DNA from: a virus
Reading direction: 5' to 3' (one strand)
Length of the DNA stretch: 35,292 nt
Virus record (IMG/VR): IMGVR_UViG_3300025853_000297
Coordinates: 1 to 35,292 of that record
Part shown: piece by piece, positions 1-35,292 of the stretch
How positions within the stretch are numbered: position 1 is the first letter of the stretch
Layout of the letters: each line of letters begins with the position of its first letter
Position numbers and translations under genes: made by a program
Notes under the pieces: model-generated
The model's input: the letters and a program-made list of their open reading frames with translations, nothing else
Database searches by the model: none
What the model was told of the DNA's origin: nothing

Positions 1-1113
1 TTTGCCTGTGGACATGTAGCTGTATATAGTACGAACTATGTCGATGCTTATCTCTCTACCCTTCTGCAGGTCCGTCCATCCGTTGACGGCGTCACTAAGC
101 TTCTGCCCAATGGACCGTGATCCGCGATATTCGTACAGGTATCCGAAGGACCGCAGGTCTGTGGCGACGGGCTGCAACTGGTATCCTGCTTGCGCGAGGA
201 TGAGCCACGAACCTTCGCTCATGTCTAGTTCACCGACCTGTGCGACACGTGAACACTGTCCACGTTCCTCGCGAGGTTTGTATATTTTCGGATAACGGTG
301 ACGTATGCGCTTGGCTATGGTTTCTGCAATGGCGTGAACGCTGGATGGGATGCGGTACGATTGCTGTAGTGTTTCGGAACCACCCTCAAGTCCAAGGAAG
401 TGTTCGACATCTGCGCCCGCCCATTTGTAAATGGCTTGGTCATCGTCTCCTGCGCAGTACATCTTGTCAGTTTTTGCTTCGATCAGGTGGGCTATGTCCC
501 ACTGCATGGGAGACAGGTCCTGCGCTTCGTCTAGGAAACAGAGATTGAACCGTGGACAAAACTGATGCCCTGTGTCGATGAAGCTTTGCAACATGTCTGT
601 AAAGTCATACAGGGCGCTTTCATGCTTATATGCTCTCAAGCAACGGTCTACGTGATTGACCGTGTTCCAATCATGCTCAATGCTACTCATGTTATACTGC
701 TTGCGCAGGGGAACTTTGCGTAGCCGTGCCAAATTGATCAGACTAAGTATCGGGTCACTCGCTTTCACCATGTCCTGCACGTCGTCTTCTAAAGGACTGA
801 CGCGCCCCGTCTCAAGCTTAATGCCTATGGCTTTGCTGAGTTCAGCGTAGTTTTCTGGCTGCATGATCTGTTCGGGCCGTATGCCTGACAGGGTTAGCGC
901 AAAGCTGTGCAGGGTGCGGAAATACTGAAGATCCTTCTGTGGGTCCAAGCGAAACCGCGCCGCTGCGCGTTCTTTTGCTTCATTTGCGGCTTTACGTGTG
1001 AAGGCGAGAAACCCTATAGATTGTGGTGGAGTTCCCGCTTCCAAAGCTTTGTCTACCATATTTAGTAGTGTTGTTGTCTTGCCTGTTCCGGGGGGTCCAA
1101 ATATTCTAAACAT
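1..1113 (-). CDS. UvrD/Rep-like superfamily 1 DNA helicase (C-terminus cut by window edge)
   Basis: The 371 residues present read through without a stop to the window edge, so the C-terminal part is missing. Visible SF1A helicase motifs are the Walker A GPPGTGKT (residues 6-13), motif Ia FTRKAANEA (38-46), Walker B LDEAQ (194-198), motif III GDDDQAIYKW (222-231) and motif IV QSYRIP (251-256). Known members are ATP-driven 3'-5' DNA translocases used in replication, repair or recombination. The protein begins almost directly at its P-loop, which is common in compact phage helicases. Its ATG shares one base with the stop of the primase gene (TGATG), so it is translationally coupled and probably acts with the primase and SSB-like protein at the phage fork. 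A Dda-like recombination role is the main alternative. Confidence 0.93.
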   Translation of the reverse strand, partial: MFRIFGPPGTGKTTTLLNMVDKALEAGTPPQSIGFLAFTRKAANEAKERAAARFRLDPQKDLQYFRTLHSFALTLSGIRPEQIMQPENYAELSKAIGIKLETGRVSPLEDDVQDMVKASDPILSLINLARLRKVPLRKQYNMSSIEHDWNTVNHVDRCLRAYKHESALYDFTDMLQSFIDTGHQFCPRFNLCFLDEAQDLSPMQWDIAHLIEAKTDKMYCAGDDDQAIYKWAGADVEHFLGLEGGSETLQQSYRIPSSVHAIAETIAKRIRHRYPKIYKPREERGQCSRVAQVGELDMSEGSWLILAQAGYQLQPVATDLRSFGYLYEYRGSRSIGQKLSDAVNGWTDLQKGREISIDIVRTIYSYMSTGK

Positions 1114-2651
1114 CAGAAAGGTGCCTCATTCTTGGCGGCAAAGATCGGCGTCGCAAGTTCAATGTCCCCGCTTTCGAACGCCGGTATTCTCCATACGCGC
1201 ACAATCCGCCCCTTAATTCGGAGCAACATGCTTTCACCGTGTATGTCCCGTAAGCGCTGCGCAATCTTGTGCGACTTCAACTCAAAGAACTTATTCTTTT
1301 TGAGAAACGCCTCAAAGTCTTTTAACCGGAAGTAAGTCTTTTGCTCTTCCTCGTCGGTCCACGGGCGGCGGAGTAGGATCTCTTCCTTGTCTTGCGCGGT
1401 TTGCAGCAACACGCAGAACTCCTCTAGGTAATCATAAAACTGCCCGTTGATGCTGGCATCTTCTGCAACTTCTATGATGGCGCTTTCGTTCTCCGTCATT
1501 TCACGTAACAGCGCACTGATCCGACCTTCCCATTGGTTCTTGGCTACCGTGTGGGGCATCATGTTCAGTTGCTCTGTACAGGCTCGCTGAAAGGCGGTCT
1601 GGTTCATCAAAGCATCTGTGTCCAACTCCAGAGGCTCGCCGTTGACATCCAGAAACCAGACAGGCGGGGTGGAATTATACTTACGCAGGTTAGCTATCGG
1701 GACGCCCGACGCCGCAGCGCCAATTCCAAACTCCTGCCCCCGACAGACATCCTTGTTGCAGTACGCGTTGATAGGCGCGTCGTTGCATTTGTATGCGTAG
1801 TCTTTACGCTGCACCTGTTTGGCTACGACATTCACCTCGTTAAGGGGCAGCGGTGGGTCAAAGTAATCGTTATTATAACGCAGAATTTCGGCTTCCCACG
1901 TGTCTGGGTGCGCTTTGCGCAGGTAAACCCCCACGTTAAACAAGCCGTTGTTGCGCCCACCCTCTGATATTTTCATACGTAATAACGCACGTAAACACGG
2001 CGGAGCGCCCTTCAAAGCCTCTCCGGTATCATCTTTGGTCACTTGCAGCGCAATGATTTGCTCTGGCGTCTGCTTGTGTGTCTCGTACAACGCAAAAAAC
2101 TCTTCAAGCGTAGCCGAAGTGCCGTCGTCAAGAATAGCATACCGCAAGCCCTCTTCTGCATCATAGTAAGGTAGGTTCAGAAAGTTGCCTACGTCGCCAC
2201 GATCTAAGTGCAGCTTGACCTGTTTTGGAAAGATTTCACTGCCACCATACCCCAGCGCCGCAGCAATATTCTGCAGAGCCTTCTGCATATCCGCGGCTTC
2301 AACCCAATCTGTAGCAAAAAGAAAGCAATGCGCCCCGCCTGATTTAGACCGGCACACCACCAAAGGCAGCTTCAACCGCCTGATTTTCTCAACTAATAAT
2401 TTGTGATCAAGCGGATACTGATCTACGTCTACGCAGCCCCACTTGCATTTGTTATCTGCATTGATGGGGATAATCCCCATCGAAGCACCCTCGCCAGAAA
2501 GATGCTCGCGCCAAAGCTTCGCGTTCCGTGGTTCGCGGACGATTTGCGCTTTGCCTGTGTTTTTTCCGTTAGCTTGCTTTTTATCTATCCGGTATGTGCC
2601 GTATGCCTCTTGCAAGCCATCGAAGATGGCGGAAAATTGTTGAACGGACAT
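1113..2651 (-). CDS. Archaeo-eukaryotic-type (AEP) primase with C-terminal PriL-like cysteine domain
   Basis: This 512-residue protein shows the AEP catalytic pattern: DVD (residues 75-77) as metal ligands, a SKSGGAH stretch (102-108) carrying the conserved histidine, and KQVKL followed by NFLNLPYY (143-163), where the third acidic/basic cluster sits in LigD/PrimPol-like enzymes. After it comes a helical region starting PPCLRALL (217-224), with GGRNNGLFN and a C289-x8-C298-x4-C303 cluster. That layout resembles the Fe-S domain of the eukaryotic/archaeal primase large subunit fused to the catalytic domain. The last 200 residues are unassigned. The enzyme probably synthesises primers for phage replication. 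It lies between the SSB-like gene (42 nt upstream) and the UvrD-like helicase (one-base overlap). The AEP call is strong; the Fe-S reading is inference. Confidence 0.88.
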   Translation of the reverse strand: MSVQQFSAIFDGLQEAYGTYRIDKKQANGKNTGKAQIVREPRNAKLWREHLSGEGASMGIIPINADNKCKWGCVDVDQYPLDHKLLVEKIRRLKLPLVVCRSKSGGAHCFLFATDWVEAADMQKALQNIAAALGYGGSEIFPKQVKLHLDRGDVGNFLNLPYYDAEEGLRYAILDDGTSATLEEFFALYETHKQTPEQIIALQVTKDDTGEALKGAPPCLRALLRMKISEGGRNNGLFNVGVYLRKAHPDTWEAEILRYNNDYFDPPLPLNEVNVVAKQVQRKDYAYKCNDAPINAYCNKDVCRGQEFGIGAAASGVPIANLRKYNSTPPVWFLDVNGEPLELDTDALMNQTAFQRACTEQLNMMPHTVAKNQWEGRISALLREMTENESAIIEVAEDASINGQFYDYLEEFCVLLQTAQDKEEILLRRPWTDEEEQKTYFRLKDFEAFLKKNKFFELKSHKIAQRLRDIHGESMLLRIKGRIVRVWRIPAFESGDIELATPIFAAKNEAPF

Positions 2652-2693
2652 TGTTACCTCAGAAAAGGTGGGCGGCTTGCGCCGCCCGTTACA

Positions 2694-3470
2694 TTAAAAA
2701 GGAACGTCGTCCGAAGCGTTTCCTGCCTCTTCGTTCTGGTGTTTGACCACAACATCACCGCTGGTGATGCTTGCGGCGAACTCTTTAGCCCGACGGAAAA
2801 GGTTGGCGTCGTCGATCTGTTTCTCGCGAGACAGTTCCCAGTTGTGCCAACTACCTTTGCTGTTTTCCTCCATGACCGTCTTTGCTCTGTAAACAAAGCC
2901 ATAACGTGGCGGAGTGAAAGGTCCGTTTTTGCCTTGCACGGTTGCAGAGGCAATCATGCTGTTCCATTTACGGCTTTTCTTTAACGCCGTCGATTTCATA
3001 GCAATCAATGCAGTTTCTGCAGAACCGTCTTCATCCACAATCAACACAAAATGCTGATGTGTTTCTTCAATGTAGGAACCGTCGCCACCAACGACGTAAT
3101 CCTTATTGTCATCCTTGCTCCGCTCGACCTTCGGGCAATCTCCCTCTGTGTCAAAGATAGCAATGGGTGCGCCCGTGCCAGAGCCCCGTGGAGCCCACTG
3201 AATAAAGCGGCGCTGGTACGCACAAGGCACAAGGGATACCCCGTCCTTTCCCTTGTAAATTTGACCGCTTACTGTGTTGTACAGATCACCGCGCTTGGCG
3301 TCATCTAGCTCATCCAGTAAGGGGTCTAACCCTGACAGAATTTTGAGAAACGGAAGGGCAAGATCTTCCTGACCCATGTCGGCAACGCCAACACCCGCAT
3401 CTGCTTCCAACATTGAAACATCGAAAGCAACGATGTTTGTTTCTTCTTTCTTTGCGACTTTACTAGCCAT
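2694..3470 (-). CDS. Putative single-stranded DNA-binding protein with acidic C-terminal tip
   Basis: This soluble 258-residue protein has a C-terminus ending NASDDVPF. It closely resembles the acidic DDDIPF-type tip that bacterial and phage SSBs use to recruit replication partners. The body (about residues 40-215) is rich in beta-type segments and aromatic residues, including FIQWAPRGSG, RYGFVYRAKTV and SWHNWELSREKQ, which suits an OB-fold nucleic-acid binder. I see no enzyme motif. The gene abuts the stop of the 189-aa gene upstream (TAA directly followed by ATG, with GGGGA just before) and precedes the primase and helicase, as expected for a replication operon. The family is recurrent in marine phages but I cannot name it. 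The SSB role is inferred from the tip and context. Confidence 0.62.
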   Translation of the reverse strand: MASKVAKKEETNIVAFDVSMLEADAGVGVADMGQEDLALPFLKILSGLDPLLDELDDAKRGDLYNTVSGQIYKGKDGVSLVPCAYQRRFIQWAPRGSGTGAPIAIFDTEGDCPKVERSKDDNKDYVVGGDGSYIEETHQHFVLIVDEDGSAETALIAMKSTALKKSRKWNSMIASATVQGKNGPFTPPRYGFVYRAKTVMEENSKGSWHNWELSREKQIDDANLFRRAKEFAASITSGDVVVKHQNEEAGNASDDVPF

Positions 3471-4040
3471 TTATTTTCCCCTCTTAATAACGGCACGTTG
3501 GGCAACCCAAGCACCAAACAATTCCATTGGAAACTCATCTCCATTTTCAACGCGCTCTTTTACAAAAGCCCGTAATGTGGAAGAGTGAATACCCGTGTTC
3601 TGTTGAGGGACATGTCCCTCTTTTTCTGCCAAAGCTTTAAACGCAGACGCGAGATCATCTTCTCCGCGCCAGAAATCACACGAAATCGTGTTCTTTATAA
3701 TGTCGTCATAGCCATTCTCGCGCAACCACTCATATGCGGCTGGGCGGTCCTTGACCAAGATAGACGCTCCATACGTTGGTCTGACATTGATCTCTGATCC
3801 GTCATCCAAGGTAAATGAAGCCAGACCGACTTCTGCCATAGCAGCGGGCAGTTCTTCGTCGGTCAATTTCAACATTTCTTTTTTGGCAGTTTTTAGCTGT
3901 TCATCCAAAGAGGTTATCTCTTTTTCTTTTGCAGCTATCGCTCGCGCCAGTTTTGACACTGTTGCAAGAGACGAATTGTCGAGAGGACTTGCGAAATTGG
4001 ACTCAAAGTCCGCTTCCATTTCTTCTAATAAATCATCCAT
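3471..4040 (-). CDS. Conserved phage protein of unknown function, coiled-coil N-terminus, first gene of the replication operon
   Basis: The protein is 189 residues from the chosen start. An acidic N-terminus (MDDLLEEMEADF) leads into a probable coiled coil (SKLARAIAAKEKEITSLDEQ). A compact domain follows with LPAAMAEVGLASF and a C-terminal RAFVKERVENG segment. I do not recognise a catalytic motif. A longer reading starts 17 codons upstream at 4091, but that ATG has GGGA only two bases away and would sit at the predicted transcription start. The ATG at 4040 has GGAA seven bases upstream, so I prefer it. The gene leads the leftward operon SSB-like/primase/helicase, which suggests a replication, recombination or DNA-protection role. 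Confidence 0.8.
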   Translation of the reverse strand: MDDLLEEMEADFESNFASPLDNSSLATVSKLARAIAAKEKEITSLDEQLKTAKKEMLKLTDEELPAAMAEVGLASFTLDDGSEINVRPTYGASILVKDRPAAYEWLRENGYDDIIKNTISCDFWRGEDDLASAFKALAEKEGHVPQQNTGIHSSTLRAFVKERVENGDEFPMELFGAWVAQRAVIKRGK

Positions 4041-4065
4041 GATCGTGTTCCGTTTTCCGTGATTG

Positions 4066-4086
4066 AAGACCCCTTTTACGGGTCTT
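4066..4086. promoter_or_regulatory. Perfect inverted repeat, candidate operator or leader hairpin
   Basis: AAGACCC (4066-4072) and GGGTCTT (4080-4086) form a perfect 7-bp inverted repeat around a 7-base loop. No T-run follows on either strand, so it does not look like an intrinsic terminator. It overlaps the -35 of the plus-strand promoter. It would also lie in the 5' leader of the leftward transcript if the 4040 start is used. A repressor-binding site or a leader hairpin controlling the replication operon are the two readings. Confidence 0.5.
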
Positions 4087-4112
4087 GACATATTCCCATA
4101 TATTTGTATTAA
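4085..4112 (+). promoter_or_regulatory. Sigma70-type promoter for the SNF2 helicase gene
   Basis: A perfect -35 hexamer TTGACA (4085-4090) is followed after 16 bp by TATTAA (4107-4112), or after 17 bp by ATTAAA. It faces the SNF2 gene, whose strong ribosome site AAGGAG (4124-4129) lies just downstream. It is the only rightward gene in the window, so it needs its own promoter. Confidence 0.6.
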
Positions 4113-4125
4113 ATCGCATAGTCAA
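4097..4125 (-). promoter_or_regulatory. Sigma70-type promoter for the leftward replication operon
   Basis: Read on the minus strand, TTGACT (4125-4120) is followed after exactly 17 bp by TATATG (4102-4097). Transcription would start near 4090, giving a leader of about 50 nt before the ATG at 4040. The promoter interlocks with the opposing promoter, so the two polymerases would compete for the same 40 bp. Confidence 0.5.
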
Positions 4126-4133
4126 GGAGAAAA

Positions 4134-5582
4134 ATGATGGATTACGATTATAAGACGAAACCCTTTACTCACCAAGCTGAAGCGATCAAAGAATCGTGGG
4201 CTAAAGAATACTACGCTCTTTTTATGGAGATGGGAACTGGTAAATCAAAGGTGGCAATAGACAACATGGGGATCCTGTATCAGCGCGGCTTTATTAATGC
4301 GGCTTTGATTATTGCACCCAAGGGCGTGTACGATAACTGGGTCAAAGGTGAGATACCCACTCATTTGCCAGAGCGCATTAAGCGCGACGTTTTAAGGTGG
4401 GAGCCGAAGAGTACAAAAACGTATACGACGCGCTTAGACGATTTTATCCTTGAAGATTTTGATGGCTTAAAAGTTTTTGTGATGAACATCGAAGCGTTGT
4501 CTACCCCGCGTGGGGCGAAGACGGCTGGCAGGTTCCTCGTTCAAAACCCTCAGAACATGGTGGTTGTAGATGAAAGCACCACAATTAAGAACCGCAAAGC
4601 CGCTCGCACAAAGAACCTGCAGGTTTTGCAGCGTTACGCAAAGTATCGTCGGATCCTGACAGGCTCGCCAATCACCAAAAGTCCAATGGACCTTTTCAGT
4701 CAGTGCAGCTTTCTTTCGCCGCAAGCACTGGGCTTCAATAGTTACTTTGCTTTTCAGAACCGATATGCTGTAGTACGGCAACAAAAGATGGGTCAACGAT
4801 CCTTTCAAGAGATTGTGGGCTACAGGCGGCTGGATGAACTCAATGAGCGGCTCCTACAGTTCAGTAAGCGCATTTTGAAGTCAGAGTGCCTTGATCTGCC
4901 AGAAAAGCTCTATACGAGGCGCTACGTGGCTCTGACGGACGAACAGGCGAAACTGTATGGACAGATGAAAGATATGGCGTTGGCAATGTTGGATAACGGT
5001 GAATTAGCCACAACGACCAGTGTCCTCACACAGATTATGCGGCTGCAGCAAATATGCTGCGGTCATTTCACTCCTGACGTGGGAGAAACAAGAAGCTTGG
5101 AAAACAATCGAATTGACGAGCTTCTTAGCATTACGGAAGAGCTTCAGGGAAAATGTATCATTTGGGCGTCGTATACTCACGACATTCAACAGATACATAA
5201 GTCCCTGCGCGACTGCTTTGGGCCCGAAGCAGTCGCACTTTATTACGGGGAAACACCCCAAGAACAGCGTCAAGCGATTGTTGAGCGGTTTCAAGACCCG
5301 GACAACCCGCTACGCTTCTTTGTCGGTCAGCCAAGAACAGGCGGTTACGGCATCACTTTGACCGCTGCGACGACGGTTGTTTATTATTCAAACAGCTACG
5401 ATCTTGAAATAAGACTTCAGTCAGAGGACAGGGCGCACCGCATTGGTCAAAAGAACCCTGTAACGTATATCGACTTGGTATCCCCAGATACTTTAGACGA
5501 AAAAATACTCAGCGCCCTACGCCAGAAAGTTAACCTCGCTGAAACTGTCTTGGGAGAAGAGGCTCGGCAGTGGTTCCTCTGA
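4134..5582 (+). CDS. SNF2-family DEAD/DEAH-like helicase/translocase
   Basis: This 482-residue ATPase is a compact SNF2 core without accessory domains. Visible motifs are a Q-like FTHQ (11-14), Walker A MGTGKSK (33-39), motif II VDEST (145-149, a DEST variant of DEAH), motif III LTGSPI (175-180), motif V GGYGITLTAAT and motif VI QSEDRAHRIGQ (429-439). The RAHRIGQ signature is diagnostic of SNF2 proteins, which translocate on double-stranded DNA. In phages of this type it probably helps replication, recombination or removal of host DNA-bound proteins. AAGGAG lies 4 nt before the first ATG and 7 nt before the second (4137), so M1 or M2 could be the start. It is the only rightward gene here. Its last 53 bp overlap the opposite-strand polyvalent gene. 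Confidence 0.95.
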   Translation: MMDYDYKTKPFTHQAEAIKESWAKEYYALFMEMGTGKSKVAIDNMGILYQRGFINAALIIAPKGVYDNWVKGEIPTHLPERIKRDVLRWEPKSTKTYTTRLDDFILEDFDGLKVFVMNIEALSTPRGAKTAGRFLVQNPQNMVVVDESTTIKNRKAARTKNLQVLQRYAKYRRILTGSPITKSPMDLFSQCSFLSPQALGFNSYFAFQNRYAVVRQQKMGQRSFQEIVGYRRLDELNERLLQFSKRILKSECLDLPEKLYTRRYVALTDEQAKLYGQMKDMALAMLDNGELATTTSVLTQIMRLQQICCGHFTPDVGETRSLENNRIDELLSITEELQGKCIIWASYTHDIQQIHKSLRDCFGPEAVALYYGETPQEQRQAIVERFQDPDNPLRFFVGQPRTGGYGITLTAATTVVYYSNSYDLEIRLQSEDRAHRIGQKNPVTYIDLVSPDTLDEKILSALRQKVNLAETVLGEEARQWFL

Positions 5583-8328
5583 GCAACTGTTCGATGCCTT
5601 CTAGAGAGTATTTTTCTTGTAAACTTGGGCGCAACGCAGCTTCAACGGCCTCTACAACTTGCTGTTGTTGCTCTGGTCGAGCCATGGGCCGTGGACTTTC
5701 ATTAAGTTCGTTTTGAAATACGGGCGCTAGATCCGTGGGCCGTGCGACAGGGCGCACGTAATTCATTGGATTACTGTAGTCTGGATCAGAGTAAATGGGG
5801 TTTCGCGGAGCAACGGGTTGGTTCATCACCAACTCCTCTTTGGCGTCTTCCGACAAGCTCTCATCACTGTAAACGTTCAGTCCACCGTGCTTCTGTAGAT
5901 AATCACTGAGACGAGTGCCCTGTTCTGGATTTTTCTTATTATCGGACGGATCATATGCGCCATCTGTCTCCAAAAATTGTCTCAGTCCGTAGTTTCCGCC
6001 AAGATGCGCGACCGCCATCATGCCACTTAAAGTAACGGGTACACCTTTAACCATCTTGCCAATGTACTCGTCCAAGCCGTTATTTGCTATGTAATCAAGC
6101 GTTTTTTGCTCATACCAGTTTTGAAAGGCTTCTTGTAAACCCGCGTTCTTTTTAAATTGGTCGCGTGTAAAGTCACGACCTGTTTCTTCTTTAAATTCTT
6201 CAAGGGTTTCAGGCATTGCCTGAGATGCACCAAGGGCTCCAGTTCTTTTATTTACAGCGTCAAGCGCACCGCCAGAACTTTCTGTGCCGTACAGAGAGCG
6301 CCGGTATTCGGTGCTTGCTGCGGCTACGCCACCCTTAGTCATGTGCCGCGCTAGCTCCGATAGAGATCCAACTCCCTTACGTATTTCGCCGCCCTCGTTC
6401 ATACGCCGCGCTATTTCAGAGAGAGATCCAACTCCCTTACGCATTTCGCCGCCTTCGGCTCTTTTGAATAAGGGCATCAAGTCGGCATCATCTGTTGGGA
6501 TTTCTCCCTGATCTATTCTTACCGTCATTTCCGGAATTAATGAAGTATCGTAAATCACAATATTATTGGGACCTCCACTAACTTCCGTGGTGCCCCCAAC
6601 AACACCCGTAAACCCCGATTCTTCAAAAACTTTTCTTAAATTTTGTTTATCGCCCGATTGTTGATTTGAAAATAATAATCCTTTTTCATCTTTGCGTAGT
6701 GGATTTTTTATTGCCTCCGTGATACGGTCTACCTTTCTAAAAACATCATCAGGATTTTTTGTGTCTATTTGCAGTGTAGTTTCTCCACCCTCATCATAAG
6801 TTGATGTGGGCCTTCGCTTGTAAGAAACCGTAAGAATATCATCTTTTTGTTGAACAACTAAAGGGTTGCCATCGAAGTCTGGCATTGACGACAAAGCGCT
6901 ACTCAACCCCTCTATCTGAGGTTTTGTAAGAGGTTTTTTTAATTTGACATTTAGCATTTCGCTGGTATCAATTTCGGCACTCATTAAACTACCCCGGCCT
7001 CCCACATGCTGCGAAGGATAGTTTAAATTAGTAGAAAAATAAGCGCCGGGACCCGCGGCTCCCATGTTGTAATAATTTGACGATTGTTGCGCTGCGGCGG
7101 CGTCAAATTTTGTGAAGGGCGCTCCGCGAGTGGCGTGAAAAACTTCAACTTTATCCGGTCGCTCTATATTTAAATTACGTGCTAAATTGTCAAGACGACT
7201 ATCTAATTCATTTCCAGCCAAACCGTTACGTTCGTATTCTAATTTTTTTAATCGAAACGTTTCAAATGGAGATCTTTGCATAAACCCTTGTTGTTTAAGG
7301 TAGGCATCTGAATCAAAACTTGAATCGCGGTCCGTCATTTTCATGCCTGCATCAGGCAGTCCATAAACACCAAAAGTATCTTTTCTTGTTTTACTTCCTT
7401 CAACGTAATCCTGCACGTCTTCAACGACAGTGCGAGCGTAAGGATACTCATTGAAACCGTTTCTGTCTTTTACCTCCAGCAAACCTCTTTTTTGAATTTC
7501 TTCAGCCAAAGGAATCATTTGCTCAATGTATTCTTCTTCGCTATACATGCGAAAATCACTTAAAGCTTGAGACAATTCTTCAAGGGATTCATCGGCGGCT
7601 CCCCTTATCTCCTTTGGCCCGATTTCGCTGACAAGTTCTCGCATATCCATTTCTGTGGTTAGGTCGAAATCCCTATGTAATTTTTCTGCTTCAGCTATTG
7701 CTTCATCAAAAGGACGTGACGTGATGTCACCGGGCAGGTTTTCGGACAATTCATCCGCGGCATCGTATGCCGCATTCATTTCATCTCGTAAAACTTTGAT
7801 GTTTTTAGCAAACATGTCGATAGGGTTAATCGAAGGTTTCACACGCTTAACCGCAGCGGGCACTTTTTCCAAAGCTTCTGTTATTGCTTCTGGCGCGAGG
7901 GCCGCGACCCCTGCCGCGGCACCCAACCCCTTTATAAAATCTCTGCGGCTTTTGTCTGTAAGCTCATCTAATGGTTTTGTTTCAGGTCCAGAGACACCTA
8001 AGAACATTTCAGGTATAATTTGAGACGCTTTCTGCCCTAACGCTTTTCCTAAAACAGGCCCAGCTAAAGCGTAACCTAAAGTGCCTACTCCAGCTTCTGC
8101 ACCCTTGCGCAACCTTTCGTCAGTTGGCAAATCCGAATCAAAGGCCTGTCGAGACGCGCCGCCTAAATTGTAAACAATATCTTTCGGAACGTTTAAGAAA
8201 TCGACAACCGCTTCAATTCTTTCAAAACCGGGTCCAAATCTTTGACGCATGGGCGAAGAATCCGTCTGAACCCGTGGTCCGCGATTGTACTCTTCTTCTG
8301 AAGGGGGCGGGACTATCGCGTCTGCCAT
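5530..8328 (-). CDS. Polyvalent virion protein: Tat-like motif, ADP-ribosyltransferase-like domain, lysozyme/transglycosylase-like domain
   Basis: This 932-residue multidomain protein has a hydrophobic, glycine-rich stretch at about 76-112. A twin-arginine-like motif SRRDFIK (127-133) follows, trailed by an alanine-rich hydrophobic segment. A helical linker (170-390) comes next. Residues about 395-600 look like the ADP-ribosyltransferase of phage polyvalent proteins: VFHATRG with H398, GPGAYFSTN (426-434), and a closing NNIVIYDTSLIP (588-599). Two near-identical 20-residue repeats carry GG at 626 and 646, and a third GG sits at 666. Residues about 670-820 resemble a soluble lytic transglycosylase/lysozyme fold, with TESSGGALDAV, TGALGASQAMP and MAVAHLGGNYGLRQFL. 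Such proteins are ejected with the DNA to cut peptidoglycan and modify host targets. The ART part is AT-richer than its flanks, which suggests a swapped-in domain. Its ATG shares a base with the upstream stop. Confidence 0.75.
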   Translation of the reverse strand: MADAIVPPPSEEEYNRGPRVQTDSSPMRQRFGPGFERIEAVVDFLNVPKDIVYNLGGASRQAFDSDLPTDERLRKGAEAGVGTLGYALAGPVLGKALGQKASQIIPEMFLGVSGPETKPLDELTDKSRRDFIKGLGAAAGVAALAPEAITEALEKVPAAVKRVKPSINPIDMFAKNIKVLRDEMNAAYDAADELSENLPGDITSRPFDEAIAEAEKLHRDFDLTTEMDMRELVSEIGPKEIRGAADESLEELSQALSDFRMYSEEEYIEQMIPLAEEIQKRGLLEVKDRNGFNEYPYARTVVEDVQDYVEGSKTRKDTFGVYGLPDAGMKMTDRDSSFDSDAYLKQQGFMQRSPFETFRLKKLEYERNGLAGNELDSRLDNLARNLNIERPDKVEVFHATRGAPFTKFDAAAAQQSSNYYNMGAAGPGAYFSTNLNYPSQHVGGRGSLMSAEIDTSEMLNVKLKKPLTKPQIEGLSSALSSMPDFDGNPLVVQQKDDILTVSYKRRPTSTYDEGGETTLQIDTKNPDDVFRKVDRITEAIKNPLRKDEKGLLFSNQQSGDKQNLRKVFEESGFTGVVGGTTEVSGGPNNIVIYDTSLIPEMTVRIDQGEIPTDDADLMPLFKRAEGGEMRKGVGSLSEIARRMNEGGEIRKGVGSLSELARHMTKGGVAAASTEYRRSLYGTESSGGALDAVNKRTGALGASQAMPETLEEFKEETGRDFTRDQFKKNAGLQEAFQNWYEQKTLDYIANNGLDEYIGKMVKGVPVTLSGMMAVAHLGGNYGLRQFLETDGAYDPSDNKKNPEQGTRLSDYLQKHGGLNVYSDESLSEDAKEELVMNQPVAPRNPIYSDPDYSNPMNYVRPVARPTDLAPVFQNELNESPRPMARPEQQQQVVEAVEAALRPSLQEKYSLEGIEQLLRGTTAEPLLPRQFQRG
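6340..6456. repeat. Two-copy 60-bp direct repeat inside the polyvalent gene
   Basis: Units starting at 6340 and 6400 match closely, including an identical 20-bp core at 6362 and 6422. They encode the two GGE(M/I)RKGVGSLSE(I/L)A copies. The 60-bp spacing keeps the frame and places successive GG pairs exactly 20 residues apart. Confidence 0.85.
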
Positions 8329-9191
8329 TATCGTCTCCGTAGCGACATTAATCCGCCTTGGGCCATTGGCACAGGTTCTCCGTAAACAATTCTTTCCGAA
8401 GGTTGAGGGACGCGAATGGGTGCGATGTGAATGGCACCTGTGCCTTCATTTGGATCTTCGGGATCTACAGGATCAACGGGCATTACGGGCATTACGGAAC
8501 CGGTGTCCGGTCTTGAAGTGTCAATTCCGGGTCCTGTGTTAGATCCCATACCATACAAAGCGTCACTAAGTTTTTGCCTTTGTAACTGGTCCAGCGTACC
8601 TTGCACATAGTTTCTAGCCGCCGCATCCGAAAAACCAAAATCTTTTAAGCCCTGCACCTTTCTATCTACGTCGTTTGAAAAAGCACCGCCCGAAAATAAG
8701 TTTGCTACGCCCATGCCAAGATCTTGTCTACCTCTACGGTAAGCGTCGCTAATATCTGTGAAGAATTGTCCAATCCCAGTTTTTGCTCTGGGAGAAGCCC
8801 CCATGTAACCAGAGCCGCCCGACATGAAAGGGAGAAACCCGCCACTCCCCTGCATACCCTGTTGAGTCAACATTTCCGGTCTGAATTGATTTGCAGCCAT
8901 CTGTGCGCCACTGGATTGCGTGTAGCTGGTTTGCGGCCTATTCGCAAACTGCATCGCATAATTTAAAGGATTGTCCTCTGGCTTTTCGTACTGGTTGTTA
9001 CCAAAAATACTTTTATTTGTTCCAAAAGCAGAAGTATCTTGCAGTCCTTTTGCCCGCAAACCACGACTATGTTGGGCCTGCGCAGCCATATGCGCGGCTT
9101 GACTTCCACGATTACCCGCTAAAGCTTCATGCTCTTCATATTGACTTTCAAACGGACCACTATAATCATCGTTGCTAAAGGTAATAGGCAT
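8328..9191 (-). CDS. Probable virion structural protein, ends with GGLMSLRRR
   Basis: This 287-residue low-complexity protein is rich in Gly, Ala, Gln and Met. A central region (about 125-215) contains TGIGQFFTDISDAYRRGRQDLG, split by Gly, and helical FGFSDAAARNYVQGTLDQLQ. A proline/aspartate stretch (VMPVMPVDPVDPEDP) comes before the C-terminus AQGGLMSLRRR. I recognise no catalytic domain. The C-terminal GG motif matches those of its large neighbours, and the gene lies between two large virion genes with a TAATG junction to the polyvalent gene. An internal or ejected virion role is therefore likely; the function is unknown. Confidence 0.7.
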   Translation of the reverse strand: MPITFSNDDYSGPFESQYEEHEALAGNRGSQAAHMAAQAQHSRGLRAKGLQDTSAFGTNKSIFGNNQYEKPEDNPLNYAMQFANRPQTSYTQSSGAQMAANQFRPEMLTQQGMQGSGGFLPFMSGGSGYMGASPRAKTGIGQFFTDISDAYRRGRQDLGMGVANLFSGGAFSNDVDRKVQGLKDFGFSDAAARNYVQGTLDQLQRQKLSDALYGMGSNTGPGIDTSRPDTGSVMPVMPVDPVDPEDPNEGTGAIHIAPIRVPQPSERIVYGEPVPMAQGGLMSLRRR

Positions 9192-9195
9192 TCTT

Positions 9196-12100
9196 CTACT
9201 CCATTAAACTGGCAATTCCGCCGCGACGAAAGCTTCGTGGTTGTTGAGTAATCATACTCGAAATTGGATCATTAGGAAACAGCGCAGCGTAAGTTTGTCT
9301 TACTTGCGGATTATTGGTTCCCGCTGCCACTGATGTCTGGGGGGCAGCGGGAAGAGCCGCCTGAGTGGTGGGATTGCCTACAGGCGGTTTTTGGTTTGAA
9401 GCGTCCCGATTCCGTAATAATTCCTGCGCTTTATTTAAAAGCTCTTCGGCAGGGTCCGCGGGGCGTGATCGAGGGGGTCGTCCAAGATTGCGACCAATAA
9501 GTCCCCGTCTTTTACGTTCTTCATACCGCTCTTGAGCCGTGGGGGGCTCCGTCGGAGGTCGGCGATCAACGGCTTCTGCCTCCGTAGAAGTTACTTCCTC
9601 AATAGCGGCAGAAGGTCCGCGGGTAACGGCTCGCACACCGGGCGCACCAGTCGCTGCTTTAATAACTGAACCCGTTGTCTTTTTAACAAAGTTTAGCATA
9701 CGTCGCATAATGGCTTCTTTTTCGTCTGCGCTACGTGGAACGCGCAAAGCTGCCATTAATTCTTCTGGGTTTAAGAGAATGTCCATAAAGGCTTGATTTG
9801 CCTGTAAAAAAGGCACCTCTTGCGTTATCATCTGAGCATATTTGGAACCCGCGGATTCTTCGACCAAACCTTGTGAGCGCCCTCCGGGCAGAATTGATCC
9901 CGCGAATTGACCAAGTCTGGCACCTGCAATTCGCGTATAAAGATCAAACAGCGCAGGAACTTCTATACCTCGCATGTCAGCGCCTTGTGCACCAGACTGC
10001 GCTTGCATAGCCATAATTCTTTCCAACGCAAGCTTCATTGAAGCATGTTGTTCATCGCTTAAAGACCCAGCACTCTTTAAAAAGTTTGCCATTGTCATGT
10101 TGTCGTTATCGGCACCCGGAATTTTTTGGAAAAGAGACTTATACAAGATGCCCGCATCAAAAACGCCGTCACGATTTGCACCTTTTATGTTGCGCTGTGA
10201 TTGGTCAAACGCCCAGTTAATGGTGGTGGCAAGCAGCCCTTCTTGTACATCTTGTAAAGATGGCACACCGTCTTCTGGAAAAGGGATACCAACGCGTTTA
10301 TATGCCTCTCTTGCCGCTTCTTCTGTGGGCAGAGTTGTCATGTTTTTATAAATTACCCTCAGTTGCTCGCTTGGATTTTTTGAAGTGTAGGCGAGACGAA
10401 TTAATTCTGTTGGGTTTTCTGTTAATACACCTTTTCCATTACGCATGGCATATTGGAAAGCAGCCATTGAATCTCGTGTTTGTTTTATTCGCGGTATAAC
10501 GGCTTGCACACGATTTATAAATTCTTGTGGATCTCTAATATTGTCTATTTCCCTTTCAAGATTAGGGAACAATTTTAAGATCATTGCGTTATTAGAAGCC
10601 CAGTTTTTAATATTTTGAAGTTGCCGTTCTTTAATTTGAATAGGGTCAAGCTTAACATTCTCTTCTATTGTACTTGTTGCTCTTCGTAAAACTTCACGCA
10701 AAGATACTTCCAACAAGTCTTGTTGTGTTCCAAGATTTTTTCCGATCTCTGCTAATTCTTCTTCCGACGCACCCCCTGAAATGGCTCTATTCATTAACTC
10801 AAGGTTTGCGTTTTCAATTTGACGAACACGAAGAGCGCTGGCATCTTTGTTGCCAGAAAAAATTGTTATAGCCGCTAAATCAGGCTCTACAACGATACGA
10901 CCTTGACTGTTCTTACGCAACAAGTCTCCACCGAAAGTTTTCTTAAAAAATTGTTGATAAGCCACAGATGCGTCTATAGCATTTTGATAAGCTGGTCCGA
11001 CATCTTCATAACTACGCAAATCATTTAACGCGGCGCTTCGTAAATCAACAGCCCGTCTAAAGAAATCACCGTTCCCACCAACGGCACCAAACCTATCTGC
11101 GGCAATACGCAAGGTTTTACGAAGCGAAATAAGTTCAGAGGCCGGTAGACCGCCCTCGTCTGGAGTTATAGCCATGTTTGTTAATTCGTTTGCACGGCGC
11201 ATTTCAGCGGTGATTGCTTTTTTCTGAAGCGTCAGCAAATTGCCTAATGGACCAGAGGGCGCGGTTGTTTCGCGGCCCGCGACCTCGTCAGCTTCACGAG
11301 AAAGCATATTATCAAGATACTGAATACGTGCCTCTAAAGCATTTTTACGAAGTTTTCCGACTTCGCCTAAGTCTTTCAAACCAACAGTTGCGGCCCGTAA
11401 AGCGTCGATTGCGTCTTGTGTTGATCCACTAGAAAAACTTTCTCCGGTTCTAGCAAGCGCCGCTTGTGCATAGGTTTTAAAGAACTCTTGTGTTTGCCGT
11501 TGCAATTCGTTTCGCGGATCAGAAGCGTCTAATTCTTCTAAATACTGACGTAGTGCGTCCGCGTCCATTTGTAAAATTGCATTTGCTTGCGGCTCTACTG
11601 TGTTTCTCATATAGTCTTGATTTGAAACTTCAATTAAATTATATTGCTGATCCAAAGCCAAGTTGTCTAATTCATTTACGTCCAAAGCTTGGCCTGCTAA
11701 AGCTTCTCGCTCTATTCGCAGCGCCTCGTCTTGATAAGAGTTTCCAAAAACATCTCTAGTTCCCGCCAATTTATTACGAGCCTTATCAAAAGCATCGCGA
11801 TATTTGTTGGGCCGTTGTGTTTCAATCACCCTCGCTAATTTTTCTAAATTCTCTTGAGTTGGCGCAACCGCGCCATTAATGATTTCAAGATCCGCCTCGG
11901 ATAACAACCTATTGTAAGTGTCAAACCACTCCTCTCCTGCCGCATCTCCCAGAGCGTCATTAAGTTTTTTTGTTGCAGGGGTGATGCCATCAAAGGGGTT
12001 TGGTGCCGCGGCAAGCCCAAGACGTTCTTTTATGGTGTTTACAACTTCGTTTACGTTTCTGAACTCAGCCTCACCCATTACAGCAAGTAAGGTGGACTTT

Positions 12101-13923
12101 TCGTTTTGCATTTCACGAAGCATCGCGTCCCAAGCTTCAACAATGTTTGGCACGTCAGAAGCGGAATCTGGAATTACGTTTCCGTCTGAATCAAATCTAT
12201 AAAACGTATCGTTCCTAATCGTCTGATCTACGTCTTCCCAAGCTTTTTGTTGAATGTTTTTGAAAACGTTTTGAACATTAAGTTGCGCTTTTGCAATTCC
12301 TTGGCCCAGAGCTTCTGAAGCTTGTTCTCCGCCCTCTGGATAAACTTTGCCAACGGCAGCAACTGCGCTTTGTACCGCTTGGTCCATGCGCTTTTGAATC
12401 AAAAGTTCAATGCGAGCGGCTTGAATTTCATTGGCAATTTTTAAAAGTTCAGGGTCGCCGGTTCCCCTGAGTTCGTTAACCAGTGCAGTTTGGGCGTTCA
12501 TGCTTCTTCTAAAGCTATTATTGAGAAGCTCACCGCCCTCATTCTCCGCCATCATTTTCATAACTTGAGCGTCAAGGTTTGCTAAAGCAGGACTTTCTAC
12601 AAATGCACTTGAAAAGGTGGTTTGAGGAACAGTTTTGCCTTTTTTGTCTTTAGTCAAAAACTCTGGCTTAATGTTCCCATTATCGTCTAAATAAGTTTCT
12701 TCTAAAGCTTTTAAAAGATCTGCAGGGTTTTCACCACGCTCATTAATCAAATTCAATATATACTGTATTTGTTCGCCTTTAACACGTGCTTTCCTACCAA
12801 GTAAATCAAGTCCTTGGCCCGCTGCCAGACTGGCTTTACGTGCTGCAACATAATTTTTTCCGGCCTCAACTATTGAAGGTATGAAGCGCAAAGTACTTAA
12901 ACTGGGGGCCATGCCTCCCAGCATTTCGCCAGTAATCATTTTAACTTCAGACCGTGGATCCTGACCCGCTATTGCTGTTGTTGCTCCAAACGTGGCAGGA
13001 ATTTGAGCACTCTCAACGCCGAGCGCAAGAACTTTACCGGGCAAAGTTTCTGCACTTCTGTACATTTTTCCGCCCGAAATAAGCAGGTCTTCCGCGGCAC
13101 CAATTAAACGTGGAAAACGTAGTGCTTTGCCCTGCAGATACTTTGTCAGATATGGATTATTCTGTATCTGTTCTTTTGTGACAGGGCCGTAAGCAAGTCT
13201 ATCTGGTAATGTTTGTAAATATTTTGCCTGTGTAACACGCGCATTTGGTGCAAGCGTTGGATTAAATATAAAAGGAAGCGCCGTTCCCGTCGCCTGCCAA
13301 ATTTTTAAAGCGGACTCTGTTTCCGGCGTCAAAGGAATGGTGTCTTCAATTTGATTCATTGTCAAATCGCCCACAGCATCTCCCGCCGTGCCACCTAGTA
13401 CAGAACCTGCAAGAAAACCAAGACCTCCAAGAACAACTTGACCGGGCAGTCCAAAGGGAGTACCTGCCATAACGCCGTATCGTGCACCCTTTGCACCACC
13501 AAGCATAGCACCGCCGCCTTCAAGAGCGCCAGAAAAAAAAGCTTCTTTACGGGATGGGACGCCGGGGTCACCATATTGTTTTAGATTTGTAAAATAACGC
13601 AAAACGTCTTCATTGCGCAGACCCTTTCCCGCTTGACTAGCGGGTATGTTTAAAAACTTTAACCCTTCGGCAGTTCCCCTTTGCACGTCTAATGGATCGA
13701 ACATACCCGCAAATTCAGATCTGTTGTTAAGTATTTTCAACGTTTGTTGGGCAAGATAATCGGTTACTTTTTGTTTGTTTTCAAAAACCTCGTAAGCCGT
13801 TGACAACTCACCGGGTTCCCACTCCACAAAAACTCCTGCATCTATAAGATTTTGCTTGTGCGGCGGCATGTCCGTTGGAGCAAAAACTGGTTCGTTTGAG
13901 GTGCGTCTACTACGATTTGCCAT
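9196..13923 (-). CDS. Giant internal virion-like protein with glycine-zipper segment and long helical body
   Basis: This 1575-residue protein is the largest in the window. Residues about 131-186 form a hydrophobic, glycine-zipper segment (GGGAMLGG, VVLGGLGFLAGSVLGG) able to insert into a membrane. The middle, about 380-1400, is almost entirely charged helix with coiled-coil character. The C-terminal 150 residues are proline/arginine-rich and disordered, then end with YAALFPNDP and a terminal FRRGGIASLME. I see no catalytic motif. Size, membrane-active segment and position fit the large ejected core proteins of short-tailed phages (compare T7 gp15/gp16), which form a DNA conduit through the envelope. 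That is inference. Its ATG overlaps the upstream stop by one base. Confidence 0.75.
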   Translation of the reverse strand: MANRSRRTSNEPVFAPTDMPPHKQNLIDAGVFVEWEPGELSTAYEVFENKQKVTDYLAQQTLKILNNRSEFAGMFDPLDVQRGTAEGLKFLNIPASQAGKGLRNEDVLRYFTNLKQYGDPGVPSRKEAFFSGALEGGGAMLGGAKGARYGVMAGTPFGLPGQVVLGGLGFLAGSVLGGTAGDAVGDLTMNQIEDTIPLTPETESALKIWQATGTALPFIFNPTLAPNARVTQAKYLQTLPDRLAYGPVTKEQIQNNPYLTKYLQGKALRFPRLIGAAEDLLISGGKMYRSAETLPGKVLALGVESAQIPATFGATTAIAGQDPRSEVKMITGEMLGGMAPSLSTLRFIPSIVEAGKNYVAARKASLAAGQGLDLLGRKARVKGEQIQYILNLINERGENPADLLKALEETYLDDNGNIKPEFLTKDKKGKTVPQTTFSSAFVESPALANLDAQVMKMMAENEGGELLNNSFRRSMNAQTALVNELRGTGDPELLKIANEIQAARIELLIQKRMDQAVQSAVAAVGKVYPEGGEQASEALGQGIAKAQLNVQNVFKNIQQKAWEDVDQTIRNDTFYRFDSDGNVIPDSASDVPNIVEAWDAMLREMQNEKSTLLAVMGEAEFRNVNEVVNTIKERLGLAAAPNPFDGITPATKKLNDALGDAAGEEWFDTYNRLLSEADLEIINGAVAPTQENLEKLARVIETQRPNKYRDAFDKARNKLAGTRDVFGNSYQDEALRIEREALAGQALDVNELDNLALDQQYNLIEVSNQDYMRNTVEPQANAILQMDADALRQYLEELDASDPRNELQRQTQEFFKTYAQAALARTGESFSSGSTQDAIDALRAATVGLKDLGEVGKLRKNALEARIQYLDNMLSREADEVAGRETTAPSGPLGNLLTLQKKAITAEMRRANELTNMAITPDEGGLPASELISLRKTLRIAADRFGAVGGNGDFFRRAVDLRSAALNDLRSYEDVGPAYQNAIDASVAYQQFFKKTFGGDLLRKNSQGRIVVEPDLAAITIFSGNKDASALRVRQIENANLELMNRAISGGASEEELAEIGKNLGTQQDLLEVSLREVLRRATSTIEENVKLDPIQIKERQLQNIKNWASNNAMILKLFPNLEREIDNIRDPQEFINRVQAVIPRIKQTRDSMAAFQYAMRNGKGVLTENPTELIRLAYTSKNPSEQLRVIYKNMTTLPTEEAAREAYKRVGIPFPEDGVPSLQDVQEGLLATTINWAFDQSQRNIKGANRDGVFDAGILYKSLFQKIPGADNDNMTMANFLKSAGSLSDEQHASMKLALERIMAMQAQSGAQGADMRGIEVPALFDLYTRIAGARLGQFAGSILPGGRSQGLVEESAGSKYAQMITQEVPFLQANQAFMDILLNPEELMAALRVPRSADEKEAIMRRMLNFVKKTTGSVIKAATGAPGVRAVTRGPSAAIEEVTSTEAEAVDRRPPTEPPTAQERYEERKRRGLIGRNLGRPPRSRPADPAEELLNKAQELLRNRDASNQKPPVGNPTTQAALPAAPQTSVAAGTNNPQVRQTYAALFPNDPISSMITQQPRSFRRGGIASLME

Positions 13924-16900
13924 TAGTCTTTGCCCCCAATTCTATCATTAGCTTCGTCAATGAGTTTTGTATCTATATATCCTTCGTCGGGTAAGTGATG
14001 CATAAGATCTAAGAATGTATCAATTGCAAAGTTCTGTTCTTCCGCACGTTTAATGGTCTGTGCATTAGTTGAACTACCTATTGTTTTATAGTTCTGATCT
14101 CGCTCAATAAGGAGTCGTTTTCGGAGAACAAGCAGTTCAGCAATAGCTGCTTCGGGGTTTTTAAGGAATTGCTCTGTGCTTGGGATTGATTTTCCTAGAC
14201 GAACTTGTTCCCCCTCACTGATACGAGGCGTTGCAGCCAGAGCAATACGAACAGAAACGTTTAGTGCGTCAACCCATGCCCGTGCCTGAACAGTGTCTTC
14301 AAACATGTTTCGCCAACCCCATGAACCGGGGGTTAAACTTGTTAGGGCATTGGCAAATTCCCTAAGCTTGGCATAAGGACCTATACCCTCGCGGGCCATA
14401 GCCGCCATATCAATGCTTCTTGCGATAAGATTTGGACCCCCCAAATCTCCAAACATTTCTTTAACGCCTTCTTTTCCTAAATTTTCTTCCAACTTTTTGT
14501 ACGCTTCGCTACCGTGCATTTTGATATATGCTTCGGCATTTACTGCCGCTAATTTCATTCGCATTTCTGCCGCTCGTCTAGCGTTTTTGACACTTTCGTA
14601 AGTATTGTTTTCGCCTAAAATTATAGCGTTCTGATACTCTGGCAACGTAAAGTCTATGGGTTTGCCGTTTACATCGTAAAAGTTACCGCCCATGAAGTTA
14701 ACTATTTGAGGTGTTCCGTCTGCAGTTTTAAGCAATGTTTTTGCGGAGCCTGTGAGTTGTGACCGCACCGCCGTCGGATCTTTTAAACTCAAAACTTGTT
14801 GATTTGTGAGTTCCACAAAAGTATTTGCAGGAATTTCTTGACCGTCTACGACAATTGACTTTGTAGTAACAAAGCCATTTGTTTTTTCTGCGGTATCCTT
14901 ACTATATAGGCCAGATTCAACATACCCCTCGTCAAGCAAACCATTTATTACAATTCTTGCACCGTTCTCATTGGTGTTAATTGAAACCGTTTCTCCGGTA
15001 TCTGGATTGGTCAAATTAACCATAGTAATTTCTGGGATCATTCCAGCCCGCAACATTTGCTCATCTTTGTCCAGCGCCAAAAATTCATCCATCGTCATGT
15101 TGTACTTCAGCAAGAAGTCTTTGTCCGTAAGAACGGGAACACCCATCATTGCTCTGTACAAGTTCTCATCTTCTTTGCGGAGTTCTTTTAGCTCTTCAAG
15201 CATAAAGCCCGTTTTTTGATAAACGTCCTTTTCAGTTATAACCGCTGTGTTGATATTTGCAGGAGCCTTTTTCTGCAAAGCTATAAGCTCATTTTTGTTA
15301 ACAAGCTGCGGACCTTTGGCGTAGAACAATCCATCATCCAGCGTAATGTCGTCTGTAAGGTCAATCAACTGCATTTGACCTTCACGCTCACGCATCAAAG
15401 CTGTTATACTTTTTTGCTCAGCCATGTAGGCATCAACCAAAGTTCTGTCTGTAGACCATCCTGAATAACTTGCAAAATCGTCTTCCGAAGGACCTTCTTC
15501 TATAAGTTCTCTGAACTTTTTATTACCTTCTTGAGAGGATACAAAAACCTCTTTTCTTTCGTAGTAAGGTTCGCCCTCAATTGGAGTGACTTTCCTGAAG
15601 ACAACTTGTGTTTTAGGATCTTCAAATTGTTGATCGAATGCCGCGCTGTTATCGGTCCACAAACCGTCTTCCCCGACGTTTGCAGTAAGCCATTGTTTAC
15701 CCAGCGCAGAATTAGTATCCACCATTTGAGAGTCGGAGCCGTCTTTTTTGTAGAAAGTTTGGTAATTGGAATTTTGTGGTCTAGGAGCAAACTGCACTCC
15801 TTTTTCTAAGAAATCGGCAAATTGCACATCGTTAGCTGCAATCACGCTTCCCGCTTTCAAATCATACGTTTCACCATTTATTCTTACTTTTTTGTCTGCC
15901 TGAACTTCATAAAACTCGACAGGTAAACCTTTTTGTTCAATTTCTACTGTCAGTCTTTTTGCTGTTTCCGCTGCAGTAATAAACGGTTTTATTGTCTCCT
16001 TAGTGTAATAACTCTTTGAATCTTTTTGATATTGCGCAAAGTCTTGTGGATTATTTTTGTTGTAGACCTTGTAAACTGCAGGAAGTCCGGCTGCGTCTAC
16101 CGTGTAAAGAACAAGTTCGTCCGGATTTGTCGGCTTCATTGTTTTAAGAGCTTCTTCTAAACCCTCCGCTGCTCGCGTTTGCGCAGACGCTTCTGGTACT
16201 GCCAAGCCAAAAGCCGTGGCCCGTGCTTGTTGATCTAGGTTCTTCAGTTCTTTTTCTGCAGCCCGTACTTGAGCCGCCCGTTGAGCAAATCTATCCGTTA
16301 ATTGAGTACGATTTAACGCGTTTGCCAACCTTTCCGCAACAGACCCGCCTTCTGTTTCTCCTGCAAAGGCAAGCCCCGCGCCAGCAAGATCAAACATTAA
16401 TTGACTGCGAGCCATTTGACGATCTTTTTCAAATTCCGCTCGGCGCTCTTCGTCAGTGCCATATATTCCTTGCGCCAAAGGCAAAAGCCCTTCGTAGATG
16501 CCGGGAACCCGACTCACCATTGTCGTCGGAACGCTAGAGTTTCCCGTTGGCGGCGTTCCATCTTGAAACTTACGGACCATTACGGGCCCACCCCGTCTAA
16601 AATTTTCGGGTGGAGTGCTGCCCGCCCCCTGCATCATAAGAGCACCTAGACCTTGGTCCATGCCTTGGTCCATTTGCGTATCTCCCGCAACAGCCTGCAT
16701 AAGTTCCCCTATGCCACTGTCCATCGCGCCTTGTTGCGTCATCATAATAGCGGGTTGCGTCAGAGCCAAAACGGATTCAGGGGTCTGCATTGCGTCGCGC
16801 TCACCAACAAGACCTGCAAGCTCTTGGTAGCGGGCGTCTAGCGGCATGTCATTGCCGCGGAGCGCGTTAATTGCACCTTCTACGTCTGTGGCAGCATCAA

Positions 16901-17099
16901 TGCTCTCTTGTGTGCGAGCCGCAATCTCCTGCCCTAGCATCTCTCCTTCTTGCTGCGCACTTTGAGACATGTCCTGCGGCATGGGTTCTGCGGGACCACC
17001 CATCTGACGAAACAAGGGCCGTTGCATGACGCCGCCGCCAGCTTTGCCAAGAATTTGTCTTTGCACGTGTTGTGGCAGCGCTCTAAAACCTTCGTTCAT
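13923..17099 (-). CDS. Large virion protein with N-terminal GG-motif module
   Basis: This 1058-residue protein has an N-terminal module that I recall from many marine phage virion proteins: LPQHVQRQILGKAGGGVM (8-25), a second GG (34-35), then INALRGNDMPLDARYQELAG (76-95) and TPESVLALTQP (106-116). NFRRGGPVMVRKFQDG (166-181) follows. A hydrophobic helix LMFDLAGAGLAFAG lies near 235, then an alanine-rich coiled coil. The remainder (330-1058) is a long mixed region without recognisable enzyme motifs. Expected role: internal or tail-associated structural protein, perhaps ejected with DNA. It starts one base before the stop of the 691-aa gene ends on its left side and shares a TAATG junction with the 1575-aa gene downstream. 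Confidence 0.75.
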   Translation of the reverse strand: MNEGFRALPQHVQRQILGKAGGGVMQRPLFRQMGGPAEPMPQDMSQSAQQEGEMLGQEIAARTQESIDAATDVEGAINALRGNDMPLDARYQELAGLVGERDAMQTPESVLALTQPAIMMTQQGAMDSGIGELMQAVAGDTQMDQGMDQGLGALMMQGAGSTPPENFRRGGPVMVRKFQDGTPPTGNSSVPTTMVSRVPGIYEGLLPLAQGIYGTDEERRAEFEKDRQMARSQLMFDLAGAGLAFAGETEGGSVAERLANALNRTQLTDRFAQRAAQVRAAEKELKNLDQQARATAFGLAVPEASAQTRAAEGLEEALKTMKPTNPDELVLYTVDAAGLPAVYKVYNKNNPQDFAQYQKDSKSYYTKETIKPFITAAETAKRLTVEIEQKGLPVEFYEVQADKKVRINGETYDLKAGSVIAANDVQFADFLEKGVQFAPRPQNSNYQTFYKKDGSDSQMVDTNSALGKQWLTANVGEDGLWTDNSAAFDQQFEDPKTQVVFRKVTPIEGEPYYERKEVFVSSQEGNKKFRELIEEGPSEDDFASYSGWSTDRTLVDAYMAEQKSITALMREREGQMQLIDLTDDITLDDGLFYAKGPQLVNKNELIALQKKAPANINTAVITEKDVYQKTGFMLEELKELRKEDENLYRAMMGVPVLTDKDFLLKYNMTMDEFLALDKDEQMLRAGMIPEITMVNLTNPDTGETVSINTNENGARIVINGLLDEGYVESGLYSKDTAEKTNGFVTTKSIVVDGQEIPANTFVELTNQQVLSLKDPTAVRSQLTGSAKTLLKTADGTPQIVNFMGGNFYDVNGKPIDFTLPEYQNAIILGENNTYESVKNARRAAEMRMKLAAVNAEAYIKMHGSEAYKKLEENLGKEGVKEMFGDLGGPNLIARSIDMAAMAREGIGPYAKLREFANALTSLTPGSWGWRNMFEDTVQARAWVDALNVSVRIALAATPRISEGEQVRLGKSIPSTEQFLKNPEAAIAELLVLRKRLLIERDQNYKTIGSSTNAQTIKRAEEQNFAIDTFLDLMHHLPDEGYIDTKLIDEANDRIGGKD

Positions 17100-19175
17100 T
17101 TAAAAAATCCCCGCTTGTTGTGCACCGCTCATTGCACCGTAGGCCCCAATCCCCAAGCCAACGGCTGTTTGGAAGGGATTAGCTTGTGGCATTGAAGAAA
17201 CTTGCATCGTAGAAGAACCCGTTGGAACTTGGCTGTAAATGTCAGACAAGAACCCGTACTGTTGGAAAGGTTGTGAGTAATTTTGCAAGTTTGTCATACG
17301 GTTTGCGTCAAGTTCACTCTGCGTAATGCCACGCTGCAATCCGCCTGTGGTCATCAAACGGTCAATGTCAGAGGCACTTAATCCGCTTAGAAGCTGACCA
17401 AGATTAGCATAGTTCATTCCCATGCCCGCCATCTGCCCGCCCAAACCGGCAATTCCTTGATCCGCCGACATGCCTGTGCGTATAGCATCCATACCTAACC
17501 CGGTTCCTGCTATGGCTCCGCGGGCCGCGGCATCTTCCGCGCCCATACCGTAGCGTCCATAAATGTCCGCTCCAGAGATACCGGCACTTTCTGCGCCCAT
17601 GCCCAGACGTGCGCCTGTTTCCGCGGCACCCATTCCAAGCTGTGCGCCCTGTCCTGCAGCGTCCATACGAGCTTGCATACCTCGGCCCGCAGCATCCATG
17701 CCTAGCTGCGCTCCCGTGGTTGCGCCTGCCCGCGCCGCATCTGCGGCGCTCATGCCAAACTGAGTCCCCGCGATATCGCCTCGTTGACCAAGGCCCGCGG
17801 CATCCATACCTAGTTGCGACCCCTGTCCTACAGCGCTCAGACCCAACTGTGCGCCCTGCAACGATCCAGTTTGAGCAAGGGATTCGGCCCCCAAGCCCAA
17901 TTGTCCGCCACGGCCTGCCGCGTCTATTTGAGTAGCGGCACCCGCCTGACCCAACTGACCCGTCCCCATAGCAGCGGACTGCCCTCTACCCATCCGATCT
18001 TCAAAAGCTTTTTGGGCACGTTGCGCTGCGCTTTCATATCCCGCCTGACGGAGCCCCGCCGCTGTTTTAGCCTGCTGCTCTATAACGTTGCGCCCAATCT
18101 CGGCTGCTTGTACACCCTGACGAGATCCACCAAATGCACCCGCACCTACCGCAGTTGCATCCATCTGATTTCTTTGTATTGCACCAGCCCGTGCTACGTC
18201 CTGCATTGCCGCATCAATAACAGCCTGCTCATACGGATTCATGTAATCCTGTATCGCAGACGGATCAAACCCGCCTATGGTGCCCGCCAGTTGTCCGATA
18301 CCACTTTCTGCCGCGCCCCTTCCAAACTGACCCGCATCCGCCAAAGATCTTTGCGCGGCAAGCGTGGAAGCCCTTGCGCGGTCCGCGGCAGTTTGAGCGC
18401 CTTCCTGTCCGGTGCGAGCTTCACCCAATAAACCCGAAGCTCCTGTACTGGCAATGTTTCTTGCAAAATCGGTAGTTGCCCCTAATGCGCTTTGACCCGC
18501 CAACGCTTCTGCAGCGCTCTTATCGGTAGCTGCGCGAATACCAGCTTGACCTTGCGCCGCCTGTCTAGCCAATTCCTCGCTTCCAGTAGTTGCCGCGCCG
18601 GTCAAACCTCTTTGCCCCTGCAAAGCTTGATTTACTAACGCCTCTCCCGCGCCGCCCGCAATGGCGCGTTGCGCATTAACCGCGTCCGTAATGTCCGCCT
18701 GTGTTCCTGCAGCAACGTCACGACCACCCCGAATTGCTTCTGCAAGGCCCGCCTGCCCCGCAAGCGCTTCTTGTCTGGCAGCGTCTCCTACGCCACGAAA
18801 ACCACCGGCAGCTTCATTTAACAACGCGCTGGCATCCGCCAACCCTAAACCAGCCTGATCTAAATATGGTTGATATGCACCAACGCCGCTTTGCGCTAAA
18901 TCAATCGCTCGCTGTTCACCTCCAGAAATGCCCGCGACGGTATATTCGGGTGGGCCAAAAAGTTGATCCTGAGAAATGTTGCTAACATCCGCGACACCCC
19001 TGCCCAAACGCGCTGCAATTGCAGCGTCGTCAAGCCCTTGTGCACGTAAGTTTTGTACATTGCGACCAAAGATCTGATCTCTAACAAGTTGTTGAGAATC
19101 TTCTAAAAGACCAACGCGAAAGGCTTCTATTTCAGGGTCTTGGCGGTTAATGTTTACGTTTGTTTGTGTAGCCAT
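17100..19175 (-). CDS. Alanine/glycine-rich virion protein with 11-residue repeats
   Basis: This 691-residue protein has two repetitive alanine/glycine-rich regions (about 110-295 and 398-580) flanking a unique centre. The second is built from 11-residue units of the type GAQLGMDAAGQ, repeated with the same phase many times. The centre, about 303-395, contains YMNPYEQAVIDAAMQDV, RNQMDATAVGAGAFGGSRQG and RAQKAFEDRMG, a block I recall as conserved among phage structural proteins. The C-terminus has NYSQPFQQYGFLSDIY (632-647) and a short hydrophobic end. The amphipathic repeats could form extended helices or a membrane-associated bundle. It is probably a virion or ejection protein. It shares a TAATG junction with the gene upstream. 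Confidence 0.75.
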   Translation of the reverse strand: MATQTNVNINRQDPEIEAFRVGLLEDSQQLVRDQIFGRNVQNLRAQGLDDAAIAARLGRGVADVSNISQDQLFGPPEYTVAGISGGEQRAIDLAQSGVGAYQPYLDQAGLGLADASALLNEAAGGFRGVGDAARQEALAGQAGLAEAIRGGRDVAAGTQADITDAVNAQRAIAGGAGEALVNQALQGQRGLTGAATTGSEELARQAAQGQAGIRAATDKSAAEALAGQSALGATTDFARNIASTGASGLLGEARTGQEGAQTAADRARASTLAAQRSLADAGQFGRGAAESGIGQLAGTIGGFDPSAIQDYMNPYEQAVIDAAMQDVARAGAIQRNQMDATAVGAGAFGGSRQGVQAAEIGRNVIEQQAKTAAGLRQAGYESAAQRAQKAFEDRMGRGQSAAMGTGQLGQAGAATQIDAAGRGGQLGLGAESLAQTGSLQGAQLGLSAVGQGSQLGMDAAGLGQRGDIAGTQFGMSAADAARAGATTGAQLGMDAAGRGMQARMDAAGQGAQLGMGAAETGARLGMGAESAGISGADIYGRYGMGAEDAAARGAIAGTGLGMDAIRTGMSADQGIAGLGGQMAGMGMNYANLGQLLSGLSASDIDRLMTTGGLQRGITQSELDANRMTNLQNYSQPFQQYGFLSDIYSQVPTGSSTMQVSSMPQANPFQTAVGLGIGAYGAMSGAQQAGIF
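17436..17984. repeat. 33-bp-period degenerate tandem repeats coding for 11-residue units
   Basis: This stretch of the 691-aa gene encodes successive 11-residue units with the pattern G-x-Q-L-G-M-x-A-A-x-x. Several neighbours differ at only a few positions; examples are AQLGMGAAETG and ARLGMGAESAG. The repeats are GC-rich compared with neighbouring genes and are clear at protein level but degenerate at DNA level. Confidence 0.7.
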
Positions 19176-20788
19176 TATGCAACCACCCCGCCTTCAAAAG
19201 CTCTCATTATGTCGTACATTTTCTCAACACCCTTCTGACGGCTACCGTCGCCTGCGCCTCGAACCGCACGTGCCGTCATTACAAATTCTCCGTCAGACAA
19301 CATTGCTGGAATGTCGTCCGAAGTTTCTGTGCCGGGGCCCGCGATATACCCCTCGCGACGCGGGAACTCCATTTCACCACCTTTTGCTGCGTAGACCGGA
19401 CCTCCGTAAACGTCTTCTCTTCTTCGTCTTCTTGTAGGTGCAATAACAGGACCGGTCCGATAACGTTCAGGGTACATTTCTAACAATTCGCGTGTTGTGT
19501 ATGGATACGGATCTTCCGGTGGATCCTCTTCTATCGGGTCAAACCCACCCGCAAGGGCCATAAGTCCAAGACCTGCGGGGATGGCGGTAGCATAGTTAAT
19601 TCCGCCAGAACTTTTTACCAGATCCATTGCTGCGGCTTTTCCTGTAGCGTCTGGTATTGCAGCATATGAATCAAAACCTAATTGTTTTGCAGCGGAATCT
19701 GCCGTTAATTGAGGTTTTGTTAAAAAGTTTTTAGCGCCACTTACAGGATCCTGTAGGAATGACGCGTCTTGAGGTTGAGGTTGATTCACTAACTGCGCAC
19801 TCTGCGCTGCAGCGTCTACACTACCTGTAGTTTTTGCCGCCAATGATCCAGTCCCCCGCATCTGAAAAGGGCTGTACCTATCGTCTAGCGGTTTAAAACC
19901 TGCTCCAAAATCGCCACCCGAGAAAAGCGTGGCGGTTCCCGCAGACGACAGACCGCCCGTCAAACCAGCCTTAAAGGCGTCCTGCATGTCACCACCCTGT
20001 AGCAGTGAGCCGACGCCCCCAGCTATTGCGCCAGAAACAAAAGGACTCATGCCGGGGAACATAAAGCTTACCGCGGCAGGCAACAAGAACGGTGCCGCCT
20101 TTTTGAAGATGTCCTTAATTCCACCAATAAAATCAAAGGCTTCCTCGTAACCCGTCACAGGGTTTACGTTCATTTGACCGCTGCCGACCGTGTACTCTTC
20201 CATGTCACGACCTGTTTCTTCAAACAAGTCCCGCACAGTCCGACGCACACTCGGATCGTCCATCATGCCCTTCGGCATCATTACTTCTGACTTGGTAGCG
20301 TGAATTATCTCAGTGTCGCCGTTGCGACCAAACTCATCAAGGTTCGATGCAAGAAAAGAACCAAGGCCTCTCATAACAGGTCCGCCGTCCGCGTAGCCTT
20401 GAAACCCCTTTTGAAATATTTTAGGGGTTTCTTGCTCAAAGGAAGAGAGACCTCGCGGTACTACAACTTGTGCAGACCCGAAGGAGAAGGGATTAAATGA
20501 TGGCAGTGATTTGGGTGGATTTGCTCCACCTAAAGGGGCCATAACAACCTGCGAAAGATGAGGCGTTCCCGAATAAGAACCCCCGCCCAAGTCAAATCTT
20601 TCTTGCGCCATTTGTTTAACTTCTTCGACAAAAGGCTCAACCTTTTCTTGAACCACATTTTCAGTCAAATACTGCCCCAGCATGTTTTTTAGCGGATCAA
20701 ACGCTCTGTCCAAATTACCGCCAAGTCCGCCAATGCCTCGTTGCATCTGAGCCATTTGTGCCGGAAATGCCTGTTGCTGTTGCATCAT
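19175..20788 (-). CDS. Virion protein with repeated GG and SDGEFV modules
   Basis: This 537-residue protein has an N-terminal Gln/Met-rich region. GYADGGPVMRGLGSF (131-145) comes next, and then a TEIIHATKSEVMMPKGMM module (159-176). Residues about 220-300 form a hydrophobic glycine-rich stretch (FLLPAAVSFMFPG, SGAIAGGVGSLLQGG) that could associate with membrane. Near the C-terminus come AAKGGEMEFPRREGYI (GG at 470-471) and DDIPAMLSDGEFVMTARAV, a motif common at the ends of phage tail and tape-measure-like proteins. The protein ends FEGGVVA. It looks like a tail or internal virion protein; no enzyme is visible. Two adjacent ATG codons follow GAGG, so either may be the start. Confidence 0.72.
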   Translation of the reverse strand: MMQQQQAFPAQMAQMQRGIGGLGGNLDRAFDPLKNMLGQYLTENVVQEKVEPFVEEVKQMAQERFDLGGGSYSGTPHLSQVVMAPLGGANPPKSLPSFNPFSFGSAQVVVPRGLSSFEQETPKIFQKGFQGYADGGPVMRGLGSFLASNLDEFGRNGDTEIIHATKSEVMMPKGMMDDPSVRRTVRDLFEETGRDMEEYTVGSGQMNVNPVTGYEEAFDFIGGIKDIFKKAAPFLLPAAVSFMFPGMSPFVSGAIAGGVGSLLQGGDMQDAFKAGLTGGLSSAGTATLFSGGDFGAGFKPLDDRYSPFQMRGTGSLAAKTTGSVDAAAQSAQLVNQPQPQDASFLQDPVSGAKNFLTKPQLTADSAAKQLGFDSYAAIPDATGKAAAMDLVKSSGGINYATAIPAGLGLMALAGGFDPIEEDPPEDPYPYTTRELLEMYPERYRTGPVIAPTRRRRREDVYGGPVYAAKGGEMEFPRREGYIAGPGTETSDDIPAMLSDGEFVMTARAVRGAGDGSRQKGVEKMYDIMRAFEGGVVA

Positions 20789-20838
20789 ATAAACCTCGTG
20801 ACCGCTGCCATTAAGTTACCAAATGTTTGTATAAAATA

Positions 20839-21069
20839 CTAGAGTGTCGATCCAGAAATAGCTTCTGGGGCCGTAACCCGAATATTTGTACTTCTTTTTT
20901 CAGTTCCTGTCCAACTTTCTCCACAATCTGGGCAATTTCCAGTAGGGTAAGATGCAATCTCTTCTAGCGTGTCCACAGCATTGCCACAATTAACGCAATG
21001 TACTGTGTCTGTGCTACTAGAAGGTTTCCAAGTAGAGCCATCTGGCATTGTAAGAATTGTATCACTCAT
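20839..21069 (-). CDS. Small zinc-ribbon protein
   Basis: This 76-residue protein has two CxxC knuckles, CVNC (25-28) and CPDC (46-49), separated by 17 residues. That is the classic spacing of a zinc ribbon. The flanks are Ser/Thr-rich and hydrophilic. Zinc ribbons of this size bind nucleic acid or proteins, or simply stabilise a small virion component. The gene overlaps the upstream 98-aa gene by four bases (ATGA) and lies in the structural region, so a structural or assembly role is more likely than regulation. A 50-nt gap to the next gene holds only its ribosome site. Confidence 0.72.
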   Translation of the reverse strand: MSDTILTMPDGSTWKPSSSTDTVHCVNCGNAVDTLEEIASYPTGNCPDCGESWTGTEKRSTNIRVTAPEAISGSTL

Positions 21070-21362
21070 GATGTTGTCACCGTTACTGTACCAACGCCGC
21101 CAGTTCCTGCGGAACCACGAACGTGTGGCGTGTTTGCTTCTGTTACCTTTAAGTAGCCGCCGTGATTAAACACAGCGCCAACTTCCAACCCGCTATCATC
21201 TGTCTGCAATTCAGTAAAAACAGTAAATGTGTTTCTGCCTTCACCCGGATTTTGCATGTTTAATAAATAGGTGGAATATGCACGTATAACTTCTGCAAAA
21301 TATTGTTGTTCATATTCCGTAGGTGGAACTGGGAAAAACGGAAGATTTAGGTTCCTAGACAT
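21066..21362 (-). CDS. Small conserved phage protein, unknown function (structural region)
   Basis: The 98-residue protein opens with a proline/aromatic-rich segment (LNLPFFPVPPTEYEQQYF) and a helix (FAEVIRAYSTYLLNMQN). A beta-rich C-terminal half then ends in a Gly/Thr/Val stretch. I cannot assign a function. It is joined to the nozzle gene upstream by a one-base stop/start overlap and to the zinc-ribbon gene downstream by ATGA. A small tail or decoration component is plausible from position only. Confidence 0.7.
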   Translation of the reverse strand: MSRNLNLPFFPVPPTEYEQQYFAEVIRAYSTYLLNMQNPGEGRNTFTVFTELQTDDSGLEVGAVFNHGGYLKVTEANTPHVRGSAGTGGVGTVTVTTS

Positions 21363-23476
21363 TATCTTCTTCCATCAGGTCTGATTTCTACGCGAGGAGA
21401 CCCTAGTCTCCATGTTACGCCTTCGTCCGTGCTTTCAACCCTAAAGGCAAAAGACCGACCTCTGAGCCTAACAAATGCCTGATCCGTAAATTGCTCAATG
21501 GGAACTGATGCCGTTTTAGATACCGTACTTTGGTCGGATGATAAATAGTCCCCACCCGGAAAATTTCTTACCTTTAATGTCATAATGGCACTCGGATCTA
21601 AACTGGTAGAGTTTCTAAATGTTAAATCGGGTATCATTCGACGCATAAATACAAATTGCTCGCCCTCTCCAAGATTCATTTGGCTGGATTCAATATAAGC
21701 ACTTATAGCACTTACAGGATTTGTACTTCCATCATCAAATCCTACTTCATGATAATACAAATAATGATCAGGAGATGCAGCAATAGGATTATCGTTTACT
21801 CCACGATCCATCCAACATGTACGTTCCATAGTCCCGTAATACCAAATCTGTTGCTGGTAATTATAGGTCACATAACGATCATTCTCACTGCTTGAAGCAG
21901 ATGGGTAGAACCATGTAACTTCTGAAAACGACGTATTTGTTGAAGCGGTTACTTTTTCCAATTGATCTGTGTTTATGTCCGTAAAAACATAATCACGCAC
22001 AGAACATGGAATACGCTGTACCGCACCACCATAAACGTAAAAATCTTCTGCACCCATCCAGAACACATTGTCCTCTACGGCAATCGCAGAAAGAGGGCTG
22101 GCAATAGTTATATTGGTAGATATTTCGTTGATACCAAAGGTAAATGGTGGCCCAAGATACTGCATTGCGTGAAGCGATACATCAGTAAACACAAGAATTT
22201 GCTGACGTGTTTCTACCGCTGCAATAATTTCGGACCCTGAACCAATTCTCAAATCACCCGCCGTATTGGTTACGAGAGCCTGCCAGTCAGTAACGTTTTC
22301 TTGGTCAGAGAATCGTATGAGCAACGGATCCTGAACTCCCGGATCAGTTTCTGGATCACAACCAAACGCAATAACGTGACGATCACGATCAGATACAAGC
22401 ACTTGTTTTGCTACAGTTGGAGTTTTATTTGCGCCAGCCAGCCCAGATAGCTTCTGTGCTCTCGTGGAAAACCCGGTTGTTTTGTCCCAATAATAAATAT
22501 CACCATCACGAACGTTAATAATTAGGTCTTCACCAAAGTTATTATGCGACCAAATACGCAATGTTTGACCAGATGCCGTTGAAGCGGAACCAGACCCCCA
22601 TGTGCCACGACTCCATGTCCCCGCGCCCCAACCAGTCCCAACGATGGTTGTGTCCAATCCTGTGTTAATCTGATAAGTCCCAACAGTAGAAGATCCACCA
22701 TTGCCTGAATCAGATGTTGTAGCGAATACATATGTAGGATTTAAACCAGAAGTCGTAGTAATGTCTGCTATAGTAGAAACAGTACGCGCTTCAACTTGGT
22801 AGCTGCTAGAATCTATGATTACTGTAATTTGATATTCTTGGTCTAACACCGCAGCAGTAACGTTACCACCTAATGCAGTAGAACCGCTAAACGTAACAAA
22901 ATCATCTTCTAACGCACCATGATCTGCGTCTGTCACAATCAAAGTAGCACATAAAACTGCATCACCAGAAGTATGAGATGCAGCTACTGTGCTATTTACA
23001 CCTCTTACACAGCCTGTTAAATCATTTCCTGATTTTAAAGCATAAGTAATAATCTCACTGTTTATCTTAATTCTGCCCGAATCAGGAAACCCAGTTCCAG
23101 ATGTTAAGCTAATTGTTGTATCTGCCGCAGTGATGTTTGCGCTCAATGTATTTGCGCTTGCAGAAAAAGTTACATCTCCTGCGGCTGTTGTAGCGCGGAT
23201 AGGTGTGATGTCATTATACGCCCCACCTTCTTCAATATAATATTTTAGATGAGTACCAACGCCCATATATCTTGATCCATCCAAAGCAACCCAAGGATGC
23301 AATGCGCGACAAGTCCCTAAAAATGTGGCGGATGATAACTTTAACCAACCTCCAATTTTTTCTGGAAAACCAGAGCGAAAGCGAACCTTATCAATATCAA
23401 ACCAACCACCTTCATTTGCATATGAAGTAGTTTCCCTATTAACGCCGGGACGAAACTGTAGCTTGGTAAATGGCAT
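21362..23476 (-). CDS. Tail nozzle/DNA-stabilisation-type protein (P22 gp10 / T7 gp12-like) with inserted domains
   Basis: The 704 residues begin MPFTKLQFRPGVN and continue with NEGGWFDIDKVRFRSG, an N-terminal signature I associate with the beta-propeller nozzle or stabilisation proteins of short-tailed phages. The rest is beta-rich, with many aromatic strands. Two insertions stand out. Residues about 110-175 (ISLTSGTGFP, TGCVRGVNST) resemble a small beta domain common in phage proteins, and about 178-232 (VTDADHGALEDDFVTFSG) resemble the FCCH-like domain also found in tail proteins. The ATG at 23476 is chosen over the open frame up to 23506 because AGGAG lies seven bases upstream and a consensus -10 element sits within the extension. 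The assignment is by pattern memory. Confidence 0.75.
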   Translation of the reverse strand: MPFTKLQFRPGVNRETTSYANEGGWFDIDKVRFRSGFPEKIGGWLKLSSATFLGTCRALHPWVALDGSRYMGVGTHLKYYIEEGGAYNDITPIRATTAAGDVTFSASANTLSANITAADTTISLTSGTGFPDSGRIKINSEIITYALKSGNDLTGCVRGVNSTVAASHTSGDAVLCATLIVTDADHGALEDDFVTFSGSTALGGNVTAAVLDQEYQITVIIDSSSYQVEARTVSTIADITTTSGLNPTYVFATTSDSGNGGSSTVGTYQINTGLDTTIVGTGWGAGTWSRGTWGSGSASTASGQTLRIWSHNNFGEDLIINVRDGDIYYWDKTTGFSTRAQKLSGLAGANKTPTVAKQVLVSDRDRHVIAFGCDPETDPGVQDPLLIRFSDQENVTDWQALVTNTAGDLRIGSGSEIIAAVETRQQILVFTDVSLHAMQYLGPPFTFGINEISTNITIASPLSAIAVEDNVFWMGAEDFYVYGGAVQRIPCSVRDYVFTDINTDQLEKVTASTNTSFSEVTWFYPSASSSENDRYVTYNYQQQIWYYGTMERTCWMDRGVNDNPIAASPDHYLYYHEVGFDDGSTNPVSAISAYIESSQMNLGEGEQFVFMRRMIPDLTFRNSTSLDPSAIMTLKVRNFPGGDYLSSDQSTVSKTASVPIEQFTDQAFVRLRGRSFAFRVESTDEGVTWRLGSPRVEIRPDGRR

Positions 23477-23497
23477 CAGCAAACTCCTACTAAGGCG

Positions 23498-23503
23498 ATT
23501 ATA
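23498..23503 (-). promoter_or_regulatory. Consensus -10 element upstream of the nozzle gene
   Basis: On the minus strand the hexamer reads TATAAT, a perfect -10, in a short AT-rich gap between a hairpin and the nozzle gene. Transcription would start near 23491, about 15 nt before the ATG. No good -35 lies 16-18 bp upstream (GTGGCG is there), so a weak or activated promoter, or an alternative sigma factor, would be needed. Confidence 0.4.
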
Positions 23504-23542
23504 CACAAAAACTCAATTTACGCCACTATCGTAACGCTAACA

Positions 23543-23584
23543 ATTGTTCGAGTTATTCTTTTTTTAAAAAATAACCCGAACAAT
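23543..23584 (-). terminator. 15-bp stem-loop after the endolysin gene (terminator or RNA-processing site)
   Basis: Arms 23543-23557 and 23570-23584 pair over 15 positions around a 12-base loop holding a T-run and A-run. Only one position is non-Watson-Crick: it is a G-U pair in the minus-strand RNA but an A-C mismatch in plus-strand RNA, so the structure is built for leftward transcripts. It begins directly after the endolysin stop. No U-run follows the stem, so it may be an inefficient terminator or an RNase/stability element. Confidence 0.55.
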
Positions 23585-24040
23585 TTATTCTCTTATTTCA
23601 AAGTGAGGTCCATCTATAAATGGACGCTTGCCTTGAGATCGACGCAAATCAATGTAAGCATTCATAGCATCTTCCATTGTGCCTTCCCATTTACGAATGT
23701 CATCTATGTGCCACGCGGCACCCCACCGAATGGGAACCCCAACAATAACCGCAGCTTCTTTGATTGCATCCGCAAGATCATCGTACAGATTGAGTTCCCA
23801 AGACGCCCTAGAATTTACGAAGGCCATAACGTCGATTGCCTTGCCTTCAAGATGAAGGCTTTTCATGGTCTTGCTTGCGCCCTTTGCGACAAGTTCTTTT
23901 TGCTCATCTAAAGTTCTCAAACCCTGAATTACACCAAAGTCAGTTTTGGTTAACGTAATAGCATGTTTTGCCACTGCCTGTAGGCGTTCATCTACGCCTT
24001 CAAGCCTATCAAGGCTACGTCTACTTAATTTAAAAGTCAT
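23585..24040 (-). CDS. M15-family L,D-/L-Ala-D-Glu-type endopeptidase (endolysin)
   Basis: This 151-residue enzyme is predicted to cut peptide cross-links or stems of peptidoglycan and release progeny. The zinc site of the VanY/M15_4 family is visible: SLHLEGKAID with H63 and D70, a central WHIDD, and GPHFEI with H146 and nearby E148. The N-terminal FKLSRRSLDRLEGV and DFGVIQGLRT are typical of phage members. The ATG at 24040 overlaps the holin stop by four bases and has AAGG upstream. A 15-codon upstream extension has no such support. There is no signal peptide, so it depends on the adjacent holin for access to the wall. Confidence 0.9.
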   Translation of the reverse strand: MTFKLSRRSLDRLEGVDERLQAVAKHAITLTKTDFGVIQGLRTLDEQKELVAKGASKTMKSLHLEGKAIDVMAFVNSRASWELNLYDDLADAIKEAAVIVGVPIRWGAAWHIDDIRKWEGTMEDAMNAYIDLRRSQGKRPFIDGPHFEIRE

Positions 24041-24495
24041 GATTTTACCTTCATGTATTTCGATAAGGCCCTGTTTCCAAACCAAAAACTCATAATAGCC
24101 GCAAACAACGCAGAGGTTTCACTATCCCAAAGAATAGATAAAGACCTACCTAAGTCATGCCCTGTTTCCATTAAGGCAAACAAAGCTGTCACCTTGATGG
24201 CAACGAAAAGCCCAAAAAAACAATAAGTAATGACAGGACGGACAGAGCCTCGAAGTGCATTGATAAAACCTCCCGCATCCATACTATCATGCTTATACAA
24301 CCCTTCCGCTTCTTTGATGTCCGCTTCCTTATCCATCATATTTAATTTCAGTTCCGCACGTTTTGACATCAGGTCCATCTCAACCTGCATTTTTTCCAAA
24401 TCGTGCTTGTGCTGCTGATTTGCCTTAAAGTAGTTAAGAACCTCTGGTAAAAAAGAAGTTCCAAACCCAAGGAGGCTTCCCAAAAGCGTCATCAT
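24037..24495 (-). CDS. GTA-type three-helix holin
   Basis: This 152-residue membrane protein has an N-terminal hydrophobic segment (LLGSLLGFGTSFLPEVLNYF) and a charged coiled middle (about 30-75). Two C-terminal helices follow: VITYCFFGLFVAIKVTALFA and LFAAIMSFWFGNRAL. The FWFGNRAL ending and topology match the three-TM holin family described from gene transfer agents and phages of alphaproteobacteria. It would permeabilise the inner membrane at lysis. The ATG at 24495 overlaps the upstream stop by four bases (ATGA). A GTG seven codons earlier is less likely. It is coupled to the endolysin downstream. Confidence 0.82.
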   Translation of the reverse strand: MMTLLGSLLGFGTSFLPEVLNYFKANQQHKHDLEKMQVEMDLMSKRAELKLNMMDKEADIKEAEGLYKHDSMDAGGFINALRGSVRPVITYCFFGLFVAIKVTALFALMETGHDLGRSLSILWDSETSALFAAIMSFWFGNRALSKYMKVKS

Positions 24496-24695
24496 TTTTT
24501 CTCGCTCCCCAGCCACACGGCTATTGTCCCCGTCATGGCCCCACTGACTACTGAAATCATCGCGGATTGCTGCGTTGATAAATCAGGCAAGCTCATTCCC
24601 CATTCAATGACGCGGATGTACATGATGGTCATAACTAACATCATGAAACGCGGCATTATCTTCCAAGCTAAAATCTTTTCCATAGCTACAGTCAT
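24492..24695 (-). CDS. Small two-helix membrane protein, possible second holin or antiholin
   Basis: The 67 residues contain two hydrophobic stretches (FMMLVMTIMYIRVIEW and ISVVSGAMTGTIAVWLG) separated by a short polar loop. That is the size and topology of small phage holins or holin partners. A very strong ribosome site, GGAGG, lies five bases before the ATG and overlaps the stop of the gene upstream. It is directly upstream of and coupled to the three-helix holin. A holin regulator or a pinholin-like role is inferred from position. Confidence 0.7.
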   Translation of the reverse strand: MTVAMEKILAWKIMPRFMMLVMTIMYIRVIEWGMSLPDLSTQQSAMISVVSGAMTGTIAVWLGSEKK

Positions 24696-24926
24696 TTAGA
24701 CCTCCATATCTATGATACTACCCTGCGGCTTTAAGCCGCTATTAGCTTTGCCAAACCTATCATAACTGATCATTAAATCAAGCTGTTGTCTCTCCAGCGC
24801 CTTAGCGAGCTTGTGAGCGCGGTTATGCACCTTTTGGACCTCTTGCTGCGCTTGATGGTTCTCAATGCTTTCACGAGATCTCTCAACTTGTATTGCAAAC
24901 GGTAAATTTCCTACTGGCTCAAGCAT
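24696..24926 (-). CDS. Small soluble helical protein, unknown, in lysis block
   Basis: The 76 residues are strongly charged and mostly helical (VERSRESIENHQAQQEVQKV and RAHKLAKALERQQLDLMISY), without a membrane segment. It ends with GLKPQGSIIDMEV. I do not recognise a family. It overlaps the upstream gene by eight bases and abuts the two-helix protein downstream, whose ribosome site lies in its 3' end, so the genes are translationally linked. Confidence 0.65.
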   Translation of the reverse strand: MLEPVGNLPFAIQVERSRESIENHQAQQEVQKVHNRAHKLAKALERQQLDLMISYDRFGKANSGLKPQGSIIDMEV

Positions 24927-25386
24927 TGGCTAACCACACGAACCCAACAAGAGCACCCACTCCAAGGATAAACACAAATATCCCCGCCACCCACTCTAGG
25001 ATCCTTTGTTTTATTTCCATGCGGCGAAACTCATGCTCACGCTTTTGTTTCCTGATCTCCGCTTCGATACGAAGAAATTCCTGCCAATGAGATGGTCCCA
25101 GTATGGCTGGATGGCTAATAATCTCCCGTAATTCATCACGCATTCTCTGCGCTTGCTTCCTCGCAAGAAAAACCTCCATAGCTTGCGCTTGGACACCCCC
25201 ACCCAATAGTTTGTACCACGGAGGCTTTTCTGCCATTTTTTCAGCCTGATCAATATCAGCCATGCAGTTGGCCCATTGCTGTAATTGCTGGCCCATGTCT
25301 TGGAGATCCCGGCCGACTTGAACGCCTTTTTTCAAAAAACTATAGGCCGCTTGTGCACCAGCTATCGCAACACTTATTTCAATCAT
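24919..25386 (-). CDS. Membrane-anchored phage protein with C-terminal transmembrane helix
   Basis: This 155-residue protein starts MIEISVAIAGAQAAYSFL. An amphipathic helical region follows (GRDLQDMGQQLQQWANCMAD), then a highly charged helix rich in R, K and E (about 75-130). The C-terminal transmembrane segment is WVAGIFVFILGVGALVGFVW. The topology, a long cytoplasmic or virion-facing helix with a tail anchor, fits a small virion or membrane-associated protein; a spanin-like role is possible but unsupported. The ATG at 25386 overlaps the stop of the 54-aa gene by four bases and is preferred over an upstream ATG at 25410 that lacks a ribosome site. Confidence 0.7.
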   Translation of the reverse strand: MIEISVAIAGAQAAYSFLKKGVQVGRDLQDMGQQLQQWANCMADIDQAEKMAEKPPWYKLLGGGVQAQAMEVFLARKQAQRMRDELREIISHPAILGPSHWQEFLRIEAEIRKQKREHEFRRMEIKQRILEWVAGIFVFILGVGALVGFVWLANA

Positions 25387-25547
25387 GTGTCGTAAATCCT
25401 CGCGGGGCATACGTAGCTGGGGGGTACTACATAGGTCTTATCATACCACATATAAGGGGGTCTGTCATACCCGCAGTCGTACACACAAACCTGATAAAGA
25501 CCTAATGCGAAAGATTGGCCCCAGAATATGGCGACCAAAACACACAT
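25383..25547 (-). CDS. 54-residue exported cysteine-containing microprotein
   Basis: This short gene fills what would otherwise be a gap of about 140 bp. The N-terminus (MCVLVAIFWGQSFALGLYQV) looks like a signal peptide or anchor with a possible cut after SFA (residues 12-14). The mature part is rich in tyrosine and proline and has three cysteines (C21, C25, C47) in CVYDCGYDRPP and YVCPARIYDT. Its start follows the upstream stop by four bases, and its TGA overlaps the next ATG (ATGA), which is strong evidence that it is real. No proper lipobox precedes a cysteine. It may form disulfides in the periplasm; function is unknown, with lysis as a contextual guess. Confidence 0.72.
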   Translation of the reverse strand: MCVLVAIFWGQSFALGLYQVCVYDCGYDRPPYMWYDKTYVVPPSYVCPARIYDT

Positions 25548-25551
25548 AAAT

Positions 25552-25785
25552 TTATCGTTCCATCAAACGATCTATTTTTTCTTCGATACGATCAAACCGC
25601 GCTACGATTTGATTCATCACATAAGAGCTATCAGTTTTAGTAACGTACTCTTTTGCCATTTCTTCCCTTGTTTTATTGAGAAGAATTTGGATGCGCCCAA
25701 GTTCATCATGCTGGGACTTTAACCACCAGCCCAAACCGCCAATGGCAGTTAACAAACCTATATTTATGAGCGCATCCATTTCCAT
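25552..25785 (-). CDS. Small protein with N-terminal membrane anchor and coiled coil
   Basis: The 77 residues begin with a hydrophobic segment (LINIGLLTAIGGLGWWL, about 6-22), followed by a charged coiled coil to the end (RIEEKIDRLMER). That is the layout of XhlA-type, i-spanin-like and other small phage lysis or membrane proteins. The start shares a base with the upstream stop (TAATG). It lies just upstream of the 54-aa exported protein, a pairing reminiscent of an inner-membrane spanin next to a small exported partner, although the partner lacks a lipobox. Confidence 0.7.
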   Translation of the reverse strand: MEMDALINIGLLTAIGGLGWWLKSQHDELGRIQILLNKTREEMAKEYVTKTDSSYVMNQIVARFDRIEEKIDRLMER

Positions 25786-26006
25786 TATTCTGCTGCTATC
25801 TCTTGAGTTTCAGATTTCAAGGATTTCTTGAGCATATCCATAAATGCCTGACGACCCACTTGCAATTGCGTTATATTAAATTGCGCGGATGAAATCTTTT
25901 GATCAAGCGAACCAATATGGTTTATACAAGCCTTTGCTTCGTCTGATAGCTGGTCTTCAGTGTATTCCACGTCATCAATCGTAATGACCTTTTTTTCTTC
26001 AGTCAT
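25785..26006 (-). CDS. Small conserved marine phage protein (DUF6447-like)
   Basis: The 73 residues have the pattern KVITIDDVEYTEDQLSDEA followed by a helical Q-rich segment (LDQKISSAQFNITQLQVGRQ) and a second helix. I associate this with a small protein family common near tail-fibre genes of marine phages; the DUF number is from memory. Its role is unknown. An AAGGAG ribosome site precedes the ATG. It is probably soluble and oligomeric through the coiled helix. Confidence 0.72.
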   Translation of the reverse strand: MTEEKKVITIDDVEYTEDQLSDEAKACINHIGSLDQKISSAQFNITQLQVGRQAFMDMLKKSLKSETQEIAAE

Positions 26007-26031
26007 TTTGATCTCCTTTTAAGTTAGGTTG

Positions 26032-26352
26032 CTATGCGTCCCAAGGGTTGCCTGATGCTTCCGTTGGGTTTTTCTGGTTCTCAATGTTTTCAGCGAGAGC
26101 CGCTTCCGTATCCGCTTGGCTTACGCTACCCCAAACCCAGCCTTGAGCCATAGTTTCGGTAACGTCCGCATAGGGTACGAAATCTGGTGATGATGGGTCT
26201 GGTGTTAGCCCCACCGTGCCGTAAGAGGAAGCCATATATGTGTCTTCTCCTACTGTCTCTGACGCTGTGCAGCTCCAATGTACTACGTTAATCCCCCCTG
26301 TTGCGATTTCATGTTCGCAGGTGGGGATTGTCCAATCGTATGTTATTGCCAT
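26032..26352 (-). CDS. Small conserved phage protein, tail-fibre region, unknown function
   Basis: The protein is 106 residues from the start MAITYDWTIPTCEHE. The pattern of an N-terminal beta segment (VVHWSCTASETV), a central acidic region and a C-terminal GWVWGSVSQADTEAALAENI and NPWDA recurs in marine phages near tail fibres, as far as I recall. The chosen ATG has AAAGGAG upstream. An extension of 12 codons to 26388 would overlap the ParB-like gene and has no better support. Fibre assembly or decoration is a guess from location. Confidence 0.72.
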   Translation of the reverse strand: MAITYDWTIPTCEHEIATGGINVVHWSCTASETVGEDTYMASSYGTVGLTPDPSSPDFVPYADVTETMAQGWVWGSVSQADTEAALAENIENQKNPTEASGNPWDA

Positions 26353-26365
26353 TGTCAGGCTCCTT

Positions 26366-26674
26366 TCAGTTAAGTTGTCGTCTTTCAATCAGATGCTCTG
26401 GCAGGAAGCTGTATTCGTAACCAGAGTGCTCGTCTTGAAGACGCCGAATTTCCTGCGGGTCATCGCAGATGATAACGTCAATATACTCCCATCCAGCAAA
26501 AACCGCATACTGCAAACGGCATTCGCCGAACTGCAATTCGTGGTCGCTGTTTACAACAATTGGGTTCACCATACCGTGTTCTGCAATATGAGCGTGGATG
26601 CGTTTCTGCCGCTCAAACACAGCCCACTGCTTTGGGTCCGTTGCTGTTTTCACTTCACTGACCTTCAAGCGCAT
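26366..26674 (-). CDS. Small ParB/Srx-fold-like protein
   Basis: The 102 residues contain NPIVVNSDHELQFGECRLQYAV split around position 45 (37-58) and then GWEYIDVIICDD. This is the typical ParB N-terminal pattern, in which a PI-hydrophobic strand is followed by a G-x-R-x-x-A helix and an I-x-V strand. Known relatives bind nucleotides or DNA or cut DNA. The protein is only the single domain, with no helix-turn-helix. Its start lies 20 bp inside the end of the tail-fibre gene, with GAGG upstream, so it is coupled to fibre translation. Its role at this place is unclear. Confidence 0.68.
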   Translation of the reverse strand: MRLKVSEVKTATDPKQWAVFERQKRIHAHIAEHGMVNPIVVNSDHELQFGECRLQYAVFAGWEYIDVIICDDPQEIRRLQDEHSGYEYSFLPEHLIERRQLN

Positions 26675-29471
26675 TTAGGCGAGCCTCAAGTGCTTCGATT
26701 TTGGTCAGTGCCTCTTGCAGTGCAGCGGTCAGCAAGGGGACCAGCTTGGAGTGGTCAATGGCCTGCATCTCCTCGCCGTCTTTCTCGCCAGTGACAGCCT
26801 CTGGCACGACCTCTTGGGCCTCATGTGCGAGGAAGCCATCCACACGGGTGCCATCGACTTTCCACGCAAAGTTTACTGGGTTGAGAGCAAGCACACGGTC
26901 AGATGCACCAACCATAGGCTGCATATCTTCTTTTAGGCGGTAGTCGGATGATGTGTTATAAGATGTAGCAGATGCGGTTATGCCGACAGAGCCTACATTT
27001 CCCCCAGAAGCGTTCATGAAGTAGATTGGCACGGTGTTATCGGCGGCTGGCCTCATTACCATTCCATACTCAGTACCCGCCCCACTATATTTGACTGTCA
27101 GGCGGTTGGTAATACCCTCAGTGCCAGTTGTCCCCAATCTTAATGATCCGGCGCTGTCGATGCGCATGCGTTCTGCAGCGTTTGTTCTGAAGTACATATG
27201 GTCAGTACTATGAATATAACCTATAACACCAACGTCAGTATCAGCAGTATCAGCAAAATAGAGAAAACTACCACCTGTAGTATTTCCAGTTTGTATTTTC
27301 AAAACACAGTCGCCACTTGGGTGAGTAAATGTCCCCCACCCTGCAACATCTAGCTTATAGCCAGCTTCAGGCGAACTCGTCCCAATACCAACATTACCGC
27401 TGCCCATAATAGACAGCCTTTCATCAGAAACAGCATCACCTGCAACAGAACCAACAAAAAAGCCTAGCCTTCTGTTTGCTTCAGTGCTGTTATTGAAAGA
27501 CATGATGTACATGTCTTGTTGGTTTCCACCAAACCTCAAGGCATTGTAAACGCCATCTCCTACACCACTATTGCCAAGAACTAAGGTTTCATTAGAATTA
27601 GCTTGTGTAACATCCGTTGATGTGTGAGCGGTTTGAACATGCAATTTACCACTAGGCGAACTTGTCCCAATGCCAACATCACCTCCTGATGTAATGCGCA
27701 TGCGCTCTGTGAATGTCCCGCCGCCTGTTGCATCAACAGAAAACAAAGTGTTCCCACTTGCTGTTTGTAATCGAAAGCCTTTGTTAGCATCGTTACTATC
27801 TTTTAAAGTTATAAAAGGTTGGAAGCCGTTTACATTAATAGCATCTTGTGCATCCACAGTCAGCCCATCGCTGGTCAAAGTACCCGTGATGTCTACGCCT
27901 GTGCTGGTGGTGGCAAATTTTTGTGCGTTGTCGAAATATAGTTTAACGTCTGAGTTTTCATTAAACTGCGCAGTTTGCTCACCTGTTGGACTTTGCACAT
28001 TCATCTGATTTGATTGCAGCAATAAAACGCCTGTTCCATCATCCCTGATGTAACTATTAGTCCCATCATGATAAATCTGTAGGTCAGACCCTGCGCCGAA
28101 GATGGCTTTGTCGCTGTCGCCGAAAGTCATATCACCAGAGGTTACAAAGCTAGTACCTGTGATTGTAGTACCAGTGATTGCGGCAGCACTGTTCGCACCG
28201 ATGGTTGTGCCGTCAATCTCACCAGAAGCAATGTCCACCTTGCTAATGTCCACCTCGCCTGTACCGTTAGGTGTCAGGGCAATGTTGCCATTGGTATCTG
28301 TGCTGGTAATGGCATTTCCGTTAATGTTAATGTTATCAACATCAAGATCAGTATTAATTACAACCGTACCAGTACCATTTGGCGATATGTTTACATCGCC
28401 ATTGGTATCTGTGCTTGAGATCGTGTTGCCATCGACCTTGATGTTATCAACCCGAAGATCAGTAACCGCAGAGTTAGTACCGATTGTTACGCCATCAATA
28501 GCACCACCGTCAATGTCCACCTTACTGATGTCAACTTCACCAGTGCCATTAGGCGTTAAGGCAATATTACCATTGGTATCTGTGCTTGAAATTGTATTGC
28601 CATTTACGTTGATATTATCAACATCCAAATCACCAGTTACGTCTACTGCACCAGTTATTGTCATAGTTGTCGTGTTAACCGTAACCGTGGTCGAAGCGTC
28701 AATGTCCAGCGTCGGCGCAACAATCTCCACCTCGACGTCAGCGTCGATGTCAAGCTGCCCGTCCGCGGACGAACTGATCTTGAGCGCCGTATCGCGGAAC
28801 TGCAATTCGTCTGTTGTGGTCATCTGGATGTTGGTGCCACCAGATGTATTGCCATTTGCTAGAACCTCGGACAGTTCGTTGTTGGCACCAACCTGTGTAT
28901 CTACATACGCCTTGATCGACTGTTGTGTTGCCAAGGCGGTCGCGCTGTCGGACGCCATGTTGTCTTCGTCTAGGATTGCGGTCACCGACACGCTGCCCAA
29001 GCGCAGGCTGTCAAAGTACGCATTGTTAAAGACGTTCGCCGCTACCGCGCCCGTGCCTGCGCCGTCGAAGAAAACTACCGCTGTCGTTCCCGCAGGAACC
29101 TCATAGTCGTTTGATGCATTGTACGTGCCTTGAAATAGCAAAATACTACGTGAGCCAGATAAACTGTTACGCACATAAACAATCTTTTCCGCGTCATTTG
29201 GCGTTAGCTGCACATAAGCTGTTCCACCCAGATCAGAGCCATCATTGAAGATAACCAAACGATTGCGACCATTAGAAGCAGATCCATCTGATATTGGAAG
29301 CGTATTTGGCGAGCCAGAAGTTCCTGTTGCTGCCAACGTAACAGTCACTTGACCGTCAAGAGAAGCATCTAAAAGTTCAAGGTTTGTGTTTGTGGTAGAA
29401 CCCCATGTACCAGACTGTTCGCCTGTAGCTATGAGTTCAATACCGTTATTCGTTGTATATGTACTGGGCAT
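26655..29471 (-). CDS. Tail fibre/spike with C-terminal S74 intramolecular chaperone
   Basis: This 938-residue fibre begins MPSTYTTNNGIELIATGEQ and TWGSTTNTNLELLD, a typical virion-attachment start. The middle has three or more copies of VDNINVNGNTISSTDTNG-type units with ALTPNGTGEVDISKVDI, which suit a trimeric beta-helix. VGIGTSSP-type repeats follow at about 600-720. The C-terminus is a peptidase S74 chaperone: SDYRLKED with Ser842 and Lys847 as the predicted catalytic pair, then GFLAHEAQEVVPEAV and a C-terminal coiled coil. The chaperone would trimerise the fibre and cut itself off before Ser842. The protein is presumably the receptor-binding protein and host-range determinant. AGGGGA precedes the ATG. 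Confidence 0.9.
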   Translation of the reverse strand: MPSTYTTNNGIELIATGEQSGTWGSTTNTNLELLDASLDGQVTVTLAATGTSGSPNTLPISDGSASNGRNRLVIFNDGSDLGGTAYVQLTPNDAEKIVYVRNSLSGSRSILLFQGTYNASNDYEVPAGTTAVVFFDGAGTGAVAANVFNNAYFDSLRLGSVSVTAILDEDNMASDSATALATQQSIKAYVDTQVGANNELSEVLANGNTSGGTNIQMTTTDELQFRDTALKISSSADGQLDIDADVEVEIVAPTLDIDASTTVTVNTTTMTITGAVDVTGDLDVDNINVNGNTISSTDTNGNIALTPNGTGEVDISKVDIDGGAIDGVTIGTNSAVTDLRVDNIKVDGNTISSTDTNGDVNISPNGTGTVVINTDLDVDNININGNAITSTDTNGNIALTPNGTGEVDISKVDIASGEIDGTTIGANSAAAITGTTITGTSFVTSGDMTFGDSDKAIFGAGSDLQIYHDGTNSYIRDDGTGVLLLQSNQMNVQSPTGEQTAQFNENSDVKLYFDNAQKFATTSTGVDITGTLTSDGLTVDAQDAINVNGFQPFITLKDSNDANKGFRLQTASGNTLFSVDATGGGTFTERMRITSGGDVGIGTSSPSGKLHVQTAHTSTDVTQANSNETLVLGNSGVGDGVYNALRFGGNQQDMYIMSFNNSTEANRRLGFFVGSVAGDAVSDERLSIMGSGNVGIGTSSPEAGYKLDVAGWGTFTHPSGDCVLKIQTGNTTGGSFLYFADTADTDVGVIGYIHSTDHMYFRTNAAERMRIDSAGSLRLGTTGTEGITNRLTVKYSGAGTEYGMVMRPAADNTVPIYFMNASGGNVGSVGITASATSYNTSSDYRLKEDMQPMVGASDRVLALNPVNFAWKVDGTRVDGFLAHEAQEVVPEAVTGEKDGEEMQAIDHSKLVPLLTAALQEALTKIEALEARLNALEGQ
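28200..28680. repeat. Degenerate fibre-shaft repeats in the tail-fibre gene
   Basis: An identical 17-bp segment recurs at 28288, 28399 and 28570 within longer similar blocks. The intervals are 111 and 171 bp, both multiples of three. They encode the repeated NG(N/D)-x-x-SPNGTG shaft modules. Such repeats allow shaft length to change by recombination. Confidence 0.75.
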
Positions 29472-29480
29472 GGTTTTCCC

Positions 29481-30971
29481 CTATGCTGCTATGTCATCCC
29501 AGCCCGGAGTTTGAGATGGTGATTCATCACTCCAAGAAGGGGTAGAAGATGGTGTTATTGGAGTATAACTCGGATCTTGATTTGGAACAATAGGACCCCA
29601 AACAAGAACCTGTGCTACTTCACCTGTTCCAGAAACTCCGTCTGGAAACACATTTGATTTTGCCGTGACTGTAACCGATCCCACCTGACTTGTTGCAGAG
29701 ACACCCGTTACATCAACATCTACAGGAAGAGAAACGACAACTGACCCAACCTGACCTGTACCAGAAACGCCTGTGGCAGAAATATTAGCATCTGCTGTTA
29801 CAGAAACCGAACCCACACCCCCTGTAGCCTCAAGCCCCGTTACGGAAACATTTGCCTCTGTAACAACTGTTACAGAACCTACTGATCCCGTAGCTGATAA
29901 TCCCGTGACAGGAACATTTGCTTGAGCGTCAGCCGTGGCTGTTCCTACTTCGCCAGTTCCAGACAACCCGGTAACTGAGGTATTTGCTTTTGCAATTATA
30001 GTTACTGATCCAACAGATCCAGTAGCCTCTAAGCCAGTTACATTTACGACTTCATTTTCATGAACGATTACACTGCCAACTTGTCCTGTAGCTGAAAGAC
30101 CAGTTACATTTACGACTTCATTTTCATGAACGATTACACTGCCAACTTGACCCGTGGCTGAAAGACCAGTTACAGAGACATTTGATGCAGCATTTACTGT
30201 AACTGAACCAACAGATCCTGTGGCTGATAATCCAGTTGCGGGAACATTAGCTTGAGCATCAACGTTAACTGTTCCAATTTGTCCAGTTCCAGATAATCCA
30301 GTGACTGAAGCATTTGCTTCCGCGATAACAGTAATTGAGCCAACTGATCCAGTAGATGACAAACCAGTGACTGAAGTATTTGCTTCCGCGATAACAGTAA
30401 TTGAGCCAACTGATCCAGTGGCTGATAGTCCTGTAACATTTATTGTTATGCCTTGAGCTACAGCCGCGCTTCCAACTTCACCAGTGCCAGATACACCTGT
30501 GACAGAAACGTTTGATTCTGCATCAGTGGCTACTGATCCAACATTCCCTGTTGAAGACAGCCCTGTAACAGAAATATTTGCGTCCGCCGTTGTGGTAACA
30601 GACCCAACATTCCCTGTTGAAGACAGCCCTGTGACAGAAATATTTGCGTCCGCCGTTGTGGTAACAGACCCAACACTTCCTGTTCCAGAAACACCTGTAA
30701 CTGAAACAGTTTGTGAAATTGATGCAGTTACAGAGCCTACTTGACCTGTGGCACTTAGTCCTGATGGAGAAACATTAGCTTCCGCAACAACTGTTACAGA
30801 TCCCACACTGCCTGTAGCTTAAGACCCGTAACCAGGAACATCACTTGCTCCTGATACAGTAACAGAACCAACTTGGCCTGTAGCAGCAACTCCCGTTACT
30901 GTTACAGGAAGTGGACTGCTCCAAGCCCCTTCAGACCATGTGCCTCGCCCCCAACCTGCAATAAGTGCCAT
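29481..30971 (-). pseudogene. 22-residue-repeat fibre-like protein, split by two compensating one-base changes
   Basis: From the ATG at 30971 the gene reads 50 codons (MALIAGWGRGTWSEGAWSSP start) and meets TAA at 30819-30821. The same frame then continues open to 29481 for about 20 copies of a 22-residue unit of the type VTGLSATGSVGSVTV. The unit register shows the cause: an extra G follows codon 46 and a G is missing in codon 51. Removing and adding these gives VTGLEATGSVGS exactly 22 residues after the previous VTG. The intact protein would be 496 residues with a C-terminal tail rich in P, S and W (PSYTPITPSS, PGWDDIAA). A restart from GTG at 30806 is possible. It is probably a fibre or adhesin accessory next to the S74 fibre. 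Confidence 0.75.
29600..30905. repeat. About 20 tandem 66-bp repeats
   Basis: The coding repeat has a period of 66 bp (22 codons). Three neighbouring pairs are nearly identical at DNA level: 30034/30100, 30300/30366 and 30541/30607, each offset by exactly 66 bp. These are the marks of recent tandem duplication. Other units have diverged at third codon positions. Confidence 0.85.
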
Positions 30972-30975
30972 TTCA

Positions 30976-30998
30976 ATAGCCTAAATTATTTAGGCTAT
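30976..30998. promoter_or_regulatory. Perfect 11-bp-arm palindrome at a gene junction
   Basis: ATAGCCTAAAT (30976-30986) and ATTTAGGCTAT (30988-30998) flank one base. The palindrome contains the stop codon of the repaired 144-aa gene (30990-30992) and ends four bases before the ATG of the repeat-protein gene. It would hide the only SD-like bases (AGG) in a stem, so translation of the upstream gene through it could be needed to start the next gene. A protein-binding operator is the alternative. Confidence 0.6.
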
Positions 30999-31423
30999 AC
31001 GAATAATCGCAGTGCTTGCGCCAGCAGTTGGGAAAACAATTGTAAAGTCTCCCGCAGTAGACGTTTTGTCGGCACCAAAGTCGAGAACCACTACCGAAGG
31101 ATCACCTGCCGCAGTATCGTTATAGATCAACGCTCCCGAGCCGTGATTGTCGCTGTAGAAAACGTCAAATCGGCAAAGTCAGCATACGCGGTTGTGCCAG
31201 ATGTCGTAGGCGTAACGTTTGTTAATGTGCCGCCGCCAGCAGAATAACCTGTACCGCTAACCTCATTCGTGGCAGTATATGCGGTTGTAGCTGCTGTAAA
31301 GGAAGCACTGTTGGTGTACATTGCTAACTTAAAAGTATTTCCTGTAGACGCAGTAAAATCGTGTGTTGCAGTCATAAGCTCTTTTTTAAAGCTCGTACAC
31401 ATAAAGTTGCCAGTAAAGGCCAT
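30990..31423 (-). pseudogene. Small conserved virion protein with a one-base frameshift
   Basis: The frame opens with MAFTGNFMCTSFKKELM after a strong AAGGAG and runs to TGA at 31127 (98 residues). A second frame, starting at the same place, continues as ALIYNDTAAGDPSVVVLDFG and ends FTIVFPTAGASTAIIRIA. I recall this as the normal C-terminus of this marine phage family. One G missing in the run at 31135-31137 explains the break; with it restored the protein is 144 residues. The homopolymer site makes a sequence error likely, but a true mutation or recoding cannot be excluded. The domain is beta-rich and fits a small tail or decoration protein. Confidence 0.8.
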
Positions 31424-31424
31424 G

Positions 31425-31721
31425 TCACATTCTCCTTATGAGTTCCGCAAGGTTTGAATGCCCTGCATCTGTAAGTGCATTATATACCGTAGTTCGATCA
31501 CTTTTGATAGCCTCTCGTAAATAAAACTCGACGACTTTTGTAATCTGAAGCTCATAAACACGAGCTTGATCACGAATTGCAGGCGGTGCTGAGTCAGAAA
31601 CACTTACAATTTTCTGAACGCACCGCTGTGCAATTTCTTCAGGCGTAAAGCCTCTTTTGTCCGTTGTATGAACCTCAATGCCAAAATCTTCTGGCAACCC
31701 TATATCCAAAGCAGGTATCAT
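31425..31721 (-). CDS. Small conserved phage protein, unknown function
   Basis: The 98 residues begin MIPALDIGLPEDFGIEVHTT. They continue with FTPEEIAQRCVQKIVSVSDS and a helical AIRDQARVYELQITKVVEFY segment, and end LAELIRRM. No enzymatic motif or membrane helix is visible. I recall close relatives in seawater phage genomes, always among head-tail connector and fibre genes. It overlaps the 215-aa adaptor-like gene by four bases, and the ribosome site of the next gene lies in its last codons. A structural or assembly role is inferred. Confidence 0.72.
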   Translation of the reverse strand: MIPALDIGLPEDFGIEVHTTDKRGFTPEEIAQRCVQKIVSVSDSAPPAIRDQARVYELQITKVVEFYLREAIKSDRTTVYNALTDAGHSNLAELIRRM

Positions 31722-32365
31722 GTTTTCTCCCTAATAATAAGACCTGTGCGATACGCATCAGTAACCTCTTGAGACTCTCCGAAATTCTTAACACGAGAGA
31801 GTGCCTCAGTAAAACGCTGTGTATAATTCTGTATTAAATCGCCTTCACCCTTCATAAACGTATATGCTTCAATAAGAGATCCATACAACAAAGCTACCGA
31901 TGCATTTGTACTTAACCATGTTGTTCCACTTCCCGCGCCAGCCGTTAGTGATGCTGGACGATAAAAATAATGAAGTTCAACAGCATAATTAGAATCGGGC
32001 GTTGGACCTAAAATTAAGTTATCTATATCAAATTGCGCATAATAACGAGGGGCACCAGTAGTTGCGCCATTTGGGTTAAAAGACTGAATAAAGTTTACAT
32101 CTTTAAACAGCATAAACTCTTTATTACTACCATTCGTAAACGAAAGACTAAATGGGGCAAGATAATCTGTAGGAAGCGCAAGATATTGATTGCTTGCGGT
32201 TAAAGTTCCGCTTTGATTTTTGCGAAACACTTCTAACTGAGCAATTTTTAAAATACGCTCCTCTGCGTTTTTAATAAATATATTAAGATTGTTTACAAAG
32301 GTTGTCTCTGTGTTCTCAGTGTAGTCTTGAATTGCAGTTTTTAGTTCATCGTATGTAAAACTCAT
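31718..32365 (-). CDS. Tail tubular protein A / adaptor-like protein (T7 gp11 type)
   Basis: The 215 residues start MSFTYDELKTAIQDYTENTE. A helical NNLNIFIKNAEERILKIAQL region follows, then a beta part with LALPTDYLAPFSLSF and VELHYFYRPASL, and a helical end (FTEALSRVKNFGESQEV). This helix-beta-helix arrangement with the LPxDYL strand is typical of gp11/gp4-type ring proteins that connect portal and nozzle in short-tailed phages. It is coupled by four-base overlaps to genes on both sides. The call is by motif memory and context. Confidence 0.72.
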   Translation of the reverse strand: MSFTYDELKTAIQDYTENTETTFVNNLNIFIKNAEERILKIAQLEVFRKNQSGTLTASNQYLALPTDYLAPFSLSFTNGSNKEFMLFKDVNFIQSFNPNGATTGAPRYYAQFDIDNLILGPTPDSNYAVELHYFYRPASLTAGAGSGTTWLSTNASVALLYGSLIEAYTFMKGEGDLIQNYTQRFTEALSRVKNFGESQEVTDAYRTGLIIREKT

Positions 32366-32667
32366 GAGATCACCACTGTAACTTGCCCAACTTTACCAAA
32401 TGCCTGCGGCGGACGTAGGTTTGGAGCCTCTACAAGAGGAATACCAACAAATACATCCAGTGGCTCAATACGGTCAGGTCTTGCATTCTCAAGAGCCTGC
32501 GGGTCTACAACCTTGCGAAACGGCCCAAGCTGCGGGTGTTTTGGCTCATACTCGTCGGGCCCCACAAGCAAGCCATTCCACTCGCGCTTCATTACCTTGT
32601 AAGGATAACGAAACCCGGAGCGGTCAGATATTGCCCATGAATCTTTTCCCGAAGCAAACTTAGCCAT
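32362..32667 (-). CDS. Small conserved head-tail region protein
   Basis: The 101 residues begin MAKFASGKDSWAISDRSGFR and continue with KREWNGLLVGPDEYEPKHPQ and LGPFRKVVDPQALENARP. The WNGLLVG-x-x-E-x-E-x-K-H-P-Q-L motif is strongly conserved, in my memory, in small proteins between adaptor and tube genes of marine and other phages. Several charged/aromatic residues suggest a compact fold; there is no known enzymatic activity. It overlaps the 215-aa gene by four bases and directly follows the 222-aa adaptor-like gene. Confidence 0.75.
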   Translation of the reverse strand: MAKFASGKDSWAISDRSGFRYPYKVMKREWNGLLVGPDEYEPKHPQLGPFRKVVDPQALENARPDRIEPLDVFVGIPLVEAPNLRPPQAFGKVGQVTVVIS

Positions 32668-33336
32668 CTACCCCGTCCTATAATATTCGTATTTCGGAAC
32701 AACGTTGAAGGATGACCGATCACGGTCCTCCGTTGCAGCGCGTTCAAACTCTTCTTCGTACACAGCCTTCAGCATTTGTACACGATTTGGTGCCCGCTTC
32801 AAAGCAATGTAGTAGGCCAAGCCTGCCGCCAAGCAGGGATAGAACCGAAACGGCATATCCACGGTATTAGTGTAAATGTCCGCGTCATCCATACGGGTCA
32901 ACGCGTCGTAAATCACAACATCCGTCGTGTTTTCGGGCGTAGGCCAGATTTTTAGGTTTGGAGTGAGCTGACGATCCAAGAAAAACTGGTTTGGTCGGCC
33001 CTGTGTGGTTTTTGTCGGAATTGTAAGGTATTCATCCCGGCTCAAACGCTCCAACGAATAGTCTGTACCGTTACGACGCACAATAACCGACAGAACGTCG
33101 ATTACATCTGTACCCAGATCGTATTCGCCGTCGCCAATCGCTAGTGTGACTGTGCGTTGTTTGATTGTCCATTGGTTCAAGCCGCGGTTAGCCCAATCTG
33201 CAAGCAACAGATTAAGCGAACGCTTTGCCGTCTTCAGGTCGTAACCAGTACGAACCTCAAGACCACAACGCTCGAACGCTTCTTCGACGTAGTCAGCGAC
33301 GTCTAGCTCAAAATCTGTGCTTCCTGATGTAGCCAT
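32668..33336 (-). CDS. Adaptor / packaged-DNA stabilisation-type protein (P22 gp4-like)
   Basis: The protein is 222 residues from MATSGSTDFELDVADYVEEA. The helical start (EEAFERCGLEVRTGYDLKTA), RSLNLLLADWANRGLNQWTI, a beta part with GEYDLGTDVIDVLSVIVRRN, and the terminal helix (AVYEEEFERAATEDRDR) match head-completion adaptors that bind the portal after packaging. The frame stays open for 46 more codons upstream, but only because it reads the repeat gene in the wrong frame. The ATG at 33336, one base after that gene's stop and preceded by AAGAAG, is the sensible start. Role inferred by family resemblance. Confidence 0.78.
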   Translation of the reverse strand: MATSGSTDFELDVADYVEEAFERCGLEVRTGYDLKTAKRSLNLLLADWANRGLNQWTIKQRTVTLAIGDGEYDLGTDVIDVLSVIVRRNGTDYSLERLSRDEYLTIPTKTTQGRPNQFFLDRQLTPNLKIWPTPENTTDVVIYDALTRMDDADIYTNTVDMPFRFYPCLAAGLAYYIALKRAPNRVQMLKAVYEEEFERAATEDRDRSSFNVVPKYEYYRTG

Positions 33337-33337
33337 C

Positions 33338-33499
33338 TTACTTCTTCTTAACCATGCCACCGCCACGCATTTTCTTAACCATGCCGCCGCCACGCATTTT
33401 CTTAACCATGCCGCCGCCACGCATTTTCTTAACCATGCCACCGCCACGCATTTTCTTAACCATGCCGCCGCCACGCATTTTCTTTGGACGCATTGCCAT
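33338..33499 (-). CDS. 53-residue basic repeat peptide: five copies of KMRGGGMVK
   Basis: From ATG at 33499 the reading is MAMRPK, then five perfect copies of the nonapeptide KMRGGGMVK, then KK and TAA one base before the adaptor ATG. A strong GGAG ribosome site lies eight bases before the ATG, inside the end of the 205-aa gene, which it overlaps by 44 bp. The peptide is about 30 percent Lys and Arg, with no acidic residue, and has 15 glycines. DNA or RNA binding, virion packaging or a partner-binding tag are possible. The repeated GGG-hydrophobic unit echoes GG motifs in the large virion proteins. I recall similar MRGGG peptides in marine phages but know of no function. Confidence 0.8.
   Translation of the reverse strand: MAMRPKKMRGGGMVKKMRGGGMVKKMRGGGMVKKMRGGGMVKKMRGGGMVKKK
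33347..33481. repeat. Five tandem 27-bp repeats
   Basis: Five units of 27 bp follow each other without spacers and differ only by C/T at one glycine codon (GGC or GGT). All lie in the 53-residue peptide gene. The near-identity implies recent expansion or strong homogenisation. Confidence 0.95.
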
Positions 33500-34073
33500 C
33501 TTTCAATCTCCTATACATTTGATGTCGTAGTTCAAACAGTTCTTGAGCATTGTAGTCGTCTTCATACGGCTTATAATAGCCTCTTTTTGCAAGCTTGTCT
33601 GCGCTTTCTTGCAATTTGGACAACCGTTGCACAAAAATCATAGCATATTCTTCTTCAACCAACGCCAAAAAGTCTTCATTAGCGTCTGCAACAAACTCAT
33701 TTGGCTCATCATGTGGGTGAAAGCCCATCAACCAAATATCTTTATCAATGAACACCCCGTCAGAAATGCATTTATTAAGATTAAACAGGTAATCATGGAA
33801 ATCCGCAGGATCTTTTTCAAAAGCCAAGTCCACTATTATTGCTAGATCAAAATTATCGTCAAATTGACTGATTGTAGTGTATAAACACTGATAATTTTTC
33901 TCATATTTGAACATAAGAGATACCTTGTCTTCTTTCCACGCCTTTTCGGCAAAAGGACAAGCGGGCAAACCCCCAAAATAGTGCGATTTTTGTTCTAAAA
34001 CCTCTTTAGACCACTGCCAAATCTCTCGAACAATTTTTTGCTCTAGCTTTGGTTCGTAAAATTCTATTCGCAT
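33456..34073 (-). CDS. Conserved phage protein of unknown function
   Basis: The protein is 205 residues from MRIEFYEPKLEQKIVREIWQ. Characteristic segments are HYFGGLPACPFAEKAW (conserved Cys), QFDDNFDLAIIVDLAFE (a possible beta strand with acidic residues) and LMGFHPHDEPNEF with two His. The C-terminal half is helical. I recall similar proteins in marine phages but none with a known function. The His/Asp/Cys set could be a metal site, which is a guess. The ATG at 34073 shares a base with the stop of the upstream gene. The last 44 bp overlap the repeat-peptide gene in another frame. Confidence 0.75.
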   Translation of the reverse strand: MRIEFYEPKLEQKIVREIWQWSKEVLEQKSHYFGGLPACPFAEKAWKEDKVSLMFKYEKNYQCLYTTISQFDDNFDLAIIVDLAFEKDPADFHDYLFNLNKCISDGVFIDKDIWLMGFHPHDEPNEFVADANEDFLALVEEEYAMIFVQRLSKLQESADKLAKRGYYKPYEDDYNAQELFELRHQMYRRLKDGNASKENAWRRHG

Positions 34074-34453
34074 CACACACTCACCGATCCCGACGTATAC
34101 TTACGGCGATTTGAAAGAACTTTTCCACAACCACGGGCCACTATTTTGCCGTTTTTTTGCTGCGGGGGCTTTCTTTTTGCTTTTTGGTTGACGATTTCGC
34201 CGCCGCCTGCGGCAAATTTGACTTCCGCGGCTTTGGTGTTTTTGACGAAGGTTTTGCCTTTTTTGCCTTCGCGCTTTTTCTTTGCGGCGGTGGACTTTCT
34301 TTGAGACTTGGTGAGGGATCTGGCTTTGGCTGCGGGGAGACATCGGTCTGGGTTTTGCTTGTCTTTGGAAGTACCGCACTCACCAGCGATGTTACCGCTT
34401 GAATCAATCCTGACCCAATTCTGATCACGCCATTTTTTAAGTTGACGGCCCAT
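34073..34453 (-). CDS. Small lysine-rich conserved phage protein
   Basis: The 126 residues begin MGRQLKKWRDQNWVRIDSSG, then AGECGTSKDKQNPDRCLPAA, a pattern I recognise from cyanophages and marine phages. A very basic stretch with SLTKSQRKSTAAKKKREGKK follows. The C-terminal third has AAGGGEIV (GGG at 83-85) and ARGCGKVLSNRRKYT, a C-terminal signature that I recall from other phage small structural proteins. The protein may bind DNA or the virion. It has no membrane segment. The gene abuts the 76-aa gene upstream. Confidence 0.78.
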   Translation of the reverse strand: MGRQLKKWRDQNWVRIDSSGNIAGECGTSKDKQNPDRCLPAAKARSLTKSQRKSTAAKKKREGKKGKTFVKNTKAAEVKFAAGGGEIVNQKAKRKPPQQKNGKIVARGCGKVLSNRRKYTSGSVSV

Positions 34454-34684
34454 TTAAGACTTCTTTCCTTTAGCTTTTTTAGCATAGTTTGGATCCTTAC
34501 AGTATTTGGAAGCCGCCATGTTCGCGTATGCACTTGGATAAGTGTCAAAGGTGCGCTTCGCCCATGCTTTTCCGGCAGGGCAGATTTTACTACCTTTACT
34601 TTTAGAAGAAGCTTCTCCACCTTTTCGGAAATAAGTTAAACCCCTTGGCGTTTTATTGCTTATTGAGCGCTTGGACATTGCCAT
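34454..34684 (-). CDS. Small basic conserved phage protein with CPAGKAWAKRTF motif
   Basis: The 76 residues contain YFRKGGEASSKSKGSKICP (GG at 22-23, C35), then CPAGKAWAKRTFDTYPSAYA and ASKYCKDPNYAKK (C62). About a quarter of residues are Lys or Arg. The family is frequent in marine phages, usually beside the DUF6321-like gene, and has no assigned role. The ATG at 34684 has GGAG seven bases upstream and overlaps the end of the membrane-protein gene by 32 bp. Confidence 0.78.
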   Translation of the reverse strand: MAMSKRSISNKTPRGLTYFRKGGEASSKSKGSKICPAGKAWAKRTFDTYPSAYANMAASKYCKDPNYAKKAKGKKS

Positions 34685-34856
34685 AGGCTTTCTCCATCTC
34701 TAACTTTATGTACTCAATTTGAGAAGCCATCACTTCGGTGCGCTTGTCCACAGATATTAGTGTTTCTGTAGTCCAAGCCGCCCACGCATAGGTTACCGCC
34801 CCAATAAGCCCTAAACTCGTAGACAAAAGAATAATTATTAATGGGCGGTCTAACAT
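34653..34856 (-). CDS. Small membrane protein with N-terminal helix and coiled coil
   Basis: The protein is 67 residues from MLDRPLIIILLSTSLGLIGA. A single transmembrane helix (about 6-28, ending YAWAAW) is followed by a charged helical tail (VMASQIEYIKLEMEKAYGNV). The layout resembles the 77-aa protein in the lysis block, but the sequence is not obviously related. ATG at 34856 is chosen; a TTG two codons earlier is the alternative. It overlaps the upstream basic protein gene by seven bases and the downstream gene by 32. Confidence 0.68.
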   Translation of the reverse strand: MLDRPLIIILLSTSLGLIGAVTYAWAAWTTETLISVDKRTEVMASQIEYIKLEMEKAYGNVQALNKQ

Positions 34857-35146
34857 TTCCAACGCTTTCTAGCTTGTCTCAATCTTGAATTAGGATCTTT
34901 GGCTGCTTTTGGAAACTTTTTCATCTGTCCCGCAGAACGAGCACAGAATGACTTGCGGCGTTTTGCGTCCTTACTTCCTTCTTTAACCTTACCGGTTACC
35001 GCTGTCTGTAACTTTGAACCCGGATTTTTCTTGCGATACTCCTTTACGCCCTTTTCTGTCATACCCGCGCCAGACTTCGTCTTGCGGTAATTAGCCCCTT
35101 TGCCAGAGGTGGTACGACGTATGGGTTTCTCCTTTTTGGCAGCCAT
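34850..35146 (-). CDS. DUF6321-like basic phage protein
   Basis: The 98 residues show the conserved pattern GKGANYRKTKSGAGMTEKGV, RKKNPGSKLQTAVTGKVKEG and RRKSFCARSAGQMKKFPKAA, closing DPNSRLRQARKRWKC. I know this as a small protein family (DUF6321) very common in cyanophages and other marine phages, of unknown function. It is extremely basic, so nucleic-acid binding is plausible. It shares a base with the stop of the partial gene upstream (TAATG). Confidence 0.85.
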   Translation of the reverse strand: MAAKKEKPIRRTTSGKGANYRKTKSGAGMTEKGVKEYRKKNPGSKLQTAVTGKVKEGSKDAKRRKSFCARSAGQMKKFPKAAKDPNSRLRQARKRWKC

Positions 35147-35292
35147 TAAAGACTATCCCCATTGTTGATGTAGATAAACTCCATTGACGCGGAGACATTA
35201 AAGCTAACCGACCCAGAGGAAGAAAATGCTCTCATCTCTAAGTCTGTTTTTTCTGTGAACCTTAATGGAAAAGTATAAAACTGTTCGTGTGT
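35146..35292 (-). CDS. C-terminal end of a beta-rich structural protein (cut by window edge)
   Basis: The last 48 residues of a gene running in from the right are present: alternating hydrophobic/polar strands with FYTFPLRFTEKTDLEMRAF and SVSFNVSASMEFIYINNG, ending DSL. The composition fits a fibre, decoration or virion protein. The stop TAA shares its last base with the ATG of the DUF6321-like gene. The family cannot be assigned from this fragment. Confidence 0.6.
   Translation of the reverse strand, partial: THEQFYTFPLRFTEKTDLEMRAFSSSGSVSFNVSASMEFIYINNGDSL

Follow-up and report, generated by a model that had tools for sequence, protein, structure and literature searches.

The capsid-targeting sequence of phage T4 is a short peptide that takes unrelated internal proteins into the head; it is an N-terminal leader and is removed by gp21. 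Encapsulin cargo-loading peptides are short C-terminal tags, rich in Gly, Ser and Leu, borne by unrelated proteins that an HK97-fold shell takes up as cargo. For most podoviruses it is an open question how several unrelated ejection proteins come together in one virion and are then released in sequence. In the tape-measure protein (gp46) of the siphophage JBD30, residues 1022-1066 are predicted to form a hook, built from two helices plus a hairpin (PMC11445458). The last 33 residues alone are resolved and the hook assignment is a prediction; the hook may retain the tape measure in the baseplate once the C-terminus is expelled, and the authors liken it to a similar element in T5 pb2 (PMC11445458). 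We describe here a GG-containing peptide of a marine phage which, judged from its sequence, looks like an undescribed docking tag and not like chance. A literature search returned no description of GGIASL in a phage context, nor of GPGTGTSD-type strings.

Results

The window, by which we mean the whole of a 35,292-base IMG/VR virus record, is most likely a podovirus fragment and is coding mostly on the minus strand. Six large genes (537, 691, 1058, 1575, 287 and 932 aa) lie between a predicted P22 gp10-like gene and a SNF2-type helicase gene (Table 1). The gp10-like gene anchors the putative identity of this neighbouring block. The corresponding block of the isolate DSL-LC04 has genes annotated as tape measure protein and DNA transfer protein, together with hypothetical ones. 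Since genes at the same positions there carry the tape measure and DNA transfer annotations, the six genes most likely represent the ejection-protein block of a podovirus. The bearers of the GG peptide are probably proteins that this marine phage injects into its host. Like the P22 ejection proteins gp7, gp20 and gp16, they are encoded downstream of a gp10-type gene and have the same expected role; the P22 proteins differ in lacking the F-x-x-GG motif. Residues 672-816 of the 932-aa protein match a PHROG endolysin family. Pfam gave no match above cut-off for any of the six large proteins, and neither the 932-aa protein nor the 1058-aa family had a significant match when searched by sequence against the PDB.

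Table 1. Location of the features in the window and the comparisons on which they rest
Feature	Position	Strand	Basis
SNF2-type helicase gene	4134-5582		Far border of the six-gene block
932-aa protein, three copies: FKRAEGGEM, RRMNEGGEI, RHMTKGGVA	6313..6468	-	L004 keeps ADGGEMRKGV and MNEGG
287-aa protein, putative C-terminal tag MAQGGLMSLRRR	8331..8366	-	Same-position proteins in L004/L003 end GGIVSLGRR/EGIVSLGRR
1575-aa protein, putative C-terminal tag FRRGGIASLME	9199..9231	-	L003 and L004 have the same tag, though the aligned parts are 25-27% identical
1058-aa predicted ejection protein, motifs within N-terminal 175 residues	13923..17099	-	Homologue alignment
1058-aa protein, NFRRGGPVMV	16575..16604	-	N166, F167, G170, G171 and V173 invariant in 9 homologues
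1058-aa protein, RQMGGPA	16989..17009	-	All 9 homologues keep G34-G35, at an overall identity of 24-38%
1058-aa protein, AGGGVMQ near N-terminus	17022..17042	-	GG-x-VM in close homologues
537-aa putative ejection/tape-measure-like protein with hook module	19175..20788	-	PHROG tape-measure families at residues 471-515; profile matches JBD30 and Douge tape measures
537-aa protein, putative C-terminal tag AFEGGVVA	19178..19201	-	Close homologues keep [FY]EGG[VA]V[AS]; the others have a different sequence
537-aa protein, YAAKGGEMEFPRREGYIAGPGTETSDDIPAMLSDGEFVMTARAV region: GG lead and hook module, from residue 466	19244..19393	-	Alignment of 31 homologues
537-aa protein, YADGGPV upstream of NGDTEIIHATKSEV half-module	20375..20395	-	Homologue alignment; model pLDDT <50
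P22 gp10-like predicted stabilization protein, 714 aa	21362..23506	-	34% full-length identity to DSL-LC04 stabilization protein; phrog_3287
53-aa basic protein, five MRGGGMVKK units	33338..33499	-	27-bp array; small GG-repeat proteins in many relatives
126-aa protein, FAAGGGEI, weak member	34193..34216	-	TGGEI in L024/L025 homologue; outside PHROG core
76-aa protein, YFRKGGEA, doubtful member	34610..34633	-	Outside PHROG core; 93% identical homologues without GG

The original prediction placed a short GG motif in nearly every large gene, and all the peptides that it listed were found in the genes to which it assigned them. The GG dipeptide itself was rejected as the signal. In the ejection blocks of relatives it occurs at 855 sites, a rate of 10.4 per 1000 residues where the Gly content predicts 9.9, with no overall enrichment, and it is commoner in other genes. 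The 691-aa protein is GG-poor (9 observed, 20 expected) and lacks the motif. The claim therefore stands in a refined form, F/Y/M-[A/N/x]-[K/R/E/D/Q]-GG-[I/V/L/P/E]-[A/V/M](-S-L), that is an aromatic residue or Met 2-4 residues ahead of GG, a polar or charged residue at -1 and a hydrophobic/Glu pair behind. This refined motif occurs at 8 sites in the ejection block of this phage, where 0.45 are expected, a number reached in none of 200 local shuffles. Replication genes hold 0 sites (0.3 expected) and tail, neck and lysis genes are not enriched (6 against 4.8).

The same block of relatives holds 30 sites against 6.3 expected, in a set that includes homologues of the window proteins; the excess comes largely from these homologues. 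Among proteins of relatives without similarity to those of the window, the strict motif is found 5 times (1.1 expected; other genes 4 against 1.6). The form GG[IL]x[SGNDRK]L is found 8 times in such proteins (2.3 expected, reached in 0 of 300 shuffles; other genes 3 against 3.1). The enrichment in these non-homologous proteins is modest. An unbiased de novo search at the level of families found GG..SL in 11 of 43 ejection families, against 3.8 when shuffled and 4 of 212 other families; it is one of several enriched patterns and does not rank first. Enrichment at termini had also been predicted and is confined to this phage group, where 23 of 111 proteins, homologues included, have the motif at the C-terminus (4.5 expected) compared with 4 of 238 other genes (6.6 expected). 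Virus-wide C-terminal enrichment was rejected, the figures being 4/38 for the motif and 5/52 for permuted controls among the matches listed.

The C-terminal tags of two proteins were compared across relatives. In the 1575-aa family the protein of relative L085 ends in TKGGIESLLS. The DSL-LC04 member has no tag behind the common LFPxD region, and the tag thus seems dispensable in some relatives. The 287-aa protein ends in AQGGLMSLRRR; the proteins at the same position in L004 and L003 have no detectable similarity to it and still bear the related endings given in Table 1. At both positions, as far as sequence comparison reaches, the putative tags persist while the protein bodies diverge.

Modelled with AlphaFold, the 537-aa protein and the N-terminus of the 1058-aa protein have mean pLDDT of 57 and 46. 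In the latter, NFRRGGPVMV falls in a low-confidence segment (120-214). The motif sites of both proteins lie mainly in low-confidence, probably disordered stretches. The C-terminal tag of the 537-aa protein is an exception, as it ends a confident helix. The original view is borne out in so far as virion proteins with no other relationship share a short motif, which often lies at a terminus or in what is probably a disordered stretch.

The 537-aa protein also carries GPGTGxSD..PA.LS.GEF preceded by F/Y-A-x-GG. In the YAAKGGEMEFPRREGYIAGPGTETSDDIPAMLSDGEFVMTARAV region the G, D, A, L, E, F and V columns are at least 90% invariant in the 31 homologues. YADGGPV is followed by the half-module NGDTEIIHATKSEV, from residue 132. 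The hook module sits near the C-terminus and is followed by the confident helix (517-536); the protein is short for a tape measure. The FEGGVVA end is confined to close relatives. With PDB sequences the family profile matches residues 1019-1051 of the JBD30 tape measure (FASGGHIKGPGTGTSDSIPILASNDEF, E 6e-4) and two sites in that of the mycobacteriophage Douge (E 8e-5). The likeness to the predicted JBD30 hook is one of sequence module, with its leading F/Y-A-x-GG, and of position, since in both the module lies close to the C-terminal end of a protein that leaves through the tail. It differs in that the bearer here is a 537-aa podovirus protein, with no long tail, and in that further ejection proteins have the GG element by itself. 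The hook module of the 537-aa protein may anchor the ejected protein in the tail hub, as was proposed from prediction for JBD30 (PMC11445458). Related F/Y-A-x-GG elements are carried by siphophage tape-measure proteins; the C-terminal 120 residues of lambda gpH contain FATGGF and YATGGY.

The DNA pattern for FxxGGIASL, both x positions unconstrained, was scanned through 2.9 million viral contigs. Controls were permuted peptides of equal composition in the viral contigs and FxxGGIASL itself in 85,000 bacterial/archaeal genomes; one permuted control and the bacterial/archaeal scan are samples among the matches listed, not counts. Raw numbers of matches (113 stretches for the motif, 80 and 56 for permuted patterns) proved uninformative, and the composition of the free positions and co-occurrence with the hook module were therefore used as tests. 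In the third permuted control one terminase-like family dominates among the matches listed.

The scan gave 38 non-redundant viral ORFs. Position -2 is Ala or Asn in 27 of them, compared with 6 of 52 permuted-control ORFs, and 24 have K, R, E, D or Q at position -1, compared with 7 of 52, both controls being among the matches listed. F[AN][KREDQ] occupies the free positions in 20/38 viral ORFs and in 1/52 of the permuted-peptide ORFs among the matches listed; F[AN][KREDQ]GG is found in 1/50 bacterial/archaeal ORFs among the matches listed (p=1.7e-8), where the residues flanking GGIASL look ordinary. On account of these frequencies among the matches listed, F[AN][KREDQ]GGIASL is, at the level of sequence, a virus-specific consensus across many proteins with little or no other sequence in common. 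A consensus beyond chance in unrelated proteins is the mark of a shared short linear motif.

The hook module was defined as G.G.[S/D]D.(I/V)PA...L.DGEF(V).(T/P)A, or the half form GDTMLAH(I)TP.E, for example GPGTGTSDDIPAMLSDGEF or variants. It is present in 20/38 viral FxxGGIASL proteins, in 0/50 bacterial/archaeal proteins (p=1e-9) and in 1/52 permuted-control proteins (p=1e-8), the controls being among the matches listed, and usually begins 9-28 residues downstream of GG, as in FADGGIASLAKGGPSNFPRKNGQIDGPGTGTSDSIPAMLSDGEFVFTAKAV (L103) and FAQGGIASLGRNGDTMLAHITPQEA (L117). Where a hook-bearing viral protein matches any PHROG family, that family is named tail length tape measure protein.

Strict sites number three in DSL-LC04, two in 023Pt_psg01 and one in the Pelagibacter phage HTVC023P, which has the C-terminal FNRGGIADVRRK. 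The ejection or internal proteins of T7, HTVC019P, P-SSP7, HTVC010P, P22 and the Roseobacter phage CRP-902 contain none. The motif is thus absent from these T7- and P22-type internal proteins, those of T7-like pelagiphages and cyanophages included, and from those of CRP-902, so that it is no general packaging signal for internal proteins.

The original prediction extended the motif to small genes. This held for the tandem units of the 53-aa protein; in the 76- and 126-aa proteins the GG copy falls outside the conserved core, and these are weaker cases. The 53-aa GG-repeat protein is multivalent, basic and encoded near head-tail genes, and small basic proteins in which a GG unit recurs in diverged form are common among the relatives, MMRGGKVNGMMRGGPVKMMRGGKV in L033 being one. 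Its MRGGGM copies form a 27-bp array and two of the three copies in the 932-aa protein lie inside a 60-bp tandem duplication, so neither group can be taken as independent.

Discussion

We tentatively prefer the reading that the motif is a docking element native to the tape-measure/ejection hook and reused on co-ejected proteins. Its native place would be the lead-in F[AN]xGG-[I/x]-... of the module G.G.[S/D]D..PA.L.DGEFV, which recurs in tape-measure and tape-measure-like ejection proteins and is carried here by the 537-aa protein. Other co-encoded ejection proteins bear the GG element alone, on a free C-terminus or a flexible N-terminal arm, and the small basic protein bears it in tandem. We infer that the copies bind one common site, most likely the portal/tail hub or the hook protein itself; binding to such a receptor would therefore bring the ejection proteins together, either inside the virion or while they are being ejected. 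The likeness between hook-linked and stand-alone copies may be superficial. No hook gene was seen next to stand-alone viral copies, most of the contigs being short and the hook pattern too strict. It is also possible, if somewhat doubtful, that F[AN]xGG[I/V/L]xSL is a general, undescribed docking code with which many phages mark the proteins that are to enter the portal-tail channel, be held by it or pass through it. The tape-measure hook would then be the best-known carrier of the code, and small basic proteins of multivalent type would be its organisers.

A packaging tag, which would bind scaffold, portal or capsid interior and load the ejection proteins into the procapsid, appears unlikely. 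It would suit bearers expected inside a podovirus head, C-terminal tags retained on diverging bodies and a small, basic, multivalent protein whose gene lies close to head-tail genes. However, siphophage tape-measure proteins never enter the head and yet carry F/Y-A-x-GG with the hook, and the internal proteins of T7-like phages and P22 do without the motif. Capsid targeting is thus possible but not favoured, because tape-measure proteins carry the motif too; the capsid-targeting code did not find support in the form first proposed, since the motif leads into the tape-measure hook. The T4 capsid-targeting sequence is likewise a short peptide on unrelated proteins, but it is an N-terminal leader that is cleaved, while most copies here sit at the C-terminus or inside the protein and show no sign of being cut. 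Encapsulin cargo-loading peptides resemble the motif as short C-terminal tags on unrelated proteins, a likeness that we treat only as a lead; they differ in that the motif is found in tape-measure proteins too.

We regard as distinctly unlikely that the motif is passive, a flexible Gly-Gly turn capping the hook module or linkers, spread by short-module recombination under a weak structural preference and with no common partner. Short modules do appear to pass between small GG-repeat proteins and ejection proteins, since the same unit FPDLTGDGKVTQKDILKGRGV with GG is shared by small GG-repeat proteins and one member of the 1058-aa family; the GG-rich, low-complexity context and the modest enrichment in strictly independent proteins would also fit. 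A passive turn would not account for a sequence-specific consensus at free positions, for residues invariant at 24-38% identity or for C-terminal tags without any module behind them.

Aromatic-x-x-GG-beta-branched segments might instead stack as small beta assemblies, such that the ejection proteins would form reversible clumps inside the head and assemble again as the channel with no separate receptor. Such homotypic adhesion would fit the recurrence of the motif, both inside single proteins and from one co-encoded protein to another, its low-confidence flanks and the tandem copies of the 53-aa protein. It is nonetheless quite improbable, as the consensus at -1 (K/R/E/D/Q) and -2 (A/N) resembles partner recognition and not general stickiness. 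A protease site, with GG cut in virion maturation or ejection as had been suggested, is most improbable: the T5 and JBD30 tape measures are reported or proposed to be cleaved near the hook region (PMC11445458) and P22 gp7 is annotated as N-terminally processed, but the proposed JBD30 cut at residue 1066 is downstream of the GG element (PMC11445458), cutting the C-terminal tags would free just 5-10 residues, and neither a protease, a common cleavage context nor anything else pointing to proteolysis was seen in the sequence.

On the preferred docking reading, the shared module would tie podoviral ejection proteins to siphophage tape-measure proteins. A defined ten-residue tag in the isolates DSL-LC04 and HTVC023P makes the question of gathering testable by deletion and fusion. 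The motif and module also offer an annotation handle for many unnamed marine phage genes. Some small GG-repeat proteins start with FPDLTGDGKVTQADVLKGRGV, which by eye resembles a calcium-binding dockerin/EF-hand loop; a version of this unit also lies within one 1058-family protein (L042), adjoining FRNGG.

In two related viral sequences (L003 and L004), the genes lying between the 1575 and 932 ejection-protein families retain a similar C-terminal tail, GI/LxSLxRR. The proteins at this position have no detectable similarity to the 287-aa protein of the window despite the like tail. In another ejection protein family, found in L009, L013, L017, L045 and L047, the C-terminus is conserved as LLGG.G.A.LL, as in NPAVAATLLGGLGNAGLL; these related phages thus carry a C-terminal GG tag of another kind. 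A conserved N-terminal segment, NRKLF.NRDARKRL.EMGGIMASS.ELM...Q.F, is observed in large ejection proteins of L027, L037, L044, L057 and L078, which are encoded next after the 691 family; it resembles RPLFRQMGG, which lies at the N-terminus of the 1058-aa protein in the window.

Tandem GG units also occur in small basic proteins, both in the window (33338-33499) and in L021, L033, L051 and others. Some of these proteins carry a dockerin/EF-hand-like unit (FPDLTGDGKVTQADVLKGRGV), which is also present within a 1058-family ejection protein of L042.

The twin-arginine-like stretch of the 932-aa ejection protein scored 20.7 bits against its Pfam model, slightly under the 22.7 cut-off. Its internal placement is odd; it might have a role once the protein is ejected. 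A possible ADP-ribosyltransferase-like region sits upstream of the endolysin-like region.

Features of the 932-aa ejection protein (window 5530-8328)
Feature	Residues	Strand	Basis
Twin-arginine-like stretch, SRRDFIKGLGAAAGVAALAPEA	127-145	minus	Pfam TAT_signal
Putative ADP-ribosyltransferase-like region	~390-450	minus	VEVFHATRG...GPGAYFSTN, by eye only
Endolysin-like region	~672-816	minus	phrog_26675

The protein encoded at 29481-30806 consists of many NVSVTGLSATGxVGSVTVxA-type repeats, and its gene contains 66-bp tandem DNA repeats.

Follow-up and report, generated by a model that had tools for sequence, protein, structure and literature searches.

A short repeat gene beside the head-tail adaptor gene of aquatic phages encodes a strongly basic protein with a possible role in neck assembly

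The DNA analyzed here is a virus contig of 35,292 bases (IMG/VR record IMGVR_UViG_3300025853_000297), whose full length is referred to as the window. On the minus strand, positions 33338–33499 hold a frame of 53 amino acids that translates to MAMRPK, five units of KMRGGGMVK and two lysines, followed by the stop codon. We list this frame as the repeat gene on the basis of its translation, the location of all 80 kept relatives upstream of an adaptor gene and a bias toward silent changes. At the DNA level the five units form a tandem array on the same strand (33345–33484), for which Tandem Repeats Finder reports a period of 27 nucleotides, 5.2 copies and a match of 97%, and the sole difference among the units is a silent exchange of GGC and GGT at one glycine codon. 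The ATG is preceded by the ribosome site TATAGGAGATTGAAAG, and the site as mapped 5′ of the start, TATAGGAGA (33500–33521, minus strand), lies within the coding sequence of a 205-aa protein, where it is read as YRR codons. An AGGAG or GGAG site precedes the gene in all 78 relatives whose upstream sequence is long enough, and in 72 of them the spacer is 8 nt; this conservation may partly come from the overlapping 205-aa gene because its YRR codons contain the site. The stop codon TAA ends at 33338 and the ATG of the adaptor gene starts at 33336, which leaves one base between them, and the product has a computed net charge of +19 in 53 residues and a pI of 12. The five perfect nonapeptide repeats on the minus strand, the strong ribosome site, the stop one base before the next ATG and the basic product had all been proposed in the first-pass annotation and are thus borne out. 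Its placement of the gene between the 205-aa gene and the adaptor gene holds for the adaptor side; the 205-aa frame ends at 33456, 44 nt inside the repeat gene.

The adaptor gene (32668–33336, minus strand) encodes an acidic protein of 222 aa (pI 4.8) that matches Pfam SU10_adaptor with an E-value of 9.6e-16, and its tblastn matches in phage records include several proteins annotated as adaptor or tail adaptor. The acidic protein upstream, with a length of 205/206 aa (33456–34076, minus strand), belongs to PHROG 28122 of unknown function, and its gene overlaps the repeat gene by 10–47 nt in 65 of 70 measurable relatives. Three small basic proteins follow on the minus strand between 34073 and 35146, namely a 126-aa GTSKDK protein with the segment FAAGGGEI (34073–34453, PHROG 23735, net charge +26), a 76-aa YPSAYAN protein with the segment YFRKGGEA (34454–34684, PHROG 27331, +16) and a 98-aa DUF6321 protein (34850–35146, Pfam E-value 3.8e-13, +27). 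Small basic proteins of structural operons are already familiar as a kind. This order is shared among the relatives: at the 38 repeat loci whose upstream sequence extends over 2.6 kb or more we found the 205-aa gene in 38, the GTSKDK and the YPSAYAN gene in 37 each and the DUF6321 gene in 19, and the 101-aa and 215-aa genes downstream were present at 68 of the 68 repeat loci with at least 1.9 kb of downstream sequence. CRP-902, HTVC027P and ct7L0027 have other genes at the position before the adaptor. A second SU10_adaptor match occurs in the same operon at 31718–32365 with an E-value of 1.5e-24, compared with 9.6e-16 at 32668–33336, and two such proteins in one operon suggest a duplicated adaptor-like fold.

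A search of viral contigs with the 53-aa protein yielded 298 relatives. We retained the 80 best, and every one of these 80 is located upstream of an adaptor homologue. All 80 belong to the adaptor-companion repeat family, which we define by the presence of the repeat units in a gene that precedes an SU10-type adaptor. The gap to the adaptor gene is 0–8 nt in 75 of these 80 best relatives and 157–652 nt in the other five. The reverse comparison was anchored on the best 80 of at least 599 adaptor relatives, of which six with too little upstream sequence were dropped (L019, L029, L052, L053, L069, L070), so that 74 loci with enough upstream sequence, or with the gene itself shown, could be evaluated. 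A repeat gene was detected by filter in 66 of them, and at L076 inspection by eye revealed a divergent one upstream of the adaptor. L077 and L078 did not pass the filter and were left out of the reading of single loci, and five loci (L050, L054, L066, L073, L079) show none. In 47 of the 80 loci the gene has an MAM start and abuts the adaptor directly. In some phages of this adaptor-anchored set another gene stands between the repeat gene and the adaptor, with gaps of about 160 and 680 nt.

Another tiny basic protein of the form GLYANI...KMRKPGxKGAPTAKAF is encoded before the adaptor at the loci L007, L018, L033, L036, L040, L050 and L054. It corresponds to PHROG 16028 and has tblastn matches in 81 phage records, many of them from cyanophages and pelagiphages. 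The idea that this protein replaces the repeat gene was rejected for most cases, in which the repeat gene is found about 160 nt further upstream; at L050 and L054 the GLYANI-type protein is present and the repeat gene is absent.

The 27-nt unit is without a stop codon in several frames, and therefore alternative ORFs of 268, 58 and 108 aa also run across the array. Since several frames are open, the openness of the frame proves nothing by itself, and the proof of coding is the pattern of silent changes. Over same-length pairs from the 67 distinct coding sequences among the 80 hits we obtained a pN/pS of 0.134, a value lowered by the collection of this set by protein similarity. The less biased adaptor-anchored set, with 45 unaligned same-length pairs from 30 sequences, gave 0.45 in the repeat-gene frame, compared with 1.24 and 1.34 in the two remaining sense frames; the antisense frames gave 1.05, 0.55 and 1.30, of which the frame with 0.55 mirrors the same third positions as the repeat-gene frame, and the adaptor gene reached 0.134 on the same 45 pairs. 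In addition, nine different DNA versions encode one and the same repeat protein. A DNA repeat that was born by slippage and is open by chance would account for the several open frames and for the in-frame changes in copy number, as 27-nt units slip in frame by nature. It leaves unexplained why the silent-change bias is confined to the repeat-gene frame among the sense frames and why start codon, ribosome site and position are kept in dozens of distinct sequences, and we consider it highly improbable. On these grounds the chance frame was rejected, and the repeat frame is close to certain to be a real protein-coding gene under selection on the encoded protein. The frame is kept while the number of repeats varies, the pattern that the first-pass annotation had suggested looking for in related phages.

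Under a strict pattern the 80 kept relatives have 3–8 units per protein. A count of 287 GG cores in 68 proteins revealed flanking methionine in 260, an adjacent arginine or lysine in 259, valine after the core in 231 and a terminal lysine in 261, and because these flanks recur around the GG cores, the unit is conserved beyond its charge. The number of units changes in frame among relatives, as in the pair L031 and L032, which are 97.9% identical over 4.3 kb and differ by four versus three full KMRGGGMVK units, each followed by one KMRRGGAVK unit; their lysine tails also differ by one residue. In the pairs L059/L060 and L016/L017 the N-terminal parts are wholly different and the units are retained, with adaptor genes that are 97–98.5% identical over the first 600 bases. 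The C-terminal parts vary as well and include CAVRNA endings, a VADLRKMAKDKGYKLVK mini-domain and, in some proteins, segments that resemble EF-hand/dockerin modules but score weakly in Pfam, below the threshold. An AlphaFold2 model of one family member was of low confidence throughout (mean pLDDT 61.5), with pLDDT values of 55–57 and no secondary structure in the repeats and a helix in the C-terminal mini-domain alone; this weak model is compatible with, and no proof of, repeat units that would be mostly disordered.

The 53-aa protein had no match in Pfam, PHROGs, NCBIfam or PDB (0 families and 0 PDB sequences), with the reservation that a low-complexity filter may hide BLAST matches. The typed repeat variants gave weak EF-hand/dockerin-like or unrelated matches and nothing else in Pfam and PHROGs, blastn and tblastn searches of phage records with the repeat gene or protein returned no match beyond its own record, a result weakened by the same filter, and a search of solved structures was uninformative for both the adaptor and the small proteins. 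Literature searches found no paper on the repeat gene with the strings RGGGMV and MRGGGM and none on DUF6321, and the part of PMC9599517 available to us contains nothing on the repeat gene. Within the searches made, the repeat-gene family appears to be undescribed.

The first-pass annotation had called the gene hidden and likely to be missed by length cut-offs, which is overstated. A frame of 53 codons exceeds the minimum length of common gene callers, and phage DSL-LC04 has an annotated counterpart at this position, a hypothetical protein of 75 aa (WJZ48052.1, record OR003939.1). Like the repeat gene, it immediately precedes the adaptor and clusters with DUF6321-like and YPSAYAN proteins in similar order, and its product is GG-rich and ends with KPKKMMGGGMMKGYKMGGSACK; unlike the repeat gene, it has few irregular units and carries the hypothetical label only. 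The DSL-LC04 record is metagenome-assembled according to the part of PMC10611076 available to us. A second counterpart, HTVC023P gp53 (QGZ17682.1, 121 aa, L156:4629–4994), is also encoded directly before an adaptor homologue and has an EF-hand-like segment followed by MKKPGGAV, as in the EF-hand-bearing repeat proteins; it differs in being without a repeat array, and a kinship is suggested by position and modules alone.

It had further been claimed that the core of the repeat occurs in the large virion proteins. We counted the motif [FMY]-[RKAS]-x-GG-x-[VIMA] in ORFs defined by a simple longest-ORF rule instead of by annotation. FRRGGIA, FRRGGPV, MAQGGLM and YADGGPV occur in large virion-side proteins of the window, where the tight pattern, which was set after viewing the window and some relatives, gives 4 copies observed versus 0.6 expected; a looser pattern is weakly enriched in the window with 15 observed versus 9.7 or 8.4 expected (about 8–10). 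Sets of records were compared after removal of homologues (69 of 170 and 5 of 71 large proteins). Eleven records have a repeat or GG-rich gene; among them are DSL-LC04, G017, HTVC023P, Pag-Yong1 and G015, where the gene is divergent or was assigned by position and eye. In these 11 records we found 19 motifs versus 2.80 expected, an about 7-fold excess that was reached in 0 of 300 shuffles. The 53-aa query had no match in W01–W06, G012, G015, G016 and G017. Four records counted as without the gene, in the sense that none was seen or matched and with G012 judged on fragments, gave 14 motifs versus 1.50 expected, and the control phages T7, lambda, N4 and P22 showed no enrichment (2 versus 1.11). 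CRP-902 taken alone has no motif in its large proteins. A location within 60 aa of a protein end applies to 11 of the 19 motifs in records with the gene (4.0 expected, p = 0.0001) and to 4 of 14 in records without it (3.7 expected), which are not end-placed. As the motif is equally enriched in large proteins of phages in which the repeat gene was not seen, it is not tied to this gene, and the proposed co-occurrence was not found, with HTVC027P and ct7L0027, where no such gene was seen at the adaptor, equally enriched. The claim of a shared core is therefore correct insofar as a related GG motif exceeds the shuffled expectation; its specificity to the repeat gene is not supported, and many aquatic phages share the GG core.

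Two proteins of the window were compared with their homologues. The 1058-aa protein (13923–17099, minus strand) carries FRQMGGPA and FRRGGPV in its N-terminal part, and all four non-identical homologues preserve the form of both motifs. The 1575-aa protein (9196–13923, minus strand) ends with FRRGGIASLME; FRRGG is kept in two of seven non-identical homologues and the other five end with EGIGSLI. Its homologues L170–L176 share FPNDPISSMI-like segments followed by a FRRGGIASLME-like or an EGIGSLI sequence, in the manner of two alternative terminal tags. Further repeats in the window are a 60-nt tandem duplication in a 932-aa protein (6345–6457), which repeats a GGExRKGVGSLSE-type segment, and a 441-aa protein (29481–30806) that consists largely of a repeat of about 21–22 residues (VTGLSxTGxVGSV...) with 66-nt tandem DNA repeats. 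The same short [FMY]xxGGxV core is present in tail protein H of lambda (853 aa, YATGGYV), but such segments of tape-measure-like and ejection-type proteins are single copies in large proteins and not cationic arrays. A GG-cleaving maturation protease of the kind found in adenovirus was also considered; it had no library match among the proteins scanned, which cover part of the window.

Several functions can be considered for the product, which probably helps virus particle assembly. A strong rival to the reading we prefer, ranked second and in our opinion possible rather than likely, is a protamine-like protein whose cationic units would coat or bridge the packaged DNA or its last end at the portal, with the glycines providing flexibility. 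Small, strongly basic DNA-condensing virion proteins encoded beside structural genes are known from eukaryotic DNA viruses; no need for such proteins is known in tailed phages. The likeness is one of size, charge and gene position, with the class as named in the part of PMC6163548 available to us. The strong positive charge of the repeat protein and its clustering with three further strongly basic small proteins argue for DNA binding, as does the C-terminal ADLRKMAKDKGYKLVK helix of some variants. We take this helix to recall small DNA-binding helix motifs. However, the conservation of the GG-M-V core goes far beyond charge, and related motifs in large proteins are found in part beside acidic residues (YADGGPV, FAEGGEV).

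Alternatively, the short frame could mainly serve translational coupling, handing ribosomes on from the 205-aa gene to the adaptor gene, with a peptide that matters little. The overlap on one side and the gap of 0–8 nt on the other would be well explained in this way, but selection at the protein level, added modules such as the EF-hand-like segments and the retention of the gene where another gene parts it from the adaptor make this rather improbable. We give a similarly low chance to a late peptide that rides in the structural operon and is directed at the host by binding its RNA, nucleoid or membrane: the protein is small, cationic and contains methionine and valine, and its N-terminal parts change fast in the pairs described above, whereas the strict neighbourhood with adaptor genes and the resemblance of its motif to segments of large virion-side proteins speak against this reading.

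Our first choice, held tentatively, is that the protein may act as a multivalent strip of a docking motif in the assembly of the neck with its adaptor and ejection proteins, because the unit is conserved beyond charge and the gene is located beside that of an acidic adaptor. The repeat gene is part of the capsid-to-tail operon and would be translated in tight coupling with the 205-aa gene and the adaptor gene, and its product is a small, strongly basic and probably mostly disordered array of 3–8 copies of K-K-M-R-x-G-G-M-V-K-K. During head completion the units might attach to one common acceptor in the neck, for which the acidic adaptor/portal ring and the DNA end inside this ring are candidates. 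Tape-measure-like and ejection-type proteins would use the same kind of site for their [FMY]-x-x-GG-x-V segments, and the number of units and the added C-terminal modules could tune this docking strip. Docking is in line with the excess of the motif in large proteins. It is weakened by the fact that this enrichment needs no repeat gene, by the faint signal of the looser pattern and the definition of the motif after viewing the data, and by the phages with an interposed gene. Five adaptor loci are without the repeat gene, which is therefore not essential to all of these phages. A broader and less probable version, which we regard as speculative, assumes that many unrelated virion-side proteins of aquatic tailed phages carry a common, portable peptide tag of roughly the form [FM]-[RKA]-x-GG-x-V, with the repeat family as a free multivalent strip of this tag that would load, queue or cap those proteins at the neck with a strength set by the number of repeats.

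With this analysis the neck region of aquatic phages gains a widespread gene family that none of the libraries searched contains, and a short motif is seen to recur in the large virion-side proteins of these phages. The pair L031 and L032, with its difference in unit number in near-identical DNA, represents a natural dose experiment. Should the motif prove to be a docking tag, it would offer a handle on the recruitment of ejection and tape-measure-like proteins in phages that are hard to culture.
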